Assembly: GCA_903944345.1 (NCBI GenBank)
Contig: CAJARJ010000013.1
Coordinates: 1-58,671 of the forward strand
Origin: Candidatus Omnitrophota bacterium
Lineage (GTDB): Bacteria; Omnitrophota; Gorgyraeia; Zapsychrales; Fredricksoniimonadaceae
Direction: 5' to 3'
Length of the DNA stretch: 58,671 nt
The position numbers and the translations under genes are program-made. Below, one piece after another: positions 1 through 58,671 of the stretch; position 1 is the stretch's first letter; the number at the start of each line of letters is the position of its first letter. The notes under the pieces were generated by a model. The model worked only from the letters and a program-made list of their open reading frames with translations. It was not told the origin of the DNA and ran no database searches.

Positions 1-1293
1 GTAAAAGTCCGGCAGTTCATCAACCCAGAATCTGCCCATAGCCATATTGTTTCTCCAGATCATTGTATTAAATACAAGGAAAATCAGACAACAGGAAATA
101 ATAGCCGTTCCCAGAAAGCGGGGCCAATAGGCGGTCAGACGTAAAGCAAAAGCAGAGCCCATTAACCTGACTATTCCCCCGGCAAGACAGCAATATATTC
201 CAATGCCTGGAAGATAAAGATAGCGTAATCCCGCCGGATTAGGATTCCCGGCCAGCCCGCAGGCCGGAAGAAAAAAGATGCTAAACCATAGCAGCATGAG
301 CATGTAAGGCTTATCCTTATTCGAACGGCGCCAAACAAAAAGAAGCCCAAAAACCACAACGAACAAAAGAAGCCAGAATTCCAGTGTAAGAAAAATCGGT
401 GCAGGAAACGGGTAATACAAGCCCGGCAAAGGTTTGACTGCAGGTGGCCAGACAAAAAAAAGAAAATAGTTAAACCAGATCTGGCTCAAAGCAGAGAATC
501 GCTGGGAGAACGAAAGGCCATGCATAATGTCATTGCCGAGAGCCGTATTAGGCAAAAGCACAAAATAGACCCCAAGATAACCTGCCGCCAAAAGAAAGAA
601 CGGCATGACACGACGCATGATTTGCCTGACTGATGCCCCGTGCAGGCGCTCCATGCAGGCAATCCAGACAAAAAGCAAAAAAGATGATTCTTTGGTCAAA
701 AGAGCCAAAGCATAAAAGAGCAGAGACATATTCCGGTAGCGGGTCTTTTGTTCCCGCTGATACAACAGCCATGTGCACACCGCGAGCAAACACCAGAAAG
801 CCGACAAAGGATCTGCTCTAAAGCCGATAGAAGTCACTGCTTCCGACTGAACCGGATGAATGGCAAATAAAAGGGCGGCCCAGAAAATAACAAACTGATT
901 CCGGAAAAGAGCCGATAGCAAAAAATACACCAAAACGACATTGGCAAGATGCAACAGCAAATTGGTCAAATGATAACCGAAAGGATTCTTCCCCCAGAGC
1001 GCATGATCCATAAAATATGTCAGACTAAGCACCGGACGATAAGCCACTGAACCGGATCCTTTATCCGGTTCATCCTTGAGAATCGCGGTGTTGCCGACAG
1101 TAAAATAACTGCGCGTAAAAAGTCTTGGAAGATTGGATAAAGACGAATAAAACGTATTGCGAACGATGACAGTATGATCGTCACCGCAGAAATCATGAGT
1201 CAGAATGTTGGCAAATGCGGCAAAGGTAAGCAAAAGCAGAAAAAAAAGCGGCCTGAATGACGCCTGCATGCCCGCAGGCATCAACTCACGCAT
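1..1293 (-). CDS. TMTC-like multi-pass membrane protein, C-terminal part outside window
   Basis: An open frame of 431 codons starts at an ATG at 1293 and runs off the left edge without a stop. The protein is strongly hydrophobic with about ten probable membrane helices. Near residue 37 it has GDDHTVIVRN, near residue 82 YRPVLSLTYFMD, and near residue 145 HPVQSEAVTSI. These match the acidic-pair loop and HP(V/I)xxEAV loop of TMTC-type GT-C glycosyltransferase-like proteins (eukaryotic TMTC1-4, O-mannosyltransferases, and many bacterial homologues that carry TPR repeats at the C terminus). A TPR tail would lie beyond the window. The start overlaps the end of rsmE by 8 bases, so the two are probably translated together. 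Activity as a glycosyltransferase is inferred; bacterial members are mostly uncharacterised. Confidence 0.75.
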   Translation of the reverse strand, partial: MRELMPAGMQASFRPLFFLLLLTFAAFANILTHDFCGDDHTVIVRNTFYSSLSNLPRLFTRSYFTVGNTAILKDEPDKGSGSVAYRPVLSLTYFMDHALWGKNPFGYHLTNLLLHLANVVLVYFLLSALFRNQFVIFWAALLFAIHPVQSEAVTSIGFRADPLSAFWCLLAVCTWLLYQREQKTRYRNMSLLFYALALLTKESSFLLFVWIACMERLHGASVRQIMRRVMPFFLLAAGYLGVYFVLLPNTALGNDIMHGLSFSQRFSALSQIWFNYFLFFVWPPAVKPLPGLYYPFPAPIFLTLEFWLLLFVVVFGLLFVWRRSNKDKPYMLMLLWFSIFFLPACGLAGNPNPAGLRYLYLPGIGIYCCLAGGIVRLMGSAFALRLTAYWPRFLGTAIISCCLIFLVFNTMIWRNNMAMGRFWVDELPDFY

Positions 1294-2017
1294 ACAACAA
1301 CCTCGTAAAAGCGCTGACCGCTATCGCGGCGGTATCAACGCGCAGGATATTATCCCCCAAAGAAACAGGCAACGCTCCGGCCGTGCAGGCAAGAGACACT
1401 TCACGGGGAGAAAAGTCTCCTTCCGGACCGATCAGAAAAAGCAGGCTGCCCGCCTGACTACGCAAGGGCTCGGATAAAGCCTGCCGCAACGCAACACGTT
1501 CGCCTCCAAGCCAGGGAATAAACATCGTTAATCCGGTTCGTGCACTGACACTTGCAATAAACTCAGGAAATAATTGCGGAGGATGAACTACCGGAGACCA
1601 TAACCTCCCTGACTGCTTGACCGCAGCAACCGCAACCTTGCGATAACGCTCCACGATCTGTGGACGTGGACGCACCTCGGTCCGCTCCGTAATCAACGGA
1701 AAGAACTCGTCGACTCCAAGCTGCACTGCCTTGTCAATGATGTCTTCAAGCTTGGAACGTTTTGGAATCGCACATCCTAGGAGCAACTGTGGCGCACCGG
1801 CACGTTCAATATGTTCGAAAGAAAGAATCCTGAGCTGGACAAAGGCTGTTGTAAGCCGAACAATAACCGCAGTGGCCAAATCTCCGCAGCCATTGACCAG
1901 TTCCAGTTCATCGCCTTCTTTAAGGCGCAGAACACAAGCCAGATGCCGCAACTCATCCTTACTATCAAGTTTTAATTGATCAACGCGGGCAAGTTGATGG
2001 ATAAAGAATCTGGGCAT
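1286..2017 (-). CDS. rsmE: 16S rRNA (uracil1498-N3)-methyltransferase RsmE
   Basis: This 243-residue protein matches the normal length of RsmE, a SPOUT-class enzyme that methylates N3 of U1498 in 16S rRNA using S-adenosylmethionine. An N-terminal PUA-like beta-barrel region (about 1-70) is followed by the SPOUT domain. Visible family motifs are KLEDIIDKAVQLGVDEF (about 96), AVKQSGR (about 133), the SAM-knot segment LIGPEGDFSPREV (about 195) and SLGDNILRVDTAAIAV (about 219). The usual ILRxETA appears here as ILRVDTA, a conservative change. It lies directly behind the pilin genes and overlaps the next gene, so it is probably a passenger at the end of the pilus transcript. Cytoplasmic. Confidence 0.95.
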   Translation of the reverse strand: MPRFFIHQLARVDQLKLDSKDELRHLACVLRLKEGDELELVNGCGDLATAVIVRLTTAFVQLRILSFEHIERAGAPQLLLGCAIPKRSKLEDIIDKAVQLGVDEFFPLITERTEVRPRPQIVERYRKVAVAAVKQSGRLWSPVVHPPQLFPEFIASVSARTGLTMFIPWLGGERVALRQALSEPLRSQAGSLLFLIGPEGDFSPREVSLACTAGALPVSLGDNILRVDTAAIAVSAFTRLLYA

Positions 2018-2022
2018 AAAAT

Positions 2023-2598
2023 CTAGTTTATGCTCTGGGCGTCGAGAGCTATGCGAACAGGAAAGACCACTTCTTCGTTGTCAGCGCTGGCTGCAGCGGC
2101 ATTATTTTCCCGGCTGGTAAGAGTAACCCGGAATTCTCCTCCTGCAAAAGCCACCCCCGAACGCATAGCCAGACCAATAAAAGGATCGCCCGCGCCGCAG
2201 GCCGCGGCAGGTAAAACATTACCGGGAACCCTGCTACAGGTATGAACATTTGCAGTATTGGCCCCAAGATGAGTAAAACAACGCCAAGTGTCATCAGTAT
2301 AAAAAGCCGCCGTCGCGGTTGCATTGATATCCTGTCGGAAACAGGTCGTGTTTCCAAAAGAATGCACTCCGGGATTACTGAAATCCCCGGTCGCTTTGAT
2401 CGCCGCCTTGCGGTAGTTTTCGGCAACAGCCATGGTCTGGACATAAAGCGAACCGCCAATTGAGGAGGTGCGATCCATACTGCGCACAGAAAATTCCAGC
2501 CCCATAATAACCGCGAACATGAAACTGACAATCGTCATGGCAATAAGAAGCTCTGTCATGGTGACTGCAGCTGAGGATAGTTTCTTACCAACTAACAT
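2023..2598 (-). CDS. Prepilin-like protein, GspJ/PilW type
   Basis: A 191-residue protein with a short basic leader followed by the type III (prepilin) signal AAVTMTELLIAM and a hydrophobic helix. Glu at +5 of the mature part is present. Residue -1 is Ala rather than the usual Gly. The body has two Cys pairs (for example NTTCFRQD and DTWRCF) that could form disulfides in the periplasm. It overlaps the preceding prepilin gene by 14 bases. Length and position as last of the minor prepilins suggest a minor pseudopilin that primes or tips the pilus/pseudopilus. Assignment to GspJ or PilW is by size and order only. Confidence 0.75.
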   Translation of the reverse strand: MLVGKKLSSAAVTMTELLIAMTIVSFMFAVIMGLEFSVRSMDRTSSIGGSLYVQTMAVAENYRKAAIKATGDFSNPGVHSFGNTTCFRQDINATATAAFYTDDTWRCFTHLGANTANVHTCSRVPGNVLPAAACGAGDPFIGLAMRSGVAFAGGEFRVTLTSRENNAAAASADNEEVVFPVRIALDAQSIN

Positions 2599-2929
2599 TG
2601 AGCGTCACCTGTTTGGCCCCGCCGGGAAGGTCGGTTACTGTATATCTGGCCGCAATCCCGGGATAGGCAGCATCTGTGGGTAAAACATGTGTTCCTGGAG
2701 CCCACTGGGCAGCGCTCCATAAATTCTGGGCAACATTCATTCGCAGTTGATCAGAAACAGCACGCGCCCGGGATACTCCTATAAGTTTTCTGTCCGTTTC
2801 ATATTGGGGAGCCTTGGAACCAGCCACCACCGCAAAAACCGCCACTGCGGAAGTCGCCAGCACCAGCGAGGAAACAACAACCTCAACCATGGAAAAAGCG
2901 GCTTCTGAAGATTTCAATTTCATACACAA
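2585..2929 (-). CDS. Prepilin-like protein, GspI/PilV type
   Basis: A 114-residue protein with leader ending EAA, then FSMVEVVVSSLVLA: a prepilin signal with Glu at +5, Ala at -1, and a hydrophobic stretch. The small size fits minor pseudopilins of the GspI/PilV class. It lies 3 bases behind the preceding prepilin gene and overlaps the following one, so it belongs to the same translation unit. No Cys after the helix. The subclass is inferred from size and neighbours. Confidence 0.75.
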   Translation of the reverse strand: MCMKLKSSEAAFSMVEVVVSSLVLATSAVAVFAVVAGSKAPQYETDRKLIGVSRARAVSDQLRMNVAQNLWSAAQWAPGTHVLPTDAAYPGIAARYTVTDLPGGAKQVTLNVSW

Positions 2930-2932
2930 ACC

Positions 2933-3418
2933 TCAGTTCGGACAGGAAGCGCCTGAATTCCGACAAGGATTTCCCCCGCCACAATTGGGCATGGCCCCGG
3001 TTGTATTGGTAATAGCCGCTCCCAAAGTTACCGTCATATTGCAAGCACCCGGAACATCCGCCGTGCAAGATACGCCGCTGGCCAGACAAGTGTACGTTGT
3101 TCCGTTGGCGACAATATTCAAAGATCCTGTACCATTCATATTATTGATTGCCGCCAGAGCAGCCGCAGCTCCTACGCCGCAAGCGCCTGTGGCACTCCCC
3201 GGCAAAGGAAAATTGCAATTAGCATGACGGGCACGATAAACGGCATTTGCTCCGTGAATAATAAGCAAATTATTACGCGCGTCCCGGGCTTTGGCACGCC
3301 GAAGCCCGACCGAATAACGCGGACCGGCTATACTGACCAGAATACCGATAATAACGATAACGATCATGATCTCGACTATGGTAAAAGCTTTTGCAAATTT
3401 CTTGGACATGCAGGACAT
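2933..3418 (-). CDS. Prepilin-like protein with Cys-rich tail
   Basis: A 161-residue protein with a prepilin signal KAFTIVEIMIVIVIIG (Ala at -1, Glu at +5) and ALPRL-like post-helix segment (AGPRYSVGL). The rest is rich in Ala, Asn, Thr and Gly with eight Cys, including CLASGVSCTADVPGAC and a tail CGGGNPCRNSGASC, so several disulfides are likely. The start could be the first ATG at 3418 or the ATG at 3409 (MSKKFAK). Either start lies inside the end of the preceding gene (overlap up to 43 bases), so translation is probably coupled. Likely a secreted pseudopilin; exact role not recognisable. Confidence 0.8.
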   Translation of the reverse strand: MSCMSKKFAKAFTIVEIMIVIVIIGILVSIAGPRYSVGLRRAKARDARNNLLIIHGANAVYRARHANCNFPLPGSATGACGVGAAAALAAINNMNGTGSLNIVANGTTYTCLASGVSCTADVPGACNMTVTLGAAITNTTGAMPNCGGGNPCRNSGASCPN

Positions 3419-3789
3419 GTCATGCTCCCATCGGTTTCACTTACGATTAAAGTATAAAGAGCTCCGGCACGGCTGATCCCGATACGCCCGGTAACACCCC
3501 CGTGATTACAAACAGGAGCAGAAAAATTGGCAGAAAGATTAGCCTGATACTCCAGATTGGAGCAATTTGCCAAAATCCCCGTAAAAGTCCTGTTATGCTC
3601 TAACCACCATGTTTTCTCTGCTGCGTACAAAGCCCGTCCACCGTGTATAGCCTCCATAAGAACCCCAGCTTCTCTCTGGGCAATAAGTCGCGGAAGTGCT
3701 ATGCCAGCAAGTACGCCTATTATAATGATGGTAATAACAATCTCGGTGAGAGAGAAGCCTGATAAGTTTGGAGACTTGGCCGGCAGCAT
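3376..3789 (-). CDS. Type IV pilin-like protein
   Basis: A 137-residue protein with a canonical signal, SGFSLTEIVITIIIIGVLAG then IALPRL. It has Gly at -1 and Glu at +5. Two Cys in the C-terminal half (LANCSNLEY and APVCNHGG) could form the D-region disulfide loop of type IV pilins. A GGAG ribosome binding site stands about 5 bases before the ATG at 3789. It is separated from the upstream pilin by a strong hairpin (3817-3850), so its expression level may differ from that pilin. Confidence 0.85.
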   Translation of the reverse strand: MLPAKSPNLSGFSLTEIVITIIIIGVLAGIALPRLIAQREAGVLMEAIHGGRALYAAEKTWWLEHNRTFTGILANCSNLEYQANLSANFSAPVCNHGGVTGRIGISRAGALYTLIVSETDGSMTCPACPRNLQKLLP

Positions 3790-3816
3790 GGTTTCTCCGT
3801 AAAGCCTGTTTATAGT

Positions 3817-3850
3817 ATACCGGCAGATCGATCCCTCAATCTGCCGGTAT
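3817..3850 (-). other. Stem-loop between two pilin genes
   Basis: The arms ATACCGGCAGAT (3817-3828) and ATCTGCCGGTAT (3839-3850) are perfectly complementary over 12 bases, with a 10-base loop. On the transcribed (minus) strand the run of T precedes the stem rather than following it, so it is not a standard intrinsic terminator. A hairpin just behind a major pilin gene commonly protects the 3' end of the abundant pilin mRNA; that role is inferred. Confidence 0.6.
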
Positions 3851-3872
3851 GCTACATACTAAAAAAACACTA

Positions 3873-4289
3873 TTATCTCAACTTCAGACCTTTATAGATA
3901 CCTGCAGTGTTTACAACTTTAGTAATGACACCGGTCGTTGTATCCAACTGGAACGCGATGGTATCATTAGCAACGGCAGCACGTGAAACAATAACTGTCA
4001 CACTCGGAGTCGCTGCGTTAAAGCTGTAAGTAAACTGCCCAGCAGTTCCATACGTAAAGTCACGAACTAAAGTGTCGGCGTTGCAAGCAGTAAAGGATTC
4101 CTGAATCTGATAGCACTGGTCAATAGCCTTCATATACTTGCCAAGCATGGTGATAGCTTCAGTAGCCTGAGCCACTCTGATCTGGTTGCTCAAGCGAGGC
4201 AGAGCCAAGCTGGCCAAAACACCGATGATAACAATAACAATAATGATTTCAATAAGTGTAAAACCAGACTTTTTTCTTAAGATATTCAT
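3873..4289 (-). CDS. Major-pilin-like protein, paralogue 1
   Basis: A 138-residue prepilin: leader MNILRKKSG, then FTLIEIIIVIVIIGVLASLALPRL, a near-consensus type IV pilin/GspG signal (Gly at -1, Glu at +5). The body has a Cys pair in QCYQI...FTACNADTL and the shared block LVRDFTYG. A clean AGGAG site sits 8 bases before the ATG at 4289, and a 179-base leader region lies upstream. This is probably the abundant pilin/pseudopilin subunit. It is a clear paralogue of the next gene upstream (4469-4882). Confidence 0.9.
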   Translation of the reverse strand: MNILRKKSGFTLIEIIIVIVIIGVLASLALPRLSNQIRVAQATEAITMLGKYMKAIDQCYQIQESFTACNADTLVRDFTYGTAGQFTYSFNAATPSVTVIVSRAAVANDTIAFQLDTTTGVITKVVNTAGIYKGLKLR

Positions 4290-4406
4290 ATTTTAACTCC
4301 TAAAATGATAAATTATAATAACAAATATTTTATAAACGCCCTTGACTGCTTAGCCTCCTTTCCTTTCATTTGTCGACCGTGTCTAAAGCACAGTCCGACA
4401 GCTAAA

Positions 4407-4434
4407 GTATTACACACAAAGCCAGTGGTGTCAA
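4407..4434 (-). promoter_or_regulatory. Candidate promoter for pilin paralogue 1
   Basis: On the minus strand TTGACA (4429-4434) is followed after 16 bases by TAATAC (4407-4412), a perfect -35 with a weak -10. It would give a leader of roughly 110 bases containing an AAAGGAGG stretch far from any start codon. Only the -35 is strong, so this is a suggestion. Confidence 0.3.
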
Positions 4435-4468
4435 AAGAATGTCATTTTTTTTGAAGTATACTTCTTTA

Positions 4469-4882
4469 TTACTTATTGAGCTGCATGCCGCTAAAAACTC
4501 CCGACGTGCTGACTGTTTTTGTGACCAGTCCAGTCAGAGTATTAATCGAAAAAGTAAAAGAATCTGCATTGACTCCATTCCTAACAACTTTAACCGATAC
4601 AACGGGTGCCGCTGATGAAAAACTGTAAACGAACATCCCGTTCCCGTAAGTAAAGTCCCGCACCAGGGTATCTGCATCACAAAGAGTAAACACCTCAGTA
4701 ATTTGATAACAACGGTCAATAGCCTTGACATAACGGCTGAGAATTTCTATCGCTTCGGAAGCCTGGGCCTTCTTGATCTCATTGGAAAGTCTTGGAAGTG
4801 TTAGTGTCGCAAGAATTCCGATAATGACAATCACGATAATAATCTCAACCAAAGTAAAAGCATTCCTTTTCAACATATACAT
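4469..4882 (-). CDS. Major-pilin-like protein, paralogue 2
   Basis: A 137-residue prepilin: leader MYMLKRNA, then FTLVEIIIVIVIIGILATLTLPRL. Glu at +5 is present; -1 is Ala. The body repeats the arrangement of paralogue 1: KAIDRCYQI, then FTLCDADTL and LVRDFTYG, so the two arose by tandem duplication. The ATG at 4882 directly adjoins the gspF stop (4883-4885), making coupled translation likely. Probably a pilus or pseudopilus subunit. Confidence 0.88.
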   Translation of the reverse strand: MYMLKRNAFTLVEIIIVIVIIGILATLTLPRLSNEIKKAQASEAIEILSRYVKAIDRCYQITEVFTLCDADTLVRDFTYGNGMFVYSFSSAAPVVSVKVVRNGVNADSFTFSINTLTGLVTKTVSTSGVFSGMQLNK

Positions 4883-6118
4883 TTATCCTCCGCCTCCACC
4901 GCTAAGACTGATGATAGGCAGAAACATGGCCACGACAATCGCGCCAATAATGCCTCCCATAAAAACCAGCATAACCGGTTCGATAAGAGTACTAATGCGT
5001 TTCATGAACTCCTCAACTGTATGCTTGTAGTAAACAGCCACATGGTTAAGCATTTGCGCCAATTCACCGGTTTCCTCACCGACCCGGATCATCTGGACAG
5101 CCATAGACGGGAAAAAAGCACTTCTTTCCATCGGTTCGGCCAGAAGCTTGCCTTCTTTAACTGCCTCACGCACCTTACGAATAACTTCGGCACAAGTCAT
5201 ATTCTCAACCAGTCGCTCGGAAATTTCCAGTGCCAGCAGGATAGGAACACCACTCTGAACCAGAATGGCCATCTGTGATGTAAATTTCTCGATAACGATC
5301 AATTTGGCAATCAGGCCAAAGCCTGGCAAGCCAAACAATATCTGTTCAAACTGCCAACGCCCGGCGGGCGTGGCCAAATAAAACTTCAGTCCAAAGAAAA
5401 CACCAACAAAGAACAAGATAATGAAAAGAAACTTTGTCTTAATAAAGTTGAATATCGCCAGCATAGCAACCGTAACGCCCGGAAGCTCAACATTCATATC
5501 ATGAAAAACCCGTTCGAAAGTAGGACCAATAAATAATGCAAAAAAGAGAACAGCTCCAACGCAAATCGTGAAAAGCACAGCTGGATAAATCAACGCGCCG
5601 ATAATCTGACTCCGAAACGCCGCCGCCTGTTCCATATATTCAGTCAGTTTTTTAAGAACAGCCGGTAAAGTTCCGGAAGCTTCACCAACTTCAACCAGGC
5701 TGACCCAAAAAGAGGAAAAAACTTTTGGGTGCTTGGCGAGACTCTTGCTGAAAGACTGCCCCTGCTCAATACATCCGCGCACATCATGCAGCACCACAGA
5801 AAGATCCCGGCTTTCCACCTGATCGGCTATAACCGAAACACTGCGCAATAGCGGCACCCCGGCTTCCAGCATAGTGGCCAACTGTTTGGCAAAACTGACA
5901 ATATCTTCCAGTGCCACGCCATTACGGGCAAACTTTCTGGTATTCACAGTTTGAGAACGGGCAGAAGCCGTCTGCTGATCCCTGATTTCTTCAACGCCAA
6001 TAATAAAAAACCCCTGAGACTGGGCATCAGCCACCGCAGCATTTTTATTCTGGGCCTCAAAAACGATTGTTTTCTTCCCGCCCTTGAGATCTTTAGCGGT
6101 TACAATAAACTTTGCCAT
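4883..6118 (-). CDS. gspF: Type II secretion/type IV pilus inner-membrane platform protein GspF/PilC
   Basis: About 411 residues from the ATG at 6118 (MAKFIVTAKD), which has AAAAGGAT just before it. An upstream in-frame start at 6151 is less likely because it lies inside gspE. The protein shows the duplicated GspF domain: first copy near residues 60-185 (FAKQLATMLEAGVPLLRSV, then WVSLVEVGEASGTLP), second near 265-390 (KFTSQMAILVQSGVPILLALE, then MIRVGEETGELAQML). Each copy is followed by membrane helices (for example AVLFTICVGAVLFFALFIGP). It anchors the assembly ATPase and is expected to turn in the inner membrane to add pilin subunits. The tail LSGGGGG is low-complexity. Confidence 0.95.
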   Translation of the reverse strand: MAKFIVTAKDLKGGKKTIVFEAQNKNAAVADAQSQGFFIIGVEEIRDQQTASARSQTVNTRKFARNGVALEDIVSFAKQLATMLEAGVPLLRSVSVIADQVESRDLSVVLHDVRGCIEQGQSFSKSLAKHPKVFSSFWVSLVEVGEASGTLPAVLKKLTEYMEQAAAFRSQIIGALIYPAVLFTICVGAVLFFALFIGPTFERVFHDMNVELPGVTVAMLAIFNFIKTKFLFIILFFVGVFFGLKFYLATPAGRWQFEQILFGLPGFGLIAKLIVIEKFTSQMAILVQSGVPILLALEISERLVENMTCAEVIRKVREAVKEGKLLAEPMERSAFFPSMAVQMIRVGEETGELAQMLNHVAVYYKHTVEEFMKRISTLIEPVMLVFMGGIIGAIVVAMFLPIISLSGGGGG

Positions 6119-6138
6119 AATCCTTTTGTCTTCCTCTC

Positions 6139-7866
6139 TTAAACAACACAAACTCCCATAACTTCCTCGAGACTGGTAACTCCATTCTCAACTTTTCTTA
6201 ATCCTGTCTCGAACATGGTCATCATACCGTTAGCGCGGGCGGCATCTCGTATTTCAACATAAGTGGCCTGCTTGGATATCAACCGGCGCATTTCATCATC
6301 GACATGAACCAACTCGGATATAACAACACGACCTCTATAACCTGTATGAGAACACATATTACAACCCTTGGGACGATAAATAAGATCTGCATTGAGCTTG
6401 ATTTCACCCAATTCTTCCAACTTTGGTTCGTAAGCCTCCTTGCAGTTCGGACACAATTTGCGCCCAAGGCGCTGGGCCACCACCATGGTCAAAGTCGGCG
6501 TCAAAAGATATGGAGCAATGCCAATATCCATTAAACGCGTAATCGCCGAAGGCGCGTCCGAAGTATGCAGTGTTGAAAGCACAAAGTGGCCTGTTAACGC
6601 AGCCCGAACACAAATCTGGGCCGTTTCCAGGTCGCGCACCTCACCGACCATGACAATATCAGGATCCTGACGCAAAAAGGAACGCAGGGCTTCGGCAAAA
6701 GTAAAGCCTATATCAGGCCGCACGTGAACCTGATTAATTCCGTCAATACGAAACTCTACCGGATCTTCTGCCGTCATGATATTCTTTGACGGATCCATGA
6801 CCTCCTTGAGACAAGAATAGAGTGTCGTTGATTTACCGCTTCCGGTAGGCCCGGTAACAAAGAAAAGACCATAAGGAGTCTTGAGTGCCCGACGCAACAA
6901 TTCCAGCTGTTTTGGTTCAAACCCCAATAGCGACAGATCCAATTTGATCGCATCACGGTCAAGAATACGCATGACCACTTTTTCACCCCACACACAAGGC
7001 AGGGTTGAAACACGCAAATCAACGGTTCTGTCTCCTTCAAGTCGAACTGAAATACGACCATCCTGCGGCAGCCGTTTTTCGGCAATGTCCATAGCCGCCA
7101 GAATCTTGACACGGGAAACAATCGGGGAATGTAAATGTTTGGCCGGAGGGGGAATCTGGTACAACTCTCCGTCAATCCGATAACGAACATCCAGTTTGTC
7201 TTTAAAAAGCTCGATATGAATGTCACTCGCCTTTTCATCAATCGCCTGGCGAATGATCAGATCAACCAGCTTGATAACAGGAGCCTCTTCAGCCCTGGCG
7301 ATAATCTTGTCAAGGCTCAGCTCGCTCTCCCCTTTATCATCGGCAGCAGCATCCAGCCGATCCTGCTCCGACATAACGGAAGATTTCTCGACCGCGTTAC
7401 CCCACATCTGACTGCGGGCGCTTTCATTGGTCGAATAAAACTCATTGATCGCTTTTGCGAGATCCGACTTTGTAGCGATAACAAGATTGACCTCACAATT
7501 GGTCATTTTCTTGACATTATCGATAACAATAAGATCGAAGGGATTAAAAATAGCACAGGTCAGGGAATTCATGTTCTTGCTAAGCGGAAGAATAAGATGC
7601 TCTTTAGCATATTCAAAAGATATCATCTTCTCTAAACGCTGGTCTTTCTGAGGGGTAAGTAAGCCCGATGATTTGGCTGCATAGGGAATCAAAAGCTGCT
7701 GGCCGAGCGCCGTAGCCAACTCTTCTTCCTTGATCATGCCTTTGCTCAGAAGCAATTCACCAATGTGCTCTTTCTCGGTCTTCTGAGCCTCGATGACTTC
7801 CTTGAGCTGGGCTTCAGTAATAAGCCCCTGCTTGATCAATATTTCGCCAAGACGTAATCTTGCCAT
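6139..7866 (-). CDS. gspE: Pilus/type II secretion assembly ATPase GspE/PilB
   Basis: 575 residues, normal for GspE/PilB. The N-terminal region (about 1-150: LGEILIKQGLITEAQL, LLSKGMIKEEEL) is the MshEN/GspE_N domain, which in relatives binds GspL/PilM or cyclic di-GMP. The ATPase core has Walker A GPTGSGKST (about 339), the Asp box and Walker B DIVMVGEVRD (about 402), then a His box (LSTLHTSDAP). A four-Cys zinc site follows: CPNC at about 472 and CNMC at about 500. These features mark an assembly, not a retraction, ATPase. The stop lies 20 bases before the gspF start. Confidence 0.95.
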   Translation of the reverse strand: MARLRLGEILIKQGLITEAQLKEVIEAQKTEKEHIGELLLSKGMIKEEELATALGQQLLIPYAAKSSGLLTPQKDQRLEKMISFEYAKEHLILPLSKNMNSLTCAIFNPFDLIVIDNVKKMTNCEVNLVIATKSDLAKAINEFYSTNESARSQMWGNAVEKSSVMSEQDRLDAAADDKGESELSLDKIIARAEEAPVIKLVDLIIRQAIDEKASDIHIELFKDKLDVRYRIDGELYQIPPPAKHLHSPIVSRVKILAAMDIAEKRLPQDGRISVRLEGDRTVDLRVSTLPCVWGEKVVMRILDRDAIKLDLSLLGFEPKQLELLRRALKTPYGLFFVTGPTGSGKSTTLYSCLKEVMDPSKNIMTAEDPVEFRIDGINQVHVRPDIGFTFAEALRSFLRQDPDIVMVGEVRDLETAQICVRAALTGHFVLSTLHTSDAPSAITRLMDIGIAPYLLTPTLTMVVAQRLGRKLCPNCKEAYEPKLEELGEIKLNADLIYRPKGCNMCSHTGYRGRVVISELVHVDDEMRRLISKQATYVEIRDAARANGMMTMFETGLRKVENGVTSLEEVMGVCVV

Positions 7867-7875
7867 ATACGGAAC

Positions 7876-9372
7876 CTATCTATTCTGCTCTCCTGTTATC
7901 CTGAGCTTACCATCAACATCTGCCTGCGGCGGATTAAAATACGTCGAGGAGGTTGGTGTATGCTCGGCCTGCGGCAATTCCCCCATACCAAGAATACTGG
8001 GTGTGACTATAGTTATCAACTCTCGTTCGTTCACAGAAGATTCCTTGTAACGAAAAGCCATGCCCAGAAAAGGAATATCACCCAAAAACGGCAACTTTGT
8101 AACCGCATTAGTCTTCTCTGAACGTAAAAGCCCGGCAATAACTATCGTATGACCGCTTTTAACCTTAAGGTAAGCATCAATACCACGTTCCTCTGGATTC
8201 TTGTAACTTCTGTTCTCGAAAGTCAACCCCTGTCTGGCCTCGATAACCTTCGGAGACAGCGCCAAAAGAATTTCACCAGTCGCTATATTGGCTTGAGGCG
8301 TTACTGTAAGGATAATCCCGGTCGGCATACGTTCAGCCTCAAAAGTATCCGGAGCACCATCCGTTCCTAATACCCTTTTTTCACCAACAACTTCCTCGGC
8401 CTGAAGCCTTATTTCAGCTTTCTGATTATTAAGCGTCATAATGCGCGGACGAGCCAGACTTCTGGAACCCGTTCTGGTACGCAAGAAATTAATCGCCGCG
8501 TTAAGAGAGCTGGTCATATTCCCCTCTTCATAAAAACGGAGGATATCCTTGTAGCGCTCATAGCCGGTATTTTCATTGCTGGGGATTGCTCCGCTGGCGG
8601 TAACAGACGCCATGGCACCGCCGAATTTGACTCCAAGATTGTCCACATCGCTTTTACCGACGTCGAGCATTTCCAGATCAATAACAATTTGCGGAACAGG
8701 CACATCCATCAAGGCAATCAGCTTTTCAACCTCCGGAAAGAACCTCACAGGCGAAGAAACCACCAGACTGTTGGTCCGCGGATCCTCAACAACCATGCCG
8801 TCGTCGCCAACCAAGGCAAGAATAGCACCTTTAATATCCCCAAGACTGCTTGCATCAGACTCGGATGATCCTCCCCCCGATGATGCTCCGCCGCCGCCAC
8901 TGCTACCGCCGCCAGAATCTCCTCCGGCAGAACCTGATTCCAGAGTGCCCCCCACGGCAGATGACTGGACAGTGGAATAATGTAGCTGGTAAACCCTGGT
9001 TTCCCTGACTTGCTGAGTATCTTCAATAGTCTTGATCCTGACAATATTGGTCTCCGGCACAAAAACGTAAGTCAGCTTGTTGGAAGAAAGAATCATATCC
9101 AAAGCTTCCTCGACAGGAACGTTCTCCATAAAAACGGTGATCGGATCGACTTTAATTCCGGACTCGAAGACGAAATTGATCCCAATCTGACGGGATATCA
9201 TCTTCATGATATCTTTCAGATCCGCATCCTTGAAATCCAGCGAAATGGTCTGTGAATACTGCGGAAGCACAAATCCACTGGACCACGAAGCAGATGAAGT
9301 TTCCGCGCAAACCGATCCAACTCGGACAAAAAGTAAAAGTGTCAGCAGTAAAAAACAAGATTTGGTTGTCAT
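7876..9372 (-). CDS. gspD: Secretin (GspD/PilQ family)
   Basis: About 498 residues from the ATG at 9372 (MTTKSCFLLLTLLLF), preceded by GAGGGATT; the longer in-frame start at 9444 lies inside the upstream gene. A signal peptide ends near VCAET. An STN/N0-type domain follows (about 25-100: ISLDFKDADLKDIMKMIS). A Gly/Ser-rich linker lies at about 142-170 (GGDSGGGSSGGGGASSGGG). Next come an N1/N3-type domain (about 180-240) and the secretin beta-barrel domain, whose signatures include TLNNQKAEIRL and GHTIVIAGLLRSEK, ending LPFLGDIPFLGMAFRYK. It forms the outer-membrane channel. Shorter than many secretins, with few N domains, as in some pilus secretins. Confidence 0.93.
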   Translation of the reverse strand: MTTKSCFLLLTLLLFVRVGSVCAETSSASWSSGFVLPQYSQTISLDFKDADLKDIMKMISRQIGINFVFESGIKVDPITVFMENVPVEEALDMILSSNKLTYVFVPETNIVRIKTIEDTQQVRETRVYQLHYSTVQSSAVGGTLESGSAGGDSGGGSSGGGGASSGGGSSESDASSLGDIKGAILALVGDDGMVVEDPRTNSLVVSSPVRFFPEVEKLIALMDVPVPQIVIDLEMLDVGKSDVDNLGVKFGGAMASVTASGAIPSNENTGYERYKDILRFYEEGNMTSSLNAAINFLRTRTGSRSLARPRIMTLNNQKAEIRLQAEEVVGEKRVLGTDGAPDTFEAERMPTGIILTVTPQANIATGEILLALSPKVIEARQGLTFENRSYKNPEERGIDAYLKVKSGHTIVIAGLLRSEKTNAVTKLPFLGDIPFLGMAFRYKESSVNERELITIVTPSILGMGELPQAEHTPTSSTYFNPPQADVDGKLRITGEQNR

Positions 9373-9406
9373 AATCCCTCTTTTTTCGAAAGCATACGGA
9401 CAAATT

Positions 9407-9985
9407 TCATTGGTTGACTTTCCGGTCGTCCATTCCATAAGCAAACGGCATTCCTTTAAACTCTACCATGATGCCTGATTTCGAAATATCGACGACTTTT
9501 ATCCCCTCGATTTCATCTCCTATGGAGACAATCCGGTTATTAAAAAGAGCCTGCGGATGATTTGTGTCATAAATAATTCCCACAAGTTCAATCACCGGAG
9601 GATCAATAAGCACAGGCAAAGTCTCGACCGGAACGGGCTCAGGATTAGTTTTCCCCGAATAAGGCTGCTCCGAACCAGGATAATTCTGATTGACCGGAAA
9701 GTCGGGGAGAATAATCTTTTCTTCAGGAGGCAGATTACTTGGCTCGACAATCTCAGGCTCGACCGGCTCAGGAGGTAATTTGGAAAGAAAAGGATTGATC
9801 ATATTTGTTAAAAGATCTTTAACAACATCAAGATTATGTAAATCCTGTGCTGGCTCTGCGCCTGAGGGCATGACCACATCTTGCTCATCGTGGGTGACGG
9901 CTTCCTGAGCTAAAGAAAGCGCCGTAAACGGCCACAATCCAATAAGAAAAAAGAAAAGCTTAAATCTGATAAACAGTCTGGTCAT
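9407..9985 (-). CDS. pilP: PilP/GspC-like periplasmic linker protein
   Basis: 192 residues. The N-terminal hydrophobic segment (FKLFFFLIGLWPFTALSLA) acts as signal or anchor, then comes an acidic, proline-rich linker (about 30-120), then a small beta domain (about 125-185). That domain contains PVIELVGIIYDTNHPQALF and IVSIGDEIEGIKVVDIS, the pattern of the HR domain of GspC and of PilP, which contacts the secretin. The start overlaps the pilO stop by one base (TAATG). Order M/N-O-P-secretin is that of type IV pilus alignment genes. No lipobox Cys, unlike classical PilP. Confidence 0.8.
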   Translation of the reverse strand: MTRLFIRFKLFFFLIGLWPFTALSLAQEAVTHDEQDVVMPSGAEPAQDLHNLDVVKDLLTNMINPFLSKLPPEPVEPEIVEPSNLPPEEKIILPDFPVNQNYPGSEQPYSGKTNPEPVPVETLPVLIDPPVIELVGIIYDTNHPQALFNNRIVSIGDEIEGIKVVDISKSGIMVEFKGMPFAYGMDDRKVNQ

Positions 9986-10560
9986 TATTTCTCACCCAAA
10001 AGCTGAAAAGAAGTAAACACGACCTCTAACATGATTTCCGGTTCCGACGAATCTTTTGCCGATTCTCGTGGCCGCATAACCCAAGAGTCAACCCTGACAG
10101 TCCGGTCGGCCGCTTCGATGGTACCAAGAAAAAGCATAGCTGATTTGAAATCGGGTGCAATAAACTGCAAGCTGAGTGAAAGCTTGCTAAGATACGGGCT
10201 CTTTTGCTCTGCCGGAGGTTTATAGGAAACAATTCTCAAACCATAAGTGCTGGCATATTCTGAAACAAAAGTAATAAAATTATCTTCTACCAAAAAAGCG
10301 GGCAATTGAGCTATGAAGTCTTTCTTCTGATCCAAAACTGCCCTTAGCGCCGTGGCCGGAGAAACTTTCTCGCCCAAAGAACGGTATTCCGTGTCCAACT
10401 GTCCAAGTTTCTCCATCTGGCCGGTGATCAAAGAATACCCCAGGAAAGAAATAACCCCGACAATCAGAATAAGCAAAGTTTCCGTCTTGTGCTCATTGCT
10501 GAACGAACGGATATCTTCAACTTTCGGAATCTTGAAAAGTGGCTTTACTGGCGGCGGCAT
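9985..10560 (-). CDS. pilO: PilO-like pilus assembly protein
   Basis: 191 residues: cytoplasmic N-terminus, one membrane helix (TLLILIVGVISFLGYSLI, about 29-46), a coiled-coil region (about 48-90), and an alpha/beta domain of the PilO/GspM ferredoxin-like type (about 90-190, with LRIVSYKPP and LSLQFIAPDFKSAMLFLGTIE). PilO pairs with PilN in the inner-membrane alignment complex. An AGGAGAGG site lies upstream of the ATG at 10560. Position between pilMN and pilP supports the call more than sequence alone. Confidence 0.82.
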   Translation of the reverse strand: MPPPVKPLFKIPKVEDIRSFSNEHKTETLLILIVGVISFLGYSLITGQMEKLGQLDTEYRSLGEKVSPATALRAVLDQKKDFIAQLPAFLVEDNFITFVSEYASTYGLRIVSYKPPAEQKSPYLSKLSLSLQFIAPDFKSAMLFLGTIEAADRTVRVDSWVMRPRESAKDSSEPEIMLEVVFTSFQLLGEK

Positions 10561-10589
10561 CGATTAAAAACCTCTCCTGTTCGAACCGG

Positions 10590-12131
10590 TTATTTGAAAC
10601 TAAGAGGAAAAGAAACAACCGTAAATCTTTTTCCTTCGTCGGAAGCAACATCCCCCAAGGCAACTTCTTTAAACACCGAACGAACCTGTTGATTGGTCTT
10701 AAGTGTAATCAAGAAATTATTGACTTCATTAAATCCGGCATTAGCATCCATGACAATACCCCGCAAAGCCATGGAAAGTACCGGGGTGTACACCAACTTG
10801 GGCATTCCGTCATTCCCAGTCGTAGTTGCCGTCTCGTACGTCAATGTCAGTTGTTCCAACCACATGGAGTCAGGCAGCAAACGAAATATCTCCATAAGAA
10901 CCGGAACCGTGGAGCTGCGAATCTCCAGATTCTTTAAAGCTTTTACCAGCTTGATCTCTCTATTTTTTAGTGCCTCGACCTCATCAAAAGCAAGATCGGC
11001 GTACTCTCCAAGATCCGTCCTTATTGCAGACACTTCCGACTCCCGTTCAACCACCTTGCTGTTGAAGAAGAACCATACAAGGCCTAATATCAGCAGAAGC
11101 CCACCCCCAACAGCAAAAGGCAAAAAAGGAGGCATTTTGAATGCAATTCTGGCTTGCTGGGGCGATTTATCTCTCTGTTCGGATTCGGCCAGATTGAAAT
11201 CGATAACATTGGAGGTTACCCCTGATAAGGCCGCACCATAAGCCCCCAGGTGACAAATATCTGCACCCCCTTCAATCTCAAGCAGTGTCCCGATTTCGTA
11301 AGGGAAAATCGCAAGGCCGATATCTTCACTCAGCCCTTTATAAAAATCGTAATTAACAAATGTATCCAGCACAACAATCCGCTGAACATCCGTGTCTGCC
11401 TGCTGACGGCTGAAAAAATCCAGTGAAACGCGCACTTCATTGGCAAGCTTGACTTTAATAAAATCAGACATGTCCTGATCTGGACTGAAAGGCACTCCTA
11501 GAGAGAAATCCCGGACAAATTTTACAATCCCCTTGTTGACAATATAAATTTCGTAATTGGTCTTTCCCGTCAGCAGAATAGCATTGACCTGCTCCGGCTG
11601 GACAATCTTTTTATCCATAAGAACCCGCAGAAAACTGATACAAGCAGGTTCGCTGTAAATAACATTTAGTCCGGACTGGGAAAGCACCTGAACATAGCGC
11701 TGATAAATATCCCGCTTGATGCCGACAAAAAGAATCCCTATCTGTTTACCTGAAGGGCCATTGATAACCGAGGGATTATAATTATAAACAAGGTCTTCAA
11801 TCGGAAAGGGCAAATATTTGCGAGCTTCAAAAGATACGACTTCCTGAATTTCATTCGGCTTCATGAACGGAGTAAGAAACCAGCGCAATATGATATCTTT
11901 GGAAGCTAAAGAAAGATGTACATCAACCGTTGAGAACGCGGCATTACGGCAGGATCGTTGTATGATCTCCAGAAAACGCGCATCCTCGGAAATCGACTGA
12001 ATATTAAGCTCATCCGTATGAATTGAAGAAAAAGGCACGGATGTCCGCAGGACGGGCACACTTTTGTGCACCTCGACCAGCTCGATGCGCTCTTCACCCC
12101 AATAAACACCCAGTCTTTTCTGATTAAGCAT
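10590..12131 (-). CDS. pilM: PilM-PilN fusion, pilus inner-membrane alignment protein
   Basis: One 513-residue frame carries what is usually two genes. Residues about 1-300 are actin-like PilM/GspL cytoplasmic domain (RLGVYWGEERIELVEV; FEARKYLPFPIEDLVYNY; IGILFVGIKRDIYQRYV; SGLNVIYSEPACISFLR). A membrane helix follows at about 333-355 (LPFAVGGGLLLILGLVWFFF), then a PilN-like coiled coil and periplasmic ferredoxin-like domain (about 360-513; VLMEIFRLLPDSMWLEQL, VNNFLITLKTNQQVRSVF). This gives the same topology as GspL. AAAAGGATTT precedes the ATG. No frame break is visible, so the fusion is genuine in this sequence. Confidence 0.88.
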   Translation of the reverse strand: MLNQKRLGVYWGEERIELVEVHKSVPVLRTSVPFSSIHTDELNIQSISEDARFLEIIQRSCRNAAFSTVDVHLSLASKDIILRWFLTPFMKPNEIQEVVSFEARKYLPFPIEDLVYNYNPSVINGPSGKQIGILFVGIKRDIYQRYVQVLSQSGLNVIYSEPACISFLRVLMDKKIVQPEQVNAILLTGKTNYEIYIVNKGIVKFVRDFSLGVPFSPDQDMSDFIKVKLANEVRVSLDFFSRQQADTDVQRIVVLDTFVNYDFYKGLSEDIGLAIFPYEIGTLLEIEGGADICHLGAYGAALSGVTSNVIDFNLAESEQRDKSPQQARIAFKMPPFLPFAVGGGLLLILGLVWFFFNSKVVERESEVSAIRTDLGEYADLAFDEVEALKNREIKLVKALKNLEIRSSTVPVLMEIFRLLPDSMWLEQLTLTYETATTTGNDGMPKLVYTPVLSMALRGIVMDANAGFNEVNNFLITLKTNQQVRSVFKEVALGDVASDEGKRFTVVSFPLSFK

Positions 12132-12197
12132 AAATCCTTTTAGGAAAAAGATACAAACCCAGTATCCTCTTAGTAGCGGATAATTTCAAACAATTAA

Positions 12198-12515
12198 TCA
12201 ATAAATTACATTAACAGTAACCGGACGAAGACCGCCGCTTAATGGGCCGACCGTAATATCCACCTGATACAAACGATTGGACACCACAATGTTGTAGTCG
12301 GCAACCGCAAGACCTGCCTGAAGGTTGGAATAGGCCTGCCACAAGGCACCCTTTCTTATCTCTTCAGCCTGCAATTGACGGATAACTTCTTCTCCACTCA
12401 GAGTCTTGCTGACCGAACGGCTTAGTAACCCGACCACAATGATCGAGATAACCACTACCGTAATGATTACAAACCCCAGAATAAACCCGGATTCATCATT
12501 CCTTCTGACAAACAT
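12198..12515 (-). CDS. PilX/GspK-like prepilin-type membrane protein
   Basis: About 105 residues from the ATG at 12515 (MFVRRNDESG), chosen because AAGGAG lies 8 bases upstream; a longer in-frame start at 12545 lacks this. After the Gly comes FILGFVIITVVVISIIVVGLL, a prepilin-like helix that lacks Glu at +5, as in GspK and some PilX proteins. The body is short (SVSKTLSGEEVIRQLQAEEIRKGALWQAYSNL), resembling the helical part of PilX N-terminal domains. It overlaps the upstream zinc-ribbon gene by 20 bases. Subclass uncertain. Confidence 0.65.
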   Translation of the reverse strand: MFVRRNDESGFILGFVIITVVVISIIVVGLLSRSVSKTLSGEEVIRQLQAEEIRKGALWQAYSNLQAGLAVADYNIVVSNRLYQVDITVGPLSGGLRPVTVNVIY

Positions 12516-12753
12516 AATGCTGATCTCCTTCCGAATAACTTTCACACACCGGACACTTGAGGACTGTACTCTGGCAATACTCTACAGTAAGGCTGCCACA
12601 ATAAGGACAGCGCCAAACTCGCCCTTTGAGCGAATCTTTTGTCAGTTGCTCCCTGCGACGAACGTCAGTCTCTATCCACCACGCCAAAAAAAAGAAAGTC
12701 AAAACAACCAGCAAATAAATACCAACAGCCGGGAAAAATGCCACCCGGATCAT
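12496..12753 (-). CDS. Small membrane protein with zinc ribbon
   Basis: 85 residues. A membrane helix (AVGIYLLVVLTFFFLAWWI, about 8-27) is followed by a basic segment and a compact two-knuckle zinc ribbon, CPYCGSLTVEYCQ...LKCPVCESY. I do not recognise a named family. The ATG overlaps the stop of the upstream gene by four bases (ATGA) and its own end overlaps the PilX-like gene, so it is a true member of the operon. The zinc ribbon should lie in the cytoplasm if the positive-inside rule holds (basic DVRRREQ behind the helix). Function unknown. Confidence 0.75.
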   Translation of the reverse strand: MIRVAFFPAVGIYLLVVLTFFFLAWWIETDVRRREQLTKDSLKGRVWRCPYCGSLTVEYCQSTVLKCPVCESYSEGDQHYVCQKE

Positions 12754-13190
12754 GGTGCGATATACCGCATCCGGGGTAATGTTTCCTGTTCCCCGGAAAG
12801 CTCTTTCAATGGTGCTGCACTCTGAACTTCAGACAAATAAGTGTCCGGCTCAACACGGGGACCGCTGAATTTGGCAGCATCCGGTTTGGTCAATAGCACC
12901 TTGTCTGGTGAGCTAATCCTGCTTAAAGAAAACGCCTTTTGCCAGAAACGGGAAGGCCAATCAGCCACAAGCACAACCTGCTCATTGCCGGTATACCCAA
13001 GAAAAGAAGCAGACGGCAACTCCCTGTAGGGAAGCAGGTCTCTCGCCTGCAGAATACTCCCCCAAAAAAAAAGATCAGCCGGAGAGTCCCTTCTGACAGG
13101 CATACTAAAAACCAGTAATCCGGCAACCAGAAGATGCAGTGCCACAGCCGTCAGGAAAGCCGGAAAGAAACTGATACTTTTGAAAGACAT
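12750..13190 (-). CDS. Short TonB/TolA-position membrane protein
   Basis: About 146 residues from the ATG at 13190 (MSFKSISFFPAF), which lies just behind the exbD stop; the longer frame to 13265 is inside exbD. It has a single N-terminal helix (FLTAVALHLLVAGLLVFSM) in the place and form of a TonB/TolA anchor, then about 110 periplasmic residues without clear repeats. TonB normally follows ExbB-ExbD, so position suggests the energy-transducing partner. However, the usual Pro-rich spacer and C-terminal TonB domain are not evident. Call it TonB-like by position only. Confidence 0.55.
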   Translation of the reverse strand: MSFKSISFFPAFLTAVALHLLVAGLLVFSMPVRRDSPADLFFWGSILQARDLLPYRELPSASFLGYTGNEQVVLVADWPSRFWQKAFSLSRISSPDKVLLTKPDAAKFSGPRVEPDTYLSEVQSAAPLKELSGEQETLPRMRYIAP

Positions 13191-13191
13191 G

Positions 13192-13593
13192 TCATGGTTC
13201 CTGATCGGTCGCCACATTGATCCGCTCGATACCCAATGTGCGTCCGAGATCCCAGACATCCACAATTCTGCCTACCGAAGCTCGTCGATCAGCCTTGATA
13301 AGCACCGGACGCTTACTATTATGCTCTTTGGAAAGAACCTCCCTGAGCTCGCCCAGCGTGATCACCTTGTCGTTAAGGTACATAATATTCTCGCTGGTTA
13401 CAACGATCATCAAATTCTCATCATGCAAAACATCGCTGGTCACCGCTTTGGGAAGGCGAACATTTATAGCCGTAGGCTGTGTGAAATTGGAAGAAAGCAT
13501 AAAAAAGATCAACAAAAGAAAAATAACATCAATCAATGGCGTCAGATTGATCTCGAAAGTCCGGACAGATTTAAGGTGTTTACGAAAGTTCAC
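13192..13593 (-). CDS. exbD: ExbD/TolR family proton-channel protein
   Basis: 133 residues, standard for ExbD/TolR. It starts with GTG at 13593, with AAGG upstream. A cytoplasmic N-terminus leads into one membrane helix with the signature INLTPLIDVIFLLLIFFM, whose Asp is the proton-carrying residue, then a periplasmic domain ending PVLIKADRRASVGRIVDV, typical of the family. It forms the proton channel with ExbB to power a TonB/TolA-type partner. Confidence 0.93.
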   Translation of the reverse strand: MNFRKHLKSVRTFEINLTPLIDVIFLLLIFFMLSSNFTQPTAINVRLPKAVTSDVLHDENLMIVVTSENIMYLNDKVITLGELREVLSKEHNSKRPVLIKADRRASVGRIVDVWDLGRTLGIERINVATDQEP

Positions 13594-13599
13594 AACCGG

Positions 13600-14268
13600 T
13601 TAACCTTTCCTTGAAGTCGACCCAAAGGATAAATGTGTCATAAAGTTCGCCAGATCCACTGCCAGCATTTCCATAAGAACAACATAACGGTTAATTCTGG
13701 TAACAAAATAATTGTAAGCCACAAAGACGGGAATCGCGACGATGAGTCCAGCTACAGTGGTAATCAGAGCTTCCCAGATGCCTCCGGCAATATCCCCCGG
13801 TGTGACCGGATTCATAGCCGCCGCACGAACCTGGATGGTATGAAAAGACCCGCACATACCAGTCACCGTTCCCAGCAAACCAAGCAGGGTGGATACATTA
13901 GCAATCGTGGACAAGGCCAGCATTCTTTTCTCAAGACGAGGAATTTCGAACTGGCTGGCCTCTTGCATCGCCTCCACCACTTCTTCCTTGGGCATGCCGT
14001 GCTTGAGTAATCCGGCTTTAAGAACGTTGGCAACCGGAGAAGCCTTGGATTCGCAGCAAGCGAGAGCTTCTTTTATGTCGTTCTTTTGCAAAGCCGCGAA
14101 AATGCGATCCTTAAGATCAAGGACATTAACTCCGATCGAAAAAAAATAATGAAACTTTTCAATAATGATGGCAAAAGCAAAAACAGAACACAACAGAATC
14201 GGCCACATCACAGGCCCGCCAAGCAAAAAAAGCTGCCAGGGACTGATTTCGGAAAAAACATTCGTCAT
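13600..14268 (-). CDS. exbB: ExbB/TolQ/MotA-type proton-channel protein
   Basis: 222 residues with three membrane helices (about 15-35, 125-147 and 160-185). The conserved family core is present: EMRMLALSTIANVSTLLGLLGT-type segment (RMLALSTIANVSTLLGLLGT), then VTGMCGSFHTI and GGIWEALITTVAGLIVAIPV. The GAGGAGAGC site precedes the ATG at 14268. With ExbD it makes an inner-membrane motor. Its place behind a TPR protein and ahead of pilus genes recalls tol-pal gene order. Confidence 0.93.
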   Translation of the reverse strand: MTNVFSEISPWQLFLLGGPVMWPILLCSVFAFAIIIEKFHYFFSIGVNVLDLKDRIFAALQKNDIKEALACCESKASPVANVLKAGLLKHGMPKEEVVEAMQEASQFEIPRLEKRMLALSTIANVSTLLGLLGTVTGMCGSFHTIQVRAAAMNPVTPGDIAGGIWEALITTVAGLIVAIPVFVAYNYFVTRINRYVVLMEMLAVDLANFMTHLSFGSTSRKG

Positions 14269-14290
14269 ACTGCTCTCCTCGGTTTAACGA

Positions 14291-16774
14291 TCATTGACGG
14301 TCGCTGCTGTTTGTTGCTGCAATCGCTTGCAAACGCTCCTGCGCAAACTTGGACTCCTCGACTTTAAGCTCAACCAGTTTGGCATAAACCGTGGCGGCTT
14401 TCTGCCACTGCTCCGCATGCTCGAAAAGTCTGGCAATCCGCAAATAGGCCTTGACAACCCAGGCTGATTCCCCTTCATAAAGATAAGGGATTTTGAAATA
14501 GGCTTCAACTGCTTTATCATTTTCGTTGGAAACCTCGAAAGAATCCGCCAGCAGGAACTGAATCTCGGCGTTGGAATATGTTCCGTCTCCCACAGAGGCC
14601 TGCAAAGCCTTTTCATAGGCCTCGCGTTCCTGGGCATATTTTTGTTCCTTGCGGTATATCCGTGCAATCTTGATATGAGCATTCCGGCGAAACTCGGGAC
14701 TACTCTGGACAATATTGCTGTATGTTTCGAGCGCTTTGGCCGGATCCAGATCACGGGAAAAAATATCTGCAGCCGCTAGTCTGGCTCTTGTCAGAAGGTC
14801 GACATCGGAATCTTCGGTCACACACCCGTAATATTCAAGTGCCTTGTCCAGACGCTCCATGGCATGATAGGCCCGGCCTAATTCGAAACATATTCCGCTT
14901 TTCTGCTGCTTCGTTCCGGGAATCTCAAAAGCACTGGAATAGAAATCAGCCGCAGTCTGATACGAACCTGAGGACATCGCCTCCCGTCCCTGCCATAACA
15001 AAGCCTCCAAGGCAGCTTCCGAGCCGGGGTATCTGCTAATAATCTCGGCAAAAGCCGCCATTGCCTCCTTGACCTGCCCCTGCTCGAACCAGCATCTGGC
15101 CAATTCCAGACGGGCGTTACGAATCAGAGCCTCCTGTTCGGGGTAAAGCCTGATGATATCCTTGAAGACGCCAGCCGCCTTGTCGAACTGACGAAGCATA
15201 AAAAAAGACTGTCCCATGACATACTTCGCTTCTGCATGAAAATCCTTGACCGCAGAGGAAGTCTGGAGAAAATCTTCAAGAATCTGGAGAGCAGACTTCC
15301 AGTCCTTCTTTCTGAAATATGAAACACCCAGAAAATACCGGGACTCTTCCTGATACCTGCTTTTGGGAAAATGGGTGGAAAAAGACTGAAAGGCCATAAT
15401 GGCCGCATCGATCTTGCCGGCTTTAAGCAACGCAACGCCAAGGCGGTACTGAACATAATCGGTATACGGCGTATCCGGCATATCCTTCAGAATCCGGTCA
15501 TAGGCGTCAATAGCCAGCTCCGGGCGTCCGGACTCCTGATAAGCATCTCCGATCTGGGTCAAAGCGCTGACCTTGACCGTCTTGTCGGGAGTCGAATCCA
15601 GCACCGTACGAAAATTTTCTATCGAAAGATCCGGAGCACCTGCCTTAAGATAAGTCCAGGCCAGACCAAAACGGGCTTTTTCCACCAGGGAAAAATTGGG
15701 AGAATCAAGAGAAACGCTTGCCACAACCTTGTTGTAATCAGCAATAGCTTCGGGATATTTATTCAGAAAATACCAGGCATTGGCCCGCCCCAGATAGACT
15801 TCAGCTGTCCGGGCCCCTTGGGGATTCTCATTCAGAATCCGGGAATATTCCGCAATAGCCCCATTGTGGTCTCCCTTGCTCGAAAGCAAAGTAGCCTTGC
15901 TGATCAGAACAGAATCAGTCGGCAGATGTTCTCTGACAGCAACGAGCAAGGCTTCTTCATGGGCTTTTAGCGCCTCGTCAAAGCGTCCCAACTTGGTGAG
16001 GGACCATCCCTTGCCGGCCATAGCATCAAGAATACGCTGAGGGTTATCCGCAATCGCCTGAGCCTTGCTGTAATACTCAAGGGAAAATTCGTATTGATCA
16101 AGATAATAGTAAGCCTCGGCTATATTGAAAGTGGCTTCAAAAACCCGGGCACTGGACGGATAACTTTTGAGATATTCCTTGAACTTGTGCGCAGCGCCCT
16201 CGTAAAGCCCGGCGTTATAATCGCACTCTCCAATCTTGAAAAAAGAATCTTCTGTCAGCGGATTGGACGGAAAACGTTCAACCAGCGCCTGAAAATACTT
16301 TTTAGCGGCAACGTAATCCTGCTGTTCAAAGAAACTCCAGGCCAATGAATAATGTGCCTGGGGAGCAAAAATCGAAGTCGGATATTCAGCGATCAGCCGG
16401 GCATAACTCTCCCTGGCCCGTTCATGTTCATTGCCTTTAAGACAAGCCTCCCCCAGCCAGAACAAGCTGGCATCACGATAAGACTCCTTCTGCACCAGAT
16501 CCTTGAAGATATTGTAGGCTTTCAGATACTGCTTCTTGAAAAAGTAGCTCTGCCCTTCCATTAACCTGGCCTCAACGTAACGCTGCGTCTTGGGAAACTC
16601 GTCAAAAAGCTGCTGAACGTAACGGAGAGAAACGTCGTAAAAACCGTCCTCAAAAGCCCGCTGGGCGACAACAAACAGTTCTTTCTCGGTGGATGCGGCC
16701 CAAAGCAGTCCGGCAGGCATCAGCAAAAACAGAAAAAGAAACAAACGAAGAAAAGTACGCAAAAACATTGTCAT
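14291..16774 (-). CDS. Large exported TPR-repeat protein
   Basis: About 827 residues from the ATG at 16774 (or 16768). The in-frame extension to 16993 lies inside uvrA and is rejected because a signal peptide begins at this start: MTMFLRTFLRLFLFLFLLMPAGLLWA. The whole body is tandem tetratricopeptide repeats, for example AQRAFEDGFYDVSLRYVQQL, HYSLAWSFFEQQDYVAAKKY and YRLGVALLKAGKIDAAIMAF, with AP-type tail residues in most repeats. At least 18 repeats by eye. Such proteins scaffold envelope complexes. Being directly upstream of exbB-exbD, it resembles CpoB/YbgF of the Tol system, only much longer. Probably periplasmic; no lipobox seen. Confidence 0.85.
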   Translation of the reverse strand: MTMFLRTFLRLFLFLFLLMPAGLLWAASTEKELFVVAQRAFEDGFYDVSLRYVQQLFDEFPKTQRYVEARLMEGQSYFFKKQYLKAYNIFKDLVQKESYRDASLFWLGEACLKGNEHERARESYARLIAEYPTSIFAPQAHYSLAWSFFEQQDYVAAKKYFQALVERFPSNPLTEDSFFKIGECDYNAGLYEGAAHKFKEYLKSYPSSARVFEATFNIAEAYYYLDQYEFSLEYYSKAQAIADNPQRILDAMAGKGWSLTKLGRFDEALKAHEEALLVAVREHLPTDSVLISKATLLSSKGDHNGAIAEYSRILNENPQGARTAEVYLGRANAWYFLNKYPEAIADYNKVVASVSLDSPNFSLVEKARFGLAWTYLKAGAPDLSIENFRTVLDSTPDKTVKVSALTQIGDAYQESGRPELAIDAYDRILKDMPDTPYTDYVQYRLGVALLKAGKIDAAIMAFQSFSTHFPKSRYQEESRYFLGVSYFRKKDWKSALQILEDFLQTSSAVKDFHAEAKYVMGQSFFMLRQFDKAAGVFKDIIRLYPEQEALIRNARLELARCWFEQGQVKEAMAAFAEIISRYPGSEAALEALLWQGREAMSSGSYQTAADFYSSAFEIPGTKQQKSGICFELGRAYHAMERLDKALEYYGCVTEDSDVDLLTRARLAAADIFSRDLDPAKALETYSNIVQSSPEFRRNAHIKIARIYRKEQKYAQEREAYEKALQASVGDGTYSNAEIQFLLADSFEVSNENDKAVEAYFKIPYLYEGESAWVVKAYLRIARLFEHAEQWQKAATVYAKLVELKVEESKFAQERLQAIAATNSSDRQ

Positions 16775-16823
16775 GCGGTAATTATACCAAATAAAATTTT
16801 GATCCGGAGAAAATCGATAAAAA

Positions 16824-19613
16824 TTATCCTCGGGACAACAGAGGACGCAAATAAAACCCTGTATGCGACTCCGGATGAGAAACCAGTTCTTCGGGAGTTC
16901 CGGCAAAAACAACCTTACCCCCCTTATCACCCCCGTCTGGCCCAAGATCAATGATATGGTCCGCGCTTTTGATGATATCAAGATTATGCTCAATCACCAG
17001 AACCGTATTGCCCTTGTCCACCAGACGCTGCAGGACCACCAGAAGTTTATGCACATCCGCAAAATGCAGGCCGGTTGTCGGCTCGTCCAGAATATAGAAA
17101 GTTGTCCCCGTTGAAGGTTTGCAGAGTTCCGCGGCCAGCTTGACGCGCTGGGCTTCGCCGCCGGAAAGGGTCGTTGCCGACTGTCCCAGCTTCATGTATC
17201 CGAGCCCCACATCGGCCAGTGTCTGCAAAATCCGGGTCACCCTAGGTATCCCGTCAAAAAGCAGCAAGGCCTCGTCAATCGAACTCTCCAGAACCTGGCT
17301 TATATTCAATCCCTTGTACTCAACCTGCAGTGTCTGGTCATTGAAACGTTTGCCTTTACAAACCTCGCATTCCACATGCACATCGGAAAGAAAATGCATT
17401 TCGATCTGCTTGATCCCGTCCCCCTGACAGGCCTCACAACGTCCGCCCTTGACATTAAAACTGAAGCGTCCGGGACCATACCCGCGCAGCCTGGCTTCGG
17501 GCATCTTCGCAAAAAGCTCCCTGATATCAGAAAAAACACCGGTATAGGTTGCCGGATTGGATCTGGGTGTCCGGCCGATCGGCGACTGGTCAACCTCTAT
17601 GACCTTATCGATGAATTCCATTCCCTCGATTTTTTTGTGTGCCCCGGGTTTTTCCCTGGAAGAATAAAGATGCCTGGCCAGCGCCTTGTAGAGGATATCA
17701 TCCACCAGAGTCGATTTGCCCGACCCGGAAACACCGGTAATACACACCAGGGTTCCCAAAGGGATGCTAACGGAAATATTCTTAAGATTATGTTCGGTTG
17801 CTCCGAGAATAGCCAGGAATCTGTTGCCCTTGGCTTTTCTGCGCATCGCAGGAACCTCTATCGCCAGATCACCCCGGAGGTATTGCCCGGTTAATGATTC
17901 CCTCGACTTCAAAAGACCAGGCACATCGCCCTGATAAATAATATGCCCCCCGGACTGACCGGCCCCCGGCCCCAGGTCAACAACCCAGTCCGAACGCCGG
18001 ATGGTATCCTCATCATGTTCCACCACAATAAGAGTATTGCCCAGATCCCGCAAAGCATGCAGACTGCCCAACAAGCGGTCATTATCCTTCTGATGCAATC
18101 CAATGGAAGGTTCATCCAGAACATAGACCACGCCCACCAGTCCGGAACCTATCTGGGTCGCCAGCCGGATACGCTCTGCTTCCCCGCCAGACAACGTGGA
18201 GCTTCTGCGATCCAGTGTCAGATACTCCAGACCGACATTGATACAAAAATCGAGTCTCCGGATAATCTCCTTAAGAATCGGTGCCGCCACCAGGAAGCCT
18301 TCTCCTGAGAAACACAGAGCGCCCAGAAATTCCCGCGCGGCTTTAACCGAAAGCCTGGTGACCTCGGCAATATTTTTTCCGCCCACCTGAACCATCAGCA
18401 CTTCTTTCTTGAGGCGATCTCCCTGACAGGAAGGACAGGATCCCTCGGACATAAGCTTGGAAATTTCTTCCTTGAGCCAATCGCTGTCAGTCTCCCGAAA
18501 AAGCCTTTCTAGATACGAGCAAAGCCCCTCATATTTTTTTCCCCAAATAAGATCTTCCCCGCCATAAAGCAGACGACGCTTGAAATCCTTGGGCAATTTC
18601 TCGTAAGGCAAGGTGACATCAATGTTATAAAGACCAGCCAACTCTTTCATGACCGCACGATAATACATCATGTAGGAGCGCTGGCCTCTATGCCAGGGAA
18701 CCAGCGAAGATATCCATGGTTTGGCAGGATCCCCCATAAGAGAGGTCGGATCAACCTCCATCCGGGTTCCGAGTCCGTTGCAGACAGGACAAGCCCCATA
18801 AGGCGCATTGAATGAAAACGTTCGCGGTTCAAGTTCAGGAAGAGTGATATCCTCACCGGGAACAGAAAAATTTTCGCTGAGAACAATATCTTCTCCGCCT
18901 TCAGGAAAAGCGATAATCAATGTCCCCTTACCTATCTTGAGAGCCGTTTCCACAGATTCGGTAAGCCGGGAGAGACCATCCGGCTTGACCACCAGACGAT
19001 CCACAACAATCTCGATATTATGGATCCGGTAACGGTCGAGTTTGATCTTGTCATCCGGGCCGTAAATCACGCCATCGGCCCGCAACCTTACAAAACCGGC
19101 CTTGGCCACCTGCTCCTGGATATCGGGATAAGTTCCTTTCTTGCCGCGGACAAACGGGGCCAACACATAAAATTTTGTGCCCGGAGCAAAACGCATGATA
19201 CGCCCGACAACCTGCTGGGCACTCTGCTTCTCGATCCGCTGACCTTTATAATAGGGAACTCCCGTCCGCGCAAAAAGCAGACGCAGATGATCATAAATTT
19301 CTGTCTGGGTCGCAACTGTCGAACGCGGATTGCGACTGGTGGTTTTCTGTTCAATGGCGATTGTTGGACTCAACCCCTCGATGGCTTCAACCTCGGGTTT
19401 TTGCATCTGATCCAGAAACTGCCGGGCATATGCGGACAGGCTCTCAACATACCGGCGCTGACCCTCAGCATAAATCGTATCAAAAGCCAGCGAAGACTTG
19501 CCGGAACCGCTCAAACCGGTCATCACAATAAACTTGTTGCGGGGCAATTCCAGTGAAATATTTTTGAGATTATGCTGACTGGCATTCTTGATAACAATAT
19601 TCTGCATAAGCAT
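16824..19613 (-). CDS. uvrA: Excinuclease ABC subunit A (UvrA)
   Basis: About 929 residues from the ATG at 19613 (AAGGTG 7 bases upstream); a GTG at 19637 and an ATG at 19607 are alternatives. Full-length UvrA, the damage-recognising ATPase of nucleotide excision repair. First Walker [14 protein letters not shown] near residue 35, zinc site pairs CPVC and CPSC in the first half, signature [19 protein letters not shown]. Second Walker [14 protein letters not shown], zinc site CEAC...CEVC, signature [15 protein letters not shown] and Walker [12 protein letters not shown]. No missing catalytic residue. It stands just behind a terminator, so it may have a separate promoter or depend on read-through. 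Confidence 0.97.
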
Positions 19614-19653
19614 GGCAACACCTTGGTTTCCTGACACTGGAAAAATGCAGATT

Positions 19654-19691
19654 AAAAAAAACCCCCTGTTTCAACGAAAGAAAACAGGGGG
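19654..19691 (-). terminator. Intrinsic terminator behind the lysine-rich small gene
   Basis: On the minus strand CCCCCTGTTT, a 10-base loop and AAACAGGGGG make a perfect 10-bp stem (19662-19691), followed directly by eight T (19654-19661). This is a textbook rho-independent terminator and marks the end of the biosynthetic transcript. Confidence 0.92.
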
Positions 19692-19712
19692 GCCTGATCA
19701 GGCAGTAAAATA

Positions 19713-20021
19713 TTACTTCTTGCCTTTTTTCGCAGGTTTTGCGGTCTTCGCAGACTTGACAACTTTCTTGACATCCTTCTTGGCAACCTTCTTCTTTTTG
19801 CCTCCCTTGACCATAACGGCGGAAGAAATATCTCCATCCTTGTCGAGGAAATACAAAAAGCCAGGCTCCTTCTTGAGTCCGACCTTGGCAACCTTCTTGG
19901 GTTTTCCACCCTTCTTGTCGCCGCGGGCCATGACCGCGCAAGAAACGTCTCCGTCCTTGTCAATAAAATAAAGCAAGCCTTTTTCTCTCTTGATACCTAC
20001 TTTTGCAACTTTTTTAGCCAT
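19713..20021 (-). CDS. Small two-repeat protein with lysine-rich tail
   Basis: About 102 residues from the ATG at 20021, preceded by AAAGGAGGTG, an almost perfect Shine-Dalgarno sequence, so translation should be very strong. Two near-identical repeats: KKVAKVGIKREKGLLYFIDK / DGDVSCAVMARG, and KKVAKVGLKKEPGFLYFLDK / DGDISSAVMVKG. The tail is about 30 residues made almost only of Lys, Ala and Val. The DKDGD loop resembles a calcium- or metal-loop but is not a complete EF-hand. The tail resembles bacterial histone-H1-like tails, hinting at nucleic-acid binding. Family not recognised; function unknown. It ends at a strong terminator. Confidence 0.85.
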   Translation of the reverse strand: MAKKVAKVGIKREKGLLYFIDKDGDVSCAVMARGDKKGGKPKKVAKVGLKKEPGFLYFLDKDGDISSAVMVKGGKKKKVAKKDVKKVVKSAKTAKPAKKGKK

Positions 20022-20038
20022 ATTTTCACCTCCTTTCA

Positions 20039-20863
20039 CTATGTCCCGATTTTAATGCAGTCGAAATACTGTTTCAGGGTCTGTATACCCGACAAGACCG
20101 CCAGATAACTGGTTTTGGGATTATCCGGGCAGACATTATTCTCGGTGCGGGTAACCACACGCCCCGCTGGCCCATCAAGCACAATCTCATGAATATTGCT
20201 TTTAACCGAAGGATCGGCAATAATCCGGACCCGCAAACTTGACGCTGGCCCCAGCGCCAGACGCAGGACAGCAGCCACGTTGATGTTTTGCGGAAACCGG
20301 CGCACGGCGTCCAGCGCATTACCGTCGAATAAAAGTTTTTCTTTTGTAATGCCCTCCAGGGAAATCTTTCTGGAAACAAGATACGCGTTCCCCAGAAAAC
20401 CTGCCGGAGGCTTGCGGGTCGTAAGCGTTGCCGAAACTTTCCCGGCCAGTGTGGCGGCTTTAACAGCGTCCAGCCCGGCAATCGAACCCGAAGGCAAAAG
20501 CAATGAAATGCCATTCTTGCGTGCCAGAGTAAAGACAGAGGGATAACCGGACAACCGCCCAATACTCATCACCATGATATTCTTTCCGGCCCGGATCGAT
20601 TGACGCACAATATCTACGGTAGCCGAAGAATTGACGCACTCAAGAACCAGATCGGATTCCTGAATCAGTTGAGCCAGTGTCGTTTTTACAATGGACTTTG
20701 CACGCAGGCGGGAAGACAGGGAAAAAGCTTTTTCGGTATCGATGTCATAGAGAGCGGAAACAAGAAACTTGTTTTTAAGTTCCTTGCGGACGCTCATGGC
20801 GATACGGGAACCTATTGCACCGCACCCTACGATACCAAGCTTTAAACTGCGCAGTGGACTCAT
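20039..20863 (-). CDS. nadX: L-aspartate dehydrogenase (NadX-like)
   Basis: About 274 residues from the ATG at 20863 (MSPLRSLKLGIVG); a TTG at 20884 is less likely. Rossmann motif GIVGCGAIGSRIA binds NAD(P). Family blocks: VLECVNSSAT, MVMSIGRLSG, LLPSGSIAGLDAVKAA, LTTRKPPAG, RFPQNINVAAVLRLALG and the active-site region ADPSVKSNIHEIVLDG. It converts aspartate to iminoaspartate (NAD precursor) or runs the reverse amination. Usual partners nadA and nadC are not in the window. It lies directly behind panC. Confidence 0.9.
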   Translation of the reverse strand: MSPLRSLKLGIVGCGAIGSRIAMSVRKELKNKFLVSALYDIDTEKAFSLSSRLRAKSIVKTTLAQLIQESDLVLECVNSSATVDIVRQSIRAGKNIMVMSIGRLSGYPSVFTLARKNGISLLLPSGSIAGLDAVKAATLAGKVSATLTTRKPPAGFLGNAYLVSRKISLEGITKEKLLFDGNALDAVRRFPQNINVAAVLRLALGPASSLRVRIIADPSVKSNIHEIVLDGPAGRVVTRTENNVCPDNPKTSYLAVLSGIQTLKQYFDCIKIGT

Positions 20864-20880
20864 GCCCCGATATTTCCTGT

Positions 20881-21732
20881 TCAAGAAGAAGGTCTAACAA
20901 TAATGTTGTCTATCAGCCTGGTATTGCCGACTCTGGCAGCAACCGCGATCATGACTTTACCGTTAATTTTCCCGACATCTTTCAAGGTTTTGATATCAAC
21001 GCAGGAAACATATTCAATGCTAGCACCCGTTCCGTCGTTAATCAACTGCTTTATTTGCAAAATAATTCTTTGTGCGTCGGACTCCCCGCGGGCGACCGCC
21101 TCACGGGCAGCAGAAAGAGCAGCATAAATACCCGCAGCCCGAACCCGATCCTCGTCGGAAAGATACCGGTTGCGGGAACTCATGGCCAGCCCGTCTTTTT
21201 CACGCACCACCGGACACACCCTGAGCTTGACAGAAAAATTAAGATCGTCCGTCATCCGGCGAATCACCGCCACCTGCTGAGCATCTTTCTGTCCAAGGAA
21301 CATACGCTCCGGCTGGACAATATTGAGCAACTTGGCAACCACCAGAACAACGCCGTCAAAATGTCCCGGACGGAAACGTCCGCACAAACCATCGCTCAAA
21401 ACATCGACCCTCACCCTGGTCAAGAATTCCGGGGCATACATATCTGAAGCCCGGGGAACAAAAAGATAATCAGCCCCGGCAGAAGCCGCCAACGCCCGGT
21501 CTTTGCCAAGATCCCGTGGATAACGGGACAGGTCTTCTTTGGGCCCGAACTGCGCCGGGTTGACAAACAGGCTGACCACCACCACATCACATTCTTTTCT
21601 GGCCTGGCGCATCAGGCTAAGATGCCCCTCATGGAAAGCCCCCATAGTGGGAACAAAACCTGTGCGTTTACCCTGCTGTTTGAGCTTCAGGAAAATGTTC
21701 TGGGCCGTATGGACTGAAGTAATAAGGCGCAT
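20881..21732 (-). CDS. panC: Pantothenate synthetase
   Basis: 283 residues, normal length. It joins pantoate and beta-alanine with ATP to give pantothenate. Motifs: GFVPTMGAFHEGHLSLM (HIGH-like nucleotide site), VSLFVNPAQFGPKEDLSRYP, DGLCGRFRPGHFDGV, MFLGQKDAQQVAVIRRM and GLAMSSRNRYLS (KMSKS-like). GAGGTAGAGC precedes the ATG. panB and panD are not in the window. Cytoplasmic. Confidence 0.97.
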   Translation of the reverse strand: MRLITSVHTAQNIFLKLKQQGKRTGFVPTMGAFHEGHLSLMRQARKECDVVVVSLFVNPAQFGPKEDLSRYPRDLGKDRALAASAGADYLFVPRASDMYAPEFLTRVRVDVLSDGLCGRFRPGHFDGVVLVVAKLLNIVQPERMFLGQKDAQQVAVIRRMTDDLNFSVKLRVCPVVREKDGLAMSSRNRYLSDEDRVRAAGIYAALSAAREAVARGESDAQRIILQIKQLINDGTGASIEYVSCVDIKTLKDVGKINGKVMIAVAARVGNTRLIDNIIVRPSS

Positions 21733-21738
21733 CCAGCT

Positions 21739-22161
21739 CTACCTCGTTTCAGGGGAAAAATCCGGAAAAACCTCTCTCAAAGGGCACATGACAAAATCCC
21801 GCTCAAGCATCCTAGGATGCGGAATTGTCAATAAAGGCGTTTCTAAGACCAGATCAGAATATAAAAGAATATCGATATCAATCACTCTTGGCCCGTTTTT
21901 TTCGGTACGCACGCGCCCCAGATCGGCCTCGATCCCCAGCACAACCTCAAGAAGACGTTCTGGCGAAAGCAGTGTTTCGGCCTTGAGAACCGCATTCAAA
22001 TACAAGCCCTGCGGCGGCCCCCCCTGCGGCACCGTCTCCAGAACAGAAGAAAGAACAAGCGGAGTGACTCTCTGTCTAGTGAGCAGCTGCAAAGCCTGGT
22101 CGATATTTTTCCGACGATCGCCCAGATTCGAACCCAGACCAAGGTAAACGATATTCGACAA
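21739..22161 (-). CDS. folK: 6-hydroxymethyl-7,8-dihydropterin pyrophosphokinase
   Basis: 140 residues, matching FolK, which makes the pyrophosphorylated pterin for folate synthesis. Motifs: YLGLGSNLGDRRKNI at the N terminus, YLNAVLKAET, the loop LGRVRTEKNGPRVIDIDILLY (RxxRxGPRxIDLDIL form) and IPHPRMLERDFVM. The start appears to be TTG at 22161, since no ATG or GTG precedes GLGSN in frame and AGAGG stands 5 bases before it; a rare start codon. It lies between dapL and panC. Confidence 0.95.
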   Translation of the reverse strand: MSNIVYLGLGSNLGDRRKNIDQALQLLTRQRVTPLVLSSVLETVPQGGPPQGLYLNAVLKAETLLSPERLLEVVLGIEADLGRVRTEKNGPRVIDIDILLYSDLVLETPLLTIPHPRMLERDFVMCPLREVFPDFSPETR

Positions 22162-22178
22162 GAAAACCTCTTTCTCGC

Positions 22179-23345
22179 TCAGGAGGCAAGAATACGGCCA
22201 ATACGTTCGACCGCTTCATGGATGCGGTCAACCGATATGGTCAGAGCCATGCGCACATAGCCTTCCCCGCTCTTGCCGAAACCGACTCCGGGTGTCACCA
22301 GAACGTTGGCCTGATCCAAGAAAGCCTTCGCACAGGACATCGAATCCTCAAACCTGGAAGGCAGCCTGGCCCAGACATAAAAAGAGGCGCCGGGAGGATC
22401 AATCTTCCAGCCAAAAGCACGGCAACCGTTAACCAAAGCGTCGCGACGCTGCTGATAAGTAAAACGCATGTCTTCAATTTCCGCCGGATCCATATTAAGC
22501 GCGGCTATCCCCGCATGCTGGATCGCGTTAAAGACTCCGGAATCGACATTGGACTTGACCCTGGCCAATGCCGAAATCAACCGGGGATTTCCGCAGGCCC
22601 AGCCCAGACGCCACCCCGTCATGAAATACGTTTTGGAAAACGAATGAAACTCGATGGCAATATCTTTCGCACCCGGGATCTCCAGAATGCTCGGCGGTTT
22701 GACCCCGTCGAAGTAAACCTCTGAATAGGCCAGATCGGAAATAATCATGATATTCTTCTCGGTACAAACCTTGACCAGATCGGTATAAAAAGCCTTGTCG
22801 GCCACCGCCGCGGTGGGATTATTGGGATAACAGACAATAATGGCCCGAGCGCCCTTGGCATTTTCGATATCCTGAATCTTAGGAAGAAATCCGTTGGACG
22901 CTTTAAGAGGAAGATACTGAATCTTGCCACCGGCAAACGTCACAGCAGCCTGGTAAGCCGGATAAGCCGGATCGGTCAACAAGACCTTGTCCCCGGGGTT
23001 GATAATAGCCAGCGGTAAATGTGCCAGGCCTTCTTTAGAACCGATCAAAGGATAAATTTCGGTTGCAGGATCCAGATCAACAGAAAAGCGGCCCTTGAAC
23101 CATTTCGCAATCTCTGCACGCAGAGCAGGAACTCCCGCATCAAACGGATAATGATGATTATCCCCGTTATCCAGGGCTTTTTTCATGGCTTCGACGATCA
23201 CCCCGTAGGTGCGCTGGTCAGGGTCCCCGACCCCAAGACTTATAACATCCCTTCCCTCGGCCAAAGCCGCCCGCTTGGCTTTGTCAATCTCCAGGAAAAG
23301 ATACGGCGGCAACTGTGTGAGGCGTTCGGAGAATTCGATTTGCAT
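22179..23345 (-). CDS. dapL: LL-diaminopimelate aminotransferase
   Basis: 388 residues of fold-type I PLP aminotransferase. It converts tetrahydrodipicolinate directly to LL-diaminopimelate with glutamate, bypassing DapD/C/E. Visible: ISLGVGDPDQRT, the DapL-typical HHYPFDAGVPALR, PNNPTAAVA, the PLP lysine block EFHSFSKTYFMTGWRLGW and the carboxylate-binding Arg in VRMALTIS. Neighbouring dapA, dapB, dapF and lysA complete the DapL pathway, which supports this over other class I aminotransferases. GAGGAG precedes the ATG. Confidence 0.93.
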   Translation of the reverse strand: MQIEFSERLTQLPPYLFLEIDKAKRAALAEGRDVISLGVGDPDQRTYGVIVEAMKKALDNGDNHHYPFDAGVPALRAEIAKWFKGRFSVDLDPATEIYPLIGSKEGLAHLPLAIINPGDKVLLTDPAYPAYQAAVTFAGGKIQYLPLKASNGFLPKIQDIENAKGARAIIVCYPNNPTAAVADKAFYTDLVKVCTEKNIMIISDLAYSEVYFDGVKPPSILEIPGAKDIAIEFHSFSKTYFMTGWRLGWACGNPRLISALARVKSNVDSGVFNAIQHAGIAALNMDPAEIEDMRFTYQQRRDALVNGCRAFGWKIDPPGASFYVWARLPSRFEDSMSCAKAFLDQANVLVTPGVGFGKSGEGYVRMALTISVDRIHEAVERIGRILAS

Positions 23346-23375
23346 AAAGCGGAAAACTCCTCGAATATTAAAATG

Positions 23376-24098
23376 TTAGTCCAGTCCAAGCACTTGCTGC
23401 ATGGAAAAAATTCCGTTGTCTTTGTAGGCAACAAATTTCGCCGCGACCAAAGCTCCTTCGGCGAACATGTCCCTCGTTTTGGCATTATGCGAAATTTCTA
23501 TTGTGTCCACCGGGCCGTCGAACGTCACCTTGTGATAACCGATAACTTCCCCCTCCCGGAGCGATTCGACAGGCACATTGCACAGCTGCCGGGCCGAAGA
23601 AAGTGCCACAATCTCGGCCATGGTCTTGGCTGTTCCGGAGGGCGCATCCTTCTTGTGAATGTGATGGGTCTCGGTTATGGAAACATCATAGCCCTTGAGC
23701 GCCTCGGTCATTTTGCGCAAGACACCAAAAAGCACATTGACACCAATCGACATATTCGAAGAACGCACCAACGCCAGCGAACGCGACGCTTTCATGATCT
23801 TTTCATCCTGATCAACCGTCAGGCCCGTTGTGCCGATAACCATCCTGATCCGGTTCTGGAGGCAAAAATCCAGGTTCTTCATTGTTGCTTCCGACGCGGT
23901 GAAATCGATAAGGACATCCGCCCCTTTGATGGCACGAATATCTGTAGACACCTTGATGCCGGCCAGTTGTGCCGGAACATCGGGCGCATCCGGACGCTCG
24001 ACCAGCGCAACAATCTGAAAATCAGGATTATGTGCTGCCAGATCAGTTATCCTCTGCCCCATCCTGCCCATACATCCCGTGACAGCAAGTTTGACCAT
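23376..24098 (-). CDS. dapB: 4-hydroxy-tetrahydrodipicolinate reductase
   Basis: 240 residues, a little shorter than the E. coli enzyme. Nucleotide motif VTGCMGRMGQRI, VLIDFTASEAT, VIGTTGL and the catalytic block ETHHIHKKDAPSGTAKTM (E-x-HH-x(3)-K-x-DAPSGTA) are all present. It reduces the DapA product with NAD(P)H. It sits 6 bases behind dapA with AGGGG before its ATG. Confidence 0.97.
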   Translation of the reverse strand: MVKLAVTGCMGRMGQRITDLAAHNPDFQIVALVERPDAPDVPAQLAGIKVSTDIRAIKGADVLIDFTASEATMKNLDFCLQNRIRMVIGTTGLTVDQDEKIMKASRSLALVRSSNMSIGVNVLFGVLRKMTEALKGYDVSITETHHIHKKDAPSGTAKTMAEIVALSSARQLCNVPVESLREGEVIGYHKVTFDGPVDTIEISHNAKTRDMFAEGALVAAKFVAYKDNGIFSMQQVLGLD

Positions 24099-24104
24099 AA
24101 TATT

Positions 24105-24989
24105 CTACCCCTTGATAAGTTGGTACCGGACCAGCGTTTGTTTTAACACATCCAGGTTGACGGACTCCAGCTCGCACAAAGGCAAACGAACCTTGGGGGA
24201 ACAAAGCCCCATGAGCCCACAGGCCGTCTTGACCGGAACAGGGTTGGTTTCAATAAAAAGGGTTTTGATCAAAGACATAAGCGCATCCTGTTTGATACCG
24301 GCTTCCTGAGTCTTTCCCTGCAGCATCAAATCCGTGACTTCCGCCACCTCTTTGGGCATAATATTGGCCAGAACGGAAATAACCCCGGTTCCGCCGAGTT
24401 TCATCATCGGGACCGTCAAAGCATCATCCCCGGACAAAAGAGTGAAACCTTTTCCGCAGGCAGCCACTACATCCTCAGCCTGTTTAAGATTGCCCGAAGC
24501 TTCCTTGACCCCGATAATATTCTTGCAGTCTTTGGCCAGACGGGCAACCGTCGCGGTTTCAATATTCCGGGCGCAACGTCCTTCAATATTGTAAAGAATA
24601 ACAGGTATCTTGACGCTGTCAGCCACCGCCTTGAAATGCAGGTACAATCCCTGCTGGGTGGGCTTGTTGTAATAAGGGGTGACCACCAGCGCGGCATCCG
24701 CTCCGGCATCCTGGGCGTGCCTGGTAAGACGGATCGCCTCCGCGGTTGAATTGGAACCGGTCCCGGCAATGACCGGGATACGTTTGCGCACGGTATCGAC
24801 GGTGATCTCGATGACCCGGTCATGTTCTTCATGAGAAAGCGTCGGTGACTCCCCGGTTGTCCCGCAGGGAACAATACCGCTGGTGCCATTACTGATCTGG
24901 CGCTCAATAAGCTCCGCAAGCTTCCATTCATCAACACCATGCTCGGTCAAAGGTGTAACCAAAGCCACAATCGAACCTTTTAACTGCAT
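24105..24989 (-). CDS. dapA: 4-hydroxy-tetrahydrodipicolinate synthase
   Basis: 294-residue TIM barrel that condenses pyruvate with aspartate semialdehyde. Present are the GTTGESPTL substrate loop, the Tyr of VILYNIEGRC, the Schiff-base Lys of IGVKEASGNL, and GDDAL. GGAGGGG lies before the ATG at 24989. First committed step of the lysine/diaminopimelate branch. Confidence 0.97.
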   Translation of the reverse strand: MQLKGSIVALVTPLTEHGVDEWKLAELIERQISNGTSGIVPCGTTGESPTLSHEEHDRVIEITVDTVRKRIPVIAGTGSNSTAEAIRLTRHAQDAGADAALVVTPYYNKPTQQGLYLHFKAVADSVKIPVILYNIEGRCARNIETATVARLAKDCKNIIGVKEASGNLKQAEDVVAACGKGFTLLSGDDALTVPMMKLGGTGVISVLANIMPKEVAEVTDLMLQGKTQEAGIKQDALMSLIKTLFIETNPVPVKTACGLMGLCSPKVRLPLCELESVNLDVLKQTLVRYQLIKG

Positions 24990-25046
24990 ACGCCCCTCCG
25001 TCCCGTTACAAAAAGAATCTCCTGCTCATTTTTGAGAAAAGCAGAT

Positions 25047-25874
25047 TCAATAATAATATTCACCTTTGGCAATAAACTTCCCGCTGCCTTTCAGCCAGAC
25101 ATTCGTGACAGTCAAAGACTCGGCCGCAAGATCGAACGTCACATCCAGAATTTCTGTGCTCTTTGTAAGAACCCGCATCGAAGCCCCCTTGACCGAGGTC
25201 AGCGGTGTCTTTTCCTGCAAATACCCGACCAGGGCGGAGGCCACACTGCCGGTGCCACAAGCCAGGGTTTCGGCTTCCACCCCACGCTCGTAGGTTCGTA
25301 ATGCCACCTGTCCGGGCGCCGTCCGCTGAACAAAATTGACGTTTGTCCCCTTCGGAGCGAAAACCGCATGATTCCGGACAATGCGACCAAGACCGTTGAC
25401 ATCCACCTCACGCAGGTCACTGACAAAAATCACGGCATGCGGAACCCCGGTATTGATAAAATGGGCTTCCAGCTGCTTTCCGGCAGCCTCGAAGGTTATC
25501 CCGGGACGATAATCCCGGGGATCCGACAAGCACACACAAGCCTGTTCATTACTGGCCGTGGCCCGGATGACTCCGGCCAGGGTTTCCATCGTAAAAAACT
25601 CGGGAACAACAGCAAACTTGCGGGCAATATAAACCGCCATGCAACGAGCTCCGTTACCGCACATTTCAGCTTCGGACCCGTCGGCATTGATAATACGCAT
25701 ACGATGATCGCAGGAAGAGGACGTATCGAGGATTAAAACCCCATCCGCACCGACCCCCATATGACGGTCGCACACCTTGCGGGCAAACCGGGCCAGATCA
25801 AGGCCTGGCATCGCGTCGATAACGATAAAATCATTACCTGCTCCCTGCATCTTGTAAAAAGGAACCTTTATCAT
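25047..25874 (-). CDS. dapF: Diaminopimelate epimerase
   Basis: 275 residues from the ATG at 25874 (MIKVPFYKMQGAGNDF), with AGGGAG 4 bases before it; a longer in-frame stretch to 26120 lies inside lysA and is not part of the gene. The enzyme interconverts LL- and meso-diaminopimelate using two Cys: the first in EMCGNGARC, the second in TLACGTGSVA. Both are present. Meso-diaminopimelate feeds peptidoglycan and LysA. Confidence 0.97.
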   Translation of the reverse strand: MIKVPFYKMQGAGNDFIVIDAMPGLDLARFARKVCDRHMGVGADGVLILDTSSSCDHRMRIINADGSEAEMCGNGARCMAVYIARKFAVVPEFFTMETLAGVIRATASNEQACVCLSDPRDYRPGITFEAAGKQLEAHFINTGVPHAVIFVSDLREVDVNGLGRIVRNHAVFAPKGTNVNFVQRTAPGQVALRTYERGVEAETLACGTGSVASALVGYLQEKTPLTSVKGASMRVLTKSTEILDVTFDLAAESLTVTNVWLKGSGKFIAKGEYYY

Positions 25875-25890
25875 ATCTCCCTGCGGCTTT

Positions 25891-27159
25891 CTAGACAAAA
25901 GACGGGATGGCTGATCCCCGTACCAGATCCTTGATGGTTTCCCGTTTTTGCACAACGGCCCATTCCCGGCCGCGCACCAGAACCTCGGCTGCCCGGGGGC
26001 GGGCATTGTAATTGCTCGCCATGGCATAACCGTATGCGCCCGCGGAAAGGAGCGCCAGAAGCTCTCCGTCCTTGACATCCGGCAGGCAACGGTCATGTGC
26101 AAACACATCTCCGCTTTCACAAATAGGCCCTACCACATCACAAACAAGCGAGGGGGCCGCTGATTGACGAACCGGAATAATCTCGTGATAGGAACCATAC
26201 ATGGACGGACGAACAAGATCGTTCATCCCGGCATCAACAATCATGAATTTCTTGACCCCGTTATCTTTCAGATAAAGCTTCTTCGTCACCAGGATGCCGG
26301 CGTTCCCGGCGATAAAACGGCCCGGTTCCATAATAAAACGAAAGTCGCGGCCTTTAAGCAGCGGCAGGACTTTGCGGGCATACTCCTGGGCGGTTTGAGG
26401 CGTCTCGTCCTTGTAAACGATGCCCATTCCTCCGCCAATGTCAAAATACTCGATCCTGACCCCGTCAGCCTTCAGCTCGTCGACAAAAGCCAGGGCACGC
26501 TCGACCGCCGTTAAAAACGGCTCACCTGTAAGAATCTGTGAACCAATGTGAATATGCACTCCGTTAACAAGAAGATTGCGCCAGGCCGAACGGCCCAGGA
26601 ATATTTCCCGTGCTGTCCGCAAGTCGATACCAAATTTCTTTTTGAGGCTGCCGGTATTGATTTTCTCATGTGTGGGCGTGTCGATATCCGGATTGATCCG
26701 CAACGCAACCTGCACCCTTTTTTTCATCTGACCGGCTATACGGTTGATATTCCTGAGTTCCGGCAGGGATTCCACGTTAAACAAAAGAATTCCCGCTGTA
26801 ATGGCCGCTCTGATCTCTTCGTCCGTCTTTCCGACCGAAGCAAAAACAACGCGCTTCATGTCCGCCTTGAGCATGCGGACTTTTTCCAGTTCTCCACCGG
26901 AAACAATATCAAACCCGGCACCCTCTTTAGCCAGGACCTTGAGCACCGCCGGATTACCGTTGGCTTTCATGGCAAAACAAACCAGCGGATTAACCGAAGA
27001 AAAAGCTTCGACAATCTTGCGGTAATGATCCACCAGGGTCTGATAACTGTAAATATAAACCGGCGTTCCCGTCTCCTTGACAATAGAAGCAACAGAAACC
27101 CCTTCGCAGTAAAGCTGCCCCTTCTTGTACTGAAAATCGTGTACCGGGTGAGTATGCAT
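25891..27159 (-). CDS. lysA: Diaminopimelate decarboxylase
   Basis: 422 residues, PLP-dependent alanine-racemase fold III. PLP lysine in CFAMKANGNPAVL; VHIHIGSQI; glycine loop DIGGGMGI; MEPGRFIAGNAG; the C-terminal catalytic block PICESGDVFAHDR and GAYGYAMASNYNARPR. Makes lysine from meso-diaminopimelate. Its ATG shares one base with the argH stop (TGATG), linking the lysine and arginine parts of the cluster. Confidence 0.97.
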   Translation of the reverse strand: MHTHPVHDFQYKKGQLYCEGVSVASIVKETGTPVYIYSYQTLVDHYRKIVEAFSSVNPLVCFAMKANGNPAVLKVLAKEGAGFDIVSGGELEKVRMLKADMKRVVFASVGKTDEEIRAAITAGILLFNVESLPELRNINRIAGQMKKRVQVALRINPDIDTPTHEKINTGSLKKKFGIDLRTAREIFLGRSAWRNLLVNGVHIHIGSQILTGEPFLTAVERALAFVDELKADGVRIEYFDIGGGMGIVYKDETPQTAQEYARKVLPLLKGRDFRFIMEPGRFIAGNAGILVTKKLYLKDNGVKKFMIVDAGMNDLVRPSMYGSYHEIIPVRQSAAPSLVCDVVGPICESGDVFAHDRCLPDVKDGELLALLSAGAYGYAMASNYNARPRAAEVLVRGREWAVVQKRETIKDLVRGSAIPSFV

Positions 27160-28535
27160 CAGGCCAGCCTTTTTTTCCAGATATCGATCTGTTTACGAAC
27201 CATTTTGGGATTGGTGGACCCAAAGGATTTCTTGCCTCTGACCGAAACATCCGCGTCCAGAAGATCCTTGACGTCCACATCCAGTAACGGTGAGAATATC
27301 CTGAGCTGTTCTCGGGAAAGATCCCTCAGAGACGCTCCTTTATCGAGACATTCCTTGACCATAAGCCCTACCGTGTCGTGCGCCTGACGGTATGAAGCTC
27401 CTTTTTTAACCAAATAATCGAGAATATCCACCGAAAAGAAACTTTCCGCGTTGATCCGTTGCTTGAGGACGTCCCGTTTGACCGTAATGCCTCCAAAAAG
27501 TTCCGCCATCAAAGGCAGCATATCCTCCAGAGTTTCCACGGCATCAAACAATGCAGGCTTGTCCATCTGCATGTCACGGTTATAGGTCAACGGCAGCCCC
27601 TTCATGAGAACCAGAAGCTCCATCAACCGTCCGGGGAACCTGGAAGCTGTCCCGCGGATGAGCTCCAGAACATCCGGATTCTTCTTGTGGGGCATGATTG
27701 AGGAACCGGTACAAAAAGCGTCATCCAGGGATATAAAATTGAACTCGCTGGTGACCCACAAGATAAGATCTTCGCACAGACGGGTCAAATGCATACCGGT
27801 AATGGCGATATCGGAGAGGATTTCGATCAGAAAATCACGGTCGGCTACCGAGTCCATGCTGTTGGCAGAAGTCGCCAGCAATTCCAGCTCTTTGGTCACC
27901 TGCTGGCGGTCCGTCGGCAATGTGGTACCGGAAAGAGCGCAGGCTCCGAGGGTATTGAGACTGACCCGTTTGGCGGCATCCGAAAAACGCTCCTTGTCGC
28001 GTTCAAACATCTCGACGTAAGCCAGAACGTGATGCGCCAGAAGAACCACCTGGGCCGACTGCAAATGCGTATAGGCCGGAATGATCACATCTGTATTTTT
28101 GTCGGCAAAACGGATCATGGCGATCTGCAAAACATCCAGACGGGCCATGATATTTTCCAGATGATTGAGACAGTACAAACGGACAGCCGTAACCACCTGG
28201 TCATTGCGCGAACGAGCCGTGTGCAGCCTGTCCGCCGGTGCACCGATCAGTTTCTTGAGTTTGGTCTGTATGTCGGAGTGAATGTCCTCAGCCGTCAGAT
28301 CGGGCTGATAACGCCCCTCCTCGATGTCCGCAAGAAGTTTTTCCAGCCCCTTGATAATCGCAGAAGCGTCCTTGCTGGCAATGATCCCGACCTTGCCAAG
28401 CATGCGGGCGTGAGCAATACCGGAAATACAGTCATACGGTGCCAGCTTGGCATCATATGAGATGCTGTAAGTGAATTTCTGGGCCAGTAATCCGAGACTT
28501 CCGGTAAAACGGGATCCCCATAATTTTTCAGCCAT
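27159..28535 (-). CDS. argH: Argininosuccinate lyase
   Basis: 458 residues, normal for ArgH of the fumarase/aspartase superfamily. Signature GSSIMPHKKNPD with the catalytic Ser on the loop, HTARSRNDQV near the N terminus, YTHLQSAQVV, and TTLPTDRQQV. Cleaves argininosuccinate to arginine and fumarate. Last step of the arginine pathway and last arg gene in this run. Confidence 0.97.
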   Translation of the reverse strand: MAEKLWGSRFTGSLGLLAQKFTYSISYDAKLAPYDCISGIAHARMLGKVGIIASKDASAIIKGLEKLLADIEEGRYQPDLTAEDIHSDIQTKLKKLIGAPADRLHTARSRNDQVVTAVRLYCLNHLENIMARLDVLQIAMIRFADKNTDVIIPAYTHLQSAQVVLLAHHVLAYVEMFERDKERFSDAAKRVSLNTLGACALSGTTLPTDRQQVTKELELLATSANSMDSVADRDFLIEILSDIAITGMHLTRLCEDLILWVTSEFNFISLDDAFCTGSSIMPHKKNPDVLELIRGTASRFPGRLMELLVLMKGLPLTYNRDMQMDKPALFDAVETLEDMLPLMAELFGGITVKRDVLKQRINAESFFSVDILDYLVKKGASYRQAHDTVGLMVKECLDKGASLRDLSREQLRIFSPLLDVDVKDLLDADVSVRGKKSFGSTNPKMVRKQIDIWKKRLA

Positions 28536-28584
28536 ATTGATCCGACTCCAGTCGTTGCCTGCTTACCGACAATCCGTCTGTCGC

Positions 28585-29760
28585 TTATCCATGCTTCTGA
28601 AACGGCACCGTCCATAACTTGATGAAGCCTTCCGCCAGGGACTGATCAAAGGTGTCACCCTTGCCGTAAGTGGCCATTTTTTCGCTGTAACGGGAGAACG
28701 GCGATTTTCTTCCGACCACCATGGCGTGCCCCTTGTACAGCTTGATCCGTACGGTTCCCGTGGTGTTCTTGTGATACTCGTTAAAGAAGGCATCCATTTG
28801 CGCCTTGAGCGGCGTCCACCAGAGTCCATTATAAGTCAATTCAGCGTATTTCTGGGAGAGAGTTTCTTTGAATCGCAGGCTGTCCCGATCCAGGACCAGG
28901 CTCTCGACCTCGCGGATAGCCAGATGAAGAACAGCGCCAGCCGGATTCTCGTAAAGCTCGCGGGACTTGATCCCCACCAGACGGTTTTCAATCATGTCCA
29001 CGCGGCCAACACCATGCTTGCCGGCGATCTGATTGAGCGCCAATACCAGTTCCAGCGGTTTCATTTTCTGTCCGTCAACGGCAACCGGAACACCCTTCGC
29101 AAACTCGATCTCGACATAGCCGGGGGTATTCGGAGCTTTTCTGGGATCAACGGTCATGGTAAACACATCCTCGGGAGGTTCCACCATCGGGTCTTCGAGC
29201 AGGCCGCTTTCAATCGCCTTGCCGTAAACATTAGTGTCGATGCTGTAAGGCTTCTTTTTTGAGGCCGTGACCGGAACACCCTTGGAAATCGCATAATCAA
29301 TCTCTTCTTCACGGGACTTGAACTCCCAGCTTCTGACCGGAGCCAGAACTTCGAGATTAGGTTCCATAAGACGGTACGTAACTTCAAACCGGACCTGGTC
29401 GTTGCCCTTGCCGGTGCAGCCGTGAACCAGCCCGTCGGCCTTTTCCTTGCGCGCAATCATGACCTGATGGTAAGCAATCAAGGGCCGGGACAACGCACAC
29501 GCCAGGTTATATTTCCCCTCGTATAAAGCCCCCGCCTTGAGCGCAGGGATAGCGTAGTCTTCGATCAATTCTTTCTGAAGATCCAGGCAGTACGCTTTGC
29601 GGGCACCGGACTTGATAGCCTTTTCTTTCACCTGTTCAAAATTATCGCCCTGGCCGACATCGCCGATAACCGCAATGATCTCGTAACCCCGGTCTTTCAG
29701 CCACGGAATAATGCAGGATGTGTCCAGACCGCCCGAATACGCAAGAACCACCTTTTTCAT
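28585..29760 (-). CDS. argG: Argininosuccinate synthase
   Basis: About 391 residues from the ATG at 29760 (MKKVVLAYSGG), with AAGGAGA before it; the in-frame start at 29778 lies inside argF. N-type ATP pyrophosphatase motif AYSGGLDTSCII, then GCTGKGNDQVRFE, YSIDTNVYGKAIE and RVDMIENRLVGIKSRE. Joins citrulline and aspartate with ATP. Confidence 0.97.
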   Translation of the reverse strand: MKKVVLAYSGGLDTSCIIPWLKDRGYEIIAVIGDVGQGDNFEQVKEKAIKSGARKAYCLDLQKELIEDYAIPALKAGALYEGKYNLACALSRPLIAYHQVMIARKEKADGLVHGCTGKGNDQVRFEVTYRLMEPNLEVLAPVRSWEFKSREEEIDYAISKGVPVTASKKKPYSIDTNVYGKAIESGLLEDPMVEPPEDVFTMTVDPRKAPNTPGYVEIEFAKGVPVAVDGQKMKPLELVLALNQIAGKHGVGRVDMIENRLVGIKSRELYENPAGAVLHLAIREVESLVLDRDSLRFKETLSQKYAELTYNGLWWTPLKAQMDAFFNEYHKNTTGTVRIKLYKGHAMVVGRKSPFSRYSEKMATYGKGDTFDQSLAEGFIKLWTVPFQKHG

Positions 29761-29774
29761 ATTATGTCTCCTTT

Positions 29775-30689
29775 TCAAGAATAAAGAAATTTCAGAACCG
29801 CTTTCTGCGCATGCAGGCGGTTTTCGGCTTCATCAAAAATTTTTGAGTGCAGCCCGTCGATAACAGCGGCCGCGACTTCCTGCCCGCGATGGGCCGGTAG
29901 ACAATGCAGAAAAATATGTTTTGCATCGGCCTTTGCCGCCAGACGCTCGTCAATCTGAAAACCGTCAAAATCTTTCAACCTCCGGGCGGTCTCTTCTTCC
30001 TGCCCCATACTGACCCAGGTGTCGGTGTAAAGCACATGAGCGCCAGAAGCCGCCTCCTGCGCTGAAGTGGTCAGAAAAACCTGCGCCCCCGATTCTCTTG
30101 CCGCTGCACGGGCTGCCGCAACATAAGCCGGTGAAGGCTCATAACCGGCAGGAGTTGCTACCGCAATATCCACGCCAAGCCTGGAACAGGCGATCAACAG
30201 CGAGTTACAAATATTGTTCCCGTCGCCGATATAAGCCAGGCGCAGTCCTTTAAAACGACCGAACTCCTCCTGAACCGTCAGCATATCCGCCAGAATCTGG
30301 CAGGGATGAGAAAGATCCGAAAGCGCGTTGATAACCGGAATAGTGGCAAACTTTGACAATGCCAGAAGATCATCATGGGAAAACACCCGGGCAACAATCC
30401 CGTCAACAAAACGGGATAATGTACGGGCTATATCCGCAGTCGGCTCACGTTTGCCAAGATTGATGTCTTCCGGGGCAAGATAAATGGGATTGCCTCCCAT
30501 CTGGAATATCCCGGTCTCGAAAGAAACCCTTGTCCGGTTGGACGGCTTCTGAAAAATCAGCGCGAAAGATTTTCCTTTGAGCAGGTCACAGGCATTACGG
30601 GGCGCATTCTTTAATTGTGCCGCCTGGTCAATAATGAACTGCAACTCGTCGGGTGTAAAATCCAGCAGGGAAATGAAATCTTTTTTCAT
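29775..30689 (-). CDS. argF: Ornithine carbamoyltransferase
   Basis: About 304 residues from the ATG at 30689 (MKKDFISLLD), chosen over a TTG at 30713 that lies inside argD; AGGAT precedes it. Carbamoyl-phosphate loop KPSNRTRVSFE (SxRTR form), HPCQILADMLT and the ornithine-site block HCLPAHRGQEV. Makes citrulline. Overlaps argG. Confidence 0.96.
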   Translation of the reverse strand: MKKDFISLLDFTPDELQFIIDQAAQLKNAPRNACDLLKGKSFALIFQKPSNRTRVSFETGIFQMGGNPIYLAPEDINLGKREPTADIARTLSRFVDGIVARVFSHDDLLALSKFATIPVINALSDLSHPCQILADMLTVQEEFGRFKGLRLAYIGDGNNICNSLLIACSRLGVDIAVATPAGYEPSPAYVAAARAAARESGAQVFLTTSAQEAASGAHVLYTDTWVSMGQEEETARRLKDFDGFQIDERLAAKADAKHIFLHCLPAHRGQEVAAAVIDGLHSKIFDEAENRLHAQKAVLKFLYS

Positions 30690-30693
30690 GAAT

Positions 30694-31890
30694 TTATCCT
30701 GTTTTTTCGACAACGACGCGGTTTAACGCCGCCGCCAGGATCAGAAGAGCCTTGTCTATCTGTTTCCTGGTCACATTCAAGGCCGGCATAAGGCGTAAAA
30801 CCCGTTTCTGGGTGCAATTGATAATCAGACCATGTGCCAGGCAATCGTCAAAGACCGGTTTACCGTCTGTATGCAGTTCGACACCGACCATCAGCCCCAG
30901 GCCTCGCACTTCTTTAATGAGGGCACACTCTTTCTGCAGCAAAGCCAGACGCGCCAAAAGATATTCACCCATGACACGGGCATTGGGCAGCATCTTGTCT
31001 TTCTGGATCGCCTCAAAAACGCCTAACGCCGCTTTGGTGACAATGGGACTGCCGCCAAAAGTCGTTCCGTGCATCCCGGGCTGAAGCAACCCGGAAAATC
31101 TGCGGGCAGCAAGCATGGCCCCTATCGGCATGCCACCGCCAAGCCCTTTGGCAAGAGTCATAATGTCCGGCTCGATCCCGTAATGCTGATAGGCGAACAT
31201 TTTGGCCGTCCGTCCCATCCCGGTCTGAACCTCGTCCACTATCAAAAGAATATCTTTCTCGTTACAAAGTTGACGCAGCGACTGAACGTATGACTGGCTG
31301 GCGATATTGATACCACCCTCACCCTGCACCAGTTCCAGCATGATGGCCACCGTATCGGCATTGACCGCAGCACGCACAGCGGCAAAGTCATTAAACGGCA
31401 CATGTGTAAATCCGCTCAATAAAGGAGCAAACCCTTCCTGATACTTGAGCTGGCCGGTCGCCGCCAGCGCCCCCATGGTTCGCCCATGAAAAGAAGTCAG
31501 CGCCGTAATAATCCCGTGACGTTTGCCCTGACCATAGATACGGGCCAGTTTGATGGCCGCTTCGTTAGCCTCGGCTCCGCTGTTGCAAAAAAAGACCTTC
31601 CCGTCAAAAGAATGCCGGACGATCTCCCGGGCCAGACGGCCCTGGTTCGGATGATAGAAATTGTTGGGGACATGTATAAGTTTGCCGACCTGGTCGCGCA
31701 CCGCCGCCATAACCTTGGGATGACAATGCCCGGTGTTGGATACACCCCAGCCCGGAAAAAAATCCAGATATTTGTGGCCGTCAATATCGGTAACAACGCT
31801 GCCCTTGCCTTTGACCAGCACCAGAGGCATGCGGGCATAGGTCTGGAAAACAAACTGATCGTAACTCTGGAAAACATCTTTCTTGGTCAT
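30694..31890 (-). CDS. argD: Acetylornithine aminotransferase
   Basis: About 398 residues from the ATG at 31890 (MTKKDVFQSYDQ), preceded by GGGGGAG; a longer in-frame stretch to 32055 lies inside argB. Class III PLP aminotransferase: FFPGWGVSNTGHCHP, FCNSGAEANEAAIKLAR, FHGRTMGALAATG, DEVQTGMGRT and the PLP lysine TLAKGLGGGMPIGAM. In this arginine cluster the substrate is N-acetylornithine; the same enzyme class can also act in lysine synthesis, but DapL fills that role here. Confidence 0.95.
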   Translation of the reverse strand: MTKKDVFQSYDQFVFQTYARMPLVLVKGKGSVVTDIDGHKYLDFFPGWGVSNTGHCHPKVMAAVRDQVGKLIHVPNNFYHPNQGRLAREIVRHSFDGKVFFCNSGAEANEAAIKLARIYGQGKRHGIITALTSFHGRTMGALAATGQLKYQEGFAPLLSGFTHVPFNDFAAVRAAVNADTVAIMLELVQGEGGINIASQSYVQSLRQLCNEKDILLIVDEVQTGMGRTAKMFAYQHYGIEPDIMTLAKGLGGGMPIGAMLAARRFSGLLQPGMHGTTFGGSPIVTKAALGVFEAIQKDKMLPNARVMGEYLLARLALLQKECALIKEVRGLGLMVGVELHTDGKPVFDDCLAHGLIINCTQKRVLRLMPALNVTRKQIDKALLILAAALNRVVVEKTG

Positions 31891-31948
31891 CGAGAACTCC
31901 CCCGGCACGCGGATCAGCCGCGACAAAGACCGCTCCGGGACTCCTGTT

Positions 31949-32800
31949 TTAGTGAACGATCTGGGTGCCGACACCTTTATCCGTAAAGATCTCCAGCAAA
32001 AGGGCATGATCCTGACGGGCGTCAATGATATGCGACTTGGGAATCCCCCCTGCAAGAGCCTCGATACAGGAATCCACTTTGGGGATCATTCCGCCTGAAA
32101 TAATCCCTTCCTGCTTCAGGCGCGCCACTTCAGCCACCGTCAATGTAGAATAAAGAGACGAAGAATCGGCCGGATCACGCAAAACTCCGGGCACATTGGT
32201 TAAAAGCACAAACTTCTCCGCGCACATGGAGGCCGCAATCGCGCTGGCCACCTCGTCCGCGTTAACATTATGCGTCTGGTGCTCGACACTGACACCCAGC
32301 GGAGCTACCACGGTAATATGTCCGCGATGCAGATGCTCATCGAGAACCCTGCGTTCGATATTGGTAATCGTCCCGACGTAACCCAGATCCCGGTCGGCCT
32401 GTTTCTTCTGGACATAAACAATATTTTCCTGGCCCCTGAGGCCGGAAACGTCCCCCTTCAGCAGCCGAATCTCGTCGACAATCTGGCGGTTAAGCTCATC
32501 GAGTTCCTGGATAACGACCTGCAGGGTCTTTTCGTCGGTCACCCGGATGCCGTTATGAAATTCCGGCTCCACCCCGATCTCCTTGAGCCGCCTGGAAATA
32601 TGCGGCCCGCCGCCATGAACAACAATAATACGGATACCGACAAAACTCAGAAAGACAATGTCTTCCAGGATCCGCCGACGAATAACATCATCATGCAGGA
32701 TGCTGCCGCCATACTTGATGACAAACACCTTGCGGCGGAACTGGTGAATGTAGGGAATAGCCTCGACCAGAACCCCGGCTTTTTTAATTATATCTTCCAT
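31949..32800 (-). CDS. argB: Acetylglutamate kinase
   Basis: About 283 residues from the ATG at 32800 (MEDIIKKAG), which overlaps the argJ end by 17 bases; a TTG at 32809 is an alternative. Amino-acid kinase fold: VFVIKYGGSIL, VVHGGGPHISRRL, and the C-terminal GGMIPKVDSCIEAL. Phosphorylates N-acetylglutamate. The N-terminal helix (about 1-20) is of the type found in hexameric, arginine-inhibited enzymes, so feedback control by arginine is possible. Confidence 0.96.
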   Translation of the reverse strand: MEDIIKKAGVLVEAIPYIHQFRRKVFVIKYGGSILHDDVIRRRILEDIVFLSFVGIRIIVVHGGGPHISRRLKEIGVEPEFHNGIRVTDEKTLQVVIQELDELNRQIVDEIRLLKGDVSGLRGQENIVYVQKKQADRDLGYVGTITNIERRVLDEHLHRGHITVVAPLGVSVEHQTHNVNADEVASAIAASMCAEKFVLLTNVPGVLRDPADSSSLYSTLTVAEVARLKQEGIISGGMIPKVDSCIEALAGGIPKSHIIDARQDHALLLEIFTDKGVGTQIVH

Positions 32801-33920
32801 TGATGTCAATATACCCGTGTGTTAGATCGCAAGAATAAACTGTAGCAGCCGACTGCCCCAGGCCCATGTCGACATTGATATTGATAAATTCTTTCTTGAC
32901 CGAAAAACTGATCCGCATGGTTTTTTCGGTAGCCCCGAAACCGCAAGCACCGACCGCGGCGGCAACCCTGCCCCAGTTGGGATTATCGGTATAATCCGCG
33001 GTCTTGACCAGATTGGAATTGGCAATTTTCATGGCCGCCTCTTTGGCCTGGCGTTCATTTTTAGCTCCGGTCACCCGGATCTCAAAGAAACGCTCGGCGC
33101 CCTCACCGTCCAGAACAATGTCCTTGGCCAGCTTGAGACACACATAATCCATGGCCTCGCAAAAGGCATTAAACGCGTCCCCTTCTGCATTTATAATGGC
33201 ATTCCCGGCCCGGGCGTTAGCCAGCACGGCAACCATATCGTTAGTACTCATACAACCATCAACAGAAATGGAATTAAACGAACGCTCAACCGCACGTTGC
33301 AGGGCCTTTTTGAGCAGCACAGGCGAAATGGCAGCATCTGTCGTGACACACGCCAACATCGTGGCCATATTGGGCTCAATCATCCCGGAGCCTTTGGCAC
33401 ATCCGCCGAACGTAACAGTCTTGCCACCCAGCTCGATCTGCACTGCCACCTGCTTGCATTTGATATCTGTGGTCATGATCGCTTTGGCAAAGTTTATTCC
33501 CTTGGCAGGGCTCAAGCCCTTGACCAGAGCGGGAACCGCCTCGCGGATTTTGTCATAAGGAAACGGCCGACCAATGATTCCGGTAGACATGACCAGCACC
33601 TGGTGCGTCTTGACGCCCAGCGCCTGGGCAGTAATCTCGGTCATCTTCTGTGCGTAGGTAAAGCCATACTCGCCAGTAAAACAGTTGGCATTGCCGCTGT
33701 TGGCAATAACCGCACAACTGTCGGACTTTTTGATATGTTTCATGCAGACCTGGATAGGTGCCGCCTTGACCGAGTTGCGAGTAAACATGGCCGCCGACGT
33801 ACAAGGATACTGGGAAAAAACAAGGCCAAGATCCGGTTTGCCCGAACGCTTGACGCCCGCCCAGAAACCGTTGGCCTTGAACCCCTGTGGTGAGGTGATT
33901 GTCCCTTTGATAATTTTCAT
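32784..33920 (-). CDS. argJ: Bifunctional glutamate N-acetyltransferase / N-acetylglutamate synthase
   Basis: 378 residues, a little short of typical ArgJ. The self-cleavage site is visible in GSGMIEPNMATMLACVTTDA, where the Thr of the ATML motif becomes the nucleophile of the beta chain. Other blocks: GFKANGFWAGVKRSGKPDLG at the start and the end GYIDINGRYN. It recycles acetyl groups from acetylornithine to glutamate, so no argA or argE is needed. ATGA overlap with argC. Confidence 0.96.
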   Translation of the reverse strand: MKIIKGTITSPQGFKANGFWAGVKRSGKPDLGLVFSQYPCTSAAMFTRNSVKAAPIQVCMKHIKKSDSCAVIANSGNANCFTGEYGFTYAQKMTEITAQALGVKTHQVLVMSTGIIGRPFPYDKIREAVPALVKGLSPAKGINFAKAIMTTDIKCKQVAVQIELGGKTVTFGGCAKGSGMIEPNMATMLACVTTDAAISPVLLKKALQRAVERSFNSISVDGCMSTNDMVAVLANARAGNAIINAEGDAFNAFCEAMDYVCLKLAKDIVLDGEGAERFFEIRVTGAKNERQAKEAAMKIANSNLVKTADYTDNPNWGRVAAAVGACGFGATEKTMRISFSVKKEFININVDMGLGQSAATVYSCDLTHGYIDINGRYN

Positions 33921-34936
33921 AACAATCCTTCAGTCTCCAGAAAACCATACATAATATTCATATTCTGAACCGCCTGCCCCGCGGCTCCCTTGACCAGATT
34001 GTCGATGGCGGAGGTGACAACCAGCATTTTGCCATCTTCGCTCACCTTCGGGGCGATATCGCAAAAATTGGTACGAACCACATTACGGATTTCAGGCTGC
34101 TGCCCGTCTTGCAGCACCCTGACAAAAGGTTCGGTCTTGTAAAACTTGTTGTAGATATCCGCGACCTTGGCCTGGGTCAGACGGGTAGAAAGCCGCACAT
34201 AAATGGTTTCAAGAATTCCGGAATCAATCGGCAGTAAATGCGGCACAAAAACCACCGGAATGGTCTTGCCCGCGGCATAACCCAGATACTGGGAAATTTC
34301 AGGAGTATGCTGATGATCAAGAACACGATATGCCTTGAAATTTTCGTTAACAAAACAATACATGATACCTTCTGCGGTCTTACGTCCGGCTCCTGAGACA
34401 CCGGATTTGGCATCGATAATGACCTGCTCGACACGCTCGGGAAAAAGAGAAATGACCGGAAGCAGGCCCAGCAAAGCGGCAGTAGGATAACAGCCGGGGT
34501 TGGCCAGTAAAGAAGCTTTGCGAATCTTCTCGCGATAGAATTCGGGCAAACCGTAAACCGCGCGGGAAAGATTGGCCGAATCCTTGTGATCGGCATGATA
34601 CCATTTTTTATAAAGCGCCGAACTGCGGATACGATAGTCCGCACTTAAATCAATAATCTTTTTCCCCGCTTTGAGCAAAGCCCCCGCAATATTCATGGAT
34701 TCGGTATGCGGAAGGGCCAGAAAGAAAAGATCGGCTTTTTCGGGAGCGCCGGACAAATCAAACTTTTCACAGACCAGGTCTGTGCGGCCCTTAAAGACCG
34801 GCCAGATATGATCGACTCTTCCGGTTGTGGAATGCGCAGCCACATAGGTGACGCGGACGTCCTTGTGGCGCAAAAGAATGTCGAGAAGAACCCTGCCTGA
34901 AAAACCGCTGATACCCACAATGCCGACGCGTATCAT
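33917..34936 (-). CDS. argC: N-acetyl-gamma-glutamyl-phosphate reductase
   Basis: 339 residues, long-type ArgC. Nucleotide motif VGIVGISGFSGRVLLDIL, catalytic Cys in LLANPGCYPTAALLGLLP, DAKSGVSGAGRK, and HQHTPEI. Reduces N-acetylglutamyl phosphate. First gene of the arginine run, about 60 bases behind the rpsI terminator; GGAGA lies before the ATG, so a promoter should lie in 34940-35000. Confidence 0.97.
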   Translation of the reverse strand: MIRVGIVGISGFSGRVLLDILLRHKDVRVTYVAAHSTTGRVDHIWPVFKGRTDLVCEKFDLSGAPEKADLFFLALPHTESMNIAGALLKAGKKIIDLSADYRIRSSALYKKWYHADHKDSANLSRAVYGLPEFYREKIRKASLLANPGCYPTAALLGLLPVISLFPERVEQVIIDAKSGVSGAGRKTAEGIMYCFVNENFKAYRVLDHQHTPEISQYLGYAAGKTIPVVFVPHLLPIDSGILETIYVRLSTRLTQAKVADIYNKFYKTEPFVRVLQDGQQPEIRNVVRTNFCDIAPKVSEDGKMLVVTSAIDNLVKGAAGQAVQNMNIMYGFLETEGLL

Positions 34937-34997
34937 TATTTTTTGTCTCCGGAAAAAGAGAAAAAGATATTATCCGTGAAAGAAAATCATAATAAAG

Positions 34998-35040
34998 AAA
35001 AAAAACTGCCCCGTCAATGAAACTTTTATTGAAAGGGCAG
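34998..35040 (-). terminator. Intrinsic terminator behind rpsI
   Basis: On the minus strand the arms CTGCCC and GGGCAG (ends at 35006 and 35040), with an inner TCAAT/ATTGA pairing, form an imperfect hairpin followed by eight T (34998-35005). It separates the ribosomal-protein unit from the arginine cluster. Confidence 0.88.
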
Positions 35041-35079
35041 CTGGAAAAAACTCTGAAAAATATCGGGACAAGAAAACGC

Positions 35080-35475
35080 CTACCGCTTGACCCACTGGAA
35101 TTTCCGACGAGCGCCCTTTTGTCCGGGCTTCTTACGCTCTTTCATACGTGAATCACGTCTGAGACACAACCCTTTTTTAAGAGTCGGACGGAAATTCTGA
35201 TCAAAAGCAACCAGGGCACGGGCAATCGCCATTTTCAAGGCGCCAGCCTGTCCGGTAATACCACCGCCGGAAGCAATAACAATCAGATCAAACTTGTTGA
35301 GCAGATTGGAAATCCGGAACGGAGTCATGGCACAAATCCGGTCGGTTTCGCGAGGGAAATAAGCCTCAAAATCACGATCATTAACCATGATCTTGCCTGA
35401 GCCGGGGCTTAACACAACACGGGCAATTGATGTTTTCTTCCGGCCTGTGGCCATATACTTGACTACTTCAACCAT
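35080..35475 (-). CDS. rpsI: 30S ribosomal protein S9
   Basis: 131 residues. YMATGRKKTSIARV start, GGGITGQAGALKMAIARALV middle and the basic tail RMKERKKPGQKGARRKFQW-KR that reaches into the P site. GGAAGG precedes the ATG. Second gene of the usual rplM-rpsI pair. Confidence 0.98.
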   Translation of the reverse strand: MVEVVKYMATGRKKTSIARVVLSPGSGKIMVNDRDFEAYFPRETDRICAMTPFRISNLLNKFDLIVIASGGGITGQAGALKMAIARALVAFDQNFRPTLKKGLCLRRDSRMKERKKPGQKGARRKFQWVKR

Positions 35476-35495
35476 CGCTGACCTTCCTCTTTGAT

Positions 35496-35933
35496 TTAAA
35501 TATCGATAACAACCGGTTTCTGAGCCTGATGCGGATGCTCACTGCCGGCGTAGACGAAAAGATTGTTTTTAATATCATTTCCCAGCTTGCCTTTGGGCAA
35601 CATACGCTTGACAGCCAGTTCCATAACCTTGGTCGGACGCTTCTCGAGCATTTCCGAATAGGGAATGCTTTTGAGTCCGGAATGAAAACCGGAATAACGA
35701 TCATAAAACTTGTCGGTCGTTTTCTTGCCGGTGACACGGACTTTGGAGGCGTTAATGATAATAACGTTATCTCCGGTGTCAAACCCGGGCATGAAAGTTG
35801 TCTTGTTCTTGCCGCGCAAAACGGACGCCACACGGGCGGCCAGGCGACCCAGGGTCTTGCCTTCGGCATCTACAAGAATAAAACGTTTGTTGACAAGATC
35901 TTTACCCGGTACTGTTGTTCTTTGAAAAGCCAT
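35496..35933 (-). CDS. rplM: 50S ribosomal protein L13
   Basis: 145 residues from the ATG at 35933 (MAFQRTTVPGKD); the in-frame start at 35993 is rejected because the promoter -10 box lies at 35979-35984, inside it. Family blocks: FILVDAEGKTLGRLAARVA, DNVIIINASKVRVTGKK, and AVKRMLPKGKLG. Leader of the rplM-rpsI unit. Confidence 0.98.
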   Translation of the reverse strand: MAFQRTTVPGKDLVNKRFILVDAEGKTLGRLAARVASVLRGKNKTTFMPGFDTGDNVIIINASKVRVTGKKTTDKFYDRYSGFHSGLKSIPYSEMLEKRPTKVMELAVKRMLPKGKLGNDIKNNLFVYAGSEHPHQAQKPVVIDI

Positions 35934-35978
35934 AGATGTCTCTCTTGCAATTGTTGGCATTAAATCAATAAGGCTAAA

Positions 35979-36006
35979 ATTATAACATGACAAAACTGGA
36001 TGTCAA
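35979..36006 (-). promoter_or_regulatory. Consensus sigma-70 promoter of rplM-rpsI
   Basis: On the minus strand TTGACA (36001-36006), 16 bases, TATAAT (35979-35984): both hexamers match consensus exactly. Transcription should begin near 35972, giving a leader of about 40 bases before rplM. Confidence 0.9.
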
Positions 36007-36175
36007 TAAAAGATTTTCGCTGTTTTTCGATTCTGGCAAATGCAACCGTTGAGAGTCGGCCTAGCAAGTCTAAATATACACCAATTACGTCTGATTCACG
36101 TCAAAAATCATCAACATATTTTGAACTGGCGGAAGAAGCGCCTGACCAATCACAAAAACCATTGCAAAAATAAAT
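36007..36175 (-). other. Intergenic region behind the small module protein
   Basis: About 170 bases between the stop of the small module gene and the rplM promoter. I see no reading frame, RNA gene or clear terminator in it; only a weak GGCG/CGCC hairpin near 36130 with no T run. Confidence 0.5.
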
Positions 36176-36345
36176 TTATTTAAGAGGCGCTACAAGCCGC
36201 TCAATACTAATAATTTCAGGGAAAAAGCCTACAACTTCATGTGATACTGATTGATCAACCTTTGTGCTAACTTTATCGGGACTTAATAGCACTCCCACCT
36301 GAGAAGTCACATCGATATGATTAAAATCTACCCCCCCCTGGTGTA
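36176..36345 (-). other. C-module copy 1 (small protein)
   Basis: Begins PGGVDFN and ends GFFPEIISIERLVAPLK; read in the frame behind the G8 run. Confidence 0.7.
36331..36338 (-). repeat. Homopolymer G8 (minus strand) at the frame break
   Basis: Eight consecutive C on the plus strand. Seven would keep the small module protein in frame. Such runs are common sites for slippage in vivo and for read errors. Confidence 0.9.
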
Positions 36346-37016
36346 GCTTGTTCTGTCGCAATTGTGTTCTTCTCAAGAGCAAAATAGTCCTCCTCCAGCA
36401 TGACCCTGAGACCGCTCTCAATGACATAGACTGAATCCTTGTTCTCATAAACAACAGCCTTCTCAGGAACGATCCAAACTTTGTTAAAAGTATCAACAGG
36501 AAAATCCGTCGTTCCAAACCTCTTTAGAGTTTCTGTGTAAATCTTGGTCCAAAACTCTTTACCAATCTTCTCCTCTGGATAAATAACAGACGCAGTGATC
36601 TGCTTGAGCATATAATCCTGCACCAAAAGATCGCGCCCCATCTCCGTCACGCCAAAGCCATCGGGGATGATTCGATCTTTCTCGTACGGCGAAAGGTTAA
36701 CCCACAAGTCCTTCTCCGGAACAGTGATCGAAGCAAGAAAATACTTGATCAGACGGGTCGATTCGGCTTTCAAGTCCTCGATCGACCATGAAGAATCGCC
36801 CTTATCAAGGATAAAATCAAGTCTGAAAGGATTGTCCGAATAGATTTTCACGCCCTTAAGAAGCGGCGGCATGAAGCTCGAACTCAAGCTGACACGATCA
36901 CCGGGCTGAGGAAGTTGAAACATTCCCTGCGCTTGCACATAACAAACCGGTGCAATTCCAGTATTCGGCAGAAATATTGCCAAGACAACATACACAATTA
37001 AACGGCGAAGAATCAT
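36345..37016 (-). other. N-module copy 1 (small protein)
   Basis: Shared block with copies at 44930-45621 and 48800-49547. Fixed features: signal peptide, L(P)QPG, PDNPF-type LDFI segment, the invariant LWVNLSPYE-DRI, GRDLL-QDY-LKQ, and PVDTFNKVWI-P. Confidence 0.9.
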
Positions 37017-37104
37017 GATAAGAACCTTCCTGGCCAAAAATCATATCCCTGAATAAAAACAAGAAGCGATGTTCTTATTAACACAAAAAAATTCATGCTC
37101 CCTA

Positions 37105-37308
37105 TTAACGGGGAACGGTATCGCCAAGCCCCAGAAAGGTTGGTACAGATATTGTCATGGGATGAATACCGATAATCTCAGGGGTGAGGCCAGATACTTC
37201 TTGCAATTTCCGGCTCAAGTCCGGGTTAAAGTTTAAGCCGTCGTCCGCTGCATAGTAATAGGTCTCAATATTCATTCTGTCACGCGTTAATGCAATACCC
37301 CCAGGCGT
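37105..37308 (-). other. C-module copy 2 (2,838-residue protein)
   Basis: Begins TPGGIALTRDRMNIE and ends GLTPEIIGIHPMTISVP then TFLGLG. Similar to the other three copies in spacing and in the PEII-I-P pattern. Confidence 0.8.
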
Positions 37309-40300
37309 AATAACACTTTGAGCAGAGTCCCCCATTCGATCTTTTATTATTAAAAAATAAAGGTTGGCGATAGCATCCCAATTCTTATCAGCTCTTCCTT
37401 GATACCGATCAGCCGTTACGCTCACGGTGTCATTTAAATACTTTTGCATTAAAGCGTCTATCTTTGGTTTTGCGTTTAAAACCGCTTGTTGATAATTGCG
37501 CACGCCTTGACCTGTCATCAGATACGTAACAATGTCCGCCACACGCTCATCAGCGACATCCCATCTTCTTTCGGTAACATACTGCGACAAACTTCTGGCT
37601 TGATTTATTAGTTCATAGATATCTCTCAGGAAGGCTATTTCGTCTGATGCCAAATATAATGCTAGCTGACTCCAGAACTTATCCCCATAAGTGCCGTAAG
37701 ATAAACCGAATTTCAGAACTAACGCCTTTAATACGTCATTTACAGCCGCCCCGTAAACTGATTTCAGGTTTTCTATCCGGAAGCGCCCTTGCACAACATC
37801 GTCATCCCACCGCTTCAATAAATCGCTTCTTAGCCTGTCTTCATACATCTTTCGCGCCGAAACAGGATTTTCAAGACTGAGCTGTGATTGATAAAAATCC
37901 CCAAAATCAGCTCCATTGATTGATACTGGTTCAATGTTCCCTCCATATTGATATCCGGAGAAGGCCTTTCCTCTGTTTTCTTTCAATGCCTGATTAATCA
38001 AGGTAACCGCACTTAAATCCCGTTTAATGCCAAGCAAATTGCAAAGTTCTGTCAATCGACGGTCAACCATTTCCTGTTCAGGCCCGACATAAACAAGATC
38101 AAGATCAGAGGCGGCTGTTTTAATATCATTAAAGAAAAGAAGAGCTTTAGAGCTTAAACTGACTCCTATTTCGCCCCATATCCTCGAAATCAGTAATGGT
38201 ATCAACTCTTTCATAAAACGAATATTCCGGTCCTGAACATTTCTGGCAACCTCTCTGTAACCATTTCGTGACAAGACGGCGGCCTTTTGTTCTGATTTGA
38301 AATGACGAACAGCTTCTCTCAACTCAAAAAGAGACATGTCGTTGCTTAGCCTGGTAAAATCACCGGAAAGAGACCGGCTGCTTAATGAAATTCGTCTGAT
38401 TTCATGATCACGAACAAGCATTCGCAATCCTGGAATATTATCTCCCAACAATTTCACACCAAACAAAGAAACAATATCTGAAATCAGGTAATTGGCCGAC
38501 CAGGGATCCGCGACATCTTCTGCCAATCCGACCATCGAACGAACGAGCCTGGCTGTTATATCGGGCCCGACTTGCAAATATACTTTTACCAGATTCCTCA
38601 TAACCCCGTTATCCAAATCCGTCAAAGCCTGATCCCATGAATCGCGAACCAGTACAGCCTCCTCTGATTCAGATAAAGCAGACAAATATTTATTAACCAT
38701 GTCTCTAAGGACAGTTTCTTTGACTGCAAAACTGGCAAGACTTTGCGCATCAATCTTGTTTTCTGAAAATATCTCATCTTCAGGATTCGCACTCCCACCG
38801 TCGCTAACACCGAAAGCCGCGACTATAGATCGTTGCTCGGGCAAGGCATCATAAACCAAAGAAGAAAGACTCTGGGGCAGAGCGTCAATAGCTGTCACAA
38901 TCTTTACAGCTCCAGCTACTGACGACTTTAACAGACTGCCGTTGACAGAAGACAAGTTAAGAACATTAATTATTTTGTATGAAAGACCCGCTTCCCTTAG
39001 CTTCTTGCCGGCATCCAATGCTTCCTTGACGGTCTTTCCACTAACAATAAAGACTACAGGCTGAGTTGATCCCTCGTATGCATCGGCCATATAAAAACCG
39101 TCCTGAAAAATTCTCTTTCGCTTGTCCACAGTGTCAAACAAGGAAGCCGGAAGATCAAAAGGGCTTACTTCCTGCATCCTCAGATAGGTTGGCTTGCCTT
39201 GGGGATAAGCATAATAATAGTTCTCCAGAATCAACAACAAATCCTGAACATGCGCCGGCTGCAAGACCTGACACCAGGGATTCTTGAATAACTCAATATC
39301 CTCATATACCAGATGCCCCGGCCCCCAATAACTCAAGGCGGATCCAGATGAACGGGCAATAACTAAAACATTCTGTTTGCCAAGACCGAGCAGTTTCCAG
39401 TCTTCGGCATTCACAGGCATATGCGCTGCCGGACCGATATAAATTGGTGCCAAGCCTTCCAAAGACATCCCGCCTGCCAAATTTAATGCAAACCTTTCGT
39501 TAATGCCTGCAAAAATGAAAGGTGAATCACTTGTTGAAGATCTGACTGGCGTGGATAGTTCGAAAGGAGACGGGTTATCTGTATTAATAATCAATACCTG
39601 ATTTGGATTAATCGAAACAAACTCTTTAAGCCAACTCTTGAGAAACTTTTCCAGATACAATTTCCCTTGCTCGGTCAAGGGCTTCTCAAACTGCATGGGA
39701 TCCTGATCAATTGCCAAATCAGAATTCGGGAGCGCTAATCCCTGATTATCAATCGCCATCCTCTGAACAGGAGTCCAGACCGGATACTTGATATCATAGC
39801 CTTGCTCACGATATTCATCAACCGTCCCCTGCAAGGCCGTTAAAGCGTGACGATAGTCGTCCTCTGAAGGAAACTTGTGGCTAAAATTCAATTGACCTTC
39901 TATCTCTGTCATGCCGCGCCCTTTGGTCGTCTTGGCCAGAATAACCAAGGGTCTCTGCCCTTGACCAATCTTGTCATAAGCCGCACGGATTTGCCGAAAA
40001 TCATGCCCGTCAATCTCGGTCACATCCCATCCGTACGCCTCCCATAATGCGATTAATCGCGACAAGTGCCCATTAGCGTCCAGAGACAGCGTAGGATCAA
40101 CATCCTCAACACGATAAGCGTTTTGCAAACGATTGATATCCACAACAACCGTCAAATTATTTAACCCCATATGAGCTGCAAACTTGGCCTGGTGATCTAC
40201 GCCAATTTGCAAACCTCCGTCTGTGAGGAAAACAATCACCGGGTATTCCATTTGCTTGATCTTACCCGCTAATGCCAAACCAATACCCTGTTCAAAACTT

Positions 40301-43300
40301 GTACCGATCTTATAAAGACTTGCATCGCTTAAGCCAAACCGGGTCGGCACAATTTCCAGATCATCTTTATCAAGATCTAAGACTCTGTCAGGGTCGATCA
40401 GCCCCGCAAAGGCCGCAACCGAATAAAATGTGCTTCCCGCGGAGCCTTTCGGAACAATCCTTAAACGTTGTGGATGACCGGAAACAAATTTCTCACGATC
40501 AACATAATCCATAAATAATGCTGTATACAAATCAACAGGCGACATCGCCCCCGCTAAAGGCCCTTTATACTGTCTCCATATCCTCAGGCCCTCCAAACGA
40601 GCATTTGCCGCATAGGCAGCTAACTCTTCGACAGAATGAAGCCCTGATTTCTCTTTGCGCCAGGCGGTAATCCCATTATGAACGCCCTGCCCTCTTCTGG
40701 GAATCTTGTTCATAACCAAAGGCATACCAAGTTTGTACGAACTTCGCGCCCCGCTGTCCCAGTCCAGATAAGGGTTATCGATAACGTCATTTGTTTGAAG
40801 AAGAACTTTAACAGCTTTAATGAAAATTCCATGACCAAACACAATTACGGTCTGACCAGGGTGTTTTTCCTTTATGGAATCAAGAAATTCTTTCACAGTA
40901 ACCAGATAATCAACAAAGCTCTGACCATTTTTGGGGCCGATCAAAGCATTCTTCTTGATAAACTGCTTCGCCCTTACTCTTTCATCAGGAGAAAGCACAC
41001 TATCTATCTGCGCCTTAGTAGTTCCCTCCCATGAGCCTAGATTCATTCTGATGGCATCAGAGACTCTAACGTCTTCAAGCAGTCCAGGAGCAAGAGATCC
41101 AACATATTTTAGAAAAGCTTCTGCCGTTTGCGCAGTTCGCTTTGTTCCGCTTCGATAAAATGCGGCCTGACCACCCCGGATGATATCGGCATACTGTTGC
41201 CAAATAACTTTCGCCCCCTCCTCAACCTGACGCTGACCCTCCGCATTCAACTCAAATCTTGGGTCATCCACGTCTTTGGAGACCTGCAGAACACCTTCAA
41301 CATCACCATCCGTCAGGCCGTGTGGAACAACGACCAATTCTGTATCTCCCAAATCGAATGACTGAAAATGGTTACCGTATTTAATATGTCCGCTTTCCTG
41401 ATCAATAACCTGAAATCCTAGGGATCTGGCTTTTTCTTCCTGCGATTTCTGTGCGGAATCTACAGACAAGGACGACTCAAATGCCCAAAGCCCGGTATTC
41501 TCAGGTTTGTTCTTATTCCAGGCAATAGAACCATCTTGTGTTTCCCAGTCACCAATTCCCTGAACGATACGCAAAGCCGTCATAAACAAACTGTGCGTAA
41601 AAATGATTAACTCTTTCCCCTCGTAATGCCCGTTCACATGATCAATAAATGCCTTGGCACGACGAAGCAAATCAATATAACTCTCCCCTCCAGGCAAGCG
41701 GATATTTGCGTTGAAATTCCTGACCTCATCACGAACACGAATCATTTCAGCAGTTAACTGATCAACCGGAACATATCCTTGAACACCAACATTAAGTTCA
41801 TTTATCAAAGACGTTGTTTCAACAGCAAGACTCCGGCCTGTCCGGCTATTGACGTATTGAAGAAACGGCTCCGCCGTTTGCTGTGATCTGAGCAACTGAC
41901 TTGTAAGCACAAGAACATCCCTGTCAAAAAGACCTTTTGAGTGCATTTGCTCATAAATATCCGGAGCAGCCCGATACGCCTGCTGTTCTCCAAAAGCAGA
42001 AAGCCTGTCGATCTCATCAGCTGAAGAGCCATGCAAGGTACCCGCTAAAGTCTGAGCTACAGATTGAGCATGACGAACAGCGTAAACGGGAATCTTTAAT
42101 CTCAACGCTTTGGATCGATCTGCGTAAAAGATCTTACCTGTTTCAGGATCCAGTTTGAGCAAATCATCCAACCCTTCGACGTTAACCAGAGTCGAATCCT
42201 TTAAACCCTTTGACCGATCTTTAGTTCTCGCATAAACAATAATTGAAGCTGCCCTCTGCATCCCCTCCGGCTCCAGAGTTTGCTTCACAAAAGATTTTGA
42301 TCCAACAGTCAAACGCAGCGTTTTCCCCTGGTCAAGAATGCCGGCCTTCAGAACGCCCTGTTCACGAAGCCATTCAGCCGTCTCCCGGATTGTAGAACCT
42401 CCTTTTCCATAACCATCAATAGTCTCGCCACGCATAACTATCTCAAGAATCTGATGATCTTTTGTTTCTGCAACAATATGAAAAGGATATCCGTTCTCCT
42501 GCAGACGCAAGGAAAGATACTTTCTTCCCATTCCGTCCTCACGAAACCAATACAACGGCTCTTTTGTTTTATGCGGCGATCCCGGGCCAGCCCTATAACC
42601 CATATCTTTAAGCAAAGGCTCAAGCCTTTCCTGATCTAAAGGCAATTTAATGCTTCTTCCGTCATCATCTGTAATGGAATAAGACAAATCAAAGTCCTGT
42701 GGCTGATCAGGATCCTGAAAATACCGGTTAATACGCCCAGGCAATAGGAGCTGATCCGCCATGAAAAAAACACCCCCACTCATATAATCAGGAATCGAAA
42801 TTTTCGGCATAACAAACAAATGCTTGGGATCATCATAAAGCCTGTCGTAACCGTTATTCCCATCAGGAGCAATAAAGCCTTGCTCGTTAAGAATCGGTTG
42901 AATGCCCGTTGCCCACTGAATATTATCGTCTTCCTTTACCTCAATGCCGTTAATAAACACCGAGACATATGCACCTGACTCATCCAGCCGGAAACTGACA
43001 TGCTCCTCAATCCCGGCTCCATTAGAGCGGACAACATACATGGGATAATTAACCCCTTGTTTGATTTCTTCATTAAGAGCGTGAAAAATACGATATCGGC
43101 CTTTCTGATCCCTGATAACTGTGACTATCGGTTTGTTATAAAAAATATTTTCATTGCTCGTTACACCAACGAGCTCCAAATCAGGATGTAGTCTCTGGAA
43201 TTCTCCCAGAAGACTTTTGCGCCCTTCTTGCTCTCTGTCAACAAAAGCAACCTGAGATCTCTGCTGATCGAAAGGAATTTTTTCACCGTCCTTGTCAAAA

Positions 43301-45621
43301 AGTGTATTCGTTACTCTGTCCAGCAAAAATGTCCCGTCAAGACTTTCATCAACAACCACATAAGGACGAACGCTGCTCATATCAACAGGCCATATCGAGG
43401 CCACAAGGCCTGGTTTGACTTCCCTGGCCAGAACGACGGGGCCTGCTTCCTGCAAACGCAAATCGCCAGACCCCCTGGCAAACGCCATTAAATTATCGAA
43501 ATCAACCTCTTCCCCGGTGAATGCCTCAAACAACGACGGGATAGTCCCGATAAGAAACCCCAGACCGTTATAAATTTCCGCCTTGGCGGCTTCTGCGCGT
43601 TTTAGAAATTCGTTCTTTGCGCCCGGATATTTAAATCGATAATTGGCATCAATCGCCTCTTTTCCTTTCAACAACGAATAATCAATATCTGGCACGGCAG
43701 CCCCATGTTCATCATACGTTTTACCAGATCCGGTAAAATTAAGAACAATATCCGCGCTTTCAATAGCCCCGTTAATATCGGCCATACCGACAGCAAGAAT
43801 ATGCCAAGGTTGACCGGTCTCAAGAATGTCCTGTTCCAACCCACGAGCAACCTCGGGATCCAGATCAGTCAGAACAATCCGGGCATCGGGCGCGTTATTA
43901 AAAATCGCATTGGCTACCGAGCGCGTAGCCCCGCCGGATCCTAAAATAACAATTTTCTTCCCGGCAAGAGATCTTCCAAGGTACCTTGTGTACCAATAAA
44001 CCCACCCCTCCCCGTCAGAAGTTAATCCCAGATGCCTGTCACCGCCTAGCTTGACATACCCGTTGACTGATTTGGCGGCTTTGGCCGTCTGCGTTAACTC
44101 GTCATCACGCAACTTATCGTAAATAATTTCTTTATGCGGAGAAGTAACGTTAAAACCGGCGACTTTGGAACTTTGCTCGCCTAAATGATAAACCTGATCC
44201 AGTTCGGATTCTTTTGTATTGACAGGAAGAAACAGAAGATTGCTGCCTATACTTTGTAATGCACGATTGAAGATCAGATAATATTTGGATTTCTCCGCTG
44301 TCGGATCCGCAGGCCTGACCTTGTTTCCGATATGCAGAATAAACTTTGTCTTTTCCGTAACCTCGTATCCAAGTGCGTCGGCTTCTTTCGCCAAACGCTC
44401 TTCGAATAGAACGACATCGCTTCCTATTTCGCTCCATTCAAGGAAAGTCCCTTGAGCGGCATCAATTGTTAAAAAATTCGATTCAACAACTACCGCTCTG
44501 TCAGATACGCCTTCCGGCAATTGCCCGCGATCTTTTATTTTTCCATAAACCTCTCTGATACGATTTAATCCCGCTCCGCCGGAAAAATATTTTCGCACTA
44601 CAACTTTCTCTGTCGACGGATCATAATCTTCCTTAATGTAATTATAAGCTCCCTTCCTGAACGCTTCGAGATACTGTGCCCAAATCTTCTCCTTCACCGC
44701 CCTGTCATCGATGTCTATGCCGACGGTCTTCTCCTGATCAACGTAAACTTGGCCCAAAAGGCTCTCTTTGATCCTATCCTTGTACCAGAGCGCCAGAACA
44801 AGCGAATGATAAATCTGTCTTAACTGGGCAAAATTCTTTCCTTCGTTTATTTCTTTCTCAAGGACAGGAATCAGTACCTTGCGAACAATCTCCGCGCCAA
44901 GTGTATTGATCTGTCCTGAACTTGCCGCTGATTGTGAGACATCAGCGTTCTTGTCCAAAGCCAGATAGTCCTCCTCCAGCAGAACCTTCATGCGCCCTTC
45001 AACCACATAAGCCGCACTTTTGTTCTCATAAACCACAGCTTTTTCGGGAACAATCCAGACCTTGTTAAAGGTATCAACAGGAACATCAACGGAACCAAAT
45101 TTTCGCCGGGCTTCGGCATAAACTTCATCCCAGAATTCTTTACCGATCTTTTCTTCAGGATAAAACAAAGACGAAGCGATCTGCTTGAGAACATAATCCT
45201 GCGCCAACAAATCCCGGCCCATTTCCGTGATGCCAAAGGCCTCCGTAATAATCCGGTCTTGTTCATATGGCGAAAGGTTGACCCATAAATCGGTCTCAGG
45301 AACAGTTACAGCAGCCAGAAAATACCTGATCAAACGCGCAGATTCTGCTTTCAAATCCTGTACGCTCGCCTCTGATTCGCCTTTATCAAGAATAAAATCA
45401 AGCCGGAAAGGATTATCAGGATAAACCTTAACTCCTTTAAGAAGAGGCTGTGTAAAAGCGGGGCTCAAATCCAGACGAACACCGGGTTGAGGAAGAAAAA
45501 AAGCCTCTGCAGCATAAACAAGCTGAAGAGGCGGAATAAAAGCATCTAACAGAAAAGCGAACAGAACAACTACACAAACTGCTTTCCGAATAATAAAGTT
45601 TACCCCGGAAAAAATAGGCAT
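37105..45621 (-). CDS. Giant exported multidomain protein with AroE-, phosphatase- and transketolase-like domains
   Basis: 2,838 residues in one frame. AGAGG precedes the ATG at 45621, 8 bases behind the preceding gene. In order: signal peptide (about 10-38, ending VYAAEA); N-module (about 40-350, to RKYFSGG); shikimate-dehydrogenase-like domain (about 420-710); a region I cannot assign (about 710-1175); two histidine-phosphatase-like domains (about 1180-1350 and 1430-1600); transketolase-like TPP, Pyr and C-terminal domains (about 1670-2290); a helical part with SDLDLVYVG, a nucleotidyltransferase-like motif (about 2505); C-module (about 2772-2838). No transmembrane cluster after the signal peptide. 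Its enzyme-like domains are normally cytoplasmic proteins, so finding them behind an export signal is odd. Some catalytic residues are altered. Function unknown. Confidence 0.9.
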   Translation of the reverse strand: MPIFSGVNFIIRKAVCVVVLFAFLLDAFIPPLQLVYAAEAFFLPQPGVRLDLSPAFTQPLLKGVKVYPDNPFRLDFILDKGESEASVQDLKAESARLIRYFLAAVTVPETDLWVNLSPYEQDRIITEAFGITEMGRDLLAQDYVLKQIASSLFYPEEKIGKEFWDEVYAEARRKFGSVDVPVDTFNKVWIVPEKAVVYENKSAAYVVEGRMKVLLEEDYLALDKNADVSQSAASSGQINTLGAEIVRKVLIPVLEKEINEGKNFAQLRQIYHSLVLALWYKDRIKESLLGQVYVDQEKTVGIDIDDRAVKEKIWAQYLEAFRKGAYNYIKEDYDPSTEKVVVRKYFSGGAGLNRIREVYGKIKDRGQLPEGVSDRAVVVESNFLTIDAAQGTFLEWSEIGSDVVLFEERLAKEADALGYEVTEKTKFILHIGNKVRPADPTAEKSKYYLIFNRALQSIGSNLLFLPVNTKESELDQVYHLGEQSSKVAGFNVTSPHKEIIYDKLRDDELTQTAKAAKSVNGYVKLGGDRHLGLTSDGEGWVYWYTRYLGRSLAGKKIVILGSGGATRSVANAIFNNAPDARIVLTDLDPEVARGLEQDILETGQPWHILAVGMADINGAIESADIVLNFTGSGKTYDEHGAAVPDIDYSLLKGKEAIDANYRFKYPGAKNEFLKRAEAAKAEIYNGLGFLIGTIPSLFEAFTGEEVDFDNLMAFARGSGDLRLQEAGPVVLAREVKPGLVASIWPVDMSSVRPYVVVDESLDGTFLLDRVTNTLFDKDGEKIPFDQQRSQVAFVDREQEGRKSLLGEFQRLHPDLELVGVTSNENIFYNKPIVTVIRDQKGRYRIFHALNEEIKQGVNYPMYVVRSNGAGIEEHVSFRLDESGAYVSVFINGIEVKEDDNIQWATGIQPILNEQGFIAPDGNNGYDRLYDDPKHLFVMPKISIPDYMSGGVFFMADQLLLPGRINRYFQDPDQPQDFDLSYSITDDDGRSIKLPLDQERLEPLLKDMGYRAGPGSPHKTKEPLYWFREDGMGRKYLSLRLQENGYPFHIVAETKDHQILEIVMRGETIDGYGKGGSTIRETAEWLREQGVLKAGILDQGKTLRLTVGSKSFVKQTLEPEGMQRAASIIVYARTKDRSKGLKDSTLVNVEGLDDLLKLDPETGKIFYADRSKALRLKIPVYAVRHAQSVAQTLAGTLHGSSADEIDRLSAFGEQQAYRAAPDIYEQMHSKGLFDRDVLVLTSQLLRSQQTAEPFLQYVNSRTGRSLAVETTSLINELNVGVQGYVPVDQLTAEMIRVRDEVRNFNANIRLPGGESYIDLLRRAKAFIDHVNGHYEGKELIIFTHSLFMTALRIVQGIGDWETQDGSIAWNKNKPENTGLWAFESSLSVDSAQKSQEEKARSLGFQVIDQESGHIKYGNHFQSFDLGDTELVVVPHGLTDGDVEGVLQVSKDVDDPRFELNAEGQRQVEEGAKVIWQQYADIIRGGQAAFYRSGTKRTAQTAEAFLKYVGSLAPGLLEDVRVSDAIRMNLGSWEGTTKAQIDSVLSPDERVRAKQFIKKNALIGPKNGQSFVDYLVTVKEFLDSIKEKHPGQTVIVFGHGIFIKAVKVLLQTNDVIDNPYLDWDSGARSSYKLGMPLVMNKIPRRGQGVHNGITAWRKEKSGLHSVEELAAYAANARLEGLRIWRQYKGPLAGAMSPVDLYTALFMDYVDREKFVSGHPQRLRIVPKGSAGSTFYSVAAFAGLIDPDRVLDLDKDDLEIVPTRFGLSDASLYKIGTSFEQGIGLALAGKIKQMEYPVIVFLTDGGLQIGVDHQAKFAAHMGLNNLTVVVDINRLQNAYRVEDVDPTLSLDANGHLSRLIALWEAYGWDVTEIDGHDFRQIRAAYDKIGQGQRPLVILAKTTKGRGMTEIEGQLNFSHKFPSEDDYRHALTALQGTVDEYREQGYDIKYPVWTPVQRMAIDNQGLALPNSDLAIDQDPMQFEKPLTEQGKLYLEKFLKSWLKEFVSINPNQVLIINTDNPSPFELSTPVRSSTSDSPFIFAGINERFALNLAGGMSLEGLAPIYIGPAAHMPVNAEDWKLLGLGKQNVLVIARSSGSALSYWGPGHLVYEDIELFKNPWCQVLQPAHVQDLLLILENYYYAYPQGKPTYLRMQEVSPFDLPASLFDTVDKRKRIFQDGFYMADAYEGSTQPVVFIVSGKTVKEALDAGKKLREAGLSYKIINVLNLSSVNGSLLKSSVAGAVKIVTAIDALPQSLSSLVYDALPEQRSIVAAFGVSDGGSANPEDEIFSENKIDAQSLASFAVKETVLRDMVNKYLSALSESEEAVLVRDSWDQALTDLDNGVMRNLVKVYLQVGPDITARLVRSMVGLAEDVADPWSANYLISDIVSLFGVKLLGDNIPGLRMLVRDHEIRRISLSSRSLSGDFTRLSNDMSLFELREAVRHFKSEQKAAVLSRNGYREVARNVQDRNIRFMKELIPLLISRIWGEIGVSLSSKALLFFNDIKTAASDLDLVYVGPEQEMVDRRLTELCNLLGIKRDLSAVTLINQALKENRGKAFSGYQYGGNIEPVSINGADFGDFYQSQLSLENPVSARKMYEDRLRSDLLKRWDDDVVQGRFRIENLKSVYGAAVNDVLKALVLKFGLSYGTYGDKFWSQLALYLASDEIAFLRDIYELINQARSLSQYVTERRWDVADERVADIVTYLMTGQGVRNYQQAVLNAKPKIDALMQKYLNDTVSVTADRYQGRADKNWDAIANLYFLIIKDRMGDSAQSVITPGGIALTRDRMNIETYYYAADDGLNFNPDLSRKLQEVSGLTPEIIGIHPMTISVPTFLGLGDTVPR
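38900..40620 (-). other. Transketolase-like segment of the giant protein
   Basis: N-terminal part VEELAAYAANARLEG and LAGAMSPVDLYTALF; TPP region PKGSAGSTFYSVAAFAGL, FLTDGGLQIGVDHQ and LTVVVDINRLQN; Pyr region FAGINERFALNLAGGMS with the catalytic-type Glu kept, and GPGHLVYEDIELFKNP; C-terminal region VVFIVSGKTVKEALDAG. The usual SKGH His is Ser (PKGSA) and the GDG of the TPP site reads TDGG, so cofactor binding is doubtful. Confidence 0.8.
40820..41345 (-). other. Histidine-phosphatase-like domain 2 of the giant protein
   Basis: LVVVPHGLTDGD stands where VRHGET is usual, so the nucleophile His stays but its Arg neighbour is Pro. FYRSGTKRTAQTAEAF and VIVFGHGIFIKAV supply the second Arg and second His. 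Confidence 0.75.
41560..42090 (-). other. Histidine-phosphatase-like domain 1 of the giant protein
   Basis: YAVRHAQSVAQTL (RHG motif with Ala), LTSQLLRSQQTAEPF, LINELNVGVQGY, LPGGESYIDLL and IIFTHSLFMTALR: the full Arg-His, Arg, Glu, His set of the phosphoglycerate-mutase-like superfamily. Confidence 0.85.
43490..44360 (-). other. Shikimate-dehydrogenase-like (AroE) domain of the giant protein
   Basis: Substrate domain pieces IFNRALQSIGSNLLFLPV and FNVTSPHKEIIYDKL (NVTxPxK with the catalytic-type Lys), AKSVNGYVK, then the nucleotide loop VILGSGGATRSVANAIF and NGLGFLIGTIPSLFEAFTG. The order and spacing are those of AroE. Confidence 0.85.
44575..45621 (-). other. N-module copy 2 with extension (2,838-residue protein)
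   Basis: FFLPQPGVRLDLSP, KVYPDNPFRLDFILDKG, DLWVNLSPYEQDRI, MGRDLLAQDYVLKQ, PVDTFNKVWIVPEKAVVYE; then an extension shared only with copy 3: QIYHSLVLALWYKDRI and YNYIKEDYDP to RKYFSGG. Confidence 0.92.
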
Positions 45622-45630
45622 AAAACCTCT

Positions 45631-45807
45631 TTAGTTAAGCGCACCCATTACAGTTAAAGGACTTTGCACAGGCGTAATACTGATGATCTCCGGCTTGAGA
45701 CCGGTCAATCCGCCGGCCATGACCGCACGCATGGCGGCATCGTTAAAATAAACTTTGGCGCCCCCGGACTTCTGCGCGACAGCGATGTCCTGGATATCGA
45801 TACCACC
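45631..45807 (-). other. C-module copy 3 (720-residue frame)
   Basis: Begins KGGIDIQDIAVAQKSGG and ends GLTGLKPEIISITPVQSPL then TVMGALN. Confidence 0.75.
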
Positions 45808-47793
45808 CTTCATGGCAGCATCGGCGGTGCCTGCTGCTGACCAGGCGGCATAGGCCTGTTGATACTCTTGCGCCTGAGCCGGAAGTGCCCCGGCATTCAT
45901 AAACGCCAAAGCCGGAATCAGACCGATCTCAAGAACGTTTTTAACTCTTGCACCAAACACACCTCCGGCGGCTTCAATAAGCAAATCAGGATACCGCTGA
46001 CGCAACGCTGTAACCTCGGGTAAAGGATCTTCAAAATCGTTTCCTTTCAGAAAATCCGAAACGACCCTTAACTGAATGCCGTCGGTACCGGCGGCAAGAG
46101 TGTCTTCTGCAAGTTGCAAAAGATCGCCGTCCGTCTTGCCGATAGCATTGATGAAGGCTGTATCGGGATGCGCCGCTTTAAAGACGCGCACATCATCCGG
46201 AGAGAAATAACCAAGTGTGACTACAAAGTCTGTTCCCTGAGGCAGCTCGTCACTGGCCGCGGAAATAAAATATCCGGCGATGGCCTCGGGATCAGAAACC
46301 TTGAAAGCGCTGAGAGCTTGCGGATCATCAAAAACGGAAACAATGCCCTTCTGCCACAACTCCCCGGCCAGCTGAACCAGCTCATCCGGGGAAGACCCCG
46401 CAAAAGTCGCCTTGCCTGTTGTTGTGTGAAGACCGGACATCATCCCGGCATGCTTGATGCGATCGGAAATCGATTGAGCTAAGTCAAATTGATTATAATC
46501 CCTAGAATCAGTTTCTACTCGACCAATCATTGGCCGAGGCTCAGAATTCCCATCACCCCCTGTTCTTGAAATTATTTTAAAAACAGCCGGCGACCACTGT
46601 TCAAAAACAGGATCCCATACATCTAATCCTCCGTCAGCATATGAAAGATACGATAAACGATACTTGACATAATTTTCTGCAGGTTTAATCAACATAACAT
46701 ACGTATTCCCACGTGGATGACCTAAAGCCCACAAAACATCTGCAATATCATTATATCGCTCTGCACATTCCCCACTAAATAAAACATATCCCTTTCTATT
46801 GTAATAAGAAATATCGGACTCTGCCTTCTCCAAAGCCTTTATTAAATTTGGAACTAATGAATGAATTGCAGGCATATCTCGACGAATAATATGACGCAAA
46901 GTCTTCCAAGCCCCAAAAGAAAGAAGCATCTTTGGTCTAATCTCATAAGCCAAATATTTATATAAAGGATAAGAAATAATCCCCACCAAAAACGAAAATC
47001 CTCCCACCTGTAACATCAAGGAATTATCAGCAAAAAAGTTTAGAAGTTCTTGCCACATAGCAAAATCCTGATTCCCGGCCAGCGCCTGAATCGCGGGGTC
47101 ATTCATTAATTCAACAGCCACAGCGTCCATGGTCATCGGCAGGGTAAGCCCTAACGCGGTCATAGCCTGCCACTTCCTGTCAATACCGTGAGCCATGGCA
47201 AAATCAAGGCCATCCACCCTCTGGATCACGTTTCTTAAAGCGGTCGGCGCAGAAGCAGCAGAAAGTTCATCCGCCACGTCCTTATCCACTCCTCGATCAG
47301 CATATACCCGCTGAGAGGCTTGTTTCTGACGCATAAGAGATTCTCTGAATCCCAGAAGATTCTTTAAACGCTGTGGCGGCAGATATTCCAAGGGATTGGG
47401 TGTAAAGTTGACGGCTCCGAGCAGATCTAGCGCTGCAAGCTGCACTGATAGCGATTGATCTGTCAGAAAAAGAACTCTGATTCTTTCTTTTAAAGAGTTG
47501 TCAATTGTTATATCTTTCCCCTTTAAAAGGTAACGCAAAGTATTTAACGCCAGGGTTCTTTGCTCGGAGCTAACAGCCCCAAGCCATTCAAGAGATTTAT
47601 TAAACAAATAAACAATATCCTGTTCGCGTTTCCCCGCGGACCAAAGCAATTTAACAAGCAAAACAGAAAGCTTCCAGGCCCGGTCGGTTAGATCCAGATC
47701 ATGATCTTTCTTCCCTTTGAACCAGGTAAACATTGCATTATCAGCTGACGCAGTATCTTTATCCAAATCTTGTTGCATGGCCCTGTCTGACAA
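45631..47793 (-). CDS. C-terminal half-like protein, 720 residues, frame -1 to its upstream neighbour
   Basis: The frame opens after a TAA at 47806-47808. Possible starts are TTG at 47793 or ATG at 47778 (MQQDLDKDTA), neither with a good ribosome site, which suggests it is not an independent gene. It has a helical region (about 20-200), one or two membrane helices (QVGGFSFLVGIISYPLYKYLA, about 265-285), an AT-rich middle part, a C-terminal alpha/beta region that could be TIM-barrel-like (SDFLKGNDFEDPLPEV; LLIEAAGGVFGARVKNV), and the C-module. It lacks the signal peptide and N-module that the upstream frame supplies. Read together the two would form one protein of about 1,310 residues. Function unknown. 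Confidence 0.75.
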   Translation of the reverse strand: MSDRAMQQDLDKDTASADNAMFTWFKGKKDHDLDLTDRAWKLSVLLVKLLWSAGKREQDIVYLFNKSLEWLGAVSSEQRTLALNTLRYLLKGKDITIDNSLKERIRVLFLTDQSLSVQLAALDLLGAVNFTPNPLEYLPPQRLKNLLGFRESLMRQKQASQRVYADRGVDKDVADELSAASAPTALRNVIQRVDGLDFAMAHGIDRKWQAMTALGLTLPMTMDAVAVELMNDPAIQALAGNQDFAMWQELLNFFADNSLMLQVGGFSFLVGIISYPLYKYLAYEIRPKMLLSFGAWKTLRHIIRRDMPAIHSLVPNLIKALEKAESDISYYNRKGYVLFSGECAERYNDIADVLWALGHPRGNTYVMLIKPAENYVKYRLSYLSYADGGLDVWDPVFEQWSPAVFKIISRTGGDGNSEPRPMIGRVETDSRDYNQFDLAQSISDRIKHAGMMSGLHTTTGKATFAGSSPDELVQLAGELWQKGIVSVFDDPQALSAFKVSDPEAIAGYFISAASDELPQGTDFVVTLGYFSPDDVRVFKAAHPDTAFINAIGKTDGDLLQLAEDTLAAGTDGIQLRVVSDFLKGNDFEDPLPEVTALRQRYPDLLIEAAGGVFGARVKNVLEIGLIPALAFMNAGALPAQAQEYQQAYAAWSAAGTADAAMKGGIDIQDIAVAQKSGGAKVYFNDAAMRAVMAGGLTGLKPEIISITPVQSPLTVMGALN

Positions 47794-49547
47794 GACATAG
47801 ACATATTAATCCTGAAAGTCGAGGCCTTCTGATTAAAGCGATCAATATGCCATAAGATATAGGCTGCATTTTCAGTACTCGCTCCGATTCTGATACGCAA
47901 AGGAACCCTGACCCCATTCGCCAAAGCGATTGTCCGGGTAGAAATCTGTTCCGGTGGCGTGTCAATCCCCAAAGTATAATGCATTGAAGCAATTGAGGGA
48001 GTCCCCTGATAATCCGCAACACTAACAACTGCTACCGTGCGGGCTTTACCTGTAGCATCAAAGGCAATACCAACGGCACTGCTGAAAGGAATAATATCAT
48101 CTCCAATATTCTTGAGTGAAAAGTTAACATATAAATCATTATCCTGCGGAACATAAGATGTATCTACTCCCGAAGAAGTTATCTGAAGACCTCGATCTAC
48201 GCTTCCGGTGGAATATATCTGATTTTCAGCAACACTTTCTATCTTCTCGCCCTCAGATTTAAACCAGTTTGAACTCACAACCAAAGCGGCGACTTCAAGA
48301 ATTGCCAACACCCCAATAACTGCTTTTGTGCCTGTTCTCATAGCACTGTCAGTAGTTGATGAAAAAAGCTGCAAAGATTCAACCGGAGGCTCCTGCACCT
48401 GTTCCGTTACAACATTCAACCTGAAATCAAGATCAAATATTTTTCCGACTGGATTGGTTAGCAATGCAGCATTACGGGTGCGCACCAACGGCTGACTTTT
48501 CATTGAGAAATCAAAAAATCCTCCTGAAAAATATTTACGCGGCAATATTTCTCCGGTCAGCGTATCAGCCTCTTCCTTCACATAATCAAAAGCTCCTTTT
48601 TTAAACGCCGAAATATAACGCTGATAAATTTCTTCCTTAAGATTGATTTCGTCCGCAATTACACCTGCCACATGATTCTGTCCGACATAGACAGACTCCA
48701 TCAAAGAGTTCCTGACCTGCTCTTTGTACCATTTTGCCAAAATAGCGGCATGATAAATCTGACGAGTCACGGCAAACTGCCGGCCTTCGTTCACCTCTTT
48801 CTCGAGCGCAGGAAGAATGACCGAGCGCATCATGTCTTTGGCCAGGTCGCGCGCGCTACTGTCAAAAGAGTCTGGCACGTCTGCCGTCTGGCCAGTCGCC
48901 TGATGATCCTGATCCAGCATAAGCTTGAGCCGGGCTTCGGTAATGTAGACCCGGTTGCCGTTCTGGTAAACCTCGGCCTTATCGGGAGAAATCCAGACCT
49001 TGTTAAAGGTATCGACAGGAATACTGGTTGTGCCAAACTTCTCTCTGGCCTGGGCATACACCCTGACCCAGAACTCTTTGCCGAGGCCATTCTCGGGGTA
49101 GATCAGCGAAGCCGATAATTGCTTGAGAATATAATCCTGCGCCAGCATATCGCGGCCCAAAACCGTCCGGCCCAGGTCATTTTCTATAATACGATCCTGT
49201 TCATACGGAGACAGATTGACCCAAAGCTGATCTTCGGGCACGGTAACCGCCGCCAGAAAGTACTGGGCCATTCGCTCGCTTTGTTCTCTGACAAGCTTCT
49301 GATCGGCGGTGTCGTGGCCGGAATCAACAATCAGATCAAACGCCAAAGGGTTATCGGGATGCAGGACCAGCCCCTTGGCCAGAACGGGAACAAAAGACGT
49401 TGAGGGCAGAACCATAGCGCCCGGTTCGGGCAAAGAAGAGACAAAAAGACTCTGGGCGTAGGCCAGGTTTTGCCCGCACACCAACACACAGGCCAGAACA
49501 GACGAAACAATACGTTTGAGCGAACGAGAAAATGACGATTTAAACAT
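47688..49547 (-). CDS. Exported N-module protein, N-terminal half-like, 619 residues
   Basis: ATG at 49547 with AGAGGGG before it. Signal peptide MFKSSFSRSLKRIVSSVLAC to AYAQS, then N-module: LPEPGAMVLPSTSF, PDNPLAFDLIVDSG, LWVNLSPYEQDRIIE, GRDMLAQDYILKQ, PVDTFNKVWISPDKA, with extension to RKYFSGGFFDF (about 340). A membrane helix follows (GTKAVIGVLAILEVAALVVS, about 410-430), then a beta-rich region (about 455-590, DLYVNFSLKNIGDD) that could be an Ig-like or CARDB-like domain. The last 34 codons read the 720-residue frame out of phase and look like non-coding shadow. No C-module. Therefore probably the front half of one split gene. Confidence 0.8.
   Translation of the reverse strand: MFKSSFSRSLKRIVSSVLACVLVCGQNLAYAQSLFVSSLPEPGAMVLPSTSFVPVLAKGLVLHPDNPLAFDLIVDSGHDTADQKLVREQSERMAQYFLAAVTVPEDQLWVNLSPYEQDRIIENDLGRTVLGRDMLAQDYILKQLSASLIYPENGLGKEFWVRVYAQAREKFGTTSIPVDTFNKVWISPDKAEVYQNGNRVYITEARLKLMLDQDHQATGQTADVPDSFDSSARDLAKDMMRSVILPALEKEVNEGRQFAVTRQIYHAAILAKWYKEQVRNSLMESVYVGQNHVAGVIADEINLKEEIYQRYISAFKKGAFDYVKEEADTLTGEILPRKYFSGGFFDFSMKSQPLVRTRNAALLTNPVGKIFDLDFRLNVVTEQVQEPPVESLQLFSSTTDSAMRTGTKAVIGVLAILEVAALVVSSNWFKSEGEKIESVAENQIYSTGSVDRGLQITSSGVDTSYVPQDNDLYVNFSLKNIGDDIIPFSSAVGIAFDATGKARTVAVVSVADYQGTPSIASMHYTLGIDTPPEQISTRTIALANGVRVPLRIRIGASTENAAYILWHIDRFNQKASTFRINMSMSCQTGPCNKIWIKILRQLIMQCLPGSKGRKIMIWI
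47712..47718 (-). other. Possible -1 slippery heptamer in the overlap
   Basis: A-AAG-GGA in the frame of the upstream protein fits X-XXY-YYZ and slips to AAA-GGG, which is the frame of the 720-residue protein. It is only a motif match; I see no proven stimulatory structure. Confidence 0.2.
48520..49547 (-). other. N-module copy 3 with extension (619-residue frame)
   Basis: Carries all N-module blocks plus the extension RQIYHAAILAKWYKEQV, YVGQNHVAGV, AFDYVKEEAD and RKYFSGG in common with copy 2. Confidence 0.92.
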
Positions 49548-49616
49548 GGCGCGCCCCTCTTTAGAAATTAATTTGGCCGGAAAAATAACTACTGGTTCGA
49601 ATCCGTTTGCTTCTTG

Positions 49617-49814
49617 CTACAGCGCGGCACCGCGCATCAGTTCCATCAATACGGGGACGTTTCTACTGGTGACAGGGGAAATGTCACGGATCACCGGAGT
49701 AAGGCCGGCAATGCTGACCACTTCAGGTGTCTGCATATCTGCCGGAAGAGGCATGCCTTCTCCGTCTACTTTAAGATTGATAACCAGACGTTTTTCGTCA
49801 AGACTGATACCGCC
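49617..49814 (-). other. C-module copy 4 (GT48 giant)
   Basis: Begins LGGISLDEKRLVINLKVDGEG and ends AGLTPVIRDISPVTSRNVP; the PEII of the others reads PVIR here. Confidence 0.75.
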
Positions 49815-52800
49815 AAGCTGATCGGGATCCTGTTGAAGGCCTATGGCCGGCTTGAGGTCTTGTGGGGCCGCCGCCGCATCAGGCAGGCTATCAAGTTTGC
49901 TTTCCAGATACCGCTGATACTGCTCAAGCGCTCTTCCCCGGGCATATGCCTGAAGCATCAACCCCTGTTCAATGCGATCCGTCTGTTCCTGAAGCCTGGC
50001 AGCTGCGTCATAATCCGATTGCGCCTTGATCTGGGCGGCATCTGTAACAAGCTCAACAGGAGCCTGTGCCGGAGATGCAGGCGCAAGTGCTGTTGCTGGT
50101 ATCGGTGCAGCTGTAGCCGCAGGGGCGGAAACAGAAGGAACAATTTCCTTGCTTCTTATCCTTAATGCCAGATCAGCCTCTTCTTTGCTATGCTTAAGCA
50201 GACCCATAAGGAAAGAACCGATAACAGAAGCCCCCGCAACAAAAGCCAGAAAAGCCAATGATCCGGTCAACGCCCCTGTTACAAGAAGAAGTCCTTTGAT
50301 CCCCAACGCCACGCCGGCAAGCCAAACAAAATCCGTCCCATGAAAATCCGACTTAAATAATGCTCTTATTTTTAAACCAAACTCATACGGCAAAGCGACA
50401 AGAAAAGAAGAGAAAATACCTATCGCACCCAATGTGCCCATAACAAAAGTTGCGGCAAACCGCAAATTAAACCAGGTATAAGCATTCTGAACCTTAGCTC
50501 TGTGCGCATGCAACAAATACGTTGTGCCCATAAATATTCCCAAAGAAACAAACCCCGCAATGGAAGCGGATACCAACGGAACCCCGCCGGCAAAAAACGC
50601 CAAAGCAGAAACAGCCAAAGCCCCTGCTCCGCTCTTGAAAAAAGCTTTTTGCCAGATCTCATTGAAAGCAGGCGCGGATGCTTTCAGGTCAAACATACTG
50701 ATAGCCAGATAAACTGTCAAGAATGCCATAGTCAGATTAAACGCCCAGATACCCATCCCAAAGAAAATCAGTGCAGAGACTCCACCTGCTATCAAGCCTG
50801 CAAAGCCAACCCACGACCGGAATCCCTTGGATGTTTCAGCCACAAACAGATTATAGCTGTCTTTAACTTTCCCTGGGCCGCCTATTTTTCCGGCTGTATC
50901 TTTCAAGTCCTCCCCATACTGCCGCCACCAATTTCCTAACCCCGTTGTAACAGGAGTGGATCCGGCATTCATCAGGAACGGCGCCATAACCGCCGACAAT
51001 GCGAGCAAAATCGGGAAGAATGACCAAACAATCCCCGCGCTTTGCCAGATAAAAATAGCCATTCCCGTTATAATAACAATAGGCACCACCCAAGTGAAGC
51101 CGGAAACATTAATAAACTGATAAAGATCTCCCTTCATCACATCCCCTGGAACAGCAAAATGGGAAAATGGTTTATAATGCTCCACGCCCAACCGCCGGCC
51201 TGTTGCAATATAGTCTCCGTTGTTAACCATGGCTTTCTTGACTCCGACAGAAAATGCATTAAGGATCAAAGCCATATAGTTTAACGCCAGTCGGGGAAAG
51301 AGAAAGATAAATTCCGCTGTCCCTCGAATAAGCCCTTTTTCGTGCACCAATTGTGCCCAGCCTGTCAGCGCAATCACCTGAGACAAAAGCAAGCCCAAAA
51401 GACCAAAGAGAAGTTCTCCCGGAAACGTTACAAAAAGACTGATACCAAACAACCCAACCACCGTCAAATAAGACAACAGAGACAAAACAATGATCGGTTT
51501 GCGCTGGAAATAACCAATCGAGGCCACCGCATGCAAAAACGAACGGGAAAACCCAACAATAGGTGACGTATTATGACGGTACAGAGTATCGGAAACCGCC
51601 TGTTCTCCGGCTCCGGCACCGAACTTGTCGGATATCCCCATAAGTCCGGCAAAAACCCCTTCGCGCCCCTTGGAGGCCTGCATGATCTCGCGATTGAGCA
51701 CCAGTTCTCCATAAAGCGTTCCTTTATAAGCACCAAAAATATCTTCATTGACCCAGGGAGCGCTGAAAAGACCAAAATGCACAAAAGAATGATTTCTTGT
51801 ATAGTCAGGGTGTCCATAATGGTAGCGAATCCCGAAGATATCCAGCACACGCTGAACAATCGTGACAAATGTATGGTCGCCAAAGGCGTGCACCGCGCCC
51901 GCGGGAGTAGAATCCTTGGTATTAATGTCTTCCGGAAACCCAACTATGGCCACACGTGGATTCTTGAACTCCTGCATAAGATTTGGAGCTTTAAAAATTT
52001 CTTCCAGGTACATATCCTGATTCATATCCATTAACTGCATGATCTCCCCGCGCACAAAGCGGGAAATATTGTTTTGCGCCATGGGCTTTCCCTGACCGAC
52101 AAACATCTTCTCAGGAACCCTGATAATTGCAGAACGAACCATTTTCCCGTCTTCAACCTGCCTCCCGTTCTCCTGACGATAAAACTGTTTGAAAAGGGTC
52201 TCACCTTCCGCTTCGTTAACAGGGGCATCCTGTGAACGATATTCGACAGAAGCACCATATTCAGATTGCGAATCTTTAAGACTATAAACTATTTTTATAC
52301 CGGGATATTGCTTCACAAGATAATTAACAGAATCAAACTGTAATTTCTGTTCAGGCGAGGCATCCAAAAGGAGTCCCTTTTGTTCGGAATCCACAAAATC
52401 GCCATAAGGAGCCGCGGCAACAACATATTCCCATTTACGGGAAACTATCTCTTCGATCAGCTGTTCATACGTCTTTTCCTTGTCGCGCTCATCATCATAG
52501 AAAAGATAATTTTCCCTGATCGCTTCAATTGTAGGATAATTTGTCTTGGCCAACCAAAGATACATCGTACGGTAATTCATCATGCCACGAGCTGTTCTTG
52601 CAAAAGCCTGATAGCGGTAAGAGGCCCAAAGGCGAACTTGCATTTCGAGATTTTCATCGTACATCCGGTACTCGACTGCGTCCTGTAAAATTTTCCAGAT
52701 ACGCGCATTTTTCTTACTCTTGTTTATATCATCTCCAAGATCGAAGGCCTCCAATGTAGGCAGTCCATCAAACTTCTCCAAAACCAGACCATCTGCATTG

Positions 52801-55800
52801 ATATATCCGTTAGCTGACAAAACATCAGAAATCATTTGCGCACTTACTTTATCAGAGGATGCAACTTCAAAATCCTCAACAGAAACTTTTCTTTTCTTGG
52901 GTTGATAACCGAGAATATCTCCATATTTTAAATCCCGCATCATCTGAATATCTTTTTTCCTGTCCTCGTAACCGGAAGCCAAAGGATCAGACTCATTCTC
53001 CGCATCAAGGCGAGCCACAAAATTATCCCATTCCTGAGGATACCGGGTAATCATATAGGTTAGATAGGTGGAGCCTGTCAGATATTTCTGGTTAAGGCCA
53101 TCGTGCCCGCCTGGGAACTCTTTAGTAGAGAAAGGATAAATCCATGTCTCCTTCCCTACCGGAGTAAATCCACTAAATAAAGGCAGATTTTCCCAGGTCG
53201 GAGTTTTATCCATATCCATAAAATACGTTGAAAGGGTAAACTCTATTCTGGATGCCACCTGGTCCACTCTGGGAGGTTTGCTCAAGTCTGGAACACCGGT
53301 AACCTGTCCGACAAGAAAATCTTCGGCACTTTCCTGCTCGATCACAAAACGATAGGCGTTTCTTTCCTTATCGGAAACAAGATCATCCTGATAAAACTGA
53401 TCAATGATATGATTCCACGCCCGGGCAAAAACAAGAATTTTCTGTTCTTCAGTGACAGGAACTTTTCCCTCCGCGCTGTTTATGGTAGAAGGGATCATCT
53501 TGTCCATAAATTGACGGACGGCTCCCAGCGGATCGACAACAACAACTCCGTTCTTTATGGAAACGCCGAACTTTTCAACAACCGTATCGCCGCCGATTTT
53601 CTCCAGTCCCCAGCCCGTCGAACGATTCAGAATACCAAGCCCCGCGTTGGCTATGTTCTTTAAAAAAAGAAGGCCCCAACCGCCGCCGGCCAGGATACCG
53701 AAATAAAGCCAGGGAATAAAACCAAAGAAGACACCGGCAAGAAGTGCACCGGTAACAAGTAAATGAGGCCGCTGATTGCGTACAAATACACGACCCCAAT
53801 CAAAAAAGTTGTGACCCGTTTCTTCTCCCTGTGACAGAGAATGCCCCCCCCAGGACTTGATCCTGTTTGATCCACTCTTTTTGGCTTCCCAGTACCCTAA
53901 AAGTATTTCCGTCGCGTAAAAATAAGCGAAGATATCCAGCAAAAGTATAAAAACAATCGGCAAGAGCGCAATAACTGTCCACGCTACAGGTGACAAAGCC
54001 GTCAGTCCAAGACCCAGCCATGCCGGAGCAACAAATGAGCCGCTCCAAATAGATGAGACAGCAGGAATGATCCATTTAAAAATAGCCACATTCGAGACAA
54101 ATTTAACCGCAAGCAACCAAGCTGTCATAAGCGTTGCGCGGTTCTGTCTTTGTTTGGTAATTTCCATCCATTTGGCATCCGGCTGATCCAGTGCCCCTAC
54201 TTCAGGACGAACAAGACCATCTGCCCAGGATTGGCCATCCCTGACCTCATCTGAAACGTTATAAGTTTTTCCGTCTTTGACTTCTCGCCATTGCCTGTCC
54301 TTACTCTCGATTAACCAATAAGTTCCCCTGAGAACTGCTGTCAGTCCGCCCAGCCAGGCACCCCAGGTCAGCCACACCGGCAAGGCAAGACCTGACAAGG
54401 AAGCTGTCATGACAAGCAAAGCGGTGACTGCTCCGGCACCAACCAGAAAGTCCGGAGCTTTTCTCAAAAGAGACTGTGCTGGAAGCTTTTCATTAAACCA
54501 CTCGGAGCCTTTGAGCAGAGACCAAGCCACCCCCATAACACCGGCAACACCTGCCACCCATCCCCATACAGGAACAGTTACGGTGGCAAGCAGAACACCC
54601 GCCGAAGCCACAAGAGATGTTCCCAACAAGACACCAACAATGTATTTGAAATTAACGATCTGACGAAACCAACCTGCAGCACCCAGAGGTTTCGTTGCTA
54701 TATCGTAAAAAGCTTTATGAATATGTGCGTTAACACTCTTATTTAGGCTCTTTGGAATTTTTTGTGGGTAAAGGGACTCTAATATCGCTCTCTTGAGCCT
54801 TTTACCTTCCGACATCCCGAGCAATCTTGTCCACTCTTGTTGGTCTATAAACTTTCTTGATTCATTACTAATTCCCTTAATAATGGCCTCAATTGCTTTC
54901 GCCTGTTCAGCGCTTAGCTTGTTGTCTTGTTTGAGTTTAGTAAAGATTACAAAAGGTTCTGTGCTCTTGTTCAACCACTCAACTGCGTCCTTAACAGCGG
55001 ATACCGAAGGAACCGTGATGTCCGCATCCTTAACAATTTCTTTAATCAAGTCATTTACTTTGTCCAAAGAGTTACTAAATTCACCCACTTGAAACTCCAA
55101 AGGACCTTGTTTTATCTCTTCCAGACCGCCTTTGTAGTGATACCATTCGAGCCAGTTGACGTGACGAAACAAATATTCCACATCATCCACATGAAGATAA
55201 TCTATCTTTGTAACCCCTTGTCTAAAATGCCGCGCAACCAGCCTATCCCACATATCCATTTCTTCGGTAATTAATGTTCCCAACGGACTCTTGGAAATTT
55301 CCGCCCCAGGCAGGCCTTTTAGTGTCTGGAATTCCTGGTTCACTTTATAAAACCAGTACGCCTTGGGGGCCATGGTCACCGTATAAAAACGAGAAGAAGC
55401 CATCTGAACCAGTTCCATCAAAAATATTTCGTCAAGGCCGAACTTATCAATAGCCGCCAGTTCTTCTTCAAACTGCTTGACCTGCCCCTTAGATGCCATA
55501 ACACGGCCCCAGACCGGCTTGAACCACACTGTCTTGTAAGGACGGAACCATTCTTGGGCAATTTCTTCCATTGTCTTTCCGGCAGCCAGTTTATTCTGAA
55601 CCTGGGCAATCACTTTCTTTTTAACCGAGACGACTATGCCCTGCTGAAAACCGAAAGCAGTATTGCCAGATCCGGCAAGAGCGTTGACCCGGGATTCCAC
55701 ATCCCGGATTTCCTGCTTTAACTGATCGCGCTTTGCTTTTGCCTTGTTGCGTTCTTCAGGAGAAAGATTCTTGGGCCCGGTTCCCGCCTCTGGGGAGCTG

Positions 55801-58671
55801 GCAGCGTTCTTATCGGACTGTGCCTTGACTTTCTTCTGGGCTCGCCATGCATTCCACTTGCTTGGAACCATCAGCACGGCCAGGAAAGAAAGGATACCCC
55901 AGAAAAATCCATGCCAGATACCCTTGTCATTGAGCCAGTTTCTCCAGATGTTCGGACGGAACCTGTCGACCAGTTTACCGTCAACGTATTCACTCCGCTG
56001 CAGAAAAACTTTATCATAAGCTAAGCCCTCTCCCTCATACGCATCGAGGGTGACCTTCTGGGCAAACGGAGCAGGTCCATCCGCCTCTTGTCTTTCAACA
56101 ATATCAAAATGCGGATCACCGTAAGATTTTGTCAGAACAACCTTGCCATCATCAAGAACATTAAAGGCCTGAACTGGGCGACGGAATTCGGAATTAAGAT
56201 CATAAATAATAACATCCGTATTGTTCAATATGTTACCCAGCGAACCTCTGGCAATACTGATATTAACACGTGCAAAACGCTCTGCCAAAAGTTGACCGCC
56301 GGGTGTGTAAACCGCCTTGCGCTTCAACTTCGAGTCCATGACAATATAGTCGTAACCTCTGTAGGTTGTTGGCTCCGTCTGCCCGTTGACAGGGTCAAAA
56401 ACCACTGTCATCGGGTTATATCCGATCCGCTCTGTAACAGTAGCTACTCTATCTCCCAAAGACATTGCCTCGAGCGGAATGTGACCTTTGTTCTCATCAA
56501 ACGGAAAACGAACAACATCCTGAGAATATGGAACAAAATCACCGTTTGACTTTGGTGAATACATCGCGACTTCTTCAAGGTCTCCGGATTCACGATCCAC
56601 TAGGACAATACCTGGAAGAATCCCTCCTCTGAGAGAAACCGTCTCCGGATTATGCCCCCCGTTAAAATTGACAACAAGATTCTGCGCTCCTTCAAGAAAC
56701 CAGAGATTCATAACCATCTTCCCATCAGAATAAACAGAAACAATATCGCGCCCGCGGCTGTCGTGCGGAATAAGATATCTCTTGATTGGGAGATCAGACT
56801 CGCGGATATATTTTCCATCCTTTCCAACCAGCCGGGGCGTTTCAACATTCTCCGTCAGCACAGTCCCTGGAGTGATGCCGTGCTTGGCCAGATGTGACCA
56901 CATGTCAGTAGATGTACCCGGAAGACGCCTTCTCACGAAATCTGCAAATGTTTCTTCGAAATTCCTGCCCAGAATCTCTCCGGTCTTGATCCGGCTCTGT
57001 GTTGTTTCAACTGTCGCCCTGATCTGATTACCGGGTGTCAGCTTGAAAGACTTTGTAACCATGCCTGTACGCGCGTCAAACTCGAAAGGAATAAGCTTTT
57101 CTATGACGTGCCCGGACTCTTCTCGCACAGTAATAAATTTTCGCTCCTGATATTCATAAGGAAGGCGATAGTCTCTTGTTGTAACGAAATCGTGTGTGGT
57201 CACAAAAGATTCGTTTAATACGGTATCTTTCGTAATACCAGAACGTGCCAAGGCTTCGCGAAGCTCGGGATTATCAAAAAACGACGAATCTTTAAAATGA
57301 TCAAAGTCCTGAAGCGCGGCAGCACCTCCTCCGTCAATTTTCCATACAAAGTCCCATCCTGATTCCCTTTGACGCGCAATCTCGGCCTTCAGTTCTTCGG
57401 GCATATCCCGGAGTTCCAGCTCAACATGACCGTCTACAAAAGAAGATCCGCCCGAATGAATAAAAACGGCCCGTGCGACATGTTTTCCAGGCATCATGGA
57501 CGAATAAAGATGAATGTCCTTGAAAGACATGGAAAGTCTGGACTCGGACTGAAGAGCAGCGACAATATCTTCATCACGTTCAATCCCGCTGTTGAGCTTT
57601 ACGAAACCACTCTCGTCTGTTGTAATCGATCCGTCGTCAAAGCGGGTTCTGCGAACAGACGCAAACCAATCCTTATCCTCTATGGAACGCATATCGACGT
57701 AATAACCGTTTCCGTTACTCTCGTCGAACCAGAAGAAAGCCGTTACATTCTCCACCTTTCTGCCATCGATAATTAATGGACGAAGGATATCGGTATCCGA
57801 CTGAACAGAACCAAGGCTATTCTGCGAAGAGACATTCTGATCCCGGACTGTATAATGCTCACGAATGCCGTTCCTGTCGAAATAAACAACTTCTCCCTGC
57901 CTGAAACGTTTGCTGTAACGCTTGACCAGTGTTTCAACCGGCTCTCCATCCGCCCCACGGGACTTGATTATTTCATAAACATCTTCAGTAACTGTCGAAG
58001 CATTAACGCTCTGTTCGGCAGATTTGGTCACATGCAGCCATTCGCTTTTGCTGTCCGCCTGATAATGGACATAACCTGTTTCTGGTACAGATGTCCGTCT
58101 GAGGACTGTCGACTCCGCCTTTAGAGCATTTACCGTCCCGAATCCAGGAAGAGCATAAATCGCTGAGGTATTGTTCCCGCCAATAACTTCGACTTTACTA
58201 CCATCAATATCCTTGGCTAAGTAAACCCTTGCAGTGACGTTTCCATTCTTGTCCTGCATAAACAGCTCTGTAGATTTCCTGCGAATTTCTTCATGCGTTT
58301 CAGAATTCTGTAAATCCGCCAAGGTGACGAACTGCGCACCTTTCCCATCCTTAAGAACCATCAGATAGTGTTCAGCAAGAAACTTCTCAACATCCTGGAC
58401 AGGAATAACCGAACTCCGCGAATAGTCCTTCCCCCAAAGCTTGACAACCCGTCCGGAAAGTTCACCTTTCTCATCAAATTTCAGAACTTCAACAGCATCA
58501 CGCAGAATTAATTCCTGATTGGCATTTAAAGTTTCCAAATTAGCAAACTCGGCGGCCAACTCCTTGCCAGCTTCTTTTGTGTAATCTGAATTAGGAGTTG
58601 CGGACTTCCAACGCACCAGAAAATAATTATCCATTAATTCTTCAATAGTTGAGGGAAGTACCCGCGGTTGT
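49617..58671 (-). CDS. Giant membrane protein with GT48 glucan-synthase domain, N-terminus outside window
   Basis: The frame is open to the right edge, so the ATG at 58634 is internal and the protein exceeds 3,017 residues. Numbering from that ATG: a long beta-rich region with YD-repeat-like segments (about 1-890); one helix (about 900-920); a charged, coiled-coil region (about 940-1330); a first membrane cluster of about eight helices (about 1330-1660); a large soluble domain with the GT48 signatures (about 1780-2380); a second membrane cluster of about ten or more helices (about 2380-2820); an Ala/Pro-rich linker (about 2835-2865); a coiled coil and the C-module. The membrane-soluble-membrane order is that of fungal Fks1 and plant callose synthase, which polymerise UDP-glucose to 1,3-beta-glucan and pass it through the membrane. 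Stop at 49617. Confidence 0.92.
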   Translation of the reverse strand, partial: QPRVLPSTIEELMDNYFLVRWKSATPNSDYTKEAGKELAAEFANLETLNANQELILRDAVEVLKFDEKGELSGRVVKLWGKDYSRSSVIPVQDVEKFLAEHYLMVLKDGKGAQFVTLADLQNSETHEEIRRKSTELFMQDKNGNVTARVYLAKDIDGSKVEVIGGNNTSAIYALPGFGTVNALKAESTVLRRTSVPETGYVHYQADSKSEWLHVTKSAEQSVNASTVTEDVYEIIKSRGADGEPVETLVKRYSKRFRQGEVVYFDRNGIREHYTVRDQNVSSQNSLGSVQSDTDILRPLIIDGRKVENVTAFFWFDESNGNGYYVDMRSIEDKDWFASVRRTRFDDGSITTDESGFVKLNSGIERDEDIVAALQSESRLSMSFKDIHLYSSMMPGKHVARAVFIHSGGSSFVDGHVELELRDMPEELKAEIARQRESGWDFVWKIDGGGAAALQDFDHFKDSSFFDNPELREALARSGITKDTVLNESFVTTHDFVTTRDYRLPYEYQERKFITVREESGHVIEKLIPFEFDARTGMVTKSFKLTPGNQIRATVETTQSRIKTGEILGRNFEETFADFVRRRLPGTSTDMWSHLAKHGITPGTVLTENVETPRLVGKDGKYIRESDLPIKRYLIPHDSRGRDIVSVYSDGKMVMNLWFLEGAQNLVVNFNGGHNPETVSLRGGILPGIVLVDRESGDLEEVAMYSPKSNGDFVPYSQDVVRFPFDENKGHIPLEAMSLGDRVATVTERIGYNPMTVVFDPVNGQTEPTTYRGYDYIVMDSKLKRKAVYTPGGQLLAERFARVNISIARGSLGNILNNTDVIIYDLNSEFRRPVQAFNVLDDGKVVLTKSYGDPHFDIVERQEADGPAPFAQKVTLDAYEGEGLAYDKVFLQRSEYVDGKLVDRFRPNIWRNWLNDKGIWHGFFWGILSFLAVLMVPSKWNAWRAQKKVKAQSDKNAASSPEAGTGPKNLSPEERNKAKAKRDQLKQEIRDVESRVNALAGSGNTAFGFQQGIVVSVKKKVIAQVQNKLAAGKTMEEIAQEWFRPYKTVWFKPVWGRVMASKGQVKQFEEELAAIDKFGLDEIFLMELVQMASSRFYTVTMAPKAYWFYKVNQEFQTLKGLPGAEISKSPLGTLITEEMDMWDRLVARHFRQGVTKIDYLHVDDVEYLFRHVNWLEWYHYKGGLEEIKQGPLEFQVGEFSNSLDKVNDLIKEIVKDADITVPSVSAVKDAVEWLNKSTEPFVIFTKLKQDNKLSAEQAKAIEAIIKGISNESRKFIDQQEWTRLLGMSEGKRLKRAILESLYPQKIPKSLNKSVNAHIHKAFYDIATKPLGAAGWFRQIVNFKYIVGVLLGTSLVASAGVLLATVTVPVWGWVAGVAGVMGVAWSLLKGSEWFNEKLPAQSLLRKAPDFLVGAGAVTALLVMTASLSGLALPVWLTWGAWLGGLTAVLRGTYWLIESKDRQWREVKDGKTYNVSDEVRDGQSWADGLVRPEVGALDQPDAKWMEITKQRQNRATLMTAWLLAVKFVSNVAIFKWIIPAVSSIWSGSFVAPAWLGLGLTALSPVAWTVIALLPIVFILLLDIFAYFYATEILLGYWEAKKSGSNRIKSWGGHSLSQGEETGHNFFDWGRVFVRNQRPHLLVTGALLAGVFFGFIPWLYFGILAGGGWGLLFLKNIANAGLGILNRSTGWGLEKIGGDTVVEKFGVSIKNGVVVVDPLGAVRQFMDKMIPSTINSAEGKVPVTEEQKILVFARAWNHIIDQFYQDDLVSDKERNAYRFVIEQESAEDFLVGQVTGVPDLSKPPRVDQVASRIEFTLSTYFMDMDKTPTWENLPLFSGFTPVGKETWIYPFSTKEFPGGHDGLNQKYLTGSTYLTYMITRYPQEWDNFVARLDAENESDPLASGYEDRKKDIQMMRDLKYGDILGYQPKKRKVSVEDFEVASSDKVSAQMISDVLSANGYINADGLVLEKFDGLPTLEAFDLGDDINKSKKNARIWKILQDAVEYRMYDENLEMQVRLWASYRYQAFARTARGMMNYRTMYLWLAKTNYPTIEAIRENYLFYDDERDKEKTYEQLIEEIVSRKWEYVVAAAPYGDFVDSEQKGLLLDASPEQKLQFDSVNYLVKQYPGIKIVYSLKDSQSEYGASVEYRSQDAPVNEAEGETLFKQFYRQENGRQVEDGKMVRSAIIRVPEKMFVGQGKPMAQNNISRFVRGEIMQLMDMNQDMYLEEIFKAPNLMQEFKNPRVAIVGFPEDINTKDSTPAGAVHAFGDHTFVTIVQRVLDIFGIRYHYGHPDYTRNHSFVHFGLFSAPWVNEDIFGAYKGTLYGELVLNREIMQASKGREGVFAGLMGISDKFGAGAGEQAVSDTLYRHNTSPIVGFSRSFLHAVASIGYFQRKPIIVLSLLSYLTVVGLFGISLFVTFPGELLFGLLGLLLSQVIALTGWAQLVHEKGLIRGTAEFIFLFPRLALNYMALILNAFSVGVKKAMVNNGDYIATGRRLGVEHYKPFSHFAVPGDVMKGDLYQFINVSGFTWVVPIVIITGMAIFIWQSAGIVWSFFPILLALSAVMAPFLMNAGSTPVTTGLGNWWRQYGEDLKDTAGKIGGPGKVKDSYNLFVAETSKGFRSWVGFAGLIAGGVSALIFFGMGIWAFNLTMAFLTVYLAISMFDLKASAPAFNEIWQKAFFKSGAGALAVSALAFFAGGVPLVSASIAGFVSLGIFMGTTYLLHAHRAKVQNAYTWFNLRFAATFVMGTLGAIGIFSSFLVALPYEFGLKIRALFKSDFHGTDFVWLAGVALGIKGLLLVTGALTGSLAFLAFVAGASVIGSFLMGLLKHSKEEADLALRIRSKEIVPSVSAPAATAAPIPATALAPASPAQAPVELVTDAAQIKAQSDYDAAARLQEQTDRIEQGLMLQAYARGRALEQYQRYLESKLDSLPDAAAAPQDLKPAIGLQQDPDQLGGISLDEKRLVINLKVDGEGMPLPADMQTPEVVSIAGLTPVIRDISPVTSRNVPVLMELMRGAAL
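51500..53290 (-). other. GT48 (1,3-beta-glucan/callose synthase) catalytic domain
   Basis: In order: RIEFTLSTYFMD with FSGFTPVGKETW; RYPQEWDNFVARLD; VRLWASYRYQAFARTARGMM then NYR; KWEYVVAAAPYGDF; QYPGIKIVYSLKD; GQGKPMAQNNISRFVRGE; MQLMDMNQDMYLEE; VAIVGFPEDI; TFVTIVQRVLDIFGIRYHYG then HPD; NEDIFGAYKG; ASKGREGVFAG; KFGAGAGEQAVSDTLYRH; and GFSRSFLHAVASIGYF. Each matches a block of Fks1/CalS (RT-RG-M-Y, NQ[N]...RGE, D-NQD-Y-EE, HYGHPD, [NS]EDI-AG, KGRD-G, G-GEQ-LSR). Confidence 0.93.

Follow-up and report, generated by a model that had tools for sequence, protein, structure and literature searches.

We found that the 58,671-nt stretch of Omnitrophota DNA analyzed here (the window) encodes a genuine homologue of the GT48 synthases, as shown by its HMM match, its catalytic residues, the predicted fold, the arrangement of membrane segments and recurrence in many independent assemblies; the fold rests on a model, and enzymatic activity is inferred. 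The gene is a single open frame of 5,424 aa on the minus strand (contig positions 49617-65891), uninterrupted over 16.3 kb and cut by the window edge, with the remainder on the contig beyond position 58,671. Bacterial genes (rplM, argC, argJ, argD, pilB, truA, asd and fabF) share the contig and flank the GT48 gene on both sides, and its host is a bacterium of the Omnitrophota phylum, with the GT48 core in the bacterial chromosome. A neighboring gene encodes a secreted 2,838-aa protein bearing isolated enzyme-like domains. Similar GT48 cores lie inside still larger giant proteins across Omnitrophota. Feature coordinates are listed in Table 1.

Table 1. Features of the giant GT48 gene (window positions unless marked as contig positions)
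Feature	Position	Strand	Basis or remark
Giant GT48 ORF, in-window part	49617..58671	(-)	Upstream continuation to ATG at contig position 65888
Alpha/alpha barrel, GH76-like, aa 1985-2395	contig 58707-59939, outside window	(-)	
C-terminal part of ~3,300-aa predicted extracytoplasmic region	55923..58671	(-)	Hydropathy
Single TM helix ahead of synthase, then basic stretch; C-terminal side predicted cytosolic	55866..55922	(-)	Hydropathy
Predicted cytosolic domain ahead of the N-terminal TM cluster, where Fks1 has its accessory (AC) domain	54642..55865	(-)	Position; homology only hinted
N-terminal TM cluster of about six segments, corresponding to Fks1 TM1-6	53661..54641	(-)	Hydropathy; profile alignment reaching Fks1 residue 560
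GT48 catalytic core, PF02364 positions 9-505	51456..53255	(-)	Pfam HMM, AF2 model, Foldseek
Glu matching Fks1 E851 (UDP-Glc binding in Fks1)	53148..53150	(-)	
Lys matching Fks1 K1082	52086..52088	(-)	Invariant in A1
DMNQD, counterpart of Fks1 DAN motif (D1102-A-N1104) and D1106	52014..52028	(-)	
HYGHPD block	51804..51821	(-)	
Glu-Asp within NEDIFG, counterpart of catalytic ED motif E1221-D1222	51741..51746	(-)	
KGRE block	51660..51671	(-)	
C-terminal TM cluster of about 11 segments, corresponding to Fks1 TM7-17	50235..51494	(-)	Hydropathy, profile alignment

A sequence-only reading of the window had proposed a GT48 domain at 51500-53290, ordered sequence blocks shared with the eukaryotic GT48 core and membrane helices on both sides, and all three claims held. 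Specifically, the Pfam Glucan_synthase model (PF02364) matched residues 1806-2405 of the in-window frame with 187.6 bits (E 4.7e-55), well over its curated cut-off of 37.2 bits, and the full set of quoted blocks (RTARGMMNY, RGE..DMNQDMYLEE, HYGHPD, NEDIFGAY, KGRE and GAGEQ) was found in preserved order. Fks1/Gsc2 were the sole PDB matches of a single-sequence phmmer search (E 2e-24), and a 25-sequence profile aligned with Fks1 residues 560-1494 (E 1.6e-107), an alignment that begins in the N-terminal TM cluster and reaches the TGR block. No GT2 Pfam model matched the window protein, in which PF02364 alone exceeded its cut-off, and DMN stands where the GT2 curdlan and cellulose synthases have DxD.

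Using the residue roles (catalytic or UDP-Glc binding) reported for Fks1 (PMC12715860), we found that five of the seven positions are retained in the window protein (E851, K1082, D1102, E1221 and D1222), while Ala takes the place of N1085 and Gly that of Y849; most relatives, unlike the window protein, keep Asn at the N1085 position. Among the A1 sequences, the equivalents of K1082, D1102, N1104 and D1222 are invariant, and those of E851 and E1221 nearly so. Retention of catalytic residues among relatives only ~25-30% identical argues for selection on catalysis.

An AlphaFold2 model of the catalytic region (pTM 0.82) was compared with the PDB by Foldseek, and the top 13 folds were all Fks1/Fks2, so the structural comparison suggested by the sequence-only reading also came out in its favor. 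Global TM-scores were modest (0.33-0.46, over an alignment of ~1,000 residues); cellulose synthases came next, led by BcsA (E 1e-7). The order of TM cluster, GT domain and TM cluster is that of Fks1, with about 6 + 11 hydrophobic segments against 6 + 11 in Fks1 (counted from hydropathy without a dedicated topology predictor and thus approximate), and a YIATGR block in the C-terminal cluster aligns with Fks1 YISTGRGF. The accessory region is less clear: FKS1_dom1 (PF14288) had no match in the window protein, a PDB profile search of the region at the AC place returned no Fks1 match, and the same region of one relative, G389, reached only 18.8 bits for PF14288, under the cut-off of 27 bits.

Ahead of the synthase region (aa 3324-5230) lies a predicted extracytoplasmic region of ~3,300 aa (hydropathy), which starts outside the window after an N-terminus resembling a signal peptide; homologues can be aligned with aa 2460-5250 of the 5,424-aa protein. 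The barrel in this region resembles GH76 in a PDB profile search (E 6.5e-4) and by Foldseek (E 1e-7) on a low-confidence AF2 model (pLDDT 61, pTM 0.68); given that pLDDT, the Foldseek match of the predicted fold is no more than suggestive, and a GH76 relationship remains a possibility. No GH76 catalytic Asp-Asp pair was seen in the aligned stretch of the barrel. Since GH76 is an alpha-1,6-mannanase family, a GH76-like barrel is no pointer to beta-1,3-glucan. Several relatives carry GH158-like (beta-1,3-glucanase-like) barrels in the same frame as GT48 (PDB E 5e-17), with two invariant Glu at the putative catalytic places. Like the GH158 endo-1,3-beta-glucanases (BuGH158 6pal, 9oro), these are TIM barrels with a putative acid/base in GNE and a second invariant Glu, but the similarity is only remote, GH2 also matched, and GH72 fell below cut-off. 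The module is missing from the window's own protein. We rejected it as a specific GT48 marker because it is common across the phylum (251 of 384 sampled Omnitrophota genomes), and its association with GT48 is therefore non-specific. G389 additionally has a UDPGP nucleotidyltransferase domain in its GT48 frame (E 4.6e-43).

Published accounts of GT48 cover fungi, plants, green algae and stramenopiles (PMC12715860, PMC3797821, PMC7965971), and the sequence-only reading had called it essentially eukaryotic. We found PF02364 in uninterrupted frames of 36 of the 384 sampled Omnitrophota genomes, from many families, so that the description needs correcting for this phylum, though only ~10% of the sampled genomes match. 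The relatives' open frames span 7,000-43,000 aa (longest, 42,913 aa). An Omnitrophota profile gave 60 of 384 genomes; this count was not taken as a GT48 frequency because its weakest matches have DxD and one fits a GT2 Pfam model. Genomes were sampled for PF02364 in Omnitrophota, and other bacterial phyla and plant sequences were not properly sampled. The only sequence with a non-Omnitrophota label, L007 from a 'Planctomycetales' MAG (genome G389), was rejected as a second phylum, since the phylum sample around G389 apparently repeats the Omnitrophota genomes, with matching coordinates and scores. GT48 relatives were absent from IMG/VR viral contigs.

When the tree was rooted with GT2-like relatives, yeast FKS1 branched within the bacterial radiation. 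Bacterial clades A and B as one clade were rejected (AU p 0.002), whereas monophyly of the bacterial clade A by itself was not (AU p 0.187), which leaves FKS1 either nested in clade A or sister to it. The bacterial sequences are mutually as distant (down to ~25-30% identity) as they are from FKS1. Giant Omnitrophota proteins still show three motif states: DxD, DxN with YGHSA, and DxNQD with HYGHPD. A bolder reading, which we offer only as a possibility, would order these states as a series (DxD to DxN with YGHSA to DxNQD with HYGHPD): GT48 would have arisen in Omnitrophota-type bacteria from GT2-like ancestors, the 1,3-beta-glucan synthases of fungi and plants would descend from it, and bacterial GT48 would be the motor of single-polypeptide glucan-building machines with their own glucanase-like ectodomains and, once, their own nucleotide-sugar-making domain.

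Among known systems, fungal Fks1/Gsc2 (GT48; PDB 7xe4, 8jzn, 9wzu) share with the window protein the PF02364 core, the DxN and ED motifs, the K1082 and E851 equivalents, a GT-A fold (predicted here) flanked by TM clusters, and the TGR block. In contrast, identity is only about 27%, and the window protein adds the ~3,300-aa exported N-terminal region and an extra TM helix, carries Ala for N1085 and Gly for Y849, and has no recognizable AC domain; to our knowledge, it has no Rho1 counterpart. The wording of the relatives' EGKPENQNH, DMNQD and RFHYGHPD blocks resembles that of plant CalS (GT48). An unverified plant core, which does not count as evidence, was 31% identical to the window protein and FKS1 29%, a difference that is not meaningful, and the claim that several blocks are closer to plant than fungal forms is neither upheld nor refuted without verified plant sequences. 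Bacterial GT2 enzymes (CrdS/BcsA) share the 'cellulose synthase-like' core fold; unlike them, the window protein lacks a GT2 Pfam match and has DxN for DxD. The giant Omnitrophota proteins of Seymour et al. 2023 (PMC10066038), such as the 39,678-aa protein of Ca. Velamenicoccus archaeovorus, are alike in phylum, very large size and many TM helices. The main text of that study reports few annotated domains and mentions neither GT48 nor glucan, whereas a defined catalytic core is identified here. The window gene (16.3 kb) falls below that study's 20-kb giant-ORF mark, above which many GT48 relatives lie.

On balance, and with moderate confidence, we favor the view that the window encodes a bacterial GT48 synthase within a giant cell-envelope protein, with an Fks1-like channel, a product that is most likely 1,3-beta-glucan and an ectodomain acting on the chain. 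With no activity data, we infer not only polymerization but also the donor, the linkage, the channel, the membrane topology and the role of the ectodomain. The signal-like N-terminus would export about 3,300 residues, and one helix would bring the polypeptide back into the cytosol. An Fks1-like synthase with its channel would then be assembled from the accessory region, a first set of about six TM helices, the GT-A domain and a second set of about eleven. Using a nucleotide sugar as donor and DxN (as in Fks1) in place of the classical DxD, the catalytic domain would polymerize glucose and push the product, most likely 1,3-beta-glucan, through the channel. On the outside, the ectodomain, covalently joined to the synthase and bearing the sugar-active barrel, may trim, modify or anchor it at the cell surface. 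Of the suggested bacterial route to callose-like glucan, the GT48 core is supported, while activity and product, in GT48 terms the metal-independent synthesis of 1,3-beta-glucan from UDP-Glc, are so far only inferred. In the window's own genome (95.5% complete), canonical GalU had no match over cut-off, UDPGP was not found (nor did that search return a control match), and the best unassigned nucleotidyltransferase scored weakly (86 bits versus the AglF cut-off of 400), so the UDP-glucose source of the GT48 host is unidentified; GlgC is present.

An active GT48-type membrane synthase making another polymer (of different or mixed linkage, or of a non-glucose sugar) is a possible alternative. It is compatible with the ~27% identity to FKS1, the Ala and Gly substitutions, an ectodomain barrel that is GH76-like rather than glucanase-like, and a genome without a canonical GalU/UDPGP match that nevertheless has GlgC. 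In addition, the Pfam family detected in G389 (PF01704) includes UDP-HexNAc pyrophosphorylases as well. Against this alternative, no characterized GT48 enzyme is known to make anything but 1,3-beta-glucan, and the barrels of several relatives are closest to GH158 endo-1,3-glucanases.

It is very unlikely that the domain is a dead GT48 fold serving as membrane anchor or scaffold of a giant adhesion protein. Giant Omnitrophota ORFs have been interpreted as adhesins (PMC10066038), and the isolated enzyme-like domains of the neighboring 2,838-aa secreted protein suggest that the lineage may recycle enzyme folds; however, E, K, D-x-N, E-D and K-x-R-E are retained in nearly all divergent relatives, which is unexpected for a dead scaffold. 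Recent transfer from a eukaryote, or assembly contamination, would fit the known eukaryotic range of GT48 but is all but excluded by the flanking bacterial genes, the recurrence in 36 of 384 genomes of many families, the divergence of the bacterial sequences from each other as much as from FKS1, and the placement of FKS1 within the bacterial set rather than the reverse (AU p 0.002 against the A+B clade). Contamination had already been judged unlikely from sequence alone, and the contig neighbors and relatives bear this out.

The preferred reading, a GT48 synthase within a giant envelope protein, bears on proteins that are among the largest known and had almost no assignable function, to which the conserved synthase core gives a testable one. 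GT48, the echinocandin target and plant callose enzyme, is thereby extended into bacteria, with bacterial sequences deep enough to bear on the origin of the eukaryotic enzyme and on the relation between GT48 and GT2.

The window protein belongs to GT48, as shown at the sequence level. In the frame at 49617–58670 on the (−) strand, the Pfam model PF02364 (Glucan_synthase) matched with 187.6 bits and an E-value of 4.7e-55, and the claim of the sequence-only reading that a GT48 domain lies near 51500–53290 therefore held. The only PDB matches of this region (phmmer) were the fungal 1,3-beta-glucan synthases Fks1 and Gsc2, and a profile of 25 Omnitrophota GT48 sequences (A1) matched Fks1 with an E-value of 1.6e-107, the alignment spanning Fks1 residues 560–1494 and including the HYGHPD, NEDI, and TGR blocks. 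No NCBIfam model matched the GT48 region of the protein. Structure prediction and comparison with Fks1, also proposed in that reading, agreed: an AlphaFold2 model of aa 3890–5060 with A1 as input (pLDDT 78, pTM 0.82) had Fks1/Fks2 structures as its 13 best PDB matches (Foldseek E-values from 3e-22 to 6e-14), followed by BcsA and CesA at 1e-7 or weaker. The TM-scores were modest (0.33–0.46), perhaps because relative domain placement differs across about 1,000 residues.

Residues of the window protein are numbered from the codon after the upstream stop, i.e., the ATG is residue 2. The N-terminus, MFQRLLHSRCFKMIAIFVLVAYLSSIPSQSGYAQ, is a typical signal peptide as judged by eye. Hydropathy revealed a single helix at aa 3324–3342 followed by a basic stretch, as well as hydrophobic clusters before (aa 3751–4077) and after (aa 4800–5219) the GT48 core. 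With the Fks1 order as a guide (AC domain, TM1–6, GT domain, TM7–17; PMC12715860), we infer, without direct measurement of the topology, that the GT domain faces the cytosol and that the ~3,300 residues at the N-terminus lie outside.

Coordinates of the GT48 gene and its neighbors
Feature	Position	Strand	Basis or remark
Giant GT48 frame	contig 49617–65891	−	5,424 aa; ATG at 65888, past the window edge
GT48 core	window 51456–53255	−	PF02364 match
Two ORFs downstream of the giant gene	window 45631–47793, 47688–49547	−	overlap ~105 nt, different frames
Apparently secreted 2,838-aa protein	window 37105–45621	−	domain matches

The two downstream ORFs look like a single gene of ~1,300 aa that a frameshift has broken in two; at its N-terminus it again bears the signal and a DIPVDTFNKVWI domain. 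Over its N-terminal ~320 aa, the 2,838-aa protein shares 46% identity with the giant GT48 protein. Its domains (His_Phos_1, Shikimate_dh_N, and a weak transketolase) resemble cytosolic enzymes, and the protein appears exported.

An alpha/alpha barrel occupies aa 1985–2395 of the window protein, and homologues precede GT48 by an equal distance in genomes G071 (41% identity), G118, and G015; the nearest relatives of this barrel by sequence and fold are GH76 enzymes, on weak evidence. In G071, G204, G004, G079, and G231, the GT48 frame also contains a TIM barrel, about 1,000–1,450 aa upstream of GT48. G069 likewise has it upstream within the GT48 frame, in G385 GT48 is flanked by a copy on either side, and in G386 the barrel comes after GT48. 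The PDB profile search matched this TIM barrel best to GH158 (9oro, E = 5e-17; BuGH158 6pal, E = 3.5e-10), a family with endo-1,3-beta-glucanase activity (PMC7553746); GH72 matches fell below the cut-off. This barrel occurs in 251 of the 384 genomes of the phylum and is common without GT48, and is therefore supporting, not specific, for a GT48 link. Two further GH158-like barrels occur in the window's own genome, one in L126 (contig C7), a surface-like protein of 1,432 aa with many repeats, and one in L127 (contig C4), a secreted protein of 767 aa.

Of the 384 Omnitrophota genomes sampled, 36 had a PF02364 match, which passed the cut-off in 32; the 14 control genomes had none, and other phyla were not properly searched. 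The sequence-only reading had judged eukaryotic contamination unlikely, which held, with eight bacterial housekeeping genes (rplM, argC, argJ, argD, pilB, truA, asd, and fabF) on the same contig. GT48 frames are often giant (18,052, 21,496, 23,462, 32,526, and 42,913 aa), the second filling an entire 64,491-bp contig and the last being a single open frame on G079:C2. A single open frame of 70,450 aa on G107:C2 has GH158-like modules and no listed GT48 match. One giant frame (L084, G247) carries two GT48-like stretches, aa 642–1503, strongly diverged, and 4607–5563. In Ca. Zapsychrus exili (L006), ectodomain and GT48 parts are split over overlapping frames (1–8793 and 8726–17053), conceivably separate genes or an assembly frameshift. 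GT48 in Omnitrophota was not found in the literature searched, with preprints and most subscription papers outside reach; giant Omnitrophota ORFs are described there as poorly annotated.

By motif, the GT48-like synthases of Omnitrophota giants form clade A (DxNQD/HYGHPD/NED), grade B (DxN with YGHSA/SED), and grade C (DxD). A GT48 tree had been suggested in the earlier reading; in a PMSF tree with two sequences of grade C as the root, FKS1 joined clade A with 100/100 support. A single bacterial A+B group apart from FKS1 was rejected (AU p 0.002), and clade A apart from FKS1 was not (AU p 0.187). The tree has a remote outgroup and only one eukaryotic sequence, on a long branch. Weak GT48-profile matches also occur in the giant frames L114, L115, L117, and L122; the divergent L114, left out of the tree, has a weak GT2 Pfam match (2e-4), and the other three carry DxD in place of DxN. 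These four could bridge GT2 and GT48.

No GalU over the curated cut-off was present in the window's own genome and UDPGP was not found there, which leaves the donor source open; no control matched in the UDPGP search either. The five nucleotidyltransferases found in this genome are GlgC, RfbF, GlmU, one HddC-like, and one unassigned. In G389, a UDPGP domain (E = 4.6e-43, GGSGSRLG..PK signature) follows in the GT48 frame ~740 aa past the end of the GT48 profile match; this frame (L068) also has radical SAM and methyltransferase domains and a second, weak UDPGP-like copy.

Two other readings of the fold deserve mention, i.e., that it makes a different polymer, which is possible, or that it is a dead scaffold, which is unlikely. 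A review names Y849, E851, K1082, N1085, D1102-A-N1104, and E1221-D1222 as catalytic or UDP-Glc positions in Fks1 (PMC12715860). Across A1, the equivalents of K1082, D1102, N1104, D1106, and D1222 are invariant and those of E851 and E1221 nearly so; the window protein has Gly at the Y849 position and Ala at the N1085 position, where most of its relatives keep Asn. On balance, we favor 1,3-beta-glucan synthesis and extrusion at the cell surface, with activity and linkage inferred. Under this glucan synthase reading, the ectodomain, covalently attached to the synthase, would process or anchor the glucan at the cell surface.
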